A stretch of DNA of 50,092 nt from a virus, in IMG/VR virus record IMGVR_UViG_3300033149_005642, positions 1 through 50,092 of that record; one strand, 5' to 3'. Below are positions 1 to 50,092 of the stretch, piece by piece. The position numbers and the translations under genes were made by a program. Below the pieces are notes generated by a model. It had not been told where the DNA came from and ran no database searches. It worked only from the letters and a program-made list of their open reading frames with translations. Numbering within the stretch: the first letter of the stretch is position 1; every line of letters begins with the position of its first letter.

Positions 1-114
1 AAGCCCCGCCGGGGAAGACGGATGCCCCCCAAGGCCCCGTCCCCCGTCAAAAGTCGGCGGTCGGACAAACGCGTCAGCACCCCTGCCGCCGTGCCTGACA
101 TGGCATCTGCTATA
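1..114. repeat. Terminal direct repeat, left copy (114 bp)
   Basis: Positions 1-114 are identical to 49979-50092. The repeat lies inside a reading frame that continues across the ends, so it is more likely an assembly overlap of a circular or permuted genome than a functional terminal repeat. Confidence 0.95.
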
Positions 115-207
115 GTGGCATACCTGGAAAACAGGAACGAGTCCGGTAATGGCAGCGTCAACGTTGACACCACGGCGAAAACCGCCCGCGATGACGAAAG
201 CGTTTGA
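1..207 (+). CDS. C-terminal part of junction-spanning HTH-like protein
   Basis: This is the 3' end of the gene that begins at 49487. The frame is open from base 1 and stops with TGA at 205-207. Joined over the 114-bp overlap, the full protein is 232 residues. This C-terminal part is basic and low in complexity (Lys, Arg, Ser, Pro) and includes Ala-Pro-Ser-Pro-Val encoded by a copy of the dispersed 14-bp element. It overlaps the start of the next gene (149). No function can be assigned to this tail; it is probably a disordered extension. Confidence 0.8.
   Translation, partial: KPRRGRRMPPKAPSPVKSRRSDKRVSTPAAVPDMASAIVAYLENRNESGNGSVNVDTTAKTARDDESV
35..48 (-). repeat. Dispersed 14-bp element
   Basis: Perfect GACGGGGGACGGGG read on the minus strand, inside the coding tail of the junction-spanning gene. 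Confidence 0.9.
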
Positions 208-697
208 GCAGGGCAGACGGACCACGCCCGAACAGGAGGCGTTGCTCTACGAGTACGCCGATCCGTTCACCCTCTCTAAGCAGTTTCAGACGCTCGGATG
301 GTCCTACGCCGAGGAGATAAGCATTCTCGTGGAGCTCGCCAGGAAAGCGGAAAGCGAGAGCGTCCGGCTCTCCGCCCTCAAAGCTCTCCGGGCCATCTGG
401 ACCCAGGCGATGGAGCTCCACGGCCTTATCCAGAAAGTTTCGCGTTCCATCTCCGGGGAGCACGACAGCGTCCAGATCACCGAATCCCGGATGGCTTCTT
501 TCCTCGAAAAGCCATCTCCCCAAACTCTTTCCGACCCCGCTCCCGAAAGTCTTCCCGAAAGTCTTCCCGAAAGTCTTCCCGAAAGTCTTCCCGAAAGTTC
601 TTCCGAGTCGTCAGAGGTTTCCAAGCCCCGTCCCCCGTCAGAGTTTTCCCAGGAGGGATCGAACGATGTCGGTGTCTGCTCGCCGCCCAAGTTATGA
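149..697 (+). CDS. Unknown protein with Pro-Glu-Ser-Leu repeats; possible small terminase
   Basis: A 182-residue protein. The ATG at 149 has AGGAACGAG about 7 bases upstream; the alternative ATG at 191 has no ribosome site. Residues 30-110 are predicted mostly helical, with heptad-like Leu/Ala spacing. The C-terminal third is disordered and contains about four perfect copies of a 12-nt unit encoding Pro-Glu-Ser-Leu, then a Pro-Arg-Pro-Pro-Ser segment encoded by the dispersed element. A helical, charged protein upstream of the large terminase fits a small terminase subunit, but there is no diagnostic motif and several genes intervene. That role is inference only. Confidence 0.7.
   Translation: MAASTLTPRRKPPAMTKAFEQGRRTTPEQEALLYEYADPFTLSKQFQTLGWSYAEEISILVELARKAESESVRLSALKALRAIWTQAMELHGLIQKVSRSISGEHDSVQITESRMASFLEKPSPQTLSDPAPESLPESLPESLPESLPESSSESSEVSKPRPPSEFSQEGSNDVGVCSPPKL
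541..600 (+). repeat. Tandem 12-bp coding repeat
   Basis: About four to five head-to-tail copies of cccgaaagtctt, encoding Pro-Glu-Ser-Leu units. The high nucleotide identity suggests recent slippage expansion. Confidence 0.85.
626..639 (-). repeat. Dispersed 14-bp element
   Basis: Perfect minus-orientation copy, encoding Pro-Arg-Pro-Pro-Ser in the disordered C-terminus of the gene at 149. Confidence 0.9.
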
Positions 698-992
698 ATC
701 CGTGTGGCCTCCGGTACGCCGGAAGATATCGGAGCCGTTGGTTCGCAGCGTCGTTTACAGGGTGATGTCCGCGCCCGACATCCGTACTATCGGATTGTGG
801 CCGCAGGCTTCGGTCAACAAGCTCGTCGGAATCGTGATGGCGAAGGTCTCGGAGGAGCGTTTCTACCGGCGCGTCATTCCTTTTCTCCGCAAGATATATA
901 GGGGTGATACGGGGAATTCGGAGGCTCTGGCTCGAACCGTGTGCCTGATGGCGTTGTGCGAAGCCGTCACGGAATATTACAACTGGACGTGA
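666..992 (+). CDS. Hypothetical 108-residue protein
   Basis: Start ATG with a strong AGGAGGG site 9 bases upstream; the start overlaps the preceding gene by about 30 bases. The protein is basic and likely all-helical, with no signal peptide, membrane segment, cysteine cluster or nucleotide-binding motif. It is spaced tightly with its neighbours and so belongs to the leftward operon of small accessory genes. I do not recognise the family. Confidence 0.75.
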   Translation: MSVSARRPSYESVWPPVRRKISEPLVRSVVYRVMSAPDIRTIGLWPQASVNKLVGIVMAKVSEERFYRRVIPFLRKIYRGDTGNSEALARTVCLMALCEAVTEYYNWT

Positions 993-1004
993 GGGTTGAG
1001 TCCG

Positions 1005-1382
1005 ATGAGTATAGAACACGACGTGAACGCTGCAGAAGCATACGTCAACAAGCTGCGCGACCGTGTTCCTCTGCTTTCCCGGTGGATCATCAAGGTGGAG
1101 GTGGAGGACCTGAAGTGCGCAGCGGCCAATATCACGTATGATTGGCAATTGGAGAAGGCCCTCATTCGTTTGTCCCCCTCGTGGCGAAGTCGGAGTCTGG
1201 GAACGTTGGAAGACTTGATGAATCACGAGATAGGGCACCTGTTCGCCGACGAGGACCAATCCGAGGAGCAACGCGCCAGTCTCGTCGCTGCTTTGCTGGC
1301 GGCCATTGGCGAAGAGGAGGAGCACGATGTCCGAGGGAGAAAAGAAGCGCAGCGGGGGAAAGGAAGAGAAGCACAGGCATAA
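1005..1382 (+). CDS. Small HExxH metallopeptidase-like protein
   Basis: A 125-residue protein from ATG 1005 (an in-frame TTG lies at 996). The region around residue 75 reads Asn-His-Glu-Ile-Gly-His, an HExxH zinc-metallopeptidase signature in a predicted helix. An acidic segment (Glu-Glu-Glu-Glu) and a basic tail follow. No secretion signal is visible, so an intracellular or host-directed role is as likely as lysis. The tail overlaps the next gene, starting at 1327. The motif is directly visible; activity and substrate are unknown, and so short a protein may be only a zincin-like fold. Confidence 0.75.
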   Translation: MSIEHDVNAAEAYVNKLRDRVPLLSRWIIKVEVEDLKCAAANITYDWQLEKALIRLSPSWRSRSLGTLEDLMNHEIGHLFADEDQSEEQRASLVAALLAAIGEEEEHDVRGRKEAQRGKGREAQA

Positions 1383-2373
1383 GCCTGGAGGAACGCCGAC
1401 GCCCGCCGGTCTTGTAGCGCGGGATTATTGTCTCCGGTTCCCCCGTGCGCCTACTTGGCAACTCGCTCGTATGCTCAGGCGTGATGAACCCCTCTTGTTC
1501 AAGAGCGTCAAGGCGGCGAGGAGGCTGGTCCTGTATTATCGGGGAGCTTCGGGACACAAGGACCGGGGGAAAGCGGAACGGGGAGGTCGATTGGTTCCTC
1601 GTCTTGAGCTCCCCGAACCTGCTCCCTCACGTTTCCGGTTTCACAAGTTGCCTGACGAGGGGTATCGATGGCTTGTAATCGCCGACCTCCACATTCCTTT
1701 CCATTCCAACGAGGCCATCCGGTTGGCTTTGGATTTCGCTAAAGCCCGGAGCACCCGCTGTGACGCCGTTCTCATCCTGGGGGATTTCATCGACAGTTAT
1801 CAGCTCTCCCATTGGCTTCGGGACCCGCGCGAACGCCGGTTCTCCCAGGAAATCGAGGACGCGACGACCGTTCTGGATGTCATCCTCCAGGAACTCAAGC
1901 CCAAAGCCGTCATCTGGAAAGCCGGTAACCACGAGTATCGCCACGATCGCTATCTCATGCAGCACGCCCCGGAGATTTTCGGCATCGAGGAGTTCAGCAT
2001 TCCGAACTATTGCGACCTCGAACGACGGGGCGTCGAGTGGGTGGAACGGGGACATCCTATCGTATACCGCAACCTCTTGATACTGCACGGTGACGAGTAC
2101 AAGGGAGGTGCCACGTCCCCCGTCAATCCTGCCCGGACGTTCTATCTGCGTACCCATGAGTGCACGTTGGCGGCGCATTTGCACAAGACTTCCGAGCATA
2201 CGGAACAGACGGCTCGCGGCGTCACGATCACGTGTTGGAGTATCGGTTGTCTGTGCGATCTCCATCCTGAATGGAGTCCGCTCAACAAGTGGAATCAGGG
2301 TTTCGCGGTGCTCGACACGCGCGACAACTGGCGGATCGAAAACTACCGTATCGTCGAGGGGGAAATAGTATGA
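1327..2373 (+). CDS. Calcineurin-like metallophosphoesterase
   Basis: A 348-residue protein. ATG 1327 follows GAGGAGG at good spacing, so this start is preferred to 1306. The motifs of the calcineurin-like family appear in order: Asp-Leu-His near residue 120, Gly-Asp-Phe near 152, Gly-Asn-His-Glu near 199, His-Gly-Asp near 255 and Ala-His-Leu-His near 287. Together these form the usual two-metal site for phosphomono- or phosphodiester cleavage. The first 100 residues are basic and could bind nucleic acid. Phage members of this family act on nucleotides, RNA or DNA ends; the substrate cannot be told from sequence. It sits in a run of small accessory genes. Confidence 0.9.
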   Translation: MSEGEKKRSGGKEEKHRHKPGGTPTPAGLVARDYCLRFPRAPTWQLARMLRRDEPLLFKSVKAARRLVLYYRGASGHKDRGKAERGGRLVPRLELPEPAPSRFRFHKLPDEGYRWLVIADLHIPFHSNEAIRLALDFAKARSTRCDAVLILGDFIDSYQLSHWLRDPRERRFSQEIEDATTVLDVILQELKPKAVIWKAGNHEYRHDRYLMQHAPEIFGIEEFSIPNYCDLERRGVEWVERGHPIVYRNLLILHGDEYKGGATSPVNPARTFYLRTHECTLAAHLHKTSEHTEQTARGVTITCWSIGCLCDLHPEWSPLNKWNQGFAVLDTRDNWRIENYRIVEGEIV

Positions 2374-2411
2374 GAACATGTAAAGTACCAGAACTGGGAG
2401 GAGGATGAATC

Positions 2412-2666
2412 ATGAAAGACAGGCTGGTCCAGTGCAACTGCACGTTAGACCTCAACGTGGTGGTGAACGCATTTCATAGGAACCGGCGGGGTGGGAAGAA
2501 GTTCACTAACTTCAAACCGATAGAGGTGTCCGTCGGGCCTGTGAAGATCAGTCATGATATGCCGTATGACCTGGCTCGGCGTGTAGTCCAGTGGCTTGAG
2601 AGGAAGCGTCTTCTCGACGACGAGGAGTGGCGGGACGAGAACGACCGCATCGTCAACAGGAGGTAG
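2412..2666 (+). CDS. Hypothetical 84-residue protein
   Basis: Start ATG preceded by GGAGGAGG. The protein is small, basic and charged, with two N-terminal cysteines (Cys-Asn-Cys) and a helical C-terminus rich in Arg, Glu and Asp. It has no membrane segment. It ends two bases before the start of the membrane protein at 2668 and is presumably cotranscribed with it. Family not recognised. Confidence 0.7.
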   Translation: MKDRLVQCNCTLDLNVVVNAFHRNRRGGKKFTNFKPIEVSVGPVKISHDMPYDLARRVVQWLERKRLLDDEEWRDENDRIVNRR

Positions 2667-2667
2667 A

Positions 2668-3018
2668 ATGATGAATCCGGAAACGGTGGACAAGTTGCGG
2701 GAACTGCTCGGCGACGCGGCGGACAAGCTCCAACCTCTCGGTGAGGAACTCGTCCGCCAGGTCCAAGCGAGGGCGTTGTTTATGGGGATTGTGGATTCGG
2801 TCTTGGCTGGCGTAGCATTGTTGATTGCCCTTCTTATGGCTGGCCTGATATATAGACACCGGGAGGCGATTTTCTCCGACGACGGTAATGGGCCGCCTGC
2901 CATCATGGGAGGCATAATCTGTCTCATCCTGATGGTTGCTGGTATTGTAGCGCTGGACGCCGCGCTGGGTCAGTTCTGCGTTTATTTCGCTCCTCTCGTA
3001 CATCTCATTGGAAAGTGA
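2668..3018 (+). CDS. Two-TM small membrane protein (holin candidate)
   Basis: A 116-residue protein; ATG 2668 lies just after AGGAGGTAGA. Residues about 34-58 and 72-97 form two hydrophobic segments joined by a short polar loop. The N-terminus is charged and amphipathic. Size and topology match small two-span holins, but the gene is far from the other lysis candidates (20.6-21.4 kb), so this is only one possibility. It may instead be a membrane-anchored accessory protein. Confidence 0.75.
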   Translation: MMNPETVDKLRELLGDAADKLQPLGEELVRQVQARALFMGIVDSVLAGVALLIALLMAGLIYRHREAIFSDDGNGPPAIMGGIICLILMVAGIVALDAALGQFCVYFAPLVHLIGK

Positions 3019-3027
3019 GGGAATGGG

Positions 3028-3498
3028 ATGAAGATCGCCTACATCAGCGGGCCGTATCGTTCGTCGTCTGGTGACGACGCGGTATGGACGAATATCATGG
3101 AGGCGAGGCGAGTCGCCCGGAAATGGTGGAAGAAGGAAGACATAAGTTTCGTGGTGTGCCCCCATATCAACTCGATGTTCATGGATGGGACCGACATCCC
3201 TTCGGAGAGATTCATCGCGGGGGACATCGCGTTCATTCGTGAACGGATGCAACCAACGGACTTCTTCGTGTTGCTTCCCGGCTGGCAGGGATCGGAGGGA
3301 GCACGGAAAGAATTGGCGGTCGCCCGTGCCGTGGGATGCCAGATCATAGAGGAACCGGCCCTGGACGACCCCATGACCTCCTCGCCGACGATGTCTACGC
3401 GACCTTCGACATCGTTACCGAGCGGTAGCGTCAAGGTGATCTCGAATGATTTCAGGGGATCATATTCCACGGCACCGAAGTTATATATCCGAGAGTGA
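3028..3498 (+). CDS. DUF4406 / nucleoside deoxyribosyltransferase-like protein
   Basis: A 156-residue protein opening with Met-Lys-Ile-Ala-Tyr-Ile-Ser-Gly-Pro-Tyr, followed by a Pro-His-Ile-Asn segment, a Ser-Glu-Arg-Phe helix, and Leu-Leu-Pro-Gly-Trp-Gln-Gly-Ser-Glu-Gly-Ala. This pattern is characteristic of DUF4406 proteins related to nucleoside 2-deoxyribosyltransferases. The core ends near residue 110; the Ser/Thr-rich remainder looks unrelated and may be an added or frameshifted tail. A role in nucleotide metabolism or base modification is inferred. Confidence 0.85.
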   Translation: MKIAYISGPYRSSSGDDAVWTNIMEARRVARKWWKKEDISFVVCPHINSMFMDGTDIPSERFIAGDIAFIRERMQPTDFFVLLPGWQGSEGARKELAVARAVGCQIIEEPALDDPMTSSPTMSTRPSTSLPSGSVKVISNDFRGSYSTAPKLYIRE

Positions 3499-3535
3499 AT
3501 GGGTGAGCGAATCGAGAATGTTGGAGGGACCCGAA

Positions 3536-3658
3536 GTGATAAGGCTGATTTTGCTGTTCTGGTGCAAGCTGCGTGGGCATCGGATTATGAGACGCTATGA
3601 CAAGTTCGGCAGGTCATACGTGAAATGCCTGCGATGTGGAACCACTTGGAGGAGGTAG
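3536..3658 (+). CDS. Small zinc-ribbon-like protein (40 aa)
   Basis: The frame opens earlier, but GTG 3536 is the start with a ribosome site (GGAGGG, 7 bases upstream). The protein is basic, with a hydrophobic N-terminus and a C-terminal Cys-Leu-Arg-Cys pair; a Cys and a His upstream could complete a zinc site. It is one of several small CxxC proteins in this genome. Function unknown. Confidence 0.6.
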   Translation: MIRLILLFWCKLRGHRIMRRYDKFGRSYVKCLRCGTTWRR

Positions 3659-3663
3659 ATGAA

Positions 3664-3924
3664 ATGTTCGTGTCCGTCAATTTCTGTACACGATGCGGGT
3701 ATAAGACGCTTGTGGACCACAATTGCGTGGTATGCGAATTGCGGAAGGCGCTAAAGGACGCCGAGCGTCGACTCCGGTACATTCAGCAAAACCTCAGCGA
3801 TAACGTTGCGATTCGATTCGCTCTGAAGGCTTCTGACTCTGAGCTTGAGCAGGCGATGAGAATCGCCGAGGAGGAAAAACAGGAAGAAGCGTTCAACAAT
3901 GGACAATTCGGCGTAGGTGCTTGA
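3664..3924 (+). CDS. Zinc-ribbon plus coiled-coil protein
   Basis: An 86-residue protein from ATG 3664, preceded by GGAGGAGG within the end of the previous gene. The N-terminus carries Cys-Thr-Arg-Cys and then Cys-Val-Val-Cys, a typical four-cysteine zinc knuckle. Residues 30-75 are charged and helical (Lys/Glu/Arg/Leu), probably a coiled coil. The arrangement suggests an adaptor or nucleic-acid-binding role, but no named family is recognised. Confidence 0.7.
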   Translation: MFVSVNFCTRCGYKTLVDHNCVVCELRKALKDAERRLRYIQQNLSDNVAIRFALKASDSELEQAMRIAEEEKQEEAFNNGQFGVGA

Positions 3925-3937
3925 AAGGAGGAATGAC

Positions 3938-4147
3938 ATGGCCAAGTATCGCAAGAAACCTGTAGTCGTAGAAGCCTATCGCACAAAGGTGAAACGAGTC
4001 ATTCACACGCTGGAAGGTGACATGGTGGCCAATCCAGGCGACTGGATTATTACCGGCGTGAAGGGCGAGGTGTATCCGTGCAAGGACGATGTTTTTCGCG
4101 CCACTTATGAGCCTGTGAAAGATGTTCGGCAGGAAAAAAGGAAATGA
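3938..4147 (+). CDS. PGDYG-like small phage protein
   Basis: A 69-residue protein from ATG 3938 (AAAGGAGG upstream). It contains Lys-Tyr-Arg-Lys-Lys-Pro-Val-Val-Val-Glu-Ala at the start, Pro-Gly-Asp-Trp-Ile-Ile-Thr-Gly in the middle, and Tyr-Pro-Cys-Lys then Phe-Xaa-Xaa-Thr-Tyr-Glu near the end. These are hallmarks of a widespread small phage family often listed as PGDYG-domain proteins. No biochemical role is established that I can name. Confidence 0.8.
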   Translation: MAKYRKKPVVVEAYRTKVKRVIHTLEGDMVANPGDWIITGVKGEVYPCKDDVFRATYEPVKDVRQEKRK

Positions 4148-4191
4148 CGACCAATGATTTCGGCGACGGACACGGTGGAGACGGGTAAGTG

Positions 4192-6000
4192 ATGAGTCTG
4201 GAACGGGAAGTTCTGGAGTACCTGCCCAGGGATTATGGGGAGTTGACGAAGGACGGGAAGCGGAAGGCCCGCCTCGCCATTCTTCATACTCAGGCTACGC
4301 CCGATGATTACGTGCGCGCCTGGAAGTTCTTCAGGTACGTTTACCTCCTTCAATCGGGCATCTTCTATAAGCGCTTCGTTCCGTCTCCCGCCTACCACGA
4401 ACAAGGAATCAGGGATTTCGCTACGTATCACCTCAACATCTTCGTGGCTCCTCGCGGAGGCGCGAAGTCCACCGTTTTCCTGGAGGAGAACTCGCTGCTC
4501 CTTCTGCTGACCCATCCGCGTATCGTCATCGTGGCAGTTACGTCCACGTTGTCGTTGGTGGAGGAGCGCTTCGATCACCTGATGATCCAGTTGACCGAGA
4601 ATGACTTCATCCTGCACGACTTCGGGAAGCTGCGACCTCCACGGGGTGGGGGCATGTGGAGCCGGAGAAACCTGCGGTTGACGAACCAGGCCCGGATAGT
4701 GGGATTCCCGGTGGAAGGACGGAAGCGGGGAGCGCGTCCCGACGTGGTGTTGTTGGATGACCCGGAGTACGATCCGAAGAATGAGATGTCGGGGACGCGG
4801 CTCCGGGAAGAGTTCGAGGGCATGATGTTCCGGCAGATATTCCCGATGATCGGGACGAGAGGACGACTCTTCTGGAACGGGACATTCATCAGCCGGGCTT
4901 CTTACATTTACCATGCGGCTACGACTCAGGATGACAAGCGGTTCCTGCACTGGAACCGCCGTATCATCCCGGCGGCGGAGGAGCAGGATGACGGAACGTA
5001 CAAGTTGGCGTGGCCGGAATATTGGTCGAGGAAGGACTTGCTGAAGTTGCGGGCGCAAATGGGATACGGGGCCTATGCCGCCGAGATGTTGAACAGGCCG
5101 GTGTCCGACAAGGAGCGGATACTGCGACTCGATCCCGAACTGGATACTTATGCAGTGGATGGGGAGTGGCAGCGTGATCCCTACAACTCGCAGGCTGTCC
5201 TCCATTACGTGGAGACGGATATACGGACGGGAGAGTCTACGCCGGTATCCAGACCGTTCGGGGAGTTCATGCGGAGCCTCTACGTATTGTTTGCGGTGGA
5301 CTACGCGCCGACGGTGGGTCAGTTCTCCGATTTCTCCGTAATTCACGTCATGGGGTTCGACCATCATGATACGTTGTGGTCGCTGGACCTCTGGCAGGGA
5401 AAGGTGTATACGGCGGAACTCATCGCCCGCATCTTCAAGATGGGAGAAATATGGAGGCCGAAGGTGGTGGGGATAGAGGCTGTGGCCGTCCAATACGAGA
5501 TATACGAAAGGGTGAAGGCCGAGTTGCCTCTCTCGATGACGGGGTGGAGTCCCCGTATCCTCCCCGTCCGATATCCTCCTAACGTCTCGAAGGCCGACCG
5601 GTGCGCTTCCCTCCAGTGGCGCTTCAATTGCCATCGCATCAAATATCCGCGAGGCCGCACGGATACTCCCAATTCTGCGTATGCGGCCCTGTTCGCCCAG
5701 ACCGAGAACTTCACGATGGATATGGCGTTGCTGGCCCACGATGACTGCCTGGATACGGTGGCGATGGTACCATATATAGCCAGGGGGAGAGGGAAGAGGC
5801 CGGATGGGCGGGGAGATAGGAAGCCTTCGTTGATGAAGAGGACAAAGGGGGGGTTCAGGCGGCTGGAGGCGATGAATGCCTCGGAACTGACCCCCGAACA
5901 GATACAGGAACTCCTTGACATGGAGGCGGAGGAGGAGTACACTCTCCATAGGGAAGGGGCCGTACCACCTCCCTTGTCGGAAACGACGGTAATGGAATGA
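4192..6000 (+). CDS. terL: Terminase large subunit
   Basis: A 602-residue packaging motor. The N-terminal ATPase shows a variant Walker A (Ala-Pro-Arg-Gly-Gly-Ala-Lys-Ser-Thr, residues 86-94) and a Walker B with Leu-Leu-Asp-Asp-Pro-Glu. The C-terminal nuclease has an acidic beta strand (Phe-Ala-Val-Asp-Tyr-Ala near 365) and a late His-Asp-Asp-Cys-Leu-Asp motif, as in RNase H-fold terminase nucleases. A GTG one codon upstream (4189) is an alternative start. A 12-codon mini-ORF (4154-4192) ends in TGATG overlap with this start, which suggests translational coupling. The gene lies directly before portal and scaffold, the usual packaging order. Confidence 0.95.
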   Translation: MSLEREVLEYLPRDYGELTKDGKRKARLAILHTQATPDDYVRAWKFFRYVYLLQSGIFYKRFVPSPAYHEQGIRDFATYHLNIFVAPRGGAKSTVFLEENSLLLLLTHPRIVIVAVTSTLSLVEERFDHLMIQLTENDFILHDFGKLRPPRGGGMWSRRNLRLTNQARIVGFPVEGRKRGARPDVVLLDDPEYDPKNEMSGTRLREEFEGMMFRQIFPMIGTRGRLFWNGTFISRASYIYHAATTQDDKRFLHWNRRIIPAAEEQDDGTYKLAWPEYWSRKDLLKLRAQMGYGAYAAEMLNRPVSDKERILRLDPELDTYAVDGEWQRDPYNSQAVLHYVETDIRTGESTPVSRPFGEFMRSLYVLFAVDYAPTVGQFSDFSVIHVMGFDHHDTLWSLDLWQGKVYTAELIARIFKMGEIWRPKVVGIEAVAVQYEIYERVKAELPLSMTGWSPRILPVRYPPNVSKADRCASLQWRFNCHRIKYPRGRTDTPNSAYAALFAQTENFTMDMALLAHDDCLDTVAMVPYIARGRGKRPDGRGDRKPSLMKRTKGGFRRLEAMNASELTPEQIQELLDMEAEEEYTLHREGAVPPPLSETTVME

Positions 6001-6060
6001 ATTCATCGGTGATGGAATAAATTCATCGGTGATGGAATAAATTCATCGGTGGTGACAACG
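6001..6060 (+). repeat. Tandem 20-bp repeat (3 copies)
   Basis: Unit attcatcggtgatggaataa is present twice exactly and once with a diverged last third, directly after the terminase stop. A partial match precedes it at the terminase end. It occupies the whole spacer before the gene at 6063. Confidence 0.9.
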
Positions 6061-6062
6061 AA

Positions 6063-6437
6063 ATGCTGACTTGGATGTTGGTGCTCCTGATAGTGTCAGT
6101 GACGCTGCAGGGAATCACCCTCTTTGCGTTGGGTTATGGGCTGTGGTTCTTCTCCTCCACACCAGGGGGGCAACCCACCCCGGCGGAGGTTCCCTCGCCC
6201 TCCGTCGAACCACGCTCCACCGAGCGAGTTGCCCCCCGCCCGCCCCCTCCCGTGGCCGCTTCCCGTGTCAGGCAGTTTCTTGAGGACCAGGAACGCGCCG
6301 CCGCCGTAGCCGAGAAGGCGGAATGGGAGGAGGAGTTGAAACGTCCCGGCGTCCTCCTGGACGTAGGATTGGACGGGTTCTCCACGATGAGTGAGACGGG
6401 CGGACCCGACAAGATTGGAGAGTTCATCAGTCAATGA
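6063..6437 (+). CDS. Single-TM protein with Pro-rich linker
   Basis: A 124-residue protein. Residues 3-31 are strongly hydrophobic and would form one membrane span. A Pro/Ser/Glu-rich linker (35-65) and a charged helix (68-95) follow. Placed between terminase and portal and overlapping the portal start by 4 bases (ATGA), it is translationally coupled to the portal. Only GGTGGTG is available as ribosome site, and it lies at the edge of the 20-bp tandem repeats. Its function is unknown; Rz-like or holin-like roles are conceivable but unsupported. Confidence 0.7.
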   Translation: MLTWMLVLLIVSVTLQGITLFALGYGLWFFSSTPGGQPTPAEVPSPSVEPRSTERVAPRPPPPVAASRVRQFLEDQERAAAVAEKAEWEEELKRPGVLLDVGLDGFSTMSETGGPDKIGEFISQ

Positions 6438-8482
6438 TTTCCACCTACCTGTTTCCCGAAGACCGGCGAGACGCGGAGAAGGCGCTGGAGGACGCCGCGC
6501 AGGCCGCCATAGCCATTCGTAACGTCCATTCCGTCGGATGGATCATCAACTATCATTATCTCAACGGTATTCGGTCGTTTCCCCTCATCAACTACCGGGA
6601 CGGACGTGTCCAGATAAGGTATTCCAACCAGAAAGGGCAACAGGGTTTCCGCTATGAGGAAGCTCTGGTCCGGTTCACCAACGAACTCGGTCGTCTGTCC
6701 CGTATGGACATCGCGCCGTCCGTAAAACTCCTAGGCATGAGCCTCGACGGCGTTCGGAAGCGTTCCGTAGCTCAAATCGTTCTGTCCAGTCTCTACAATC
6801 CCAGTTACCTCGACACCGTCAAGATTCCGTTCCTGCGGGTGCTCCTCGCTTTCGGCACGGCGGGTATAGCGGGTTGGCGGGTGGAAGGCCCGGACGGCTA
6901 TCCTCGTTACCCCCTCGAAGTGATACCACCTTGGGAGCTTCTGCCCTTTCCCGCCGACCCGGTAGTGCCTGCGGACGAAAAGGGTCTCATTCGGACTCGT
7001 TGGGTTCCGATAGAGTGGCTCAAAACCCATAAGGACGTGTGGAAACGTATCGACCGGTCCCGCCACAACGAGATAAAAGTGATCCGAGTGACTTACGGAA
7101 ACGTGACCACGAGGGAGGCCGGTCCCCAGGCCGGTGCCTCTTCCAACTATCGCTTCTCCGCCGAAATCCGGGAGGGACTCTCGGATGCGATGCTGAAAAG
7201 AGACGGAACGGGGGGCGGTAAGGACATGAGGACGCAGGAGTTCGTAAACCTCCGGGAACTTTGGCTTTACAACGAACTGGGGAAGGTGAGCCAGTACGTG
7301 GTGACGGTGGGAGGCGTGTGTGCCATCAACGATAAGTTCGAGGGCCACGACGCCTATCCTCCCCCCATCGGGATCGCCCGATATCATCATGTCGGCGGGT
7401 TCTGGGGTCGATCCTTCGTCGGACCCCTCATTCCCATCGTGGATGAGACCGAAAAGATGCTGGCGAACCTCTTCACCAACATCCAGGACCTCGACCTCTT
7501 CGGTCTCGTCCTCGTACCTACGACTTCCGGCATCAATCTCAACGCGCTCAACGCCCGCCGGAGGCCCCGTGCCATGCCATACGAGCCGGACGTGGCGGCT
7601 CCCCAACACAAACCCTTCAATCTCACTCCTGCCAATACCGGTACTCTTCCGGGAGAGGTGGCGAAGATGGGGATGGACGTGGTGGAGCGGCTTTCCGGCC
7701 AAACCCAGATGCTCCAGGGCGAGGCTCCGGGCCGTGTAGACTCCGCCAGGGCTCTCGGTCTCCTTATGGAAACCTCGTCCATTCCGCTCGGAGGACCAGC
7801 CGCCACCGTCGCCGCCGCCTTCTCCCTCGTCTATGCCTCCGTCCTGTACGACGCGAGAAAGAGGATGGACGCAAAAGGCGTCGTAAAATATACCTTCCTG
7901 GATGATACGCTTGCGGGAGTAGTCCTCGACCCCGATGGCAACATCTCGCTTGCTGAGAACGCCATTCCCGACCCCGACGAGATCGAGATTTCCATTGCCA
8001 GCCGTTACCCGCAATCCTCCGAGCAGCGGAAAGAGGAACTCTTCCTCCTTCTCAAGGCCGGACTTATCAGCCCCCGGCAATTCCGCATCCAGGCCCGCAT
8101 CCTCGGTCTCGATCTCCCCGTCTCCAACGACGCGGAGTGGGAAAACTATCGACAGGCAGTTCTCAACAACATCCGGCTCTTCAACGACGGCGAAACCCCC
8201 GGCGAGGTGGTGATCGGCGAGCACGAGAACCACGAGATACACCTGGAACGCATCGATGCCTTTATGGCCCGGCCCGAATACCGGCTCGCCAGCGCGGCAG
8301 TCCGGGAAGCCTTCGAGAAGTTGCGGGAAGAGAGACGAGTACGCATGGGCGTATACCCCGATCAGCTTCCTTATCCTGAAGAAATGGCGATGGAGGAAAC
8401 CCAGGGAGGACCTCCGTCTCCTGCAGCGATGGCTGCGCAGGCCGTGCAGCCGTCCCAGGCCCAACAGGTTCCGATAGAATAG
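6434..8482 (+). CDS. Portal protein
   Basis: A 682-residue protein in the canonical slot after terminase and before scaffold. It has a mixed alpha/beta N-terminal body, a long Trp/Tyr-rich middle, then a helical region around residues 400-460 (Met-Gly-Met-Asp-Val-Val-Glu-Arg-Leu-Ser-Gly), typical of portal stem helices. The C-terminal portion is a charged helix ending in a Gln/Ala-rich tail. Length and order match large portals of podoviruses. The assignment rests on gene order, size and fold-like pattern rather than a catalytic motif. Confidence 0.85.
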   Translation: MISTYLFPEDRRDAEKALEDAAQAAIAIRNVHSVGWIINYHYLNGIRSFPLINYRDGRVQIRYSNQKGQQGFRYEEALVRFTNELGRLSRMDIAPSVKLLGMSLDGVRKRSVAQIVLSSLYNPSYLDTVKIPFLRVLLAFGTAGIAGWRVEGPDGYPRYPLEVIPPWELLPFPADPVVPADEKGLIRTRWVPIEWLKTHKDVWKRIDRSRHNEIKVIRVTYGNVTTREAGPQAGASSNYRFSAEIREGLSDAMLKRDGTGGGKDMRTQEFVNLRELWLYNELGKVSQYVVTVGGVCAINDKFEGHDAYPPPIGIARYHHVGGFWGRSFVGPLIPIVDETEKMLANLFTNIQDLDLFGLVLVPTTSGINLNALNARRRPRAMPYEPDVAAPQHKPFNLTPANTGTLPGEVAKMGMDVVERLSGQTQMLQGEAPGRVDSARALGLLMETSSIPLGGPAATVAAAFSLVYASVLYDARKRMDAKGVVKYTFLDDTLAGVVLDPDGNISLAENAIPDPDEIEISIASRYPQSSEQRKEELFLLLKAGLISPRQFRIQARILGLDLPVSNDAEWENYRQAVLNNIRLFNDGETPGEVVIGEHENHEIHLERIDAFMARPEYRLASAAVREAFEKLREERRVRMGVYPDQLPYPEEMAMEETQGGPPSPAAMAAQAVQPSQAQQVPIE

Positions 8483-8492
8483 GAGGCCAATT

Positions 8493-9404
8493 ATGCCGGA
8501 CGAATTGAGAAACGATCAGGACGCAAAGCAGGAGCCGGAACAGGGTGCGGCTCCGGAGACCCCCGCTCCCGCCAAGGAAGAGCCGGACGAGGAGGATGCA
8601 CCACAGACGTTCACTGTCACGGTGAACGGGGAGAAGAGAACGATCACTTTGGAGGAGGCCCTGAAGGCTTACGAGAAGGTGACGGGTGCCGATGAGAAGT
8701 TTCGGGCAGCCGCCGACCTCGCCAAGCAAGCCCAGAAAGGCATACGAATATCCGAACTGTTGGAGAAGGGACGACGGGAGCCGCTCTCCCAATCCGAACT
8801 CATCGAATACGCCAACCTCCTCGGTATTCCACAGGAGGACGTCCTGGCCGCCATGACGGGGGAAGAAGAGGAGGACGAAGGGGAAGAGACGGGGAGCGCC
8901 GCCTCTCCCAGCCTTCCCAAGACCCCGTCCCCCGTCAAGTTCGAGGATTTGGACCCCCAACTGCAACGTGACCTGGAAAAGTTGAGGGAACAGGAGATAG
9001 AACGGGGAAGGGAGGCTATCCGTAAGGAAGTGACGGAGGCTGTTGACAAAGACAAGGTTCTTGGTAAAATGATAGCGGCTTCACCGGACCGCGCCGAAGC
9101 GATCCGGAATCTGGTGCTTATGGAGGTGGAACGGGAAGCGATCGTGTACGGGCAGGAGTACGGACCCGACATGGTGAATAGAGCGATTCAGATCGCTCGG
9201 TCGATAGTCACCTCGCTCGGTACGCCGGAAAGGCCCCAGGAACCCGCACTTCGGGGACTGGGTGTGGCTCCCTCGCTCGGCTCTGAGAGCTTCTATACGG
9301 GGAAACCTCCTAAGCGCGTTCCCGTGACGGACGGTGATTACGAGGACGTGGCAGTACAGCGCTTCTACGCGAGACAGGCGCAACTGCGGGCCGGGTCCCA
9401 ATAA
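8493..9404 (+). CDS. Scaffolding protein
   Basis: A 303-residue, very acidic protein between portal and major capsid protein. The first 35 residues are Pro/Glu-rich; long charged helices follow (Glu/Lys/Arg/Leu), with an acidic run Glu-Glu-Glu-Glu-Asp-Glu near residue 128. A Thr-Pro-Ser-Pro-Val insert encoded by the dispersed 14-bp element lies at the junction of the acidic linker and the C-terminal helices. Composition and position are those of an assembly scaffold. A promoter-like TTGACA-N16-TAAAAT lies inside the gene at 9043-9070 and could boost capsid expression. Confidence 0.85.
   Translation: MPDELRNDQDAKQEPEQGAAPETPAPAKEEPDEEDAPQTFTVTVNGEKRTITLEEALKAYEKVTGADEKFRAAADLAKQAQKGIRISELLEKGRREPLSQSELIEYANLLGIPQEDVLAAMTGEEEEDEGEETGSAASPSLPKTPSPVKFEDLDPQLQRDLEKLREQEIERGREAIRKEVTEAVDKDKVLGKMIAASPDRAEAIRNLVLMEVEREAIVYGQEYGPDMVNRAIQIARSIVTSLGTPERPQEPALRGLGVAPSLGSESFYTGKPPKRVPVTDGDYEDVAVQRFYARQAQLRAGSQ
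8923..8936 (-). repeat. Dispersed 14-bp element
   Basis: Perfect copy inside the linker of the scaffold gene. Confidence 0.9.
9043..9070 (+). promoter_or_regulatory. Candidate sigma70 promoter upstream of capsid gene
   Basis: TTGACA (9043-9048), 16-bp spacer, TAAAAT (9065-9070), within the scaffold gene and about 435 bp before the capsid start. It could be fortuitous, but it closely matches the other promoter-like sites in the genome. Confidence 0.5.
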
Positions 9405-9505
9405 ATCCGGCATCAGGCGTTCCTCAGTGAACCGGAACAGAAGGGGACGGCTGTGGGTCTTCGTTTTGGGACATACATCTTAGGTGACGTTTCGGAGGCA
9501 ATGCA

Positions 9506-11011
9506 GTGGCTGCGAATACAAGCACTACGGCTGCAGCCCTGGCCGATCTGGTCAAGGAAGAGTTGCCTCCGGGAATCCGGGAGACCCTACCCGAACTCGA
9601 CCCGGTTTTCACGGAGGTGATTCAAACTTCGCAGGAGGTGGTCCGAGACCTCATTGGCTCGGAATGGAAGATCAGGTACAACCTGGAGACGAGCCTCGCT
9701 GGCGGCGTGAAGTGGGTGTCGCCCGGCGGAGGCACGGTGAACCTCGGTTCGGTCGCCGAGCCTCTCAGGCAGTCTCTGGTGTGGGGAACGCAGCAATCAT
9801 TCCCGACCGCTGCGGAGTCCCCCGCCGTCGGCAACATCCGTCTCACGCTCTCGATGGCGAAACTCTTCGGCAACTTCTACCTGCCGGAGGATGTCTTCGC
9901 GTCCGATGAACTTTCCAGTTCGGTCGTCCGGGAAGTCGTTCGGAACATCAAGGGCGTGGCGAAGCGGGTGGCCCAGCAGAACATCGTCTGGTTCTACCTG
10001 CCTTCCACCGGCGAGCTGTGTACCGTCAGCGGTATCAGTTCGTACAGCGGCAAAGCCGAAATCACGTTCACGCCGGATAACGGGAGAATCCGGTGGTTCT
10101 ACAACGGTATGGTGGTGGACGTTTACAATCAGGACTTCACCACCAACCGCACGTCGGACTTCGCCGTCGTCGTGGACAACGTGGACTACCTGAACAAGAC
10201 GGTCCGGCTCGTTCGTCCCGACGGCACGGCCTTCCCTGCCGGGTTCGTGAATGGGGACAAGGTCGTGGCGAAGGATTGTTACAGCAGCGGGAAACTCGGC
10301 CCTTACGGTCTGGATGACTGGACTAAGAGTTCGGGTGCTCTGTTCGACGCAAGCAGCGGAGTGAACGTGAGCAACTACTCTCAGTTCAAGTCTCTCGTTT
10401 CGGACATTTCGGCCTCTCTGACCGAGTCCACCCTCGCGGAGAAGATGGGCCAGTTCGTGGACGCCTACGGGCTGTACCTCGACACGGTCATCACTACGCG
10501 GGGTGTGACCCAGGGCTTCATGGAGCAACCGACGTTCGGAAAGGGAGAGTTCATCTTCAACCGGCAGGGTGCTCCCCTGAACTTCGTGGGCGGCTGGTCG
10601 AAGGTCGGTTTCGTGTACGACGGGCGGAACTACCAGTGGTTGATTTCGCCCTACATGCGCGAAGAGACCCTCTACGTCGTCAAGCTCGGCGGCAAGAACC
10701 TGAAGCGTTACGTTCCCCCGAACGTTCCGCAGATGGGTTCCCGCGCGGACTTCGGCGGCGAGATTCGGTTCCTTGCCGGTCTCGGAGGCGGATCGGGCAT
10801 CTTCAAGCTCGCTCACACCTCCGCAGGTGCGACTCAGCCGATGGTGGAAGCCCCCTTCATCTCCAGATGCCAGATGGCCCCGGAGATCGTCATGGGGATC
10901 AAACTCACCAGCATCACCGAGTCACCGGCAATCGCCACGACAACCACCACGACAACCAGTACGTCTACGAGCACGACTTCGACGACCACGACTTCCACTA
11001 CGACTCCGTAA
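9506..11011 (+). CDS. Major capsid protein with Thr-rich C-terminal tail
   Basis: A 501-residue protein starting at GTG 9506 with GGAGG 6 bases upstream. An Ala/Thr-rich N-terminus leads into a mixed alpha/beta body compatible with an HK97-type fold. Order (portal, scaffold, capsid), size and the strong terminator directly after the gene support the call. The last ~27 residues are almost entirely Thr and Ser, a mucin-like tail that would presumably be exposed on the particle surface. Four other genes in the module carry similar tracts, next to glycosyltransferases. Codon choice is CTC/GTC/TTC-rich, as expected for a highly expressed gene. Confidence 0.88.
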   Translation: MAANTSTTAAALADLVKEELPPGIRETLPELDPVFTEVIQTSQEVVRDLIGSEWKIRYNLETSLAGGVKWVSPGGGTVNLGSVAEPLRQSLVWGTQQSFPTAAESPAVGNIRLTLSMAKLFGNFYLPEDVFASDELSSSVVREVVRNIKGVAKRVAQQNIVWFYLPSTGELCTVSGISSYSGKAEITFTPDNGRIRWFYNGMVVDVYNQDFTTNRTSDFAVVVDNVDYLNKTVRLVRPDGTAFPAGFVNGDKVVAKDCYSSGKLGPYGLDDWTKSSGALFDASSGVNVSNYSQFKSLVSDISASLTESTLAEKMGQFVDAYGLYLDTVITTRGVTQGFMEQPTFGKGEFIFNRQGAPLNFVGGWSKVGFVYDGRNYQWLISPYMREETLYVVKLGGKNLKRYVPPNVPQMGSRADFGGEIRFLAGLGGGSGIFKLAHTSAGATQPMVEAPFISRCQMAPEIVMGIKLTSITESPAIATTTTTTTSTSTSTTSTTTTSTTTP

Positions 11012-11065
11012 CGGACGGTGGAAAGTGGTCCCGCTTTACGGCTCGGTTACGTGGCGGGAGGACGG

Positions 11066-11100
11066 AACGGGGGGGCTTCGGCCTCCCCGTTTCCTTTTTC
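11066..11100 (+). terminator. Rho-independent terminator after capsid gene
   Basis: An 11-bp stem (AACGGGGGGGC paired with GCCTCCCCGTT, one G-T pair) closes a TTCG tetraloop and is followed by tcctttttc. A textbook intrinsic terminator, probably partial to permit read-through. Confidence 0.9.
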
Positions 11101-11131
11101 CTATTCCACGTGAAACAATGGGAGTGATGCC

Positions 11132-11521
11132 GTGATAAGAATACGCAACGACCGTCACGAAATCCATGAGATACCTTTTTCCGGGTTCCTCCGCCGAACC
11201 TTTCCGGAATTCCCCGGCCTCTTTGTGTATCGTCATCGCACCTCCGGGAACTGGGTCGTAGCTCGGTGGGTACGGGAACGCGACCGTATCGCCCAGGAAC
11301 TTCTCATTATCGGTCCGTCCCTGGCCCGCCTCTCCCGCGAGTTCGTCTCGGAACTCCGCGCCCTCCTGTACCATCCCGTCACAAAACGGGAATTTCTCCG
11401 GGCCGCGTCCCCCTACGAGACCGCATCCCTTGACGCGGCGGTAGAGGCCAACGACGAACACGACTTCTGGCGTCACCGTTGGGGCAAGAAGACGTTCTCC
11501 GTCCCCCGTCTTTGGAGATAG
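11132..11521 (+). CDS. Hypothetical protein after capsid
   Basis: A 129-residue protein from GTG 11132 (GGGAGTGATGCC upstream). It is basic, Arg/His/Trp-rich and probably helical, with no recognised motif. Between capsid and the surface or connector genes, it could be a head-completion or minor virion protein. Its last codons contain a 13/14 match to the dispersed element (Ser-Val-Pro-Arg). Confidence 0.7.
   Translation: MIRIRNDRHEIHEIPFSGFLRRTFPEFPGLFVYRHRTSGNWVVARWVRERDRIAQELLIIGPSLARLSREFVSELRALLYHPVTKREFLRAASPYETASLDAAVEANDEHDFWRHRWGKKTFSVPRLWR
11497..11510 (-). repeat. Dispersed 14-bp element (13/14)
   Basis: One mismatch to the consensus; encodes Ser-Val-Pro-Arg at the end of the gene at 11132. 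Confidence 0.6.
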
Positions 11522-11527
11522 CATATC

Positions 11528-12904
11528 ATGGCGAGTCTCGTCTTCCCGTCCGATCGGCAAACCCCGGAAGACCGCTATCGTTATCTCTATGCCTGCGTCG
11601 AGAAGCTGCGCCTGGAGCATAACAAGTACGCGGGGATAACGACGCCGAAGGCGGAGAGACGTCGCCGCCGTTGTCACGAACTCCAGCACGTCATCTTTCG
11701 TGAGATTCACCGGTTGCGGGCCAAGGTCCAGACGGAGACGTGGAACCCCGCCGACGAAGAACCTCCCCGCTTTATGCGATTGAAGGATGAGGGACTTTCC
11801 CGACACACTGAGGCCGACCCCGAAGCCTTGACCGGGATGTCCCTCGCCGATGAACCCGAATCCCGAACCCTCGATCCTACGGAAGACTTCACGACCTACA
11901 CCGAGGTGGACCCGAACAGTCACCTATCCAGAACATCGAGCGTCATCACGGCCAGTCACCTGAACTGCAACGAAGACGCCTATATCTATGATGATAAGGG
12001 TGCCGGTCACTTCGGAAGCACTTTCACGCACTATTACAAAGTCAACTGGATCGACTCATCCCAGTATAGAGATTGTGCCCTCTGGGCGGTCAGTAACGTA
12101 GTCGATGACGCGAAGAGCTGGCTCGATAACTATAGCGAAGCTGTCTTCCACTATACTTACAGCTATTATACCGGCCATCCTCGCATGTACATTGAAGATG
12201 CAGAAACGAGGACGCTGAGTAGTTACAGGCAATTCCACGACGAAGCGAACCCGGTCTATTATACTGTGGAGCGCACGGATGCCTTCACTATATATCTTCG
12301 GGCATACAGCGACGCCGCCCGCACCAACGAACTGACCGGTTCCCCCCTCAGCATCTCGTTGCAGGGCACTTCTTATCGTTATGTTTTCGGGGTCTGTTCT
12401 TGGAACGATGGTGACTCCGCCGACTTGAATTTTACGATGGAGGACCTCGATCTGAACGAGGGCGGAGGAACAACTACTACCTCGACTACGTCCACCACCT
12501 CGACTACATCTACTACGACATCTACCACTACCACGACTACTCCGGCTCCCACCACCACGACTACTACGTCTACGACTACCACCACCACGTCGTCTACTAC
12601 TTCTACGACCACCACTTCTACAACCACGTCTACTACCACCACGCCACCGCCTACGACTACTACCACGACAAGTTCTACGACGAGTTCGACTACAACCACT
12701 TCGACGACTACGGTGCCTCCCACTACGACTACGACGGCGGCTCCGACGAGCAGCACGAGTTCCACGAGTACGTCTTCGACGACGAGCACGACTACTACCA
12801 CTTCCACCACGACGCCGTATACTCCGGGGGAGGTGGTGCGTGCCAAGTGGGATCGGACGTTGGCGAACGGACAGGTACTATTGACGGGAGGTGTGGTGGG
12901 ATGA
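11528..12904 (+). CDS. Probable virion surface protein with long mucin-like Thr/Ser region
   Basis: A 458-residue protein. A basic helical N-terminus (1-75) is followed by a beta-rich domain (about 120-310) with many Tyr/Trp/Ser strands, reminiscent of lectin-like beta sandwiches. Residues about 316-432 are almost purely Thr and Ser with rare Pro and Ala. A short beta-like C-terminal segment ends the protein. The Thr tract uses ACT/ACC/ACG interchangeably, so it is conserved as protein rather than as a DNA repeat. The gene overlaps the next one by ATGA. Likely a decoration or fibre-like protein; the specific function is unknown. Confidence 0.75.
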   Translation: MASLVFPSDRQTPEDRYRYLYACVEKLRLEHNKYAGITTPKAERRRRRCHELQHVIFREIHRLRAKVQTETWNPADEEPPRFMRLKDEGLSRHTEADPEALTGMSLADEPESRTLDPTEDFTTYTEVDPNSHLSRTSSVITASHLNCNEDAYIYDDKGAGHFGSTFTHYYKVNWIDSSQYRDCALWAVSNVVDDAKSWLDNYSEAVFHYTYSYYTGHPRMYIEDAETRTLSSYRQFHDEANPVYYTVERTDAFTIYLRAYSDAARTNELTGSPLSISLQGTSYRYVFGVCSWNDGDSADLNFTMEDLDLNEGGGTTTTSTTSTTSTTSTTTSTTTTTTPAPTTTTTTSTTTTTTSSTTSTTTTSTTTSTTTTPPPTTTTTTSSTTSSTTTTSTTTVPPTTTTTAAPTSSTSSTSTSSTTSTTTTTSTTTPYTPGEVVRAKWDRTLANGQVLLTGGVVG

Positions 12905-14163
12905 GATATCTCAACGATTACGGACGGGGTGCCACCGTGCGGTTCCGGTGGAGCACCAACGATACGAACGGAGCCTCCGTCACCCGGAGTACCGACGGGG
13001 CCATCCGAGTATACAAGGACGGCGGCACGTCGTATTCCACTACCGGGATCACCGATACGGAGGACTTCAACGGTCTGGCGGGAGTCCACCTCTGCGAGAT
13101 AGATTTGACCGCCGACAGCTTCTACCAGCCGGGTCACGATTACGACGTGGTATTGGCGGGGGCGGTCATCGACGGGCAGACCGTGAACGCGGTCATCGCC
13201 AGCTTCTCGGTGGAGAACCGTTATCCCTTCGCTACGGCGACCTCTTCCTCCACCAGCTCCGGCGGCGTGGCGGGCCTCACGGACGGGTTCCTCTACAAGG
13301 GTATCATGCTGCTCCGTGAACTTCTGGACGAACCCGACGTGAACGCAAAGTACACGGATGCCCGCCTCATCGAGTATCTGGAGTCCGCTTACGGAGACGT
13401 GCTCGGCGAATACAACCGAAACTGTCCCGCGCCGCTCCTCTGCTACTACGACGTGACGCTGGCAAATACCACTTCCCGTCAATGGTATGCCTTACCGCCC
13501 TCCGTGGTCGGCATGATTCGGATGATAGAACTCCTGGATTCCAACGATAACGTTGTGGGGCGGCTTCGAGACAGGCCCATGTTGTCGGCTTCCGGGCAAG
13601 GATGGCGGTTGGAGGGCCACAACTTGTTCGTGGAAGAGGACCGGTTCACCACGGGCTACAAAATGAGGATATACTATATCCCGACGGGGACCGCCCGTCT
13701 TCACGAGGGGACCGCTGCGGCCCTTACCGCCTCCACCATCACGCTCGCGTCGTCTCCCTCGCGTGGGACCCTCGACATGACGCCCAATGCCTACGGGGGT
13801 TCCGTAGTCCGCATCCTCGGAGCCGACACCAATTACGTGATGCAGGAGCGGATTATTACGGATTACGATGCGCAGACCAGGGTGGCAACCGTGCGACCCG
13901 ACTTCGATCCCGTCCCTTCCGGTACCGTCAACTACGAGATAGGTCCCATTCTCGGTGCCATCTTCCAGAAACCGATGATCTGGCGGGCCGCCTCGGCCAT
14001 CGCCGCGATGGAATGGGGTATGGGCGCGAAATATAAGGCCCTCGTGGCGGAAGAACAGCGGCTTCTTCGTACTCTCCGTCTGAACGCCGCCAACACCAAC
14101 ATCTTCAACGGTATCGCTTTCCGACGGGATACGGTGCTGGCCGAGACGGACGACAACGGATGA
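12901..14163 (+). CDS. Head-tail connector with N-terminal Ig-like domain
   Basis: A 420-residue protein starting at ATG 12901 (GGGAGG upstream). Residues 1-112 form a beta-rich module (Val-Arg-Phe-Arg-Trp-Ser-Thr, then an Asp-Val-Val-Leu-Ala-Gly strand), resembling Ig-like domains on phage structural proteins. A Ser/Thr/Gly linker follows, then a largely helical region with Asp-Ala-Arg-Leu-Ile-Glu-Tyr-Leu and alpha/beta segments, resembling gp4/gp6-type connectors. The stop codon TGA is the first triplet of a copy of the dispersed element (14161-14175). Function is inferred from position after portal and capsid. Confidence 0.65.
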   Translation: MRYLNDYGRGATVRFRWSTNDTNGASVTRSTDGAIRVYKDGGTSYSTTGITDTEDFNGLAGVHLCEIDLTADSFYQPGHDYDVVLAGAVIDGQTVNAVIASFSVENRYPFATATSSSTSSGGVAGLTDGFLYKGIMLLRELLDEPDVNAKYTDARLIEYLESAYGDVLGEYNRNCPAPLLCYYDVTLANTTSRQWYALPPSVVGMIRMIELLDSNDNVVGRLRDRPMLSASGQGWRLEGHNLFVEEDRFTTGYKMRIYYIPTGTARLHEGTAAALTASTITLASSPSRGTLDMTPNAYGGSVVRILGADTNYVMQERIITDYDAQTRVATVRPDFDPVPSGTVNYEIGPILGAIFQKPMIWRAASAIAAMEWGMGAKYKALVAEEQRLLRTLRLNAANTNIFNGIAFRRDTVLAETDDNG

Positions 14164-14250
14164 CGGGGGACGGGGCATGTACGTATATCCTTCGATAGGC
14201 GTCCGGGACTCCTTCGCCAGCCTGGTACCGGCAAAACCCCGTCCCCCGTC
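14162..14250. repeat. Inverted pair of dispersed 14-bp elements
   Basis: A plus copy at 14162-14175 and a minus copy at 14237-14250 could fold into a 14-bp stem with a 61-base loop. The first copy supplies the stop codon of the upstream gene and lies where the ribosome site of the next gene (ATG 14177) should be. The second encodes Pro-Arg-Pro-Pro-Ser. Confidence 0.9.
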
Positions 14251-14638
14251 GATCTCAGGGGGAAAGATTCGATTGGCGGGGGAAGACCGGCGGTCGGAAG
14301 AGGAGATGCTTCAGGCGGCGCTGGAAGACCAAGTGAAGTCCCTTTTTTATAAGCCGCCCCGGTGGGATAATGTCCAGTCGTACCTTTCCGATCCTGTGTT
14401 GCCGGATTTCCGGAGTCCCAGGCCCGTCGGAGCCAACCGTTATCTCACCCTGCTCACCAGCATCGTGAAGCAGGGCAGCAATTATATCGTGGGGAAGAAC
14501 ATCTTCAAGATCACGAAGGGACTCATTCAATATATCGGTTCGACCACGTCCACGCTCGCGGCTCCTACGACTACTACCAGTAGCAGTACGTCGAGCACGA
14601 CCACTTCCACGACTACTACGACCACCACGACCTCGTGA
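14177..14638 (+). CDS. Minor virion protein with Thr/Ser-rich tail
   Basis: A 153-residue protein. The G-rich dispersed element directly upstream is the only Shine-Dalgarno-like sequence for ATG 14177. The N-terminal 120 residues are mixed, with a Pro-Arg-Pro-Pro-Ser insert from a second element copy; the last ~32 residues are nearly all Thr/Ser. A start downstream of the hairpin is possible but none has a better ribosome site. The folding pair of elements therefore spans the translation start, which could modulate expression. Function unknown. Confidence 0.65.
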   Translation: MYVYPSIGVRDSFASLVPAKPRPPSISGGKIRLAGEDRRSEEEMLQAALEDQVKSLFYKPPRWDNVQSYLSDPVLPDFRSPRPVGANRYLTLLTSIVKQGSNYIVGKNIFKITKGLIQYIGSTTSTLAAPTTTTSSSTSSTTTSTTTTTTTTS

Positions 14639-14649
14639 GGTAAGGCGAG

Positions 14650-15501
14650 ATGTATGTGCAGCCGCCGTTGGAGGCGGAGCAGTTGCCGGGTGCTCTTCCT
14701 CCCACGTTCCGGAAGACGTTCCTGGAGGGAGGCTACGTGCGTCTTGTAGATTGGGGAGGTCGTCAAACCAAACTCGAACATTTTCTCACTGCTTCCTCCT
14801 ACGATTTCGACAGCGACGATCCCCAGGGACTTCTCAACCGTTTCCTCGACTATCTGCGCCGCGCCTCCGCCGGATGGTCGATCATCTGGGACATCGTTCG
14901 GGATGACGACGGCCTCCATCCGGCCATCGGTCCCATCTTCACCGGCCCCGGCGGTCTTGACGTACCCCCTAATGTTCCCGGCGGCGTAGGTACCACCACC
15001 GCCACGACCACCGCAACCACTACCGCAACGACTACGCCGACGACCACTGCAACCACGACTGCAACCACTACGCCTACCACCACTTCTTCTTCGTCGTCGT
15101 CATCGTCATCGTCTTCAACCACCTCTTCTTCTTCTTCAACCACTACTACATCTTCATCGACGACGACCACTGCAACCACCACGCCGACGACTACTGCGAC
15201 AACTACCACAACTACTTCCCCGACGACTACAACAACCACGGTTGCGTGGGGTCCGTGCTGCTACGAGTGTGTCTGCGTTGGAGCTGGATACGGGACAACT
15301 ACGAGCGACTGTGTAGAAGGTCCGGGCGATTGCACTAATCAGCCTCCAGACACTTACTGTTACTATAATGAGACGGAGATCACATGTTGGGCGGTTACGC
15401 CCGGAGAGAATCTGCACGGGTGTCATTACTGGCCCCCGAACTGTGATGAAGAATCTCATGGGTGCGTCGTTTACGAATATTCGTCGGAGACATGTGAATG
15501 A
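14650..15501 (+). CDS. Virion-associated protein: Thr/Ser mucin-like linker and Cys-rich C-terminal domain
   Basis: A 283-residue protein with three parts. Residues 1-113 are globular (Trp/Asp/Tyr-rich, ending Gly-Pro-Gly-Gly-Leu). Residues about 114-198 are a Thr/Ser/Ala/Pro tract including a run of about 11 serines. Residues 199-283 hold 12 cysteines and many Gly/Tyr/Trp, probably disulfide-stabilised. The last module resembles small secreted binding domains and would suit a receptor-binding or surface-display tip on a flexible stalk. No signal peptide is present, consistent with virion assembly. The stop overlaps the next start (ATGA). Function inferred only. Confidence 0.72.
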   Translation: MYVQPPLEAEQLPGALPPTFRKTFLEGGYVRLVDWGGRQTKLEHFLTASSYDFDSDDPQGLLNRFLDYLRRASAGWSIIWDIVRDDDGLHPAIGPIFTGPGGLDVPPNVPGGVGTTTATTTATTTATTTPTTTATTTATTTPTTTSSSSSSSSSSSTTSSSSSTTTTSSSTTTTATTTPTTTATTTTTTSPTTTTTTVAWGPCCYECVCVGAGYGTTTSDCVEGPGDCTNQPPDTYCYYNETEITCWAVTPGENLHGCHYWPPNCDEESHGCVVYEYSSETCE

Positions 15502-16070
15502 TTGACTGCAAGTTCGCCGATCCGAAACTCCAGACTGAGCCGCTTCCGGTCGGTTCGGTTTGTCCGCGCTGCAACGGAAAGAATCCTGAGTGCGCGCTGT
15601 GTGGCGGTACGGGAAAGACGAAGGTTGAAGTACCGGGCCGCGTAAAATGCTGGAAGCTCACGAATGAGGCCGGGTTCGTGTGCTCGGTCACCACGAGTCA
15701 TTGCCGGGTTTGTGACGCGCGAGTCCCGATGGGAGTGTCGGGGTCCGGCGTCTCCGTCCGGGATTCTACGGTCCTTCTGCCGCTACTCAAGGGTTGTCTC
15801 AAGGCCCGCTTGATAGCCGGTGACTGTCCGAGGTATCAGGCGGCGAATCCGGTGGATGTCGTCGCGGCGGCATCGAAATTCAGGATGTTGTCGAACGCTT
15901 CGGAACGTGCCGATTTGTTCTCGCGTGCATTCTGGAAACAGACGCGACTGACCGAGAAGAACGGCGGCCATCCCCCCGAAGTTCTCGCCGAGAAATTGGG
16001 AGCGTTGGCGACCGCATTGAGCACTACGGAAACGTTACAGGAAATCGTCGATGCGTACACGGCTGATTGA
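15498..16070 (+). CDS. Zinc-ribbon protein (190 aa)
   Basis: The N-terminus contains Cys-Pro-Arg-Cys, Cys-Ala-Leu-Cys-Gly-Gly-Thr-Gly, then Cys-Arg-Val-Cys. The Cys-Xaa-Leu-Cys-Gly-Gly-Thr-Gly motif resembles DnaJ-type zinc repeats. The C-terminal 90 residues are helical and Ala-rich. The start overlaps the preceding stop (ATGA), so translation is coupled. Possibly a folding or assembly helper for the neighbouring Cys-rich and Thr-rich virion proteins, but that is speculative. Confidence 0.7.
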   Translation: MIDCKFADPKLQTEPLPVGSVCPRCNGKNPECALCGGTGKTKVEVPGRVKCWKLTNEAGFVCSVTTSHCRVCDARVPMGVSGSGVSVRDSTVLLPLLKGCLKARLIAGDCPRYQAANPVDVVAAASKFRMLSNASERADLFSRAFWKQTRLTEKNGGHPPEVLAEKLGALATALSTTETLQEIVDAYTAD

Positions 16071-16380
16071 GATCATCAAAGTATGCCGCAGCGAGGGTGA
16101 TGCGTTGCGCGAACGAAGACGGGCGCGTTGTGTGGGAGGTGACGACCTGGAACGTTGTCCGAACTATTACGTCAGGACCGATGGCCGACCGGGCTGCAAG
16201 GCTTGTCACTGCGGCGATCCGCTCACAAGGCCGCGTTGCCCCATCGGACGCTGGGGAATAACCCCTCTCTCAAGATGCAGATATCTGTCGGTAGTCCCTT
16301 CTGTCCCCGGCGGTTATCGTTGCATCCTTGGGCACCGGGATTGTTTCCGTTGTACGGACCGGCAGATGGCCGAGGAATGA
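16051..16380 (+). CDS. Cys-rich 109-residue protein
   Basis: ATG 16051 has AGGAAA 6 bases upstream and overlaps the end of the preceding gene by 20 bases. A basic N-terminal helix precedes ten cysteines in the last 85 residues, in patterns such as Cys-Lys-Ala-Cys-His-Cys. This could be a metal-binding protein; a disulfide-rich fold is less likely in the cytoplasm. It resembles small phage Cys-rich proteins of unknown role. Confidence 0.65.
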   Translation: MRTRLIEIIKVCRSEGDALRERRRARCVGGDDLERCPNYYVRTDGRPGCKACHCGDPLTRPRCPIGRWGITPLSRCRYLSVVPSVPGGYRCILGHRDCFRCTDRQMAEE

Positions 16381-16487
16381 ATACGAATATGAATAGGAAT
16401 ACTTGATTTCCGGGGCTTCACGGGATATCATTATTATTGTGACGGTAAGTGGTCGTTAGCGGTGGGGTTCAAGTGGGAGGTTTTACA

Positions 16488-16781
16488 ATGGGCGCGAATG
16501 CCAACCAGGGTATCTTGCAGGTGACGGGTATTTCGGGGACGGCGAAGGCCGTCCGGGATACGAGCACTCCGTGTACGCGGGTGCTGCTCCAAGCCGAGAA
16601 TGGGAACGCGGGGGTGCTCACGGTGGGCTTCTCTGCTTCTACGTGTTACCTGGAAGTGCCGAAACGGACGGAAGGCGGTTTGGTGTTGCCGGTTCACGAC
16701 CTGGCCGGGTTGTACGTGAAGACGAGTTCGGGAAGTTCCGACAAACTGAACGTCTACTACATCGCCGGTCCCATCGCCTGA
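16488..16781 (+). CDS. Small beta-rich virion-like protein
   Basis: A 97-residue protein from ATG 16488, with GGGAGG 7 bases upstream; the longer frame from 16449 lacks one. It is Gly/Val/Thr-rich with alternating hydrophobic residues, predicted almost all beta. Such small beta proteins in structural operons are often capsid decoration or stabilising proteins. It lies immediately upstream of the glycosyltransferase gene. No family recognised. Confidence 0.65.
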   Translation: MGANANQGILQVTGISGTAKAVRDTSTPCTRVLLQAENGNAGVLTVGFSASTCYLEVPKRTEGGLVLPVHDLAGLYVKTSSGSSDKLNVYYIAGPIA

Positions 16782-16798
16782 CGGAAAAGGGAGCCGAC

Positions 16799-19288
16799 AT
16801 GCCTCCACCCGAACAGTTCCAGAGCCTGCCGTTGGACCCCAACGTGGGTCGTAAGACTTCCGTCTCCATCATCATCGCCGCCTGCGGAGAGGGGGAAGAG
16901 GTGATAGAGACCGTCAAGTCGGCGAGGGGGCTGGCCGGAGAGGTGGGTTCACTGGAAATAGTGGTCGTGGACGACACAAGGAACGGGACGGTCTGTCGGA
17001 GGTTGCCGGGGGGCGTGAAGCTCATTGAACATCGAGAGCAGCAGGGGGCCGGTCGCTCGAAGAACGAAGGGGCGGGCTTGGCGACGGGGGAGGTGTTGAT
17101 CTTCCCTGATGCCCACATGAGGTTCCCGCCCCATACGTTCCGAGACCTGGCGTCGGCGTGTGTACAATACAGGGGGATAGCCTGTTGCGGCGTTCAGCAT
17201 CGGGACAAGGCAAGAGGTTGTCAGGGGTGGGGGGCGTGGTTCCGGTTCCATCGGCGGGGACGACTGGGGGTGCAGTATAATCGGTTCGAGCCGGGACCGG
17301 GCCAGGCCATCGCGGTGGACATGCCGTTCGGGGGAACATACGCATTCCATCGGAGCGCCTTCAGGGCCATAGGGGGCTGGACCGACTCGGCGGCGAGATG
17401 GGGCTACTGTGAACAGCCTCTGGGCGTGGCTGCCTGGATGCTGGACATGAAAGTGCTGGCGGTGCATCCCATCGTGAAACACCTTTTCAGGAAAGTCAAT
17501 CCGTCAGGTGCGACGGCTGACGACGTATGGATGAACGTGGCCTTCTCCCACTACATCTTTTTCAGTCCCGAAACCAACCGGCACTACTGGACCCCGATTC
17601 TTCGGACCCACCTGGGAGCCCGTCTGAACGAAGTCCTGGGGATGCCCGAATTGGCGAGGCGACGAGCGAACTTCAAGCGATTGCCTGCGAAGAAAGATGA
17701 GGATTTCTTCCGGGAAAAGTTGGGGGTGACGCCGATAGGGGACGGGAAAGGTAATGTAAGGGGTGTGCGCGTCTGCTCGGTGATACTGCCCGCGTACAAC
17801 GAAGGGAAGGAAGTTCTTCTGACGGTGAGGAGCGTTGGACAGGCGACTCGATCGGATGCTGAGATCATTATTGTCGATGATGCATCCACCGACGGTTCGT
17901 GCGATCGGATCGACGCGGCCACGGGCAAGAAACGGTTCCCTGACATCGTGAGAATCTTGAGGAACAAGCAACGTTTCGGGGTCTGCCGCTCCCGGCTGAT
18001 CGGGATAGGAAGGGCGTCGGAGGACGTTCTGATCTTCATGGATGCTCACTCGCGGTGCTCGCCCTTAGCCGTGGACAAGTTGATGGCGGCGGCGTGGGAG
18101 TCGAAGGGTTTCGTGACGGGGGCCATTACGGGGTTGGGTGAAGATAAACCCCATTACGGGGGAAGGTTCTGCGTCAAGCCGGGATGGGGTCTCCGATTGG
18201 CGTACTGGAAAAGGAAACCGGAGAAGGTGCTGAACCGCATCACCGGTCCTATCGGCTCGTGTTACGCGGTGAGGCGGGACGTGTTGAAGCGGTTGAGAAG
18301 TTGGCCTCCTCTGCCGGGGAAGTGGGCGTACTCGGAACAAGCCATCGGGCTAAAGGCATATAACCTGGGCATCCCCATCTTCAATCTGGCCGATATTCTC
18401 ATCCAGCACAAGATGAAGAAAGGGACGATAGACGTTCCGCTGCTGGACGTATTGCTCAACGCTCACTTCATCCATCGGGCTTACTTCGACGAGGACACGT
18501 ACACTGACATCTGGAGACCGATCCTGTTGGAACGCGGTTACGACCCGGCGATAGATGAGCTCCTGAAATCAAAACTGTTGCGGGACGAGATCGAGTGGTT
18601 CCAGGCGAACCGGAGGCGTACCGACGAGGAGTTCTTCAGGCACGTGTTGGCCGCGGAGCCGGAAGACCTGCTCGACCTCGATCTGCGTAAAGGACGAGCG
18701 AAGCCCCGCACCCAGGCTTCTTATATCGCCTATGAATCGCGTCGATCTCCCGGACGGGAATGGCTGGCCGACCGTCCCCGCATGGAGAGGCATCTGAAAG
18801 ATTTACTCGAAATGTTGAGGCCGCCCTACACACGATACGTCCATCTCGACCTGGGCAGCCGGGACGGTTGGATTCTGGACAGGATGGTAGGGTTGGGATT
18901 CAAGAAGGGGCGCGTTCATGGAATGGAACTCGTGCCGTGGACGGCGAAACACGCCCGTAGAATGGGACGTGACGTGGACACGGGAGACATCCACGACCTT
19001 GGGCGATGGAAAGACGGAATCTTCAACCTCCTCACAATCATTCATGCGTTGGAGCACTGTCATACGCCGACGAAAGTTCTATCGGAAGCACAAAGGGTCT
19101 TGAGGCCGGGCGGCCTCCTGATGGTCGTCGTTCCGTTGGAACCGAAGAAGCTATCCGTGAAGGGAGACCACTGCTACGCCATGCGGAACGAGGAGGCGGT
19201 AAAGAAGCTCGTGGCAAAGTGCGGTTTCGAGATATTGAAGACGAAACGCTTCCATGACGAATTGACGCTGTTCGGGAGGCGCAAGTAG
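16799..19288 (+). CDS. Tandem GT2-type glycosyltransferase fused to methyltransferase
   Basis: An 829-residue, three-domain enzyme from ATG 16799 (AAGGGAG upstream). Domain 1 (about 20-260) has Ser-Ile-Ile-Ile-Ala-Ala, Val-Val-Asp-Asp, and Asp104-Ala-His106 instead of DxD. Domain 2 (about 325-590) repeats the pattern with Val-Ile-Leu-Pro-Ala-Tyr-Asn-Glu-Gly, Val-Asp-Asp-Ala-Ser-Thr-Asp and Asp415-Ala-His417. After each there is a Trp-(Gly/Ala)-Tyr-(Cys/Ser)-Glu-Gln segment and a later His-(Leu/Lys)-(Phe/Met)-(Arg/Lys), comparable to the Trp-Gly-Gly-Glu and Val-Xaa-His regions of polypeptide GalNAc-transferases. Domain 3 (about 670-829) is a class-I SAM methyltransferase (Leu-Asp-Leu-Gly-Ser-Arg-Asp-Gly, then Leu-Arg-Pro-Gly-Gly-Leu-Leu). 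Its neighbours are Thr/Ser-rich virion genes, which suggests it builds and methylates glycans on them. Confidence 0.88.
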   Translation: MPPPEQFQSLPLDPNVGRKTSVSIIIAACGEGEEVIETVKSARGLAGEVGSLEIVVVDDTRNGTVCRRLPGGVKLIEHREQQGAGRSKNEGAGLATGEVLIFPDAHMRFPPHTFRDLASACVQYRGIACCGVQHRDKARGCQGWGAWFRFHRRGRLGVQYNRFEPGPGQAIAVDMPFGGTYAFHRSAFRAIGGWTDSAARWGYCEQPLGVAAWMLDMKVLAVHPIVKHLFRKVNPSGATADDVWMNVAFSHYIFFSPETNRHYWTPILRTHLGARLNEVLGMPELARRRANFKRLPAKKDEDFFREKLGVTPIGDGKGNVRGVRVCSVILPAYNEGKEVLLTVRSVGQATRSDAEIIIVDDASTDGSCDRIDAATGKKRFPDIVRILRNKQRFGVCRSRLIGIGRASEDVLIFMDAHSRCSPLAVDKLMAAAWESKGFVTGAITGLGEDKPHYGGRFCVKPGWGLRLAYWKRKPEKVLNRITGPIGSCYAVRRDVLKRLRSWPPLPGKWAYSEQAIGLKAYNLGIPIFNLADILIQHKMKKGTIDVPLLDVLLNAHFIHRAYFDEDTYTDIWRPILLERGYDPAIDELLKSKLLRDEIEWFQANRRRTDEEFFRHVLAAEPEDLLDLDLRKGRAKPRTQASYIAYESRRSPGREWLADRPRMERHLKDLLEMLRPPYTRYVHLDLGSRDGWILDRMVGLGFKKGRVHGMELVPWTAKHARRMGRDVDTGDIHDLGRWKDGIFNLLTIIHALEHCHTPTKVLSEAQRVLRPGGLLMVVVPLEPKKLSVKGDHCYAMRNEEAVKKLVAKCGFEILKTKRFHDELTLFGRRK

Positions 19289-20242
19289 ATGAAGCTCTCC
19301 GTCATCATCCCCACGTACAACGAGGGCAAGTTTCTGAGGAGCTCTCTCAAGAACCTCCTCGCCCATCTCCCCGAAGACTCCGAGATCGTGGTGGTGGTGG
19401 ACGAGGTGGGCGATATGGCGAAGGAAACCCTCGCCTCCCTCCGACTTCTCAAACGGGTGGCAACCGTTCACCTCGGAGAGCGGATGGGAGTCGCCCGCTC
19501 CCGGAACTTCGGAGTAGCCGCTTCCCAAGGCGACGTGTTGTGTTTCTGTGACGCTCACGTGTGGGTCAAGCGCGGTCACTTGCGGATTCTCATGGAAGAC
19601 GTACTCAACGGAGAGGACGCTTTCTATGCTCCCGCCTTTTCGCATATCCGAATCCACAAGCGCGTCGGCACCGGCAGGCGGCCTCTCCCCATCAACTACG
19701 GGAACGGTCTCGTCTACGCCCACAAGCGCGGGTGGTTCTACCTCTGTGTAGACCGGGTGAATGACGAGATTTTGAAAGAACGCACCGCCGCCAACGCTGC
19801 AGGCATCACTCTTAGCCGCCGCCTCTTTGAGCGGATCGGAGGATGGGTCCACACCCCCGGCTTCTGGGGTTCCAATGATGCGGCCATCGCCATCAAGGCT
19901 TTTCTTCTCGGCATTCCCATCCGATCCGACCCCCGCGTCTGGATGCTTCACGGTATCAAGTCCACCATCAGCCACCAGATTCCCCGTGGCCACGAGACTC
20001 TCAATCGTTTCTACGTCGCCCGTACCCTCTTCTCCGATCGAACCTACGAAACTTTCTGGCGTCCTCTCCTTACTGAACGCTATCCCTGGACCGACGAGGA
20101 AGATAAACAGCTCTATACCCGGCAAGCCGAGATGGAACATCAGGATTTCCGTCGTAAGGTCAAGCGCACCGACGAAGAGTTTCTGGAACGGTTCGTGTAT
20201 CCCCGAATTCAGCAATGGGAGGCGAAACATGGAGGATCATAG
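19289..20242 (+). CDS. GT2-type glycosyltransferase with DxH motif
   Basis: A 317-residue protein starting one base after the preceding stop. It has the GT-A opening Leu-Ser-Val-Ile-Ile-Pro-Thr-Tyr-Asn-Glu-Gly, a Glu-Ile-Val-Val-Val-Val-Asp strand and Cys-Asp88-Ala-His90. Then come Gly-Gly-Trp-Val and Phe-Trp-Gly-Ser-Asn-Asp, and a C-terminal helical region. The DxH metal site and spacing match the two domains of the upstream enzyme, so all three probably share ancestry. It keeps its own codon style (CTC/GTC/ATC-rich) unlike the G-rich upstream gene. No membrane anchor is present. Predicted to glycosylate a cytoplasmic acceptor, likely virion proteins; this is inference. Confidence 0.88.
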   Translation: MKLSVIIPTYNEGKFLRSSLKNLLAHLPEDSEIVVVVDEVGDMAKETLASLRLLKRVATVHLGERMGVARSRNFGVAASQGDVLCFCDAHVWVKRGHLRILMEDVLNGEDAFYAPAFSHIRIHKRVGTGRRPLPINYGNGLVYAHKRGWFYLCVDRVNDEILKERTAANAAGITLSRRLFERIGGWVHTPGFWGSNDAAIAIKAFLLGIPIRSDPRVWMLHGIKSTISHQIPRGHETLNRFYVARTLFSDRTYETFWRPLLTERYPWTDEEDKQLYTRQAEMEHQDFRRKVKRTDEEFLERFVYPRIQQWEAKHGGS

Positions 20243-20567
20243 GCTGCTGCTGTGTGATTGCGCCCGTCCGGGACCGATGACGGGGTACTGCGGAGTATGG
20301 GACGCCCGCCACAAACGAATCTCTCTTATTCTGTGGGCGGTCGAAGGCAACAACACGCGGGTGATTTCCCTGGACGGCGGTATCAAGGGATGTCCCGTGT
20401 GCCTCAAGCCTTACGATCGAAACAACTCAGCCGGACGCGATGCCATCCCCGATCCCGCCCTCAAACACCTGGACCGCGATGTTTCAACCCCGTCCCCCGT
20501 CAATCCGTCGGAACAAGAAGCTGATTCCCCTTCGTTCGACTTCGTGGACGCAGCCGAGGAGAGATGA
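20229..20567 (+). CDS. Zinc-ribbon-like protein (112 aa)
   Basis: ATG 20229 with GGGAGG upstream, overlapping the glycosyltransferase end by 14 bases. The N-terminus has Cys-Asp-Cys, a further Cys, and Cys-Pro-Val-Cys near residue 56, forming a plausible zinc site. The C-terminal part is disordered and acidic and includes Thr-Pro-Ser-Pro-Val from a copy of the dispersed element. Function unknown. Confidence 0.68.
   Translation: MEDHRLLLCDCARPGPMTGYCGVWDARHKRISLILWAVEGNNTRVISLDGGIKGCPVCLKPYDRNNSAGRDAIPDPALKHLDRDVSTPSPVNPSEQEADSPSFDFVDAAEER
20488..20501 (-). repeat. Dispersed 14-bp element
   Basis: Perfect copy in the disordered C-terminal half of the gene at 20229. Confidence 0.9.
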
Positions 20568-20568
20568 A

Positions 20569-20844
20569 ATGGATGTCTGCCGGGAGCACGCGACCCTCGT
20601 ATCGAAGTTGGAAGAGCTGCTGGTAGCTCAAACCCGCAACACGGAACGCCTCAAGGCCACACAGGCGACGGTCAGTGACATCAAGATCGCCGTCGATCGG
20701 CTGGAAAGAAACAGCTATCGACGCAACGGAGTCATGCAGGTGCTCTCGGCGAAGCTCGCATGGATCGTCGGAATCGCGGTGTTCGCAGGAACCGTCATTC
20801 TGGACATCGTGATCCGGTACCTCTTTCCACTAGGAGGAAGATAA
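20569..20844 (+). CDS. XhlA-like small membrane protein (lysis candidate)
   Basis: A 91-residue protein, ATG 20569 after GAGGAGAG. Residues 5-55 form a charged amphipathic coiled coil and residues 61-86 a single hydrophobic span ending in a short basic tail. This layout (soluble coiled coil then C-terminal membrane span, about 90 residues) is that of XhlA/hemolysin-type proteins that partner holins. It is followed within 3 bases by a lipoprotein, forming a probable lysis pair. Confidence 0.72.
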   Translation: MDVCREHATLVSKLEELLVAQTRNTERLKATQATVSDIKIAVDRLERNSYRRNGVMQVLSAKLAWIVGIAVFAGTVILDIVIRYLFPLGGR

Positions 20845-20846
20845 AG

Positions 20847-21407
20847 ATGAGTGGTTCAACGGCTTGGACTCTCATAATCGTGGCACTGGCGGTTCTCGCC
20901 GTCGGTTGCCAGACCGTGAAGGACGCTTTGCTGCCCGAAGGCCAGGTCGTGGAAGTAACGGACGTGGACGGGGATGGGGCGCCCGACAGCGTGACGAACC
21001 TCGTGACGGGAGAGGTGACTCCCATCCCCGACCTGGAGAACCCGGCGGAACTCCGAATCGTCCTGGAAAAGTTACTTGAAAAGCAGAAAAGAGCGGCTTT
21101 CGATGCCTTGAAGCAAACCGAATGGGGACGCCAACTCCAGAGCCTTGCGGCGAACGCGGCGGCCCTCCTCAGTGCAGCCGTCGGCATCTATTATGGTTTA
21201 CGGAAACGCAAACAAGCCCGAACTACCGCCGTGCAACTTGGAGATGAACAGCGCGTTACACGAGTCATCGTGAACGCTCTCGACCGAGTCCGCAAATCCT
21301 CACCCACCGTGGCCGAGGAGTTCAAAACCGCAATGACCGAAACCATCAAGGCCACGGGGACCGACGAAACCCTCGTGCGCACCGTGGTGGCGAAGCACAA
21401 AGGCTAA
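20847..21407 (+). CDS. Lipoprotein, spanin-like candidate
   Basis: A 186-residue protein from ATG 20847, preceded by AGGAGGAAG. A hydrophobic N-terminus ends in a lipobox (Ala-Val-Gly-Cys21), so export and lipidation are likely. A periplasmic acidic part and a helical segment follow, then a second hydrophobic stretch (about 92-108) and a basic helical tail. A lipobox plus later membrane span is the plan of a unimolecular spanin, which would imply a Gram-negative-type host, but the long tail after the second span is atypical. Gene order after the XhlA-like protein supports a lysis role. Confidence 0.65.
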   Translation: MSGSTAWTLIIVALAVLAVGCQTVKDALLPEGQVVEVTDVDGDGAPDSVTNLVTGEVTPIPDLENPAELRIVLEKLLEKQKRAAFDALKQTEWGRQLQSLAANAAALLSAAVGIYYGLRKRKQARTTAVQLGDEQRVTRVIVNALDRVRKSSPTVAEEFKTAMTETIKATGTDETLVRTVVAKHKG

Positions 21408-21431
21408 AGAAAGGTTGATGAGAGATGACGT

Positions 21432-21496
21432 GACGGGGGACGGGGTACAGCATAGCCGGAAGTTGCGCCCACCCCGTTTCAGCCCCGTCCCCCGTC
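21432..21496. repeat. Inverted pair of dispersed 14-bp elements
   Basis: A plus copy (21432-21445) and a minus copy (21483-21496) enclose a 37-base loop in the 110-bp space between the lipoprotein gene and the tail gene at 21518. It can form a 14-bp GC-rich stem but has no U-tract. Confidence 0.92.
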
Positions 21497-21517
21497 AGTC
21501 CGTCGGAGGTAAGTCGG

Positions 21518-24082
21518 ATGGTGCGGCATCCTGACGAAGGAATGGTGAGGCAGTCGGTTTCGATACCGATGGCCTTCCCCAATATGGATGCGGGTATGTT
21601 TCCCACCCGGATTCCAGAAGGGACGTTGGTGGAGGCGATTGGGGTAGACGGAAGGTTCCTGGGTTCGCTGAGGAACTTTCCCGGATTTGAGAGGGTGCGG
21701 AACTTGACGTATGGGGGCAGTCCCATCTCGAACGTATCGTTCTTCGAGGTCGTGGATGCACCGCAACCTTCGTACTTGTCGGGAAACTATCGGATTCGTG
21801 GGTTCATCGTGCGGCATGACGTGGGATCGGTCACAACGACTTCCTCGACAAGTAGCTCCACTACGTCTACGTCCAGTTCGTCTACCACCACGACGACCAG
21901 CACTTCGACTACGACCCCGACGACTTCTACGTCCAGCAGTACGACGAGTACGAGCACCTCGACCACGACGACGAGTACGAGCACGTCCACGAGTTCGACG
22001 ACTACCAGCACGGCTCCGCCCACGACGACTACGACGGCTACCTGCACTACTACGTCCACAAGTTCTTCGACGACCAGTACGTCTACCAGTACGAGTACGT
22101 CTACTAGTACTACGACGACCACTACGACCACGACGGAATGGACGGGGACGACGCAGCAATTGACGTTCTTCCGGTACATGGAGAGTACGAGACAATGGGA
22201 TGAGTTGTTGATCTGGAGTACGGTAAGCTCAACTTGCCGGATAGGCGTGGCGGTATTCGGCAGCATGATTATCGTGACGGCGGACGATGCGGCGGGACAT
22301 GCATCCATCTTCCAGAGCAACGCTTCCAGTGTCTCGCGGTTCTCCGCGTCGGAATGGGCGGAGGAGGGACCGGCTTTTGAACATTCATCCAGCGGGGATG
22401 CGGATACGGGCGGGTATTTGTCGTATGGGCGGTATTTGATGGCCTATCGATACGTGAATGATACGGCGGGCGGTCCGAACTCCAAGAGCGCGCTTTCGGA
22501 GCTGTACGTTCACGAGGTGACCGATACGGATGCCAGGAATCATCTGGTGGGGATAAAGAGGCCAGCGGCGGCGACGGTGCCTTCCGGGGCGACGAAGGTG
22601 GAACTGTTCAGGTCCGTCTCGGTGGACGTGGCGGGGACGGTATACGAGGGCGGGGTACTGTATAAGGAGAAGGAAATCAGTACCTCGGTGTGGAATACGT
22701 GGACTACCCATCAGATGGGGACCTTGCCGGACGAGGTGCTGGTACAACAGGCAAGGTATGACCCATTGGTGGATGCGGTAGGAACGGCTCCCCGCACTGC
22801 GACCATTCATACGTACCAGGGAATAGTGTTCATGGAGGGAGAGAACGGGGAGAGCCTGGTATGGTCGAACGTGAGGGCGTTGCAGCCTGAAAACTTCAAT
22901 GCGCTCAACAGTTACCCGTGTCCGAGGGGGACGGGGAGACTCCTGCGTATCATGCAGGCGGAAGACGATATCTACGTGCTGGGCGAGCAGGCCATTCTTC
23001 GGGTGATGCTGGCGGGGAGTCGGGTGCTCATCAAGAAGGTACACTCGACGTTGGGATTGGCGTACTATCGGGCGGTAGAGGCGGTGGGGGCGGACCTCAT
23101 CTTCCTGTCCACGAAGGGACTGGCGATATTGAATGGAACGACTGGACAGGCCCTGGGAGTGGCCGCCGCGTCCCGGGTCGTGGACCTCAAGAAGTGGACC
23201 TCGTCGGACGTGTACGTGGTCACGGACTCGCGGCTGGGAGCCACGTTCGTCGTGGGGGGTGATTATCCGGGGATCACGGTCGATGAGGAGACGGGGGACG
23301 GGGCTATCGTGTTGTGGCACGATAACAAGGTGATGACGATGCTGGTGGGGATGAGCGTGTTTGCGGCGGCGGCGACCGGGCCTCATCCCGTGGACGGCGG
23401 CGGTGATCGGGCGATATTCATTACGTCGGACGGTATTGTAGTCGTTCCCAGCTTGGACCTGGATATCGGGCCGACGATGCTGGGTGTGCTGGGGACGGTG
23501 AACGGGACGACGACGGCGGGCGGTGATACTTATCTGGAGGACTCGACGGCTGCATTCTCGGAAACGGCGGTGGGGTCGAGGGTGTATCTCGTGGACGTGG
23601 ATGGAGCGGAATATACGGTCAGGAAGATTGTGAGCTTCGTAAATTCCACGAAGTTGAAGCTGGCGGACCTGGACGGAAACGACGTGACAGTGAGCGCCGG
23701 AACAGTGTATACGATATCACCGGTACCGTTCCGGGTGACGCCGAGGCCGTTCGGGGGGGACTTCGAGCGGGTGACGTTGAGGAGCCTCGCAGTGCATCCG
23801 ACGTGGACCGATGCGGATACGACGACGGGATACTTTCGGTTGTCGGCGCTGACGGGGAAGGGAGGGCGGAGGTTGTTGCCGGACGTAGGGGACGATGGCG
23901 AGGAGAGGGCGATGGTGGCGATGTCGTCCTTGCCTGAGAGGACCTCCAAGGACCTGCTGATAGGGGGACCGAGGGTGACGGTGCAAGTCGAGGCGGTGTC
24001 GGCGGGAGCGAGATTTGAGTTGACAGGGGCCGAAGCAAGTATTACACTTAGAGTGAGCAAGCGTTCTGCGGGGATATCGTGA
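21518..24082 (+). CDS. Large tail/stopper protein with internal Thr/Ser mucin-like segment
   Basis: An 854-residue protein, ATG 21518 with GGAGGTAAG upstream. The N-terminal ~100 residues (Gly-Phe-Glu-Arg-Val-Arg-Asn-Leu-Thr-Tyr-Gly-Gly) and the beta-rich region after residue 210 resemble large beta-propeller-like tail proteins, such as tail tubular protein B-like nozzles. Residues about 104-207 are almost only Thr and Ser, splitting the N-terminal module. A later segment (Glu-Glu-Thr-Gly-Asp-Gly-Ala) is encoded by a copy of the dispersed element. The gene is G-rich, unlike the capsid gene. A Thr tract inside such a protein would make a flexible exposed loop. The tail role is inferred from size, composition and position. 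Confidence 0.72.
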   Translation: MVRHPDEGMVRQSVSIPMAFPNMDAGMFPTRIPEGTLVEAIGVDGRFLGSLRNFPGFERVRNLTYGGSPISNVSFFEVVDAPQPSYLSGNYRIRGFIVRHDVGSVTTTSSTSSSTTSTSSSSTTTTTSTSTTTPTTSTSSSTTSTSTSTTTTSTSTSTSSTTTSTAPPTTTTTATCTTTSTSSSTTSTSTSTSTSTSTTTTTTTTTEWTGTTQQLTFFRYMESTRQWDELLIWSTVSSTCRIGVAVFGSMIIVTADDAAGHASIFQSNASSVSRFSASEWAEEGPAFEHSSSGDADTGGYLSYGRYLMAYRYVNDTAGGPNSKSALSELYVHEVTDTDARNHLVGIKRPAAATVPSGATKVELFRSVSVDVAGTVYEGGVLYKEKEISTSVWNTWTTHQMGTLPDEVLVQQARYDPLVDAVGTAPRTATIHTYQGIVFMEGENGESLVWSNVRALQPENFNALNSYPCPRGTGRLLRIMQAEDDIYVLGEQAILRVMLAGSRVLIKKVHSTLGLAYYRAVEAVGADLIFLSTKGLAILNGTTGQALGVAAASRVVDLKKWTSSDVYVVTDSRLGATFVVGGDYPGITVDEETGDGAIVLWHDNKVMTMLVGMSVFAAAATGPHPVDGGGDRAIFITSDGIVVVPSLDLDIGPTMLGVLGTVNGTTTAGGDTYLEDSTAAFSETAVGSRVYLVDVDGAEYTVRKIVSFVNSTKLKLADLDGNDVTVSAGTVYTISPVPFRVTPRPFGGDFERVTLRSLAVHPTWTDADTTTGYFRLSALTGKGGRRLLPDVGDDGEERAMVAMSSLPERTSKDLLIGGPRVTVQVEAVSAGARFELTGAEASITLRVSKRSAGIS
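23290..23303 (+). repeat. Dispersed 14-bp element
   Basis: Perfect copy inside the 854-residue tail gene, encoding Glu-Thr-Gly-Asp-Gly. Confidence 0.9.
24020..24048 (+). promoter_or_regulatory. Candidate sigma70 promoter for internal virion genes
   Basis: TTGACA (24020-24025), 17-bp spacer, TACACT (24043-24048), about 70 bp before the start of the gene at 24119. The same -10 hexamer occurs in the minus-strand promoter at 37540. Confidence 0.65.
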
Positions 24083-24118
24083 GGATAGCTCCGGGGACGC
24101 GGAATAGGAGGTCGGACA

Positions 24119-25573
24119 GTGGCGATCAAGCTCCGTACTCCCGCGAAACAGAAAACTCCTTTCGACGCGGAGAGGGCGTTCCCCACCCTGACGGGATACC
24201 TCCCGTCTACTTCACGGGACATTCTCACCAAGGCGTTCCAAGGCGTCTCGTATCGGCAGACGGGGCTTTCCGATAAAGAGGCGTATCAGAAAGCGATTGC
24301 TGATCGGCAAAAGCGCTTGCTGATGTATCAGGGGATGGTACCTGCCCTCCAGATTCCGTGGCCCGAATATAAACCAGGAGAAATGCCGGGTCAGTCCAGG
24401 GAAGCCGTGAATCCCATCTCTCCAATGGACATCTTCAAGGTGGGAATGGCCGAGAGAGAAGCGGAGATGGCGGCGATGGAGGCCATCAAGCAAGCTCGAT
24501 TGAAAGGGCAGGGGATTCTGGCACGGGAAAGCGAGGCGCTGGGAGAAGGATCGCGGGCACGGCAGGTCTCCGAGGAGACACTGGGCCGCCTGAAAGGGGT
24601 TCCGGCGGAAGCCCAGGAACGCCAGCGGGGAGAGTTGGAGAAGAGTAGGGACGTTATACAGGAGCTGTCTCCGCAGGCCGTGGAGTACCGGAAACAAGCT
24701 CTTCGGGAACAGCAGGAACGGGAAGAGAGGACGAGAGAGGAGTTTCGGAACCTCACCGCGCAACAAGTGCAGCTCCAACGGCAGGCCATCGACGAGCAAG
24801 AGAAAGCAGCCATTGACAGCCTCCGTGATGCGGGACTGGTTCCGGGTACGCCCCAGTATGCCGAGGCCGTCCGGCGCATCAAGATGGGAAGCATTGAGCA
24901 GCGGGGCAACATAGCGATGCAGGCGGGCCTGGCGTACAACCAGGCGAAGGCTCAGATGGGACAGGCTTATGATGCCATGCGCTCGGCGATGAGGCTCGAT
25001 TACGACGCCTACGTGACGGGGACGAGGCAAGCGCAGGCCCAGCTGGCGCTACAAGCGGATTCGTTGGGGAAGGCCATAGACGATGCCCGGATGGCCCATG
25101 AGCTGGCATTGCAGGCTTCCTTCACGCAGACGCAGCTTGCCGCCGATAACCTACGGAGTATGGGACGGCAGGCCGAAGCCGATTACCTCCTCAACACGTT
25201 CGAGTGGGTACCCCACATCTCCGACCTGCTCGGCGGACTACAAATGTTCTTCAAGCAGGAAATCGACCGCACCAACCGTCGCATCATGCAGGCTACCTAT
25301 CCTGCCGTCCGTGTCGTACCTTCCCCATTGACGGCAGGACGGGGGACGGGGAGCAGCGGTGGTGGCGGAAATCGACAGGGGGGTGGTGGTCGGAACCCGT
25401 TGGGGGAGGCCATCGACAAGTTCTATCAGAGGCAGAAGTCGAGAGCCCCGTCCCCCGTCAAGAGTTCTTCCAAGACGGGCAGCAGCAAAGAGAAATATAC
25501 GCGGGTATACCCGGACACGTTGAGAAGGATGGGTGTAAATCCGCCGGGTCCGGGACAATCCGTTCTGTATTAG
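24119..25573 (+). CDS. Internal virion-like coiled-coil protein
   Basis: A 484-residue protein from GTG 24119 (TAGGAGG upstream). Residues about 100-345 are a long Gln/Glu/Arg/Ala helical region with coiled-coil character. The C-terminus is Gly/Ser/Pro/Lys-rich and contains two element-encoded inserts (Gly-Arg-Gly-Thr-Gly and Ala-Pro-Ser-Pro-Val). Long helical proteins after the tail nozzle are typical of ejection or internal core proteins in podoviruses. Function inferred by position. Confidence 0.65.
   Translation: MAIKLRTPAKQKTPFDAERAFPTLTGYLPSTSRDILTKAFQGVSYRQTGLSDKEAYQKAIADRQKRLLMYQGMVPALQIPWPEYKPGEMPGQSREAVNPISPMDIFKVGMAEREAEMAAMEAIKQARLKGQGILARESEALGEGSRARQVSEETLGRLKGVPAEAQERQRGELEKSRDVIQELSPQAVEYRKQALREQQEREERTREEFRNLTAQQVQLQRQAIDEQEKAAIDSLRDAGLVPGTPQYAEAVRRIKMGSIEQRGNIAMQAGLAYNQAKAQMGQAYDAMRSAMRLDYDAYVTGTRQAQAQLALQADSLGKAIDDARMAHELALQASFTQTQLAADNLRSMGRQAEADYLLNTFEWVPHISDLLGGLQMFFKQEIDRTNRRIMQATYPAVRVVPSPLTAGRGTGSSGGGGNRQGGGGRNPLGEAIDKFYQRQKSRAPSPVKSSSKTGSSKEKYTRVYPDTLRRMGVNPPGPGQSVLY
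25338..25459. repeat. Inverted pair of dispersed 14-bp elements
   Basis: A plus copy (25338-25351) and a minus copy (25446-25459) lie 94 bases apart, both inside the disordered C-terminus of the gene at 24119. Confidence 0.88.
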
Positions 25574-25598
25574 CGTGTTGTGATAGGAGGATGGTGGA

Positions 25599-26627
25599 AT
25601 GCCACCGTTGACGAGTAATGCGCCGTCGGGCGTTTGGGGTGCCGGGCAATCGGGGGCCCTCGAAACGTTGAGGGGTCTTGCGGCCATCGGTATGCATCGA
25701 GACGAGTTGAGCCTCCAGCGGGAACAGATGAGGATGCAGCGGGAACAGATGGGGATACAGCGGGAACAGATGGAGATGCAGCGGAGGGAGATGGAGGCGC
25801 AGCGGGAATGGGAGGAGCGGCGATATAGATTCAACGCGCAGCAGACACGGGAATTCTACAAGGAGATGGTGGGTTATCAAAGAGGGTTACTGAAAACCCT
25901 GATGGAGTATCGGGGACAAGAGCAAGCCGCGAAAAAGGAGTTGGTGGGCGACATATTGGAAGGATTGGTGAAGACGACGGATATGACACTGGAGCGGTTG
26001 TCGGGGATGTTGGGGCGGGATGCACGAGAAGAGATAGTCAAGAGGTTGGAGGGACCGCAGTCGGGCGTGGAAGAGGAAGCATCAGGGGCGTCACGGGAGC
26101 TGAGGGAGATCGGGGAGGAGCTTCGTCGGGAGGAGGAGGAACGGAAACGGAAAGAAAAGATGACGGAGACGGAACTGGAGACGCTGTCGCGGGCCGAGGA
26201 GGAGAGCCTGCAAAGACTGGCGCGCTTGACGGGTCGCCAACCGGAAGAGATAAGAGGACTGGTGGCCGGACCGGATGCGTTCCAGAAGGTGGAAAAGGGG
26301 TACGGTCCGACCGTCGCAGCGCGGACGACGGAGAATCTCTTGCTGACCCCGATAGGACTAGGGGCGTTGGGAACGAGAGCTGCGTCCCGAAGACTCCGGG
26401 GTACGCTCGCCGGAAGATGGTACGAGAACATGTATCGCTTCTACGGGAAACTCGCTGGTGGCGTTCGGCGAGTCATGGGAGTGGGGGAGCGGGAGAAGAG
26501 GGTGAGGGACATAAAAGCCGCGCTGTCCCAGTATAAGGCACTGCAACGGAAACGGGAACAGGCAAGGATGAAGTTGGTGGGGGGTACGATGGGGGTGCCA
26601 CCGTCGTTGTTGACGGGCACGAAATAG
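25599..26627 (+). CDS. Coiled-coil virion protein with Gln-Arg-Glu-Gln-Met repeats
   Basis: A 342-residue protein with AGGAGG before ATG 25599. Residues 38-70 contain repeated Gln-Arg-Glu-Gln-Met heptad units, encoded by about 21-nt near-identical repeats at 25725-25800. A long charged coiled coil, a more hydrophobic Ala/Gly/Leu segment (about 240-290) and a basic tail follow. It is likely an internal or ejection protein able to interact with membrane. No enzyme motif is seen. Confidence 0.65.
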   Translation: MPPLTSNAPSGVWGAGQSGALETLRGLAAIGMHRDELSLQREQMRMQREQMGIQREQMEMQRREMEAQREWEERRYRFNAQQTREFYKEMVGYQRGLLKTLMEYRGQEQAAKKELVGDILEGLVKTTDMTLERLSGMLGRDAREEIVKRLEGPQSGVEEEASGASRELREIGEELRREEEERKRKEKMTETELETLSRAEEESLQRLARLTGRQPEEIRGLVAGPDAFQKVEKGYGPTVAARTTENLLLTPIGLGALGTRAASRRLRGTLAGRWYENMYRFYGKLAGGVRRVMGVGEREKRVRDIKAALSQYKALQRKREQARMKLVGGTMGVPPSLLTGTK

Positions 26628-26652
26628 GGACGGTATAGGAACGGGATGCGCG

Positions 26653-27267
26653 ATGAAGACGGCATTTGAGTACTTTACCACGTCGGAGGAACGTAACCTC
26701 CACAATCAGATGGCGCAGATGCGGGGGAACTTGCGTCTGGGATTGCAACGGCTGTGGGGAGACGGTGCCAGGACGGTTACGCTGGAGGACCTGGCGGGGA
26801 CTAGCGATCCCAGACTGGCGAAGCGGATAGCGAAGTTGAAAGAGGGACTTCAATCGGGGAAGCCCCTGCCGGTCTCGGAATATTCGTTAGGACTGCGGGC
26901 GTTGGAGGAAATAAAAGAGACGCTGGGAGAGACGATGATGGAGGCCACGCCGGAACAGCTTGTGGCCTTGAGAGGTTTGGAGGGAGAGGTGAAGCAGTTG
27001 ATGGAACAAGTGCTGTCCCAAGGGGTCGATCCGGCAACGAAAGAGGTGGTCGAACCGCAGAAATTCATGGCCGCCTACGCGGGGGCCGTCCGAGAACAGT
27101 TGATGGGAATGGAAGAGAAAGATTTGCATGACGTATTGGGAGATACTCCGGCGTGGAAACTGGCCGTAACCGGCGTCGTGGACCCCGATGAGCTGCGGAA
27201 TCAAGTCTTGAACAGCGAGGAGGCCCGACCGATCCAGACCTCTCCCATGCCGGAAGGAGGTGCGTAA
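26653..27267 (+). CDS. Helical hypothetical virion-module protein
   Basis: A 204-residue protein, acidic and almost entirely helical (Leu/Glu/Lys/Met-rich), without cysteine clusters, membrane spans or enzymatic motifs. It lies between coiled-coil virion proteins in a tightly packed operon, with GGAACGGG as a modest ribosome site. Probably a minor structural or chaperone protein. Confidence 0.65.
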   Translation: MKTAFEYFTTSEERNLHNQMAQMRGNLRLGLQRLWGDGARTVTLEDLAGTSDPRLAKRIAKLKEGLQSGKPLPVSEYSLGLRALEEIKETLGETMMEATPEQLVALRGLEGEVKQLMEQVLSQGVDPATKEVVEPQKFMAAYAGAVREQLMGMEEKDLHDVLGDTPAWKLAVTGVVDPDELRNQVLNSEEARPIQTSPMPEGGA

Positions 27268-27271
27268 GACG

Positions 27272-27742
27272 ATGGCTCTGGGAACGATCGGAACGATACT
27301 GACGGTGCTGGCGGCCAATTATGCCGCCAATTCCCTTGCGAAACTTTTCCTCAACAGCTACTCGTTAGGAAAACAAACGGACATCCAGCGGGAGCAGTTG
27401 CAGTTTCTTGAGCGGGCGTTGAGGGGAAGAGAAGTGGGGGCGCTCGCCGCGTTGGGGGTGGAGAAACGGAAAGTCGCCATGACGAAGGAACTCGCCCTGA
27501 TGATGGCGGCGCTTCAGAAGTACCAGACGGCGGTGGGGGCGAGAACGGCGGAGAAGACCGCGACTATCGGGGCGGAGGCCCAGAAAGAAGTGGCCCGGAC
27601 GCAGACCGCCGGGGCGTTGGGGACGGCTGGCCTGGGCGCGGCGTCACAATTGGGAAGTACCGCCATCGCGGCCATCCTCGGCGGCGACCAGCCGATCCGG
27701 CCTTCCGAAGTTCAACTTCCGCCACCGGTCAGGTTTCAGTAA
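27272..27742 (+). CDS. Ala-rich helical protein with N-terminal hydrophobic segment
   Basis: A 156-residue protein from ATG 27272 (GGAAGGAGG upstream; an in-frame GTG lies at 27260). Residues 2-25 are hydrophobic and could span or insert in a membrane. The remainder is an Ala/Glu/Lys helix, then a Gly/Ala-rich segment and a Pro-rich end. Size and place fit an ejection protein akin to small internal core proteins; this is an inference. Confidence 0.65.
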   Translation: MALGTIGTILTVLAANYAANSLAKLFLNSYSLGKQTDIQREQLQFLERALRGREVGALAALGVEKRKVAMTKELALMMAALQKYQTAVGARTAEKTATIGAEAQKEVARTQTAGALGTAGLGAASQLGSTAIAAILGGDQPIRPSEVQLPPPVRFQ

Positions 27743-27769
27743 CGCGACGAGGGGGTAAGGGGATTCAGA

Positions 27770-29578
27770 ATGGCCATCAACGTCGATAAACTTGCTCAGC
27801 GCTTCTTCAAGTTCATCGCCCGCGCCGGGGATTTCAGCTTTACCGATTTGCAAAAGAGAGGAGTACATATAGCCTTCGAGGAATACGCGAAGGGGAGGAT
27901 GAGCCGGAAAGGACTGGTGGAGGTTCTCCATCGGATCGCCGCTAAGTTGGGAGGCCCGTTCGCAGCTGGCGACTTTGCGAAACTGTATTCCGATCTTCCC
28001 GAACAGGTTCCTCCGATCCAGGACGTTCCTCCCGAAAGCGGCGCTGCGGAGGGCAAGGTCGTAGAGAAAGCGAAACGATTGGAAACCCTCAAGCAGCGGG
28101 CGGAGAAGTTGAAAAAAGAGGGGAAATTGAAGGGTCCCTCTCGAAAGAAACCGAAGACAGTCCCGAAAAAGGTAACCCGGAAGAAAGCCCCGGCGGCGAA
28201 AGCGGCGAAAGCGGCGAAGACGGCGAAGGCGACGGAGGAGACGGTCTCCTCTTTCCTGGGGAAAGGTGCAATTCGCGCGGTGTTTCCGAAGGGCCGGTAT
28301 AGGCTGAGGAAAACCGTCACCGGTGGGCCGTTCAAAAAGGGTGCCATCGTTGAAGTAAAGAATCCTGAACTTCACTTTCCGGGCGGCACCGTCGAGGTCT
28401 GGAAGGGCAAGAAGAGGACATGGGTATCCGTCAACGAAGTGGAAGCATTGGAAGGAGGAGAAGCGGGAAAGACGGCGGCCCCTAAGGCCGTGAAAGTACC
28501 CTCAACGGAGGAAGCGGCGGCAGAAGGAGCAGCCAAAGGACAGGAGTTGGCCCGGATCGACCCCGAAAAGGTGATCTCGACGGGAGCCGTTGGGGAGAAC
28601 CAAAAAGGGTTCGCGGCCACGGTAGATGCCGATGCGGTCAAAGCAGTCGAGCGTCCGGGAAAAGTGACGGTCAGGATCGTAGACCGGGCAACCGGACAGA
28701 TCGTTGACGAGGTGGAAGCGGTAGTCCATCCCAAGAGAGTCGCCGAGTCACTTCGGAATACCTTGAAGAAGTGGGAAACCACGCAGCGCGCGACGAAACT
28801 GGCGGCCAAGGCTCCTGGGGCAGCTGGGGCGGCTGGGGCGGCTGGGGCGGAAGCTACGAAGGGCGTTCCGAAAGAGATGAAGACTGCCGTGAGAAATATC
28901 ACGCAACATGCCGAGAAACTGAAGCAGGAAGCGGCGGCGGGTGCGCCCTCGAAGGAAACATTGGTGGGAGCAGAAGCCGCTGCCAAACAAGGTCAGGCCG
29001 TTTTCGGCAAAACGATATCGGGATGGATTCAGGCGGGGCTGAAAGCATTGGGGCTGGAGAGTACGGGAGACAGTACTGCTGACATCGGGAAGATTATCGG
29101 GAAGCCGGTGGAATGGGTGAAAGCCCATCCGACCAGGGCGATGACCCGTGCCAGTATCAAACTTGCGAGGCTCGGCCCCGCCGTCCTCGGTAAGGCTGCA
29201 GGCGAAGTCGAGACGGGAGCAGCGGCGGCGGGTAAGGCAGCGGAGGGGGGTCTTCTCCGATCGCTGAAGAAGGGGGCGAAAGGTCTTGCGGAGAGCAAGA
29301 TGGCGTGGGCCTTCCTGGTTGGGTTCATGGCGATAGACTTGCTGAACAAAGTGCAAGAAGCTCGCGCTCGCGCTCGCCTCGCGCAGGGACAGGACCGCAT
29401 CCGGATGATGATGAATCTGGTATCTCCCGCCGAAGCCCAGGTCCAATACATGGGGATGTTGAGAGGAGGCGGAGGAGGGATGGGAATGGGACCCTCCATG
29501 ATTCCCGGCATGATGGGTGGAATGGCCGGTGCCACGCAGCTTACGCCCGGTGAAGTACCGATCGGAGGGGGGCGATAG
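27770..29578 (+). CDS. Large Lys/Ala-rich internal virion-like protein
   Basis: A 602-residue protein. The N-terminal ~75 residues are globular; residues 100-165 are extremely Lys/Ala-rich and basic, suggesting contact with packaged DNA. A beta-like domain (about 165-230), long Ala/Glu/Lys helices, a hydrophobic segment near 515-530 and a Gly/Met-rich C-terminus follow. No catalytic motif stands out. It is likely an internal core or ejection protein carried with DNA into the host, to judge from position before the 1087-residue gene. Confidence 0.65.
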   Translation: MAINVDKLAQRFFKFIARAGDFSFTDLQKRGVHIAFEEYAKGRMSRKGLVEVLHRIAAKLGGPFAAGDFAKLYSDLPEQVPPIQDVPPESGAAEGKVVEKAKRLETLKQRAEKLKKEGKLKGPSRKKPKTVPKKVTRKKAPAAKAAKAAKTAKATEETVSSFLGKGAIRAVFPKGRYRLRKTVTGGPFKKGAIVEVKNPELHFPGGTVEVWKGKKRTWVSVNEVEALEGGEAGKTAAPKAVKVPSTEEAAAEGAAKGQELARIDPEKVISTGAVGENQKGFAATVDADAVKAVERPGKVTVRIVDRATGQIVDEVEAVVHPKRVAESLRNTLKKWETTQRATKLAAKAPGAAGAAGAAGAEATKGVPKEMKTAVRNITQHAEKLKQEAAAGAPSKETLVGAEAAAKQGQAVFGKTISGWIQAGLKALGLESTGDSTADIGKIIGKPVEWVKAHPTRAMTRASIKLARLGPAVLGKAAGEVETGAAAAGKAAEGGLLRSLKKGAKGLAESKMAWAFLVGFMAIDLLNKVQEARARARLAQGQDRIRMMMNLVSPAEAQVQYMGMLRGGGGGMGMGPSMIPGMMGGMAGATQLTPGEVPIGGGR

Positions 29579-29581
29579 TGA

Positions 29582-32500
29582 ATGGTATTCTTCGCAGGCG
29601 ATACTAAGCCCCGTCCCCCGTCGTCCGCCGTTCCCGAATTCCAACCAGTCACCCTTCTGGATCGACCCAACCTCTTCATTTCCAACCTGTTACGGCTGGA
29701 CCCCCAGGCTGCAGCATTGGCGCTGTTCGCCCCGGACCGGTTGTCTCCCGAAGAGAGGCAAACGGTCTCTCAGAGGATAATGGGGGCGGGACGGAAGAAC
29801 GTCGTTCTGAAGACCCTCCTCGACATCAGCACCCATCCGATGGTTCTCCTGGGGTTGCTGGCTGCCGTGAAGTTTCCCGTGATGCGGGCGGGGGACCTGC
29901 TGAAGATCGCGCCCAAGTTCTCGGCGTACAAACGGGTGTTGCATCCCCTCGTGGCGAAGATCAGTTCATCCTACGTGATATTCGAGGGAACGCCCGTAGC
30001 TCGCATCATGGACAAGATCGTGGTGGCCAGGGCACGGTTCCTGGAGAAGTGGTTGGACAAGTTCGGAGAGGCCATCTCGACGGCGGCGAAGCGGAAAGGT
30101 TCGATAGTTTCTTCGGTCGAATCCTATTTGGTATCGGGGAAAGTAGAAGCGCTGGACAGCAGGGCCAGTTGGCTGTCGAAACGGGCGGGCCTGAAGGGAG
30201 CGTTGCTGAACCGGAAGGTGCTGGATCGGGCGCTGCGCGAGCGCAAACTCGACGCTCTGGCTTCGGGGGTACGGAAGACGTTGGACGAGTTCGTCAAGGA
30301 ATACAGGAAGTTGTCCCCCGATTTGAGAGATCGAGTGGCGAAAGCAATGGAACGTCGTCACAAGGTAGGATTTCCGGGTACGAAGTTGAAGGAACCGTTC
30401 TGGCCCCACGTACTGTCGGAAGATGCCGAGGGGTTGAGAGAAACGCTGTTGCGCAGTATGGAACTGGCGACGGACATGGGCGAGAAGATGCGGCTGAAGA
30501 AGCTGGTAGAAAACGTGGATCGAGTAGCATCGGTCCACTGGGTCACGCGGCGAGGGAAACTGGCAATGGTCCCCAGTCCCCGCGAACTGGATTTATTGGA
30601 GAAAGAATTCCCCGGCATCGTGAACAAAGAGGTGAGGGAGAGGTTATTCGGGAGGTTGAAGGCGAGAGCGGAATGGGGACGATCGGCACTTCGGAGATTG
30701 GTGGATTTCTATGCGGAGCAGCCGGAAGGGGCGGACCGCGAGACTATCAAGAGAGTGATGATCGACCTCCTGGCGGGTCGGAAGTCAGGGTTGAGGCGGG
30801 TGATAAAAGGACAGTCAAGAGAGGCCATCAAGGCATACAACGAGAAACTGAAGAAGAACCCCCTCTACTTCTTCCAGGAAGGTCCGCTGAAAGGAACGAG
30901 CAAATGGGAGGGATTCCGATATCCGAGGGCTATAGCGCGGCAGATCGTGAATGCGGCGGAAGAGGAATTGCTGGCGGGGGACAAAGCGAAGGCCGCCGAG
31001 ATTCTGGAAAACTCCATCTCGGATGCGGCCAACACGTTGCCGTATACCCTCGACATGACGAGGGCACTGGAGCACTACATCAACAGCATGGGCCACGAAT
31101 GGGCCTTCACCGTCGAGACCACTACGGGACGACTGGGCAGAAAGGTAGGTCTGGGTGAAGCCCTGACGGAGTGGCGGAAGGAATTCCTGAACCGGGCGCG
31201 CAAGGCGGAGCCGGAATCTCCTGAACAGATAGCGGCGCTCCAGCGGGCGGAGATGCTGGAAAAGGATTACGTGCCGTTACTGCGGGGGGAGTTGCCCACC
31301 GATGCGAAATGGGCGGGGATGTTCTGGAAAACCCTGAAGTATCGAGCGCACAAATGGTTGACGGGGGACGGGGGCAAGAAACTCGTACCGGAAATCGTGC
31401 GGAAACCTCTCATTCAGAAGTTGCAGAAGTCCATCGTTCACCCGGCGGGGACGATGGGGGCCGACGTGGCGGGGTACCTCTACTTGTCCACGTTGGGGTT
31501 CAATCCCAGCCCCGCCCTCAAGAACATCTTTCAGACGGCCATCACGACGGGACCTCTCCTGGGCCTTGACTCGATGACGCAGGGCATCAACCGATTGTTC
31601 CCCAAGGCGCGGAAATACATACAGTTGCGGGCCAGGGGAATCTCCGACGTGGACGCAATGAAACAGGCGTTCCCCGACTTCATGGAAGCAGGGATGCCGT
31701 TGGACCCTATCACCCGCCTCGCAACTCCGAAGCATCTGGAACGATACGGGTTGCTGGAGAAGTTCAAGAGGGCGGGAATGTTCACGTTCGCCCAGACCGA
31801 GCGTTTCAACCGGCTCCTGACGTGGGAAGCAGCGATGGCCCACGCGGAAAAGGGCGGAATCAAGGCGGGTTCGGAGGCCGCAAAGGCGTTCGCACGGGAC
31901 TTGGTGGGGGCCACTCAGTTCACGGCGGGCGTAGCGGGGACTCCTTACGGGTTGCTGCGGGTCAGTCCCGTCTTCCGACAGTTCGCCCACTTTCCCGTTC
32001 GATTCACTGAGTTCCTCCGTCGTTCCACCGTGATGGGATCGGGGGCAGAGGGACCGGGTTTCGGACGACGCCAGTGGGGAACGATCGGACGGGTTGCAGC
32101 GGTGAGTGCGGGTATCTACGTCGCCGCCCGGAACCTGACCGGCGTGGACATGAGCGGAGCTCTTCTGTCGGGCGCTCTTCCCTTGCCCACGTTCCCGGAG
32201 AGCCCCTTCTATCCGTTGCCGTTCGTTCCCCCCGTCCTCTCAATAGCCGGAACGGGAATAAAGGCGATGGCGACGGGAGAGACGCGGGGGCTGGGGGCGA
32301 CGGCGGCCTTGCTGGTGCCGGGCGGCCTGGCGGCGCGGAGAGTCTATCGAACTTTCCATCCTCGCTTCGCGGACTACAGCATGAGGACTCCCGATGGGCG
32401 TATCCCCGTCTACTCGGACAAGGGGATGCTCATCGGCTATCGTTCGCCACGGGAACTGGTGTTGCGGGGGATGGGCTTCAGAACCGCCGACGCCGAGACC

Positions 32501-32845
32501 GAACGAGAGCTTACTCAATATCTTCTCAAGCAGCGAGACCAGATACGAGAATATCGCCGCGCTTACGTGGAAGCGATGGCAAAGAACGACACCGAGAAGA
32601 TGCAGGAAATCCAGGAGGAGTTCAAACGCCGTTACCCCCAGCTCGGTCCTATCCAACTCAAACGCTCCGACATCACCGCCTTGGAGAACCGCAAGCTCCA
32701 CGTCCGCGTGTCCCGCATCCTCAAGGGCTTCCCGAAAGAGTACCGCTCGACGTTCCAGCAAATCGCCGCCGTTTCTCTCGGACCTTCCGTCTTCGGTCCC
32801 GAAGGCTTCTCCCCCTCCGCCGGTCAATACTACATGCAGTTCTAA
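29582..32845 (+). CDS. Giant internal virion / polyvalent-like protein
   Basis: A 1087-residue protein starting 3 bases after the previous stop, with GGAGGGGGG upstream. It is mostly helical and basic, with several hydrophobic segments (about 85-110, 640-670, 830-870, 900-920). The stretch Ser-Thr-Leu-Gly-Phe-Asn-Pro-Ser-Pro-Ala-Leu-Lys-Asn resembles a recurring segment of phage polyvalent or large internal proteins. An N-terminal Pro-Arg-Pro-Pro-Ser and an internal Thr-Gly-Asp-Gly-Gly come from dispersed elements. From about 32.4 kb codon use changes from G-rich to C-rich inside the same frame. No tape-measure repeat is visible, so I favour an ejected internal protein. Confidence 0.7.
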   Translation: MVFFAGDTKPRPPSSAVPEFQPVTLLDRPNLFISNLLRLDPQAAALALFAPDRLSPEERQTVSQRIMGAGRKNVVLKTLLDISTHPMVLLGLLAAVKFPVMRAGDLLKIAPKFSAYKRVLHPLVAKISSSYVIFEGTPVARIMDKIVVARARFLEKWLDKFGEAISTAAKRKGSIVSSVESYLVSGKVEALDSRASWLSKRAGLKGALLNRKVLDRALRERKLDALASGVRKTLDEFVKEYRKLSPDLRDRVAKAMERRHKVGFPGTKLKEPFWPHVLSEDAEGLRETLLRSMELATDMGEKMRLKKLVENVDRVASVHWVTRRGKLAMVPSPRELDLLEKEFPGIVNKEVRERLFGRLKARAEWGRSALRRLVDFYAEQPEGADRETIKRVMIDLLAGRKSGLRRVIKGQSREAIKAYNEKLKKNPLYFFQEGPLKGTSKWEGFRYPRAIARQIVNAAEEELLAGDKAKAAEILENSISDAANTLPYTLDMTRALEHYINSMGHEWAFTVETTTGRLGRKVGLGEALTEWRKEFLNRARKAEPESPEQIAALQRAEMLEKDYVPLLRGELPTDAKWAGMFWKTLKYRAHKWLTGDGGKKLVPEIVRKPLIQKLQKSIVHPAGTMGADVAGYLYLSTLGFNPSPALKNIFQTAITTGPLLGLDSMTQGINRLFPKARKYIQLRARGISDVDAMKQAFPDFMEAGMPLDPITRLATPKHLERYGLLEKFKRAGMFTFAQTERFNRLLTWEAAMAHAEKGGIKAGSEAAKAFARDLVGATQFTAGVAGTPYGLLRVSPVFRQFAHFPVRFTEFLRRSTVMGSGAEGPGFGRRQWGTIGRVAAVSAGIYVAARNLTGVDMSGALLSGALPLPTFPESPFYPLPFVPPVLSIAGTGIKAMATGETRGLGATAALLVPGGLAARRVYRTFHPRFADYSMRTPDGRIPVYSDKGMLIGYRSPRELVLRGMGFRTADAETERELTQYLLKQRDQIREYRRAYVEAMAKNDTEKMQEIQEEFKRRYPQLGPIQLKRSDITALENRKLHVRVSRILKGFPKEYRSTFQQIAAVSLGPSVFGPEGFSPSAGQYYMQF
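29609..29622 (-). repeat. Dispersed 14-bp element
   Basis: Perfect copy near the start of the 1087-residue gene. Confidence 0.9.
31360..31373 (+). repeat. Dispersed 14-bp element
   Basis: Perfect copy within the 1087-residue gene, encoding Thr-Gly-Asp-Gly-Gly. Confidence 0.9.
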
Positions 32846-32849
32846 TCTT

Positions 32850-32910
32850 GACGGGGGACGGGGTACAAACTCCTGCGACCGTCCTGGATTCAAGAACCCC
32901 GTCCCCCGTC
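32850..32910. repeat. Inverted pair of elements between convergent genes
   Basis: A plus copy (32850-32863) and a minus copy (32897-32910) flank a 33-base loop exactly between the end of the rightward virion operon (32845) and the end of the leftward replication operon (32909). The TGA of the leftward gene is part of the second element. It is a plausible bidirectional transcription barrier, though no U-tract follows. Confidence 0.9.
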
Positions 32911-34045
32911 AGTCGTCGAAGAACCTACAGGCGTTGAGCTGGTTGATTACGTCAGGGGCGAGGGCGTAGTAACCGGAGCGGTCCTGCGTGAAGATATGGA
33001 GTTTCTTGTATTGGTTGAGGTAGGCGGAGAGCTTGGCGGGAGAGAGGTGAACTACGCGGGAGAAGTTTTCCATTTTGGCTCGGCGAAGGCGATGGAGTAC
33101 GCGGATCATGAGGAAGAGAAAGGAAGGAAGGGTGTCGCGGGCGATGCGGCGAATGAAGGCCGTGTCGTCGGAAGACCAGACGGTGCGGTCGTCGGCGAGG
33201 GCGCGAATCTTGCCGAGAGTGATGAGCTGTTGGGAAAGGCGGGTTCCGATCTCGCGGGTGGCGACGCCGGGTTGTGGCGTGGAGCGGAAAGACGTGACCA
33301 GGTCGGCGATGTAGAGAAGAGGTTCTTCCTGGTCACCGAGATCGACGATGGTGTCGAGGGTCGGGTTGTTGGAAAGAACGGCGGAGAGCTGGGTATGGAC
33401 GCAGTTCCGCAATTCTCGTCGCCATTCGGCTTTGCCGCGCATGGAGGCGGAGGCGTGTCGTAATCGGGCGATACGGTCTTCGAGGGAGAGGGCGGAAACT
33501 CCGATGCGGCAGGCCAGCATCCGTTCGCCGAGTTCCTGGATTTGTTCCTGGGCGTTTTCGATCTTGGTGGTGACGGCGGCGAGGAACCCGAAACGAGAGT
33601 CGTAACGGCGAAGGCCGACGGTACCGGATTGCTTGGCGTAAGAACCGTCGTAGGCGTCTCGAAGGTCGCCGAGTATCTTGTGGAAGAGGTCGGCCCCGGA
33701 ATCGAGGACGGCGGAGAATTCCTTCACGACGAGAAGTTTACCATCGAGGCGTTTGAGGAGAGAAGGATCGTCGCCGTCTTTCGTCTCGTAACCTGACGCG
33801 AGACCGGATTGGGTGAGAGAAGAAACGAAGAGGGTAGTAGGGTAACCGTCATAGGGGCGGAGGATTTCGCCCTTGCCGCTGCCGGGGGGACCGATGAGCC
33901 AACCCCATAACGGATCGGAAATGCCGCCGAACTGACTGCTGAGACAGACGCAGAAACAATAGTCAACGGCGGGTAACTCTTCGGGGCGGAGCCGAAGAAG
34001 TTTCCGGTACTTTTCTCTTACTAGCGAAAGCGGTGAAGACGGCAT
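32909..34045 (-). CDS. P-loop ATPase of the replication module
   Basis: A 378-residue protein. A helical N-terminus leads to a Walker A (Gly52-Pro-Pro-Gly-Ser-Gly-Lys58) and a Walker B-like Leu-Leu-Val-Val-Lys-Glu-Phe near residue 127. A Thr-Thr-Lys sensor-like segment and a C-terminal helical, winged-helix-like tail follow. This resembles phage or plasmid replicative ATPases or helicase loaders, but not a standard DnaB. ATG 34045 has GGGGGA 8 bases upstream, which gives an 83-bp overlap with the preceding gene. It is the last gene of the leftward operon. DNA-unwinding or loading function is inferred. Confidence 0.75.
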   Translation of the reverse strand: MPSSPLSLVREKYRKLLRLRPEELPAVDYCFCVCLSSQFGGISDPLWGWLIGPPGSGKGEILRPYDGYPTTLFVSSLTQSGLASGYETKDGDDPSLLKRLDGKLLVVKEFSAVLDSGADLFHKILGDLRDAYDGSYAKQSGTVGLRRYDSRFGFLAAVTTKIENAQEQIQELGERMLACRIGVSALSLEDRIARLRHASASMRGKAEWRRELRNCVHTQLSAVLSNNPTLDTIVDLGDQEEPLLYIADLVTSFRSTPQPGVATREIGTRLSQQLITLGKIRALADDRTVWSSDDTAFIRRIARDTLPSFLFLMIRVLHRLRRAKMENFSRVVHLSPAKLSAYLNQYKKLHIFTQDRSGYYALAPDVINQLNACRFFDD

Positions 34046-34559
34046 CCGTGTAGTCCCCCACGCTGTCTGAGAGATCGGACCTGGCGAAGGGGATGAGGAT
34101 AAAGATGTGGCGACGGTCGCGGAAAGCGTAACCGTGGCGGATGGGAATTTTACCGCTTCGCAACAACCCCTTCGGGAGGTACGCTCTCAAGCCCTTACCT
34201 TGGACAACCATTCGGACGGTGCGATACCAGAAGATAGGTCGTGTATCGTGAGGTATAGGGTAATAGGGACCCGTGAGTCGTTGGACTTCGGGATAGAGCG
34301 TGGAAAGTTGAGCGAAGTCGGGATGGCGCTTGCGGGAAAGAAGGAGGAAGCCGAGGTTGATAGTATCGGCAGTGCCGGGAACGAGGCCGAGAACCGTCCA
34401 GAAGTTCCCGGAACCGGGTATCTTGTAGCGAGCGTTACCAGAGAGGTAGAGGTAGTATCCGCCGATATACTGATTGATGGCATGTTCCCAAAAAGACGCC
34501 TTGACGGGAGAGACGCGACACCGTTCGGGAATCTTGGCGGGACCTCTTGAGGTTGTCAT
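33963..34559 (-). CDS. Hypothetical replication-module protein
   Basis: A 198-residue protein from ATG 34559 with AGGAGG 8 bases upstream; the longer frame from 34589 reads only element sequence before it. It has aromatic-rich globular character (Tyr-Ile-Gly-Gly-Tyr-Tyr-Leu-Tyr-Leu) and a basic C-terminus. The family is not recognised. The 83-bp overlap with the ATPase downstream is unusually long and may reflect coupling or a frameshift product. Confidence 0.65.
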   Translation of the reverse strand: MTTSRGPAKIPERCRVSPVKASFWEHAINQYIGGYYLYLSGNARYKIPGSGNFWTVLGLVPGTADTINLGFLLLSRKRHPDFAQLSTLYPEVQRLTGPYYPIPHDTRPIFWYRTVRMVVQGKGLRAYLPKGLLRSGKIPIRHGYAFRDRRHIFILIPFARSDLSDSVGDYTDAVFTAFASKRKVPETSSAPPRRVTRR

Positions 34560-34572
34560 GGCTGAACCTCCT

Positions 34573-34642
34573 GACGGGGGACGGGGCATATGGAGGTTGG
34601 GAGTGACGGCACTTCACGACGTCTTGTACCCCGTCCCCCGTC
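34573..34642. repeat. Inverted pair of dispersed 14-bp elements
   Basis: A plus copy (34573-34586) and a minus copy (34629-34642) enclose 42 bases in the space between the genes ending at 34665 and starting at 34559 on the minus strand. Confidence 0.92.
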
Positions 34643-34664
34643 GTCGTTGTAGCTGGTTATCTCC

Positions 34665-35189
34665 TCACTTCCCCTTCGGGGTTTCCGGTTCAGCCGGAGT
34701 TTCCGGTTCAGCCGGAGTTTCCGGGGCTTCGGCCTCGACGACGGGATAGTCGGTGATGCGGCCTATCGTGAAGGAGCCGCGTTCGAGGTCGCGGGTTTCC
34801 ACAGTGACTTGCATCACCTTCCCGGCGGGTTCGGCACCCTCCGGCATGTTGTCGAGGTCGCCCCCGAAAGTGGCGACGCACGCTTCGTAGAGTTCGTCGG
34901 TGTTGTTGGGAGTGGTGTTCGTCTTGGGGTGATAGATCGGTCCCATCATCGAAGCGTTGGCGACTGCGATACGACCGAGCCGGAACTTACGGCCTTCCAG
35001 TTCGGGATGAGAGACGATGCGAACGTAGGGGGTGATGCAAGGGGCTTTGTCGCGGTCTCGGATGGAGGTACGGAACCCCGCCCCTACGCAAAGATAGTCG
35101 CCGTCGGGGGGCATCCACCGACTGGCGAGGTTCTCCAGATAAGCCTTGTTGTGTTCTCGTGCGGCTGCCAGGAAAGCGTTTCTGTCCAT
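34665..35189 (-). CDS. DUF669-like candidate ssDNA-binding protein
   Basis: A 174-residue protein. A helical N-terminus precedes a beta-rich core with Gly-Ala-Gly-Phe-Arg, Phe-Arg-Leu-Gly-Arg-Ile and Gly-Lys-Val-Met-Gln-Val-Thr-Val strands. The tail is acidic with two to three perfect Glu-Thr-Pro-Ala-Glu-Pro units (18-nt repeat). An OB-like core with an acidic tail next to a RecA-like ATPase and Cas4-like nuclease is the common place of phage single-strand-binding or DUF669 proteins. The call is by architecture and context. Confidence 0.6.
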   Translation of the reverse strand: MDRNAFLAAAREHNKAYLENLASRWMPPDGDYLCVGAGFRTSIRDRDKAPCITPYVRIVSHPELEGRKFRLGRIAVANASMMGPIYHPKTNTTPNNTDELYEACVATFGGDLDNMPEGAEPAGKVMQVTVETRDLERGSFTIGRITDYPVVEAEAPETPAEPETPAEPETPKGK

Positions 35190-35207
35190 GGTTGTCTCGC
35201 TTCCTTT

Positions 35208-36080
35208 CTACTGGGACCCGGTTTGACCTGATGCCTTGAGATAGACATCCCGAAACAGCTCCCAACCTCCGATCTTCGGGAGCAGGATTTCATCTTCAGG
35301 AAGCTGGATGCGGGCCTTCCCCGGACGCTCGACCGAGCCGATGGTGAGAAGGGAGTAACGGTTTATGGTCTTGGTCTCCGGGGCGTTGATGGTGCGCCCA
35401 TCCGCCAGCTTGACCTGCTTCTGGACTTGGACCGTCTCGGTGTAGAAATAGGCGGTGAGGACGTACTCGGCTCGTGAAGTGATGCGCTCAGCGAGAGAGG
35501 GGGCCATCGATTCACGGATGCGGGTCACTTCCTTGCCGTCTGGGCCGGTTTTGCGTTCCGTCTTGAGGTGGGCGCAGATGAGCCAGGAGTAACCGGCTTG
35601 CTCGAAGAGGTCGAGATCGTGCAGGACGCGGCGACGCAGCATGGAGTAACCGGTTCCTTCGCGTCCGATCTCCTCGATGGCTTCACAGCCCTTTTCACGG
35701 GTGAGGTCTGCGGAGAGCCAATCGGTCCAGGTGTCCACGGTGTCGATGATGATGCGGCGGACTGGACGGTGTTTGTCTTTGGCATCCCGCAGAAGTTTGT
35801 CACGCACCGCTTTGTAGTGTTCCTGGTTGCGCAGACTGATGTAAAAGTTGCGACGTTGCTCGGTGGGAATCTGGGAATGGGCCGCCTCGAAGTCCAGCAC
35901 GATGGAGTTCGGGACGGATGCGGCGAAGGTGGTCTTGCCGCTCCCAGAGAAACCGACCAGTACGATCTTGAGGTCGTCGGGGGCCTTCGGGGCGTAAGCC
36001 GAACTTGCTCCCAACGATGCGTATTCCGTCGGCACCGGAATGGTGTTGGGTTCGACGGAAACGGCCCTTGTTTCAGACAT
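35208..36080 (-). CDS. RecA/Sak4-like ATPase
   Basis: A 290-residue protein from ATG 36080 (GGAGGAAACCC upstream). Walker A is Gly43-Phe-Ser-Gly-Ser-Gly-Lys-Thr50 and the following strand gives Ile-Val-Leu-Asp-Phe-Glu. A Walker B-like Arg-Ile-Ile-Ile-Asp-Thr-Val-Asp-Thr-Trp matches AAA_24/Sak4-type recombination ATPases. The start overlaps the Cas4-like gene by 8 bases. Together with the putative SSB and nuclease it forms a single-strand annealing or recombination module. Confidence 0.88.
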   Translation of the reverse strand: MSETRAVSVEPNTIPVPTEYASLGASSAYAPKAPDDLKIVLVGFSGSGKTTFAASVPNSIVLDFEAAHSQIPTEQRRNFYISLRNQEHYKAVRDKLLRDAKDKHRPVRRIIIDTVDTWTDWLSADLTREKGCEAIEEIGREGTGYSMLRRRVLHDLDLFEQAGYSWLICAHLKTERKTGPDGKEVTRIRESMAPSLAERITSRAEYVLTAYFYTETVQVQKQVKLADGRTINAPETKTINRYSLLTIGSVERPGKARIQLPEDEILLPKIGGWELFRDVYLKASGQTGSQ

Positions 36081-37212
36081 GGGTTTCCTCCTCGCTCTCC
36101 TCCACACTGTCATCGTCTACCGAAACGAAATTCGACGCGTACTCATCTTGCCATGCTTTGCCTCCTATATTGAGGGAACAGAGGGATGAATAGGGGCACA
36201 GGTGCCCGTTGAACACGCAGGACGGTTGGCGGCGGGGAAAGTATTTCGGGATGACGGCGGTAGGATCGCCGCCTTGTTTCTCCAGTTCTCGCTTGGCCGC
36301 CTTGACGGATTGGGCGGGAAGTTGAAGCCGGAGGAGCGCTTCGAGAATGGCGCGGGAACTATCGTTATTGTCCCACGGGATGAATTCGGACCGGAAAGGC
36401 GGCTCCTCCTGGTCGGCATACCATTGATTCACGCGCTCCAGGTAGTCCTCGAAGGTCTTGTCTTTCCGGCAGTAGCGGATGGTGGGGCGGCGAATGAAGT
36501 TGTAGACGACGCCGCCGAGAGGCCGACCGAAATGAACCCCGACGACAAGAGAATAAAAGATGGTCTGGAGAGAGAAGTTCCTGCCGGTAAGCACGAGGTC
36601 GGAAGAGTAGGTGGAGGTCTTGTGGTCCACCACGTAGAGTTTCCCGTCCTTCTGCCATACGCAATCGGGCAGGACGCGGAGCTTGAAAGGGACCTTACCG
36701 GAAGTCGCCACTACTTCGGTAAGGGGCGTCTCGACGAGCAGGATGTCGGACGGGGAGAATTTGGGGGGATAGGTCTTCCACCAAAGTCGAGCCATCGCTG
36801 TCGCTACCGGCCATCCCCGTTCAAGGGACATAATGGCATTCATGCATTTGTCTTGGTCCATCGGGGGCAGCTTTGCCCAGATGGCCTTGTAGTCGGTGAT
36901 GGTGTGGTCGAGCTCTTCGCGGGCGCGCTGGATGCCGTGTTCCAAATCGAGGTTGGTACGGTAAGCATTGCAGATGATCGAGTGGAAGAGAGTGCCCACG
37001 TCTGCGGCGGGCTTGACTTCGGGATAGGGACGGCGAATGCGGAGTATCTGAGAGTAGAAGAATTTCCGGGGACAAGACCACCACGTCTCGATGCTGGAAC
37101 AACGGAAGGTCGGAATCTCGATGGGTGATTCCAGCGGGTCCACGTTCTTTGCGTTCTTTGCGTTCTTTGCGTTCTTTGCGTCTTTCACGTCCTCGACCTT
37201 TTCCTTTCCCAT
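36073..37212 (-). CDS. Cas4/RecB-like PD-(D/E)XK nuclease with Fe-S cysteines
   Basis: A 379-residue protein. Cys47 (Trp-Ser-Cys-Pro-Arg-Lys-Phe-Phe-Tyr) and three cysteines near 344-357 (Cys-Val-Phe, Cys-Pro-Tyr, Leu-Cys-Ser) form the split 4Fe-4S set of Cas4/AddB-type nucleases. The catalytic core has Gly-Thr-Leu-Phe-His and Val-Val-Asp-His-Lys-Thr-Ser, the D-x-K of PD-(D/E)XK. The N-terminus carries a Lys-Asn-Ala repeat encoded by a tandem 9-nt unit. No CRISPR array is present, so a recombination or replication role is inferred. Confidence 0.9.
   Translation of the reverse strand: MGKEKVEDVKDAKNAKNAKNAKNVDPLESPIEIPTFRCSSIETWWSCPRKFFYSQILRIRRPYPEVKPAADVGTLFHSIICNAYRTNLDLEHGIQRAREELDHTITDYKAIWAKLPPMDQDKCMNAIMSLERGWPVATAMARLWWKTYPPKFSPSDILLVETPLTEVVATSGKVPFKLRVLPDCVWQKDGKLYVVDHKTSTYSSDLVLTGRNFSLQTIFYSLVVGVHFGRPLGGVVYNFIRRPTIRYCRKDKTFEDYLERVNQWYADQEEPPFRSEFIPWDNNDSSRAILEALLRLQLPAQSVKAAKRELEKQGGDPTAVIPKYFPRRQPSCVFNGHLCPYSSLCSLNIGGKAWQDEYASNFVSVDDDSVEESEEETHV
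37143..37180 (-). repeat. Tandem 9-bp coding repeat
   Basis: Four copies of a 9-nt unit (gcgttcttt on the plus strand), encoding the Lys-Asn-Ala run at the nuclease N-terminus. Confidence 0.85.
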
Positions 37213-37306
37213 GATGGCGACTCCTCACGAAAGAGAAGGAGAGACGAACGAGACGATGCGGAGGAGAATGACGGAGGGGCGGAAGGCAATGCCAGCCGCC
37301 CCTTTA

Positions 37307-37320
37307 CCCCGTCCCCCGTC
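37307..37320 (-). repeat. Dispersed 14-bp element
   Basis: Perfect copy just downstream of the stop of the small basic protein gene (37323) and about 95 bp before the Cas4-like gene start. Confidence 0.9.
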
Positions 37321-37322
37321 AA

Positions 37323-37493
37323 CTATGTCTTTCTGGCTTTGGGTTTGGATTTCCGGCGTCGCCGTCGAGTGCGGGAGGGACGCCAGCCATGACGTTTCAC
37401 GAGGGTGCCGTACACGAATTCTTCGAGGCGTCGTCCCCGGTAACCTCGCTTGCGGCCCGCACGTTCCAGTGCTCGTTCGATATGCTTCGGCAC
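37323..37493 (-). CDS. Small Arg/Lys-rich protein (56 aa)
   Basis: A small GTG-start gene that conventional length cut-offs may miss. GGAG lies 8 bases before the GTG at 37493. The protein is strikingly basic (about 25 Arg/Lys/His of 56), with an N-terminal helix (Ile-Glu-Arg-Ala-Leu-Glu-Arg-Ala), a Leu-Glu-Glu-Phe-Val-Tyr-Gly-Thr-Leu-Val helix and a basic tail. A promoter-like TTGACA-N17-TACACT lies about 45 bp upstream. Probably a nucleic-acid-binding protein; no family recognised. Confidence 0.7.
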   Translation of the reverse strand: MPKHIERALERAGRKRGYRGRRLEEFVYGTLVKRHGWRPSRTRRRRRKSKPKARKT

Positions 37494-37539
37494 TGATCCG
37501 TCTCCGATGCAGACGTTTTCGACTTGCGCCGGTGATTAT

Positions 37540-37568
37540 AGTGTAGTTCATTTGGAGGTCCTTGTCAA
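37540..37568 (-). promoter_or_regulatory. Candidate minus-strand sigma70 promoter
   Basis: Read on the minus strand: TTGACA (37568-37563), 17-bp spacer, TACACT (37545-37540), overlapping the end of the ERCC4-type gene and driving the small basic protein and recombination genes. Confidence 0.7.
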
Positions 37569-38084
37569 GAGGGGTTCGGCGAGAAATCTTATTACGAGTT
37601 CGCCTACCGCTCTTCGGGAAGAGAGGGCATGAGACCGGGGGACGAGCAGAAGATGAAGGTCCTCCACAAGCGTCAGGGAAATAAGACGTTGGAGCATGTA
37701 CCATAAGCGAGACTGGGCATGGCGTGGGGAATAGTCGGTACTTGACGGGGGACGGAGTAATATGGAGGGGGTGGTTTCGAGGAGGAGAAGTTTGTGGGTG
37801 TAAGCGTTGAGGAAGCGATAGAGGGCGGAGGATTGGCGGGTCCAATCGGCGGTGGTGAAGTTCTGGATAAGTTCGCGGGTGGAGGCTTTGCGCTCGACGC
37901 CGACAAGAGTGGGGGCTTCGAGAAGGCAGTAATCACCGGCATCGAGCTTGCGACGAAGGGTCTTGATGTGGATGCGGTAGGGGCGGGCATTGAGCCAGAA
38001 AGTGACGGTGGATGGAAAGAGGAGAGGCTTTTTCTCACGGGTGTCGAGAAGGACGGTGAGGGTTGTAGGGGGATGAGAGTTCAT
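37548..38084 (-). CDS. ERCC4-type (XPF/MUS81-like) nuclease
   Basis: A 178-residue protein from ATG 38084 (GAGGAA upstream). The nuclease motif is complete: Leu-Leu-Asp14-Thr-Arg-Glu17, then Arg-Arg-Lys-Leu-Asp-Ala-Gly-Asp-Tyr, and Val-Gly-Val-Glu64-Arg-Lys66. This is the ERCC4 fold that cuts branched or flap DNA. No helicase or HhH domain is attached. In the replication module it could resolve junctions. A Leu-Arg-Pro-Pro-Ser-Ser segment corresponds to a 13/14 copy of the dispersed element. Confidence 0.9.
   Translation of the reverse strand: MNSHPPTTLTVLLDTREKKPLLFPSTVTFWLNARPYRIHIKTLRRKLDAGDYCLLEAPTLVGVERKASTRELIQNFTTADWTRQSSALYRFLNAYTHKLLLLETTPSILLRPPSSTDYSPRHAQSRLWYMLQRLISLTLVEDLHLLLVPRSHALSSRRAVGELVIRFLAEPLLTRTSK
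37744..37757 (+). repeat. Dispersed 14-bp element (13/14)
   Basis: One mismatch (G to A at position 13), within the ERCC4-type nuclease gene. Confidence 0.75.
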
Positions 38085-38112
38085 GGAAAAGTTCCTCGGT
38101 ACCATAGCTATG

Positions 38113-38742
38113 TCATATTACCATGAGATGGGTTGTGGGGGGATGGACGGCCACGTGCCACACGCAATGCATGTACGCGATGGAGTCCGTCTTCCCGTCG
38201 GGCGTAAAGGATAGGCGGGAAGAGTGGACGAAGGCGTAAAGGGGCATGTGGGCTTTCCAGAAAGGAAGACGTTTACGGGACTCGAAGAAGTTGAGACGGA
38301 GGAGCATGACGACCCAAGCCTCGCTTTCCTGGAGGGCTTTCTCGATGAAGTCCTGGGCAAGGGCAAAGGGAGGATTCGTGATGATGAGGTTATAGAGGAG
38401 ATGGGAAGGAGGTTCCCAAGTAAGGTAATCGGCGATAACGTCGGCGCGGGAATCGGTCCGTATATCGACGGTAGTGAGGGGAGGAGCATATCCTTCTCTC
38501 AGGGTGTACCGGTGGATGGCGTCAGGATAGGCCATAGAAGCGTCGGAGGAGCCTCCCGCAGCGGGGTCGAGGATGGGACCGTAAAGGAGGGCTTGTTTGA
38601 AAGAGGGACCGGGGGGTGTGGGGAGGACGGTTTTGTGTTCTTCGAGGTCGAGGATGGCCTTTAGAAAGTCGAGGATGGCGGAAACGGGGGTTACGTAATA
38701 GTCGCTGACGTGACGTTGACCGCCTCGTTTAGTGCTGCTCAT
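38113..38742 (-). CDS. DNA adenine-N6 methyltransferase
   Basis: A 209-residue protein; ATG 38742 has GGAGG 8 bases upstream and overlaps the polymerase end by 14 bases. Motif I is Leu-Asp59-Pro-Ala-Ala-Gly-Gly and motif IV is Thr-Asn123-Pro-Pro-Phe126, the NPPF signature of amino-methyltransferases. The Tyr-Tyr-Val-Thr-Pro start is typical of phage orphan methylases. It has no restriction partner and probably protects phage DNA; specificity is unknown. Confidence 0.9.
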   Translation of the reverse strand: MSSTKRGGQRHVSDYYVTPVSAILDFLKAILDLEEHKTVLPTPPGPSFKQALLYGPILDPAAGGSSDASMAYPDAIHRYTLREGYAPPLTTVDIRTDSRADVIADYLTWEPPSHLLYNLIITNPPFALAQDFIEKALQESEAWVVMLLRLNFFESRKRLPFWKAHMPLYAFVHSSRLSFTPDGKTDSIAYMHCVWHVAVHPPTTHLMVI

Positions 38743-41503
38743 TGCTGGGTCCTCCTTTTCGACGGCAATCGATGATCTGGGCATTGTAAGTTATAGGGAC
38801 CGTAGTCCCGTAATGGTGCTCAAGGAAGGGAAGGAGAGGAGGGTGGGTGAAATAGTGGTCTACGAGAGAGAGAACGGGGAGAAGTTCTCCGTCGGGGGGC
38901 ACGTCGAGGAGGAGGGAATCGTAGACCTGGAGAGGGATACGGGTGCGGAAGCGACGGGCGGTGAAGGCGCGAAGAAGGGCGTAGTGGATGCTGTGAAGGA
39001 TTTGAGCGGCGAGAGTTTGAATGGGGAAGTTGCAGATCTCATTGGTGTAGGTTTTGAGGACGGCGAGATCGCCTCCGCTGAAGGTACGGGACCAGCCGGT
39101 GGGAAGTTCGAGATAGCCTTGGTGGATGGCGGTCTCGATGAGAGAGTCTTGCCAACGGATGAGGACGGAGTGACGACGGTCGAAAGCATAGCAGAACCGG
39201 GAGACGTCGGAGAGATGAAGGTCGCCGCTGAAGGTTTCGGAGGTGATGAGGAGATGGTGAAGTTTGGTGGGGGAGGCGCGATAGAGCTTGCCGAAGTTGA
39301 TGGTCTTGGCGATATGGCGGGCGCGGGAATAATCGGGGTGGTCCGGGGTGAGGCCGGGATAGAAGAGTGTAGCGGTCTCGTGGTGGAAGTCGCGGCCTTC
39401 CCGGAAGACGGTGAGAAGAGCGGGATCGCCGGAGCAAAGGGCGGCCACACGAAGTTCGATCTGGGAAAGGTCAACCCAGACGAGGTAACCGTGGTAGCGG
39501 GAGGTGAGACAGTTCTTGATGGAATCCGGGAAGGTTTGCGCTCCCGGATTGGAACAGGTCACGCGGCCCTGTATGGTTCCGCCTCCCGCCTCCCGACCGG
39601 AAGTCTCGGCGCGGCTGTAGGGAACCGGATACCAGGAAGGATAAGCGTAGCCGATGGGGTACTTCTTGCCCCGTCCCCCGTCAGTTTTCGTTATGTGGGT
39701 TATGCCTTTGCGGGGGTTGTGGAGAAGAGGTTTTACATAGGAAGACCAGGCTTTGAAGGCTTCGGTGTGGTCGAGGAGGAAGCGGAGAGCGGGGTGGGAG
39801 TGCCGAGATTGAATGGTAAGGATGTTTTCGCGGCGAGTGCTGAGCTTGTTGGTCTTGGCGGTCCAGAGAAGAGGGAGAGTGGAGAGGTCGCCGGGTTTGA
39901 GGAGGGATTCGAGGAAGTCGCGTTTGGACTTGTCGGAGCCCTTGCCGCGAAGAATGAGATTGTGGGCGGCGGCTTGTTCTTCGAGGGAGGAGAGGGTGGA
40001 GCGGAGGGCGGAGGCGAGGGAGCGGAGCTTGGGGAGATCGAAAGTGATGCCGTTCTCGACGAGATCGAGAGTGATCCAGAGAAGTTCGGAGCGACGGGCG
40101 GCGCAGTGGGCTGAAAGTTTGGGGGAAGAGGAACCGTAGCGAGAGGCGATGGCGGAACGGAGATGGAAGAAGAGCTTGAGGGTGGCTTCGGTGTCGGTAG
40201 CGTTGTAGAGGTGGAGGTTGGGGTCGTCGGGGGAACGGGCCTTGGCGGAGAGGCGTGCGTTGACGGCGAGGTGCTCGTAGTCGGCCACGCCGAGGAGCTG
40301 GGCGAGGGGTTTGAGGGACTTTTCGGGGCGGAGTTCATAGTCGAGGTGGTTCAGGATGGCGATGTCGTCGAGGAGAAGAGGCGGAGAGAGGTAGGGGCGG
40401 AGGAGGGGATCGGCGGCGCGAAGGTAGGAGAGGTCGAAGCAGATGTTCTTGCCGAGAAGGACGGTGTCGGGACTGCGACGGAGGACATGGAGCCAGTTGC
40501 GGAGACGGACGCGGTCGTCGTGGTTGGGCCATAGGAACAGGATTGTGCGGAGGTTCCGGGCGGGGTTGGAAGGGTCGTAGGCGTCGTTGCGGTAGAAGGA
40601 GAGGCAGACGGAAACGACTTGACGGGGGACGGGGCAATGGTCAACGTAACGGGATTTGGTGGGGTGGAAGACGGTCTGGTCGCGGGACTGGAGAATGCCG
40701 TAGGTTTCTATGTCGATGGAGAAGTAGCGGGCGGGAGGCGTGGTGGGGAAGGGGATGGAGGCGGCGGGAGTGGGTGCGGCGGTGGGGGGTGGAAGAGCGC
40801 GGCGACCGGAAACGGTGGATTCGAGAAGATCGAAATGGGCGGCCATCGCTTCGATGTTGGAGGGAGAGCGTCCCGGAAGCGTGGCTGCAGGATGATAGGT
40901 GGCGAAGGTCGGGAAGGCGACGGACTGGAGGGCAAGGTAGGCGGGGTGGGACTGGTGGTTCTTTGACGGGGGACGGAATTTGACGTGGCGGCCTTGGAGA
41001 GTGAAAGCGGAAGCCAGTTTGAGGTTGAGGAGGGATTTGGTGGCGGTGGCCCCACAGCAAAGAACGTAGATGGTGGAGTAGCGGACGGAGAGGAAGTGGA
41101 GGTCGCGGTAAAGGTGGATGCGGCATATGGAAAGTTCGCGCTGGTTGGCGTTGCCCTCGTGGGGGAGGGGACAGCGGAGGGCGTTGGAGAGGAAGATGTC
41201 GCAGTGGTCGGAGAGGGAGGTGGTGGAGAGGAGGCGTTGGAGGAGCTGGCCGGAAGTGCCGACCCAGCAGGCGGATTGGGCGGTTTCTTCGCGGCCCGGC
41301 GCTTCGCCGACGATGAAGAGAGCCGAGGTGTGGGAGTTGTCGCCGGACCAGTGACGGGAAGGAATGGGATTGTGGGTTTGCGGATCGCGGAGCGGACAGG
41401 CTTCGCAGAGAGAAGAATCGAGAGGCGGGAAAGTGAGCTTGCCCGGCCAATCGTGGAGATGGAGAAACGGAAGAGTTTTGGAAAGAGTGTCGAGTCGCGG
41501 CAT
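38729..41503 (-). CDS. Uracil-DNA glycosylase / DNA polymerase I fusion
   Basis: A 924-residue protein from ATG 41503 (GGTGGAG upstream). Residues 1-215 are a family-4 uracil-DNA glycosylase: Fe-S cysteines Cys33, Cys36, Cys111 and Cys127, catalytic Gly66-Glu-Ala-Pro-Gly70, and Tyr-His204-Pro. Residues about 258-450 are a 3'-5' exonuclease (Asp264-Ile-Glu266, then Asn-Ile-Cys-Phe-Asp, then Tyr-Asn-Ala-Thr-Asp). The rest is family-A polymerase: motif A Val-Asp-Leu-Ser-Gln-Ile-Glu-Leu-Arg, motif B Ala-Lys-Thr-Ile-Asn-Phe-Gly-Lys-Leu-Tyr, motif C Val-Tyr-Asp-Ser instead of the usual His-Asp-Glu. Three element copies are translated within it. A strong promoter lies 60-90 bp upstream. Confidence 0.93.
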   Translation of the reverse strand: MPRLDTLSKTLPFLHLHDWPGKLTFPPLDSSLCEACPLRDPQTHNPIPSRHWSGDNSHTSALFIVGEAPGREETAQSACWVGTSGQLLQRLLSTTSLSDHCDIFLSNALRCPLPHEGNANQRELSICRIHLYRDLHFLSVRYSTIYVLCCGATATKSLLNLKLASAFTLQGRHVKFRPPSKNHQSHPAYLALQSVAFPTFATYHPAATLPGRSPSNIEAMAAHFDLLESTVSGRRALPPPTAAPTPAASIPFPTTPPARYFSIDIETYGILQSRDQTVFHPTKSRYVDHCPVPRQVVSVCLSFYRNDAYDPSNPARNLRTILFLWPNHDDRVRLRNWLHVLRRSPDTVLLGKNICFDLSYLRAADPLLRPYLSPPLLLDDIAILNHLDYELRPEKSLKPLAQLLGVADYEHLAVNARLSAKARSPDDPNLHLYNATDTEATLKLFFHLRSAIASRYGSSSPKLSAHCAARRSELLWITLDLVENGITFDLPKLRSLASALRSTLSSLEEQAAAHNLILRGKGSDKSKRDFLESLLKPGDLSTLPLLWTAKTNKLSTRRENILTIQSRHSHPALRFLLDHTEAFKAWSSYVKPLLHNPRKGITHITKTDGGRGKKYPIGYAYPSWYPVPYSRAETSGREAGGGTIQGRVTCSNPGAQTFPDSIKNCLTSRYHGYLVWVDLSQIELRVAALCSGDPALLTVFREGRDFHHETATLFYPGLTPDHPDYSRARHIAKTINFGKLYRASPTKLHHLLITSETFSGDLHLSDVSRFCYAFDRRHSVLIRWQDSLIETAIHQGYLELPTGWSRTFSGGDLAVLKTYTNEICNFPIQTLAAQILHSIHYALLRAFTARRFRTRIPLQVYDSLLLDVPPDGELLPVLSLVDHYFTHPPLLPFLEHHYGTTVPITYNAQIIDCRRKGGPSNEQH
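39669..39682 (-). repeat. Dispersed 14-bp element
   Basis: Perfect copy in the polymerase gene, encoding Asp-Gly-Gly-Arg-Gly before the palm region. Confidence 0.9.
40621..40634 (+). repeat. Dispersed 14-bp element
   Basis: Perfect copy in the polymerase gene, within the exonuclease domain (Cys-Pro-Val-Pro-Arg). Confidence 0.9.
40965..40978 (+). repeat. Dispersed 14-bp element (12/14)
   Basis: Two terminal mismatches; lies in the glycosylase domain and encodes Arg-Pro-Pro-Ser (177-180), in a loop before the catalytic Tyr-His-Pro. Confidence 0.6.
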
Positions 41504-41549
41504 GGCAGTGCTCCACCGAAGAACGGAACGGATTGTTGGGAGTTCTGTG

Positions 41550-41563
41550 TCCCGTCCCCCGTC
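41550..41563 (-). repeat. Dispersed 14-bp element (13/14) at polymerase transcription start
   Basis: Abuts the -10 box of the polymerase promoter, so the transcript would begin inside the element. Confidence 0.75.
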
Positions 41564-41592
41564 AGTATAGCGGATGGAAGGGGACGTGTCAA
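41564..41592 (-). promoter_or_regulatory. Strong sigma70-like promoter for DNA polymerase
   Basis: Read leftwards: TTGACA (41592-41587), 17-bp spacer, TATACT (41569-41564), about 60 bp upstream of ATG 41503. One mismatch from the consensus hexamers. Confidence 0.85.
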
Positions 41593-41700
41593 GCGAAAAA
41601 AGATAAAATAAGGTAAAATTTTTTTTGGGAAGAGCGAGTGGAAATTTCAATGTAGGGGGGCCTCTCCCCCATGCCTTGATGAACGTCGAGATGGGCTCGT

Positions 41701-41729
41701 CGTAACTCTTTGCGGTGCAAGAGGTTATG
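41701..41729. promoter_or_regulatory. Operator-like dyad upstream of the ubiquitin-like cassette
   Basis: An imperfect 29-bp dyad with outer arms CGTAAC and GTTATG, preceded by TCGTC. A similar 29-bp dyad (CGTAA ... TTACG) sits upstream of the other promoter at 46720-46748. Confidence 0.6.
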
Positions 41730-41745
41730 ACTTGCTTCCTCTTTA

Positions 41746-41774
41746 TTGATCGCGCGCGCGCGACCTGGTATGCT
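41746..41774 (+). promoter_or_regulatory. Candidate promoter with alternating CG spacer
   Basis: TTGATC (41746-41751), 17-bp spacer that is mostly (CG)n, TATGCT (41769-41774). It would drive the cassette starting at 41852. Confidence 0.6.
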
Positions 41775-41851
41775 GGCGGTGTCGGCGCGCGTCGCGTCGA
41801 GGGAAGGGTAGGTGGGGGTGGTATGGGGTGGTATAGGACGGGAAGGAGGTG

Positions 41852-42115
41852 ATGGATGTTGGCACGGTGATAGAGGAGGTGGAGGCGTTCCTGGATGGTA
41901 GGGAGGCCCACCGGGAAGGCCTACGTTCCACCGGTCGGGAGCTATGGAGGGGCCCCACCCTCGTGGCCCGGTGGAACAGAGGGGCAGTCGAGGTCCTTTC
42001 CCCTGTAAGGGGGGAGTCCCCCCAGGTGAGGAAGGACAGGGTGGTGCTGGTGCGGGCGATCGCACTGGCAATGAGGAGAAGACAACATGGACACCATACA
42101 GGTGACGGTCATTGA
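41852..42115 (+). CDS. Hypothetical first gene of ubiquitin-like cassette
   Basis: An 87-residue protein. The sequence AAGGAGGTGAT overlaps the proposed ATG 41852, so the exact start is uncertain; GTG 41867 is an in-frame alternative. The protein is helical at the N-terminus (Val-Ile-Glu-Glu-Val-Glu-Ala-Phe-Leu), basic in the middle, and ends His-Gly-His-His. It overlaps the ubiquitin-like gene by 29 bp. No family recognised; too short for a normal E2 enzyme. Confidence 0.6.
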   Translation: MDVGTVIEEVEAFLDGREAHREGLRSTGRELWRGPTLVARWNRGAVEVLSPVRGESPQVRKDRVVLVRAIALAMRRRQHGHHTGDGH

Positions 42116-42287
42116 GGGGGTGGAGCGGACCCTCCTCCAGCTCCCCGTGGGGGCTACCCTGGCGGATGTGGCCAGGGGCCGTGTGGCTACACTGAACGGT
42201 AACCCCGTGACGGGGGATTACCGGGAGGCGAAGCTGTCGGACGGTGACCAGGTGGTCCTGACGAAGGCCACGGAGGTCGCCGGGTAG
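42087..42287 (+). CDS. Ubiquitin-like (ThiS/MoaD-like) protein
   Basis: A 66-residue protein, ATG 42087 after GAGGAG. It has the beta-grasp pattern of a small ubiquitin-like or ThiS protein: Ile-Gln-Val-Thr-Val-Ile opening strand, Leu-Pro-Val-Gly-Ala-Thr-Leu-Ala-Asp-Val helix start, Leu-Asn-Gly-Asn-Pro-Val, and Leu-Ser-Asp-Gly-Asp-Gln-Val-Val-Leu near the end. It ends Val-Ala-Gly, a single terminal glycine rather than Gly-Gly, with no residues to trim. The next genes encode an E1-like and a JAMM-like protein, so it is probably activated at the C-terminus either for protein conjugation or as a sulfur carrier. No cysteine, sulfur-transferase or cofactor gene lies nearby, which favours conjugation. 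Confidence 0.82.
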   Translation: MDTIQVTVIEGVERTLLQLPVGATLADVARGRVATLNGNPVTGDYREAKLSDGDQVVLTKATEVAG

Positions 42288-42304
42288 TAGTCGTGGTAGG
42301 AGGC

Positions 42305-42337
42305 GGGGGATCGGGGCCACGGGGGCTCCGGTCCCCC
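42305..42337 (+). other. Hairpin between ubiquitin-like and E1 genes
   Basis: A 10-bp stem (GGGGGATCGG with CCGGTCCCCC, one G-T pair) and 13-base loop, 25 bases before the E1 start. No U-tract follows, so it may attenuate, protect the upstream mRNA, or mask translation rather than terminate. Confidence 0.6.
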
Positions 42338-42362
42338 ATTCTCCATCGAGGAGGGAGGAGAT

Positions 42363-43085
42363 ATGAGCGAGAAGAGGACGTGGATAATCGTTGGGGCGGG
42401 GGGGCTGCTGTACCATAGCCTGCCAGCCCTGGCGGTGTATGCAGGGGAGCGGGTGCTGACGGTGGACCCCGACATTGTGGAGGAGGGCAACGCGGGGAGA
42501 CAGTGGCCGGGAGGCAGGGGCTGGGGGAAGGCCCTGCTGGCCGGGAAGGCGTTGGGGGAGTTGGCGGGGTGTACGGAGGTTCGTCCCGTCTCGGTGGAGG
42601 CGGAGAAGGATGAGGTGGCGATGTGGTTGGGTATGGAGGGGAGCCGTCCGGGGAAGAAGGTGGGGGTTGTGTGTTTGCCCGACAACGACAAGGCCAGGAT
42701 GGGGTGCGTGGCCGGGTTCAGGAGGGCCGGGGTCCCTGATGCGGTGGCGATCCTGGCGGGGAACAATGTGCAGGGGGGGTGGGTAGCGGGGACGAGGACG
42801 GACGAGAAGGGACGGCTGGTGTGGAACCCGGTGAGGGCACTGGGAATAGGACGCCAGCAGGCAAGGGGAGAGAGGAGGCCCTGCGGGTGGAACCAGCAGA
42901 GTCTGGAGGGGAATGCCAGGACGGCGGGCTTGGTGGCCCAGGCCCTGGCGGCGATGGTGGAGGGAGGAGCCCCATGCTGTTATGGGGAATGGGAGTTGGG
43001 GGAGGAGAAGGAATTGGGTCGTCAGGACAGGTGGCTGTGGCAAGTGGGACCACAGGTGCCGGGTTTCCATAAGGAGGGTGAGTGA
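42363..43085 (+). CDS. E1/ThiF-like activating enzyme
   Basis: A 240-residue protein, ATG 42363 after GGAGGGAGGAG. The Rossmann start is Ile-Ile-Val-Gly-Ala-Gly-Gly-Leu, followed by Val-Asp-Pro-Asp-Ile-Val-Glu-Glu-Gly-Asn-Xaa-Xaa-Arg-Gln, the ThiF/MoeB/E1 adenylation signature. A later Val-Cys-Leu-Pro-Asp-Asn-Asp matches the conserved Asp-Asn strand. Five cysteines could include the thioester residue; no CxxC zinc pair is present. Single-domain size is like MoeB/ThiF or PRTRC-type ThiF proteins. It follows the ubiquitin-like gene and overlaps the JAMM gene by one base. Confidence 0.88.
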   Translation: MSEKRTWIIVGAGGLLYHSLPALAVYAGERVLTVDPDIVEEGNAGRQWPGGRGWGKALLAGKALGELAGCTEVRPVSVEAEKDEVAMWLGMEGSRPGKKVGVVCLPDNDKARMGCVAGFRRAGVPDAVAILAGNNVQGGWVAGTRTDEKGRLVWNPVRALGIGRQQARGERRPCGWNQQSLEGNARTAGLVAQALAAMVEGGAPCCYGEWELGEEKELGRQDRWLWQVGPQVPGFHKEGE

Positions 43086-44095
43086 TGGTAGAGGGACTGT
43101 GGTATCAGGGGGGCAAGATTTGGAGAGTTGCGAGGGGGGAAGGCGTGGAGGCCGTCGTTCCGGTGACGGACCGGTGGCTGGAGTCGGTGCAGGTAGAGGG
43201 GGAGGAGGGGGAGCCCAGGTTGGTGAAACTGAGTGAGGAGTTGATACCTCCCCCACGGGAGGTGGGGACCTGGTTGAGGTTCCTCCGGCCCACCGCCCAG
43301 AGGATGGGGGTGGAGGTGGGGGGGTATGTGTTGAGGAGGAAGAAGAAGGGGGAGGAAGGGGGATGGGAGTGGACGATGTATTGTCCTCCCCAGGAGTGCA
43401 GTGCGGCAGGGTGGTCGGTGACCGAGGTGGACCAGAAGGTCCACCTCCCGCTCGCCCTGAGGATAGATGGGGGTGGATGGCAGAGGATAGGGACGATGCA
43501 CCTGCATCCGGGAGGTGCACGGCACGGGGCACCGGAACCTTCCGGGATTGATGAGCGGGAATGGGAGGACAATCCGGGGGTCTATCTTATAGGGTGGACC
43601 CAGGAGGGGAGTCACGTGTCGGTGAGCGTGGCGGTGATAGGCCATGTATTCCCGTTTGTGGTGGGGATACGGGCCATCATGGGGGGAGACGGGGTCGTAT
43701 GGACCGAGGGGGGCAAACCCCTTGGGGAATTAGTGAGGAAGAGGACGTATTCCTCCTCGTACTTGTGCTCCACCGCGTGGGAGTGGAGTAAGGGAGGTAC
43801 GGGGCGGAGCGCCGAGGAGAACTGGAGGACGGGATACGACCGGGTGTTCGGGTACGGGTACGGGTACGAGGACTACGGGAAGGAGGACATCGGTGGGGGA
43901 GTACAGGGGGATGTCGGGAGTTACAGTTATGTACCGGCATCGCTGGACGAGGCTATCCTGGATGCTGAGGCCAGTGTGAGTGAGGCACTGGACTGGGCCG
44001 AGGTGGCCGGGACGGAGAGGGAGCAGAAGAAGATAAAGAGGGCCCTGCGCCTCATACAGGAGGTGGAGGCCGCCCGCATGGAAAGGGGGGAGTGA
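43085..44095 (+). CDS. JAMM/JAB-like deubiquitinase-type protein
   Basis: A 336-residue protein; ATG 43085 has AGGAGGG 6 bases upstream. Glu77 (Val-Glu-Val-Gly-Gly), His139-Leu-His141-Pro, Ser153 and Asp156 form the JAMM zinc and catalytic set in the expected order. The gap between His141 and Asp156 is 14 residues rather than the canonical 10, so the loop is longer. An N-terminal ~60-residue domain and a Tyr/Gly-rich C-terminal region (with Gly-Tyr-Gly-Tyr-Gly-Tyr) flank the core. Expected role: removing or processing the ubiquitin-like protein; this depends on the active site being functional. Confidence 0.8.
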   Translation: MVEGLWYQGGKIWRVARGEGVEAVVPVTDRWLESVQVEGEEGEPRLVKLSEELIPPPREVGTWLRFLRPTAQRMGVEVGGYVLRRKKKGEEGGWEWTMYCPPQECSAAGWSVTEVDQKVHLPLALRIDGGGWQRIGTMHLHPGGARHGAPEPSGIDEREWEDNPGVYLIGWTQEGSHVSVSVAVIGHVFPFVVGIRAIMGGDGVVWTEGGKPLGELVRKRTYSSSYLCSTAWEWSKGGTGRSAEENWRTGYDRVFGYGYGYEDYGKEDIGGGVQGDVGSYSYVPASLDEAILDAEASVSEALDWAEVAGTEREQKKIKRALRLIQEVEAARMERGE

Positions 44096-44096
44096 G

Positions 44097-45683
44097 ATGA
44101 GTCAGCAGACCAGTAAGACCAGGTGGCCGGGGATGGTGAGTTGTAGGACCAGGAACCCGTTGCATCGTCCTCTAGTGGAAGGGGTCCCGGAGGAGCGCGA
44201 GTGGACGGGGGTCCTGTTGTGGTGGAGGGCCCTGGGGCGGGGAGAGTGTAGGGTGTACTCCCATGGTGGTATGCAGTTCACGAGGACTGGGCGGTTGGCA
44301 CCCACGGTGCTCTTGAGGGATGGGGGGGAGGACCGGGTGTGGGGGAAATATGAGGACGGGATGCTGGAGTTCGGCATACCAGGGGCGATATTGGAGGCCA
44401 TGCGGGGGAGAGCTGAGGAGGGCCTGGACGTGGTGATCCCCCAGATGGCGGATTGTAGGGTGCCCCAGTCGAGTAGTGGAGCGTCCCTGTGCCTGGTGGT
44501 CCTGAATGGGACCGTCATGTATCCATGTACGGGGGTGGATTACGGGGACGTTCGGAGCGGCCAGGTGTTGAAGGGAGTAGTGACCGGGTGGGGGGTGAGT
44601 CCCACGAATGAGCTGGTGAGGAGGGGATGGTGGGCGTACCACCTGGAGGATGAGGTTCTCGACAAGTGGGCCGAGATACTGGGGAGTTGGAAGGAGCAGG
44701 GAATAGGTCAGAGAATGGGGATACTGGAGTGGAGGCCGGGGAAGGGGAGCACCTGGATCGATGCATGGTTGGAGAAGGGGACGACGAGGCGGATTGTGCG
44801 GATGAAGAGGTACGGTCCCGTGAAGGGGTTCCGGATCGGGGAGGAAGAGGAGAGGGAACCGGTCAGCCGGAGGCAGCGGTGGACGGTGGCGCAGAGGTAC
44901 CGGGTGGGACGGTGGTGCCAGGTGTGTGGGAGACTGGTGAAGGATGGGAGAGTGTGGGTACACTCCGACTGTGGTAGGGAGTGGTTGGAGGTGCCGTGTG
45001 ACCAGTGCGGGGAACTCGTCGAGGTCTCCGGGGATGAATACGAGGAGGTTGTGGTCGAGCAAGGACGGTATGTATGTGAGGACTGTAGGGGACCCGTCTA
45101 CTACTGCGCGGGGTGTGGGGAGAGACTGGACGAGGAGGACGTGTATACGCATGATGATGACGTGTACTGCCATTCCTGTTGGGAGGACGTGTTAGGGGAA
45201 TTCCAGCGGGAAGAGGAGAGGGAGTGTGTGGTGTGTGGAAGTAGGGTGACCGGGTATACTGACGCGGAGTGGGACGAGAACAGGGAGTTGTGTGAGGACT
45301 GCTACAGGGAAGCTGAGCGGGCAAGGCACTGCTCCCGGTGTACCAGGACGGAGAGGGGGTACATGGACGAGGAGTGGGAGGAGGGAGGAGAGATATGTAC
45401 CAGGTGCTGGGCGAGGGACCAGGGCATACTGGTATGCGAGTCGTGTGGATTGTGGATGAGGGGGTTCGACGAGAGGGTGTGGAGGCGGTGGGGCAGGAGG
45501 TGCCCGGAGTGTGCGAACGCTTACGGAGGGGTGTGGGAAGGAGAAGTAGAGAGGGAATTGGAGCAGTATGCGGGGTCGCGTAGGATCTCCATAAGGACGA
45601 GGAGCCGGGGAGGGTTCGTCCCCCGCGCCCCGGTTAGGGAATATAGGAGGGCGAGCGTTCCCCCAGGAGGTAACCAGGGATAG
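44097..45683 (+). CDS. Multi-zinc-ribbon protein of the ubiquitin-like cassette
   Basis: A 528-residue protein. The first ~275 residues are globular with Trp/Val/Gly-rich strands and contain Cys-Arg-Val and Tyr-Pro-Cys that could be an E2-like active cysteine, but I cannot confirm this. From about residue 280 to 480 there are around ten CxxC pairs (Cys-Gln-Val-Cys, Cys-Asp-Gln-Cys, Cys-Glu-Asp-Cys, Cys-Ala-Gly-Cys, Cys-His-Ser-Cys and more), arranged like tandem treble-clef, RING or LIM-like zinc modules. Such modules are common in E3 ligases, so this is the best candidate ligase or substrate adaptor of the cassette. The tail is basic. Role inferred from context. Confidence 0.7.
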   Translation: MSQQTSKTRWPGMVSCRTRNPLHRPLVEGVPEEREWTGVLLWWRALGRGECRVYSHGGMQFTRTGRLAPTVLLRDGGEDRVWGKYEDGMLEFGIPGAILEAMRGRAEEGLDVVIPQMADCRVPQSSSGASLCLVVLNGTVMYPCTGVDYGDVRSGQVLKGVVTGWGVSPTNELVRRGWWAYHLEDEVLDKWAEILGSWKEQGIGQRMGILEWRPGKGSTWIDAWLEKGTTRRIVRMKRYGPVKGFRIGEEEEREPVSRRQRWTVAQRYRVGRWCQVCGRLVKDGRVWVHSDCGREWLEVPCDQCGELVEVSGDEYEEVVVEQGRYVCEDCRGPVYYCAGCGERLDEEDVYTHDDDVYCHSCWEDVLGEFQREEERECVVCGSRVTGYTDAEWDENRELCEDCYREAERARHCSRCTRTERGYMDEEWEEGGEICTRCWARDQGILVCESCGLWMRGFDERVWRRWGRRCPECANAYGGVWEGEVERELEQYAGSRRISIRTRSRGGFVPRAPVREYRRASVPPGGNQG

Positions 45684-45694
45684 GAGGGAGGACA

Positions 45695-45898
45695 ATGAGA
45701 CGGGAAGAGAGTAGTAGGGACGTGGAGAAGAGGGGCAAGAGGAGGAAGAGGGGCATGGAGTACGTAGAGGGACACATCAGGGTAGAGGACTTCTTCCAGT
45801 GCGCGGGGTGCCACCGGGTCCTCCCGGTCGAGGAAGCGGAACAGTATGACCGGGGGAGGTGGTGGTGCTGGAGGTGCTCGCCGGACCCGTTCGAGTAA
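45695..45898 (+). CDS. Small zinc-ribbon protein (67 aa)
   Basis: Start ATG after GGAGGGAGGAC. A very basic N-terminus precedes Cys-Ala-Gly-Cys and Cys-Trp-Arg-Cys, a four-cysteine zinc ribbon. Located in the cassette directly after the large zinc protein, it may be an accessory adaptor. Uses AGG/GGG codons like its neighbours. Confidence 0.72.
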   Translation: MRREESSRDVEKRGKRRKRGMEYVEGHIRVEDFFQCAGCHRVLPVEEAEQYDRGRWWCWRCSPDPFE

Positions 45899-45929
45899 GG
45901 TGGTATGGGAAGATATGGGAGGACATGGG

Positions 45930-46100
45930 ATGAGAATCGTGATAAGGTTGGAAGGGGGGTACCTGTCGGAAGTGATGGTGCCCCCAGGGTATCCGTGGAG
46001 GGTGATACTATGGGATAGGATGGACGATCGGGAGGATGACGTGGAGTACGATGAGGATACGGAGGGGTTGGTACCCGTGGAATGGGAGGTGAAGCCATGA
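45930..46100 (+). CDS. Acidic small protein (56 aa)
   Basis: ATG 45930 has GGGAGG 7 bases upstream. A beta-like N-terminus (Arg-Ile-Val-Ile-Arg-Leu) is followed by a very acidic half (Asp-Asp-Arg-Glu-Asp-Asp, Asp-Glu-Asp-Thr-Glu). It overlaps the next gene by 4 bases, indicating translational coupling. Function unknown; acidic small phage proteins are often DNA mimics or inhibitors, but there is no direct evidence. Confidence 0.6.
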   Translation: MRIVIRLEGGYLSEVMVPPGYPWRVILWDRMDDREDDVEYDEDTEGLVPVEWEVKP

Positions 46101-46309
46101 AGTGCAGGATATGCGGGAAGAAGGGGTTCAAGGCGGCGTGGGAGGTGGCCGCCCACAAGGCCAAGGAACATCCGGGGGCACCGAGCAGGAGGGAAGAACG
46201 GATGACGGGGGACGGGGTAAGGGGGAAGAAGAAGGGGGGAATGGAAGAGTTCGTGTTCCGGCACTGTCCCCACTGTGGGGGCAGGTTGCCGAGGGTAGTA
46301 GGGTTTTAG
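46097..46309 (+). CDS. C2H2 plus zinc-knuckle protein
   Basis: A 70-residue protein, ATG 46097 after GGGAGG. The N-terminal Cys-Arg-Ile-Cys ... His-Lys-Ala-Lys-Glu-His is a C2H2-type finger; the C-terminal His-Cys-Pro-His-Cys-Gly-Gly is a second metal site. The linker between them contains Thr-Gly-Asp-Gly-Val, encoded by a perfect copy of the dispersed element, so the element sits neatly between two domains. Likely nucleic-acid or protein binding. Confidence 0.72.
   Translation: MKCRICGKKGFKAAWEVAAHKAKEHPGAPSRREERMTGDGVRGKKKGGMEEFVFRHCPHCGGRLPRVVGF
46204..46217 (+). repeat. Dispersed 14-bp element
   Basis: Perfect copy in the interdomain linker of the zinc protein gene at 46097. Confidence 0.9.
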
Positions 46310-46326
46310 GTGGGGGACACAGGACG

Positions 46327-46563
46327 ATGAGTAGGACAGTGGACGAGGTTGTGGAAGGGTTGGGGCGATGGGGGATGCACGCCAAGACCATCGCCAGGGT
46401 GACGGGCCTGAGCGAGGGGCAGGTCCGGTACAGGTTGAAGGAGAAGGGGGTGAGACTGAGGGAGTATCGAGATGGAAGGAATAGAGAGGGGAGGGGGGTG
46501 CTGTGGAGAGTAGCCGGGGTGAGGGTCAGGAGGGGAAGGAGAGTGAAGGGGAGGGCAGCATGA
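46327..46563 (+). CDS. Helix-turn-helix DNA-binding protein
   Basis: A 78-residue protein, ATG 46327. Residues 10-45 read as a resolvase-like helix-turn-helix (Thr-Ile-Ala-Arg-Val-Thr-Gly-Leu-Ser-Glu-Gly-Gln-Val-Arg-Tyr-Arg-Leu). An Arg-rich tail follows. As the last gene of the cassette it may autoregulate the operon, for example at the dyads near 41.7 and 46.7 kb. Confidence 0.72.
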   Translation: MSRTVDEVVEGLGRWGMHAKTIARVTGLSEGQVRYRLKEKGVRLREYRDGRNREGRGVLWRVAGVRVRRGRRVKGRAA

Positions 46564-46575
46564 GCGTGATTGTTT

Positions 46576-46589
46576 GACGGGGGACGGAG
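46576..46589 (+). repeat. Dispersed 14-bp element (13/14)
   Basis: One mismatch; directly precedes the terminator hairpin at 46593. Confidence 0.75.
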
Positions 46590-46592
46590 AGG

Positions 46593-46632
46593 AACCCCGG
46601 TCGCCGGAAGGGTGGGTGGCCGGGGTTTCTTT
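46593..46632 (+). terminator. Terminator-like hairpin after the cassette
   Basis: A 10-bp stem (AACCCCGGTC with GGCCGGGGTT) and 13-base loop followed by tctttg. The U-tract is weak, so termination may be partial. Confidence 0.65.
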
Positions 46633-46719
46633 GTGGGGATAGGGGAGGGAGTGGAAATTTGAGTGTAGGGGTAGGGGGGGTGTCTGGGGGGGTGGGTGAG
46701 GTGGGTGGGCGTGGGTCGT

Positions 46720-46748
46720 CGTAAAGCGTTAGGGCGCAATGAGTTACG
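46720..46748. promoter_or_regulatory. Operator-like dyad, second copy
   Basis: Outer arms CGTAA and TTACG, 29 bp in all, preceded by TCGTC as at 41697. It lies 8 bp upstream of the -35 at 46756. Confidence 0.6.
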
Positions 46749-46755
46749 GAAAGAG

Positions 46756-46784
46756 TGGACAAAGGGGGGCGGGCATGGTAGGAT
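46756..46784 (+). promoter_or_regulatory. Candidate promoter for the gene at 46847
   Basis: TGGACA (46756-46761), 17-bp spacer, TAGGAT (46779-46784). Confidence 0.5.
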
Positions 46785-46846
46785 ATGGTAGGCGGTCCAG
46801 ATCGGCTGGACCGGATCGTAAGGTCCCTAGAGGAAAGGGATTAGGG

Positions 46847-47389
46847 ATGAGTAAGGACAAGGGCGAACGCAAGGGCGAACGCAAGGGCGACGCACAAAAG
46901 GACCTGATGGACCGTCTCCATCAGGCGACGGCGGCGGAGATCGCCGCCGTGAAAGAGGCGGGGGGGCTTATTCTTGCCCGCCGCCACGGGCAGGATATCC
47001 GTAGTCTTCGCATTCCTCTGTTGTGGGGGGACATTGAAGCGCCGCAACGGTGGGGTAGTATCCGTATCCTCAAGCGGGCAGGGATACGGGTAGAAGAGGT
47101 GTATCCCGCCATAGAGGCGCTCGATCATGTCTTGCGGCAAGGCGCGGGCGCTGGCGAGTGGCGATACGTCCCCCCCAGTGGCGGAGTGCCCTTAGTGCAG
47201 GCATTCCGCGCCCGTCTCAGTGGCGGCAAGGGCGCAGCGTACATAGAGCCCGCCAGCGGGGCAGGACGCTCTACAGCGTATATCGGTGTTCTGGGCTGGC
47301 TTGCAGAGTCGGAGACGGAGACGGAGTCGGAGACGGAGACGGAGTCGGAGACGGAGACGGAGTCGGACTCGGACTCTGAAGCCGAGTAG
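46847..47389 (+). CDS. Hypothetical protein with acidic Glu-Thr-Glu-Ser tail
   Basis: A 180-residue protein. ATG 46847 is preceded by AGGAAAGGG; the frame is open from 46739 but no ribosome site supports that start. A basic repeat (Lys-Gly-Glu-Arg) opens it, a mixed alpha/beta core follows (Ile-Leu-Ala-Arg-Arg, Tyr-Val-Pro-Pro-Ser-Gly-Gly), and the last ~25 residues are an acidic tail from three 18-nt repeats. The acidic tail is reminiscent of SSB-type or DNA-mimic tails. Function unknown. Confidence 0.65.
   Translation: MSKDKGERKGERKGDAQKDLMDRLHQATAAEIAAVKEAGGLILARRHGQDIRSLRIPLLWGDIEAPQRWGSIRILKRAGIRVEEVYPAIEALDHVLRQGAGAGEWRYVPPSGGVPLVQAFRARLSGGKGAAYIEPASGAGRSTAYIGVLGWLAESETETESETETESETETESDSDSEAE
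47311..47366 (+). repeat. Tandem 18-bp coding repeat
   Basis: Three copies of gagtcggagacggagacg, encoding the Glu-Ser-Glu-Thr tail. Confidence 0.85.
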
Positions 47390-47394
47390 CATAC

Positions 47395-47432
47395 GGGCGC
47401 GGCGGTCCTGAGGATTGCCGCGCCCTCTTTCC
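47395..47432 (+). terminator. Rho-independent terminator
   Basis: A 9-bp stem (GGGCGCGGC with GCCGCGCCC) and 13-base loop, followed by tctttcc, just after the stop at 47389. Confidence 0.8.
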
Positions 47433-47574
47433 ATCCCGCTTATCCCGCCGCGTATCCCGCCTAGTTTCCTCAATCTCCAGATCGCCGCGCGCCCGTTTCG
47501 CCGCTCCAGCGCCATGGAGCGCCCGTATTGCGCCCGGCGCGCCGCTGGAGTGTCTATGCCCCGCCTAGCCCGCC

Positions 47575-47618
47575 GGGCGCTCTACGGGCGCTCCACGGCC
47601 GCTCTATGGCCGCTCTCC
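47575..47618 (+). repeat. Four tandem 11-bp GC-rich repeats
   Basis: Consensus GGSCGCTCYAY in four abutting units, iteron-like. Confidence 0.75.
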
Positions 47619-47625
47619 ATGTATC

Positions 47626-47671
47626 CGGCGGTGTCGGGCGCTTTCCGGCGATGTTCGGCGGTGTCGGGCGC
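47626..47671 (+). repeat. Two 16-bp direct repeats 30 bp apart
   Basis: CGGCGGTGTCGGGCGC occurs at 47626-47641 and 47656-47671. Confidence 0.85.
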
Positions 47672-48014
47672 GCGAAGCAGTCGGCCCCCTGGAAGCGAGC
47701 GGTGAGAGGGCCAAACACCTCACCCCCATCTCCCCCCTGACCGACCGTTTGAATAACCTCTCGAACTCAACCACCTAGTGCCAATTTCCCTATACTCTTT
47801 CCCCCCAACCCTTTGTGACACGCCTCGAAACCCCCTACGGTACTTTTCCCCACGTGTCTAATCCGCTCAACATGTCTCAAAGTGAGATAGCCTTACTCTC
47901 CCAACGACTTACGACTCGTTCTCAAAATGATATAAACCCGCGTAGACCATCCACCGATGGCTCGATAACGGGTAAATACTTTAGCACTGGCATTACTGAT
48001 CAATCGTTATACGG

Positions 48015-48037
48015 CCAATTACCCAAATCCTAATTGG
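48015..48037. repeat. Inverted repeat CCAATTA/TAATTGG
   Basis: 7-bp perfect arms around a 9-bp spacer, in the A/T-rich part of the gene-free region. Operator-like. Confidence 0.55.
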
Positions 48038-48067
48038 TATCACTAACATAACCCTAACTTTATACTA

Positions 48068-48085
48068 TTATATACGGTTATATAC
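48068..48085 (+). repeat. Paired TTATATAC direct repeats
   Basis: Two copies spaced one helical turn (10 bp) apart, in the most A/T-rich spot; a possible unwinding element. Confidence 0.5.
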
Positions 48086-48136
48086 ATTTCCGCCGCCCCA
48101 ACCCCTTACACCCCAACCACTTACGCCATCCTCTGA

Positions 48137-48150
48137 CCCCGTCCCCCGTC
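48137..48150 (-). repeat. Dispersed 14-bp element
   Basis: Perfect isolated copy in the gene-free region. Confidence 0.9.
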
Positions 48151-48413
48151 AATGAGCCTCCCGAAATCTGTCTCATTTTGCGACGATCGGCCCCGACCCC
48201 CCGGCCTGCCCCATACCCTCTCTGAGCGAAATCTCATTGAGCCGTCTTTCTCTACTACCTAGTACCTCTTCAGAAGCATACAAAAACTCTTCCCCTAGAT
48301 GGTCTACGAGCACGCAAAGGAAATTGAGATTTGTCATAACTCCTTTCGCTGCAACGATCCCCCATTACCCCCGTTTTCACAAAGGCCCTTTCTTACTCTT
48401 CGCGGGGTGTCAC

Positions 48414-48442
48414 TTGACAAAATCGCCCCCATCTGCTACCCT
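48414..48442 (+). promoter_or_regulatory. Candidate sigma70 promoter
   Basis: TTGACA (48414-48419), 17-bp spacer, TACCCT (48437-48442), about 45 bp before ATG 48489. Confidence 0.75.
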
Positions 48443-48488
48443 GTTCACAGTCGTCCACACCTCTTTTTCTCTTTTTGGAGGCTCGACC

Positions 48489-49019
48489 ATGACGCAGCCA
48501 CAGCCACAGCCACATACGCCGTTCCGTCCGAAGACTTATGAAAGGTTCACGTGGGGGTGCGGCCACACGACGAATGTTCCCCTCCGCGTCCCCCACCCTC
48601 CGACTTTCCGCACGGCCCTTTGTCCGGACTGCTATTTCCACGCCCATCCGCCTCCTCCCCGACGAGGACGCTACGCCCACCGGATAACCGGCACCTACTA
48701 TTGCGGCCATCCTTTTCGTATACACGTTCCTCGCGGCGACGAAGAACGGCGGCTCGCCTGGTTCGTGGCCGTCAACTCTCTCTGCCCCGCCTGCATCTTC
48801 GAGTGGGAGACCGCAGAGGCTATTCGGCAACGAGGGCTACCTGACGACTCTCCCGCTTACCAGCCTGACGACCGAACCGCCTTCACACTCCACCTCACCA
48901 AGTCGGCCATTTGGAGGCTTGAAACCCTGGCGGCCCGTCACCGCCAGAAACCCTCCGATTTCCTGATGGACCTTCTTCGGTCCCTTCTTCCCGGCCCCGC
49001 AGCGGAGGACTCGAAATGA
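48489..49019 (+). CDS. Zinc-ribbon protein with ribbon-helix-helix-like C-terminus
   Basis: A 176-residue protein, ATG 48489 after GGAGG. Three cysteine groups (Gly-Cys-Gly-His, Cys-Pro-Asp-Cys, Cys-Gly-His, Cys-Pro-Ala-Cys) suggest one or two zinc sites. The last 40 residues (Phe-Thr-Leu-His-Leu ... Trp-Arg-Leu-Glu-Thr-Leu-Ala) resemble an RHH/CopG DNA-binding unit. First gene downstream of a good promoter; probably an early regulator. Confidence 0.72.
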   Translation: MTQPQPQPHTPFRPKTYERFTWGCGHTTNVPLRVPHPPTFRTALCPDCYFHAHPPPPRRGRYAHRITGTYYCGHPFRIHVPRGDEERRLAWFVAVNSLCPACIFEWETAEAIRQRGLPDDSPAYQPDDRTAFTLHLTKSAIWRLETLAARHRQKPSDFLMDLLRSLLPGPAAEDSK

Positions 49020-49417
49020 GTATCCCATTCAATACCCGTCGGCCCGACGAATCCATCTTCCATCGCTCCGTCCCCCGTCAAATCGTCGAAGAAATCGCCG
49101 CCCACACCGGCCACCACCTGATCGAGGTAGAGGACATCCTGGCCGCTTATCATCGCGCCATCCTCTACCGTGTCCTTCTGGGCCGCCCCGTCGTCCTGCG
49201 CGGCTTCGGCACCTTCTCGTCCCGCCTCTATCATGCGAGACAGGTCTTCTGCCCTGCCGACGGCACTACCCGTGAAGTCCCGAACCGCCGCATCCTTCAC
49301 TTCAAAATGAGTCCCACTCTCCGCCCCTACATGTCCACAAGCCCGGCAGCCTACAACGATCCCGAAACCCCCGGCACAACCCCCCCGAAAAGCTCCGAGG
49401 ACCCCGAAAAGCCTTGA
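49016..49417 (+). CDS. HU/IHF-like DNA-binding protein
   Basis: A 133-residue protein overlapping the previous stop (ATGA), with GGAGG upstream. The core matches bacterial histone-like proteins: helical N-terminus, then Leu-Arg-Gly-Phe-Gly-Thr-Phe, Ala-Arg-Gln, a beta-arm with a Pro near the tip, and Leu-His-Phe-Lys-Met-Ser-Pro-Thr-Leu. Pro/Ser-rich extension at the C-terminus. Likely bends or compacts DNA, for example for replication or packaging. A 13/14 element copy is translated near the start. Confidence 0.88.
   Translation: MSIPFNTRRPDESIFHRSVPRQIVEEIAAHTGHHLIEVEDILAAYHRAILYRVLLGRPVVLRGFGTFSSRLYHARQVFCPADGTTREVPNRRILHFKMSPTLRPYMSTSPAAYNDPETPGTTPPKSSEDPEKP
49066..49079 (-). repeat. Dispersed 14-bp element (13/14)
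   Basis: One mismatch, encoding Ser-Val-Pro-Arg near the N-terminus of the HU-like protein. Confidence 0.7.
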
Positions 49418-49442
49418 CAAACTCCCAACCATCTCGTACATT
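49414..49442 (+). promoter_or_regulatory. Candidate sigma70 promoter for junction gene
   Basis: TTGACA (49414-49419), 17-bp spacer, TACATT (49437-49442), about 45 bp upstream of ATG 49487, overlapping the end of the HU-like gene. Confidence 0.75.
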
Positions 49443-49486
49443 ATTACTGTGTAGGGCGCACGTGAGCCTCGGAGGAGAAGACCCAT

Positions 49487-50092
49487 ATGAGCGCACACGA
49501 GATTCTGAAGGGTGAACGGAACGAAGACGGGGGACGGGGTACTTCTTCCCCCCTTCTTCCTTCTCCGGTCTACAAGGTCCTCAAGCTCGGCAACTCTCTC
49601 GAACTCCGAACCGTCGAGGAGTTGGCGATAGAGTGGGGATTCAAGACCAAATCGACCGCCGTAAAATTTCTCCGCGCCCTGAACGTTCCCCTCCTCCACA
49701 TCAACCGGGATTCCTACTTCTCGGTTCATGCGCTGGAGATGGCGCTCTTCAGCGTGACGGAATGGGGAGCGAAAGGTTTTGCGGCTCCGGGTAGTCACTT
49801 CCGCGACAAGCGCTATCCTTATCTCCGCCACCAACCCAACGTGGAAAAGATACGCCTCGCGCCCAGCGACATGCCGTCTCTGAAAGAACGGGAAGCTCTC
49901 CACAGGAGAATGAGCGAGGCGGCGGCGCGAAGGCTGGATGTTGTAGGGAAGGCCGTCTCTCGACTCCTCCACCAACCCAAGCCCCGCCGGGGAAGACGGA
50001 TGCCCCCCAAGGCCCCGTCCCCCGTCAAAAGTCGGCGGTCGGACAAACGCGTCAGCACCCCTGCCGCCGTGCCTGACATGGCATCTGCTATA
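49487..50092 (+). CDS. Junction-spanning HTH-like protein (5' part)
   Basis: ATG 49487 follows GGAGGAG; the frame stays open to the last base and continues at base 115 in the same frame to the stop at 207 (232 residues in all). Residues about 35-85 (Thr-Val-Glu-Glu-Leu-Ala-Ile-Glu-Trp-Gly-Phe-Lys-Thr-Lys) resemble a helix-turn-helix or excisionase-like module; a helical, then basic Pro-rich tail follows. An element copy encodes Asp-Gly-Gly-Arg-Gly near the N-terminus and another lies in the tail. Perhaps a regulator or a small terminase; unproven. Confidence 0.75.
   Translation, partial: MSAHEILKGERNEDGGRGTSSPLLPSPVYKVLKLGNSLELRTVEELAIEWGFKTKSTAVKFLRALNVPLLHINRDSYFSVHALEMALFSVTEWGAKGFAAPGSHFRDKRYPYLRHQPNVEKIRLAPSDMPSLKEREALHRRMSEAAARRLDVVGKAVSRLLHQPKPRRGRRMPPKAPSPVKSRRSDKRVSTPAAVPDMASAI
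49526..49539 (+). repeat. Dispersed 14-bp element
   Basis: Perfect copy near the start of the junction-spanning gene. Confidence 0.9.
49979..50092. repeat. Terminal direct repeat, right copy (114 bp)
   Basis: Identical to bases 1-114, including the element copy at 50013-50026. Confidence 0.95.

What the first reader, a model, noticed from the sequence alone, without database searches (positions are those of the whole stretch)
41852..46563. Phage-encoded ubiquitin-like conjugation cassette
Consecutive plus-strand genes encode a beta-grasp ubiquitin-like protein ending in Gly, a ThiF/E1-like adenylating enzyme, a JAMM-motif protein and a 528-residue protein with about ten CxxC pairs, followed by small zinc proteins and an HTH protein. 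Known bacterial conjugation cassettes (Bil, PRTRC and related types) combine Ubl, E1, E2 and JAB. Here a lytic-looking phage carries the set, without a recognisable E2 but with a RING/treble-clef-like zinc protein. It could modify host or virion proteins or counter host defence. A sulfur-carrier role is the main alternative.
Basis: partly seen in the sequence, partly recalled or inferred. Interest (0 to 1): 0.95.

Follow-up and report, generated by a model that had tools for sequence, protein, structure and literature searches.

The report
E2-less phage ubiquitin-like protein cassette
A complete phage genome carries a coupled set of genes for a ubiquitin-like protein, the enzyme that activates it and the protease that would cut it off, in a deep lineage that lacks the usual E2 transfer enzyme; related sets that do have an E2 turn out to exist in many other viral contigs and a few isolated phages, so this is an unusual variant rather than a new kind of system.

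Summary
The genes are real and mostly as described. 42087-42287 is a ThiS/MoaD-type beta-grasp protein ending in Gly, 42363-43085 an E1-like adenylyltransferase, 43085-44095 an intact JAMM/JAB protein, 44097-45683 a 528-aa protein (X) with 11 CxxC pairs. E1, JAB and X are apparently translationally coupled. A distant complete relative (G005, TerL 35% identical) has the same order Ubl-E1-JAB-X, so the set is one unit; its Ubl passes Pfam's ThiS cut-off. Four other relatives show no such genes. The RING reading is not supported: no RING or LIM signature, and G005's X lacks the zinc repeats. No E2 was detected in the window or G005. The E1 is a distant relative of the PRTRC ThiF family (profile E=3.6e-13), and complete PRTRC-type Ubl/E2/JAB/E1 sets occur in other phages, including the isolate Burkholderia phage BgVeeders33. 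This is therefore a divergent, E2-less variant of a known kind, seen here in only two genomes. Most likely mechanism: E1 activates the Ubl and attaches it without an E2, as in archaeal SAMP or Urm1, JAB reverses it, X perhaps chooses targets. A sulfur-carrier role is the main rival. Function is inferred, not shown.

The parts
42087..42287 (+). Ubl: 66-aa ThiS/MoaD-type beta-grasp protein ending ...EVAG
   Evidence: Syntenic homologue in G005 passes the Pfam ThiS cut-off; best of 2238 ORFs with a ThiS/MoaD/L119 profile; similarity to the L119 Ubl, shuffle p=0.003. Structure model weak.
42363..43085 (+). E1: 240-aa ThiF/MoeB-like adenylyltransferase without rhodanese domain; G11xGG, D35xD37xV, N43xGR46Q47, K56, D107, candidate catalytic C174
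   Evidence: hhalign to PRTRC ThiF 97.9%, E=3.6e-13; phmmer to L119 E1 4.5e-11; alignment with MoeB/ThiF
43085..44095 (+). JAB/JAMM protease, 336 aa from ATG 43085 (ORF opens at GTG 43082); E78, H140, H142, S154, D157 in the numbering of the 337-aa ORF
   Evidence: Pfam Prok-JAB E=9.9e-6 above cut-off; motif; homologue in L119 E=1.8e-4; PRTRC_A profile E=5.6e-4, probability only 29.7%
44097..45683 (+). X: 528 aa; N-terminal part shared with G005 (conserved PCTG with Cys144), C-terminal six serial CxxC...CxxC zinc sites (residues 274-472)
   Evidence: CxxC count, no RING or LIM pattern; weak similarity to the L119 477-aa protein, E=0.009 and shuffle p=0.005, same gene position; no E2 match
45695..45898 (+). 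67-aa protein with one CxxC...CxxC zinc site, 11 bases after X
   Evidence: Sequence and ribosome-binding site; only sub-threshold zinc families. Part of the unit by position only; not seen in G005.
41849..42115 (+). 88-aa protein overlapping the Ubl start, unknown
   Evidence: ORF and ribosome-binding site; sub-threshold match only. Belonging to the unit is uncertain.
46082..46309 (+). 75-aa protein with a C2H2-like and a CxxC site
   Evidence: Sub-threshold zinc-finger matches. Belonging to the unit is uncertain.
46327..46563 (+). 78-aa HTH protein (MSRTVDEVV...)
   Evidence: Sub-threshold HTH matches in residues 90-115 of the longer ORF. Belonging to the unit is uncertain.

Best explanation
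A phage-encoded, E2-independent ubiquitin-like activation and deconjugation unit. Inferred steps: the E1-like protein adenylates the C-terminal glycine of the ThiS-type Ubl and takes it over as a thioester, probably on Cys174; the activated Ubl is passed to amino groups of target proteins without an E2, as archaeal UbaA/SAMP and eukaryotic Uba4/Urm1 do; protein X, encoded directly after JAB, binds targets through its N-terminal part and zinc repeats or relays the Ubl through Cys144; the JAMM protease cleaves the conjugates and, in the relative G005 whose Ubl ends in Gly-Ala, would first expose the glycine. Shown here: the genes, their families, intact E1 and JAMM signatures, conserved order in two divergent phages, no recognisable E2. 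Not shown: any conjugation, the targets, the role of X.
For: Same order Ubl-E1-JAB-X in two complete genomes with TerL only 35% identical; E1 relationship to the PRTRC E1s, which sit with E2s; intact adenylation and JAMM residues; ThiS-type Ubl with C-terminal Gly; coupled genes; no thiamine, molybdopterin or rhodanese gene among the window proteins scanned. Precedent: SAMP1 with HvJAMM1, where Ubl linkage to MoaE is cut by a JAMM protease (PMC4443979); that SAMP conjugation needs no dedicated E2 is general knowledge, not tested here.
Against: No conjugation shown; the Ubl is ThiS-like, which fits sulfur transfer equally well; only one terminal Gly; the C-terminal half of E1 is not significantly similar to the G005 E1 on its own; homology of X to the G005 protein is weak; PRTRC function itself is unknown.
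Confidence: 0.45

Rival explanations
1. Sulfur-carrier module: E1 activates the ThiS-like Ubl, a host sulfurtransferase makes a C-terminal thiocarboxylate, and the Ubl donates sulfur to a tRNA, metabolite or protein, with JAB trimming the Ubl as proposed for QbsD/QbsE-type operons.
For: Ubl belongs to the ThiS family in Pfam; no E2 in window or G005; ThiS-JAB-E1 sets occur in sulfur-metabolism operons (row 4e, PMC1779556); the G005 Ubl has one residue after Gly that JAB could trim.
Against: No rhodanese, SirA, cysteine synthase, thiamine or molybdopterin gene among the window proteins scanned; E1 profile match is to PRTRC ThiF; X has no counterpart in sulfur operons that I know of.
Confidence: 0.27
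2. Hidden-E2 cascade: the N-terminal part of X is a diverged E2 with Cys144 as the active cysteine, so the set is a full E1-E2-JAB-Ubl cascade with E2 fused to a zinc target-binding part.
For: X sits in the operon where other phages have an E2 gene nearby; NG-x5-PCTG is conserved between X and the G005 protein, and PRTRC-type E2s have N-x7-C-x-G.
Against: No profile match to 96 PRTRC_B/E2 sequences (0.3%, E=0.19); nothing with hmmsearch; no Pfam E2 family at E up to 1; the conserved W and H that follow the Cys in PRTRC_B are not recognisable.
Confidence: 0.12
3. Counter-defence: the phage set interferes with a host Ubl-based defence (Bil or type II CBASS), for example JAB removing host conjugates or the Ubl/E1 acting as decoys.
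For: Host defence systems use the same chemistry (PMC10097602, PMC11153139); a phage JAB is a plausible deconjugase.
Against: A complete Ubl plus E1 set is more than a deconjugase needs; host unknown; no PADLOC match; no direct evidence.
Confidence: 0.1

Closest known systems
PRTRC cassettes (operon type 6d of Iyer et al. 2006: Ubl, alpha-helical protein, E2, JAB, E1), on plasmids and phages
   Same: Small Ubl with C-terminal Gly, E1 of the same broad group (E=3.6e-13), JAB of similar layout (weak, E=5.6e-4), carried on mobile DNA
   Different: No E2, no PRTRC F, E or ParB partner recognised; Ubl is ThiS-like and does not match PRTRC_C; order Ubl-E1-JAB-X instead of Ubl-F-E2-JAB-E1; E1 on its own very long branch
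Phage PRTRC-type sets (Burkholderia phage BgVeeders33; Bacillus phage KLEB27-3; Salmonella phage Arash; IMG/VR L036/L159, L044, L060)
   Same: Phage genomes with E1 and JAB next to each other, Ubl seen in some
   Different: Those sets have a recognisable E2
Archaeal SAMP system (SAMP1, UbaA, HvJAMM1)
   Same: ThiS/MoaD-type Ubl, single E1, JAMM deconjugase, no dedicated E2 (PMC4443979; the no-E2 point from general knowledge)
   Different: Chromosomal and archaeal; genes not an operon with an X protein; E1 sequence not compared here
ThiS/ThiF, MoaD/MoeB and QbsC/D/E-type sulfur carrier sets
   Same: ThiS-family Ubl and ThiF/MoeB-type adenylation core
   Different: No metabolic partners found; E1 lacks the C-terminal CxxC pairs of MoeB/ThiF
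Lambda/T1 tail proteins TAPI (Ubl) and TAPK (JAB + NlpC/P60)
   Same: Phage Ubl and JAB
   Different: Those have no E1 and lie in the tail module; here an E1 is present, no NlpC/P60 was found, and the place is next to DNA polymerase

Membership tests
PRTRC system (type 6d) | E1 of the PRTRC ThiF family | tested here: inconclusive
   Homologous (97.9%, E=3.6e-13) but outside the family in a tree, on a very long branch; no NCBIfam PRTRC match
PRTRC system (type 6d) | E2 (PRTRC_B / Prok-E2_D) | tested here: not met
   No match in window or G005
PRTRC system (type 6d) | Ubl of the PRTRC_C / Prok_Ub family | tested here: not met
   No profile match; the G005 Ubl matches ThiS instead
PRTRC system (type 6d) | JAB of the PRTRC_A family | tested here: inconclusive
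   hhalign E=5.6e-4 but probability 29.7%; no NCBIfam PRTRC_A match
SAMP / Urm1-type E2-less conjugation | ThiS/MoaD-type Ubl, one E1, JAMM protease, no E2 | tested here: met
   likeness of composition, not descent
SAMP / Urm1-type E2-less conjugation | Covalent Ubl-protein conjugates | not testable with these tools
   Needs an experiment
Sulfur-carrier set (ThiS/ThiF, MoaD/MoeB, QbsCDE) | Cofactor-biosynthesis or sulfurtransferase partners nearby | tested here: not met
   None among the window proteins scanned with Pfam; host genes not known
Bil (BilA-D) defence | Ubl, E2, JAB and E1 of the Bil families | tested here: inconclusive
   No E2; no PADLOC match, though I did not verify which Bil models that library holds
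Type II CBASS Cap2/Cap3 | E2-E1 fusion (Cap2) beside a CD-NTase | tested here: not met
   E1 is a 240-aa single domain and no neighbour matches a nucleotidyltransferase
Tail assembly TAPI/TAPK | Ubl and JAB-NlpC/P60 in the tail module | tested here: not met
   JAB without NlpC/P60; beside DNA polymerase
RING E3 ligase | C3HC4 cross-brace pattern in X | tested here: not met
   Pattern search negative; six serial CxxC...CxxC sites instead

The most novel reading that the evidence does not exclude
A phage lineage has evolved its own E2-independent ubiquitin-like conjugation system, with a new transfer or target-selecting protein (X) in place of E2, used to tag host or virion proteins reversibly during infection.
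Probability: 0.25. Interest if true: 0.85.

Novelty: new variant of a known kind. Interest (0 to 1): 0.55.

Why it matters
If it conjugates, it would be a compact viral E1-Ubl-JAMM system working without an E2, a minimal model for how ubiquitin signalling arose from sulfur-carrier chemistry. It would also make testable what Ubl cassettes do for phages; the survey here suggests that related PRTRC-type sets are common on viral contigs, and their function is unknown.

Tried and rejected
Direct searches with JAB, the 528-aa protein and E1 in IMG/VR and INPHARED found nothing; TerL gave no close relatives. A first E1 pattern with wrong spacing found nothing and cost a scan. AlphaFold on JAB alone failed (pLDDT 37) and on the Ubl pair was weak (pLDDT 57); the fold search had nothing below E=1; several weak hits are beta-grasp domains, which I do not count. 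RING and LIM readings of the zinc part were rejected by pattern. An E2 in X was looked for by profile and not found. A Prok-JAB search with the genome search missed even the window itself, so its negatives in G001-G004 were not used; those genomes were read in full instead. An artefact of the G-rich strand was rejected by codon-position composition and by conservation in G005. Searches of bacterial and archaeal genomes for this E1 subfamily found none. A homology between the 88-aa gene and an 85-aa gene of L119 was suspected by eye and not supported.

Full report
WHAT THE WINDOW IS. The window is a whole IMG/VR virus record of 50,092 bases with an exact 114-base direct repeat at its ends, so it is probably a complete genome of 49,978 unique bases. 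It has a terminase large subunit (4189-6000), a minus-strand replication block with a UDG-DNA polymerase A fusion (38729-41911), an AAA ATPase and a PD-(D/E)XK nuclease, and an HU-type protein at 49016-49417. The finding lies on the plus strand immediately beyond the start of the polymerase gene.

OBSERVATION. Ubl (42087-42287), E1 (42363-43085), JAB (43085-44095), X (44097-45683) and a 67-aa zinc protein (45695-45898) follow each other with ribosome-binding sites such as AAGGAGG and GAGGAG. The E1 stop and the JAB ATG overlap, and JAB and X are one base apart, so translation is probably coupled (inference). G+C by codon position follows the pattern of TerL and Pol in these genes but not in the long antisense ORF 41589-43532.

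JAB AND E1. Pfam Prok-JAB matches above its curated cut-off (E=9.9e-6), and the JAMM ligands are present: Glu78, HLHP from His140, Ser154, Asp157 (numbering of the 337-aa ORF that opens at GTG 43082). E1 alone is only a weak ThiF match (E=0.03). Against a profile of plasmid PRTRC ThiF proteins it reaches 93.9%, E=1.6e-7; together with the homologue of the relative and against a broader phage/plasmid profile, 97.9%, E=3.6e-13 over 195 columns, with Cys174 near the conserved Cys. The adenylation core residues of MoeB/ThiF are kept in the alignment.

A RELATIVE WITH THE SAME SET. A pattern for D.D.V...N.GRQ in IMG/VR brought in L119, from a 55,120-base record (G005) with a 127-base terminal repeat. 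Its genome plan matches the window (TerL 35%, the gene after TerL 36%, Pol 32% identical). On the strand opposite to its polymerase it has Ubl (79 aa), an 85-aa protein, E1, JAB and a 477-aa protein. E1 and JAB are clear homologues of the window's (phmmer 4.5e-11 and 1.8e-4). The Ubl passes Pfam's ThiS cut-off. The 477-aa protein resembles the N-terminal part of X only weakly (E=0.009, shuffle p=0.005) but stands in the same place. It has no zinc repeats, so these are not a conserved part of the system. Four other relatives (G001-G004, TerL about 40% in the three that hold it) show no such genes when their sequences are read, so the set was lost or gained within the group.

UBL. The 66-aa protein has no significant match alone. 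The case rests on its place, its similarity to the L119 Ubl (shuffle p=0.003, best match among G005 ORFs) and its rank, first of 2238 ORFs, against a ThiS/MoaD/L119 profile (E=0.044, next 3.6). The AlphaFold model is low in confidence and the fold search inconclusive.

NO E2, NO RING. A profile of 96 PRTRC_B/E2 sequences finds nothing in the window or G005 and does not match X (0.3%). X has 11 CxxC pairs in six serial sites, with no RING or LIM pattern. A shared PCTG motif leaves a hidden E2 possible but unsupported.

HOW COMMON. Of 120 IMG/VR stretches with such an E1 motif, 36 encode all four PRTRC-type parts (Ubl, E2, JAB, E1) and 92 encode E1 with E2. Not all are certain phages: only 5 of 34 records tested had a Terminase_6N match. 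L036/G012, however, has a complete Ubl-E2-JAB-E1 set next to genes that I read, without a family search, as terminase and portal, and L044, L060, L096 and L100 lie in records with a terminase match. Isolated phages also carry sets: Burkholderia phage BgVeeders33 (PRTRC_E, Prok-E2_D E=2e-39, JAB, ThiF-like), Bacillus phage KLEB27-3 and Salmonella phage Arash. In Arash the proteins Gp246-Gp248, which correspond to E1, JAB and a weak E2-like match, were among 116 proteins detected in particle preparations (PMC10585845); the list also holds other enzymes, so it is weak evidence for a virion place. In a tree, window and G005 form their own clade (100/98) on a very long branch. No other member was found in IMG/VR or in the genome collection by pattern.

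MECHANISM. E1-Ubl activation is the safest inference. What follows is open: E2-less conjugation as in SAMP (PMC4443979) or Urm1 is my first choice, sulfur transfer the second, a hidden E2 in X the third, and counter-defence is possible under any of them. No conjugation, target or phenotype has been shown.

VERDICT. A real cassette and a divergent, E2-less variant of a known kind of Ubl system in phages.

Noticed in passing
30 sites over the window, e.g. 35-50(-), 8923-8938(-), 20488-20503(-), 31358-31373(+), 32848-32863(+), 37307-37322(-), 40619-40634(+), 48137-48152(-): A dispersed 16-base motif TTGACGGGGGACGGGG (core GACGGGGGACGGGG), on both strands, 30 copies with up to 2 mismatches against 0.17 expected; absent from all 154 loci fetched until then, including the related phages. 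Flanks share nothing obvious. Role unknown.
   Followed up: partly
1-114 and 49979-50092: Exact 114-base direct terminal repeat: the record is probably a complete genome; relatives G004 and G005 have terminal repeats of 123 and 127 bases.
   Followed up: partly
16571-19288 (+): 905-aa protein with a family 2 glycosyltransferase and a methyltransferase domain in one chain, among genes of unknown function.
   Followed up: no
38729-41911 (-): Uracil-DNA glycosylase fused to DNA polymerase A; the homologue in G005 spans the ends of that record.
   Followed up: partly
38000-47000: Very strong GC skew (0.3-0.48) irrespective of gene direction, which creates long spurious antisense ORFs.
   Followed up: partly
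46739-47389 (+): 216-aa protein with an acidic (SETETE)n tail and no family match.
   Followed up: no
10938-15200: Long Thr-rich simple-repeat stretches in predicted virion genes (family D1).
   Followed up: no
L157:1519-4539 (Salmonella phage Arash): E2-like, JAB and E1 genes of an isolated phage are annotated as structural or hypothetical; their products were detected in particle preparations.
   Followed up: partly
L155:186-4672 (Burkholderia phage BgVeeders33): Complete unrecognised PRTRC-type set in an isolated phage: PRTRC_E, alpha-hel2, Prok-E2_D, DUF2016+Prok-JAB, ThiF-like.
   Followed up: partly
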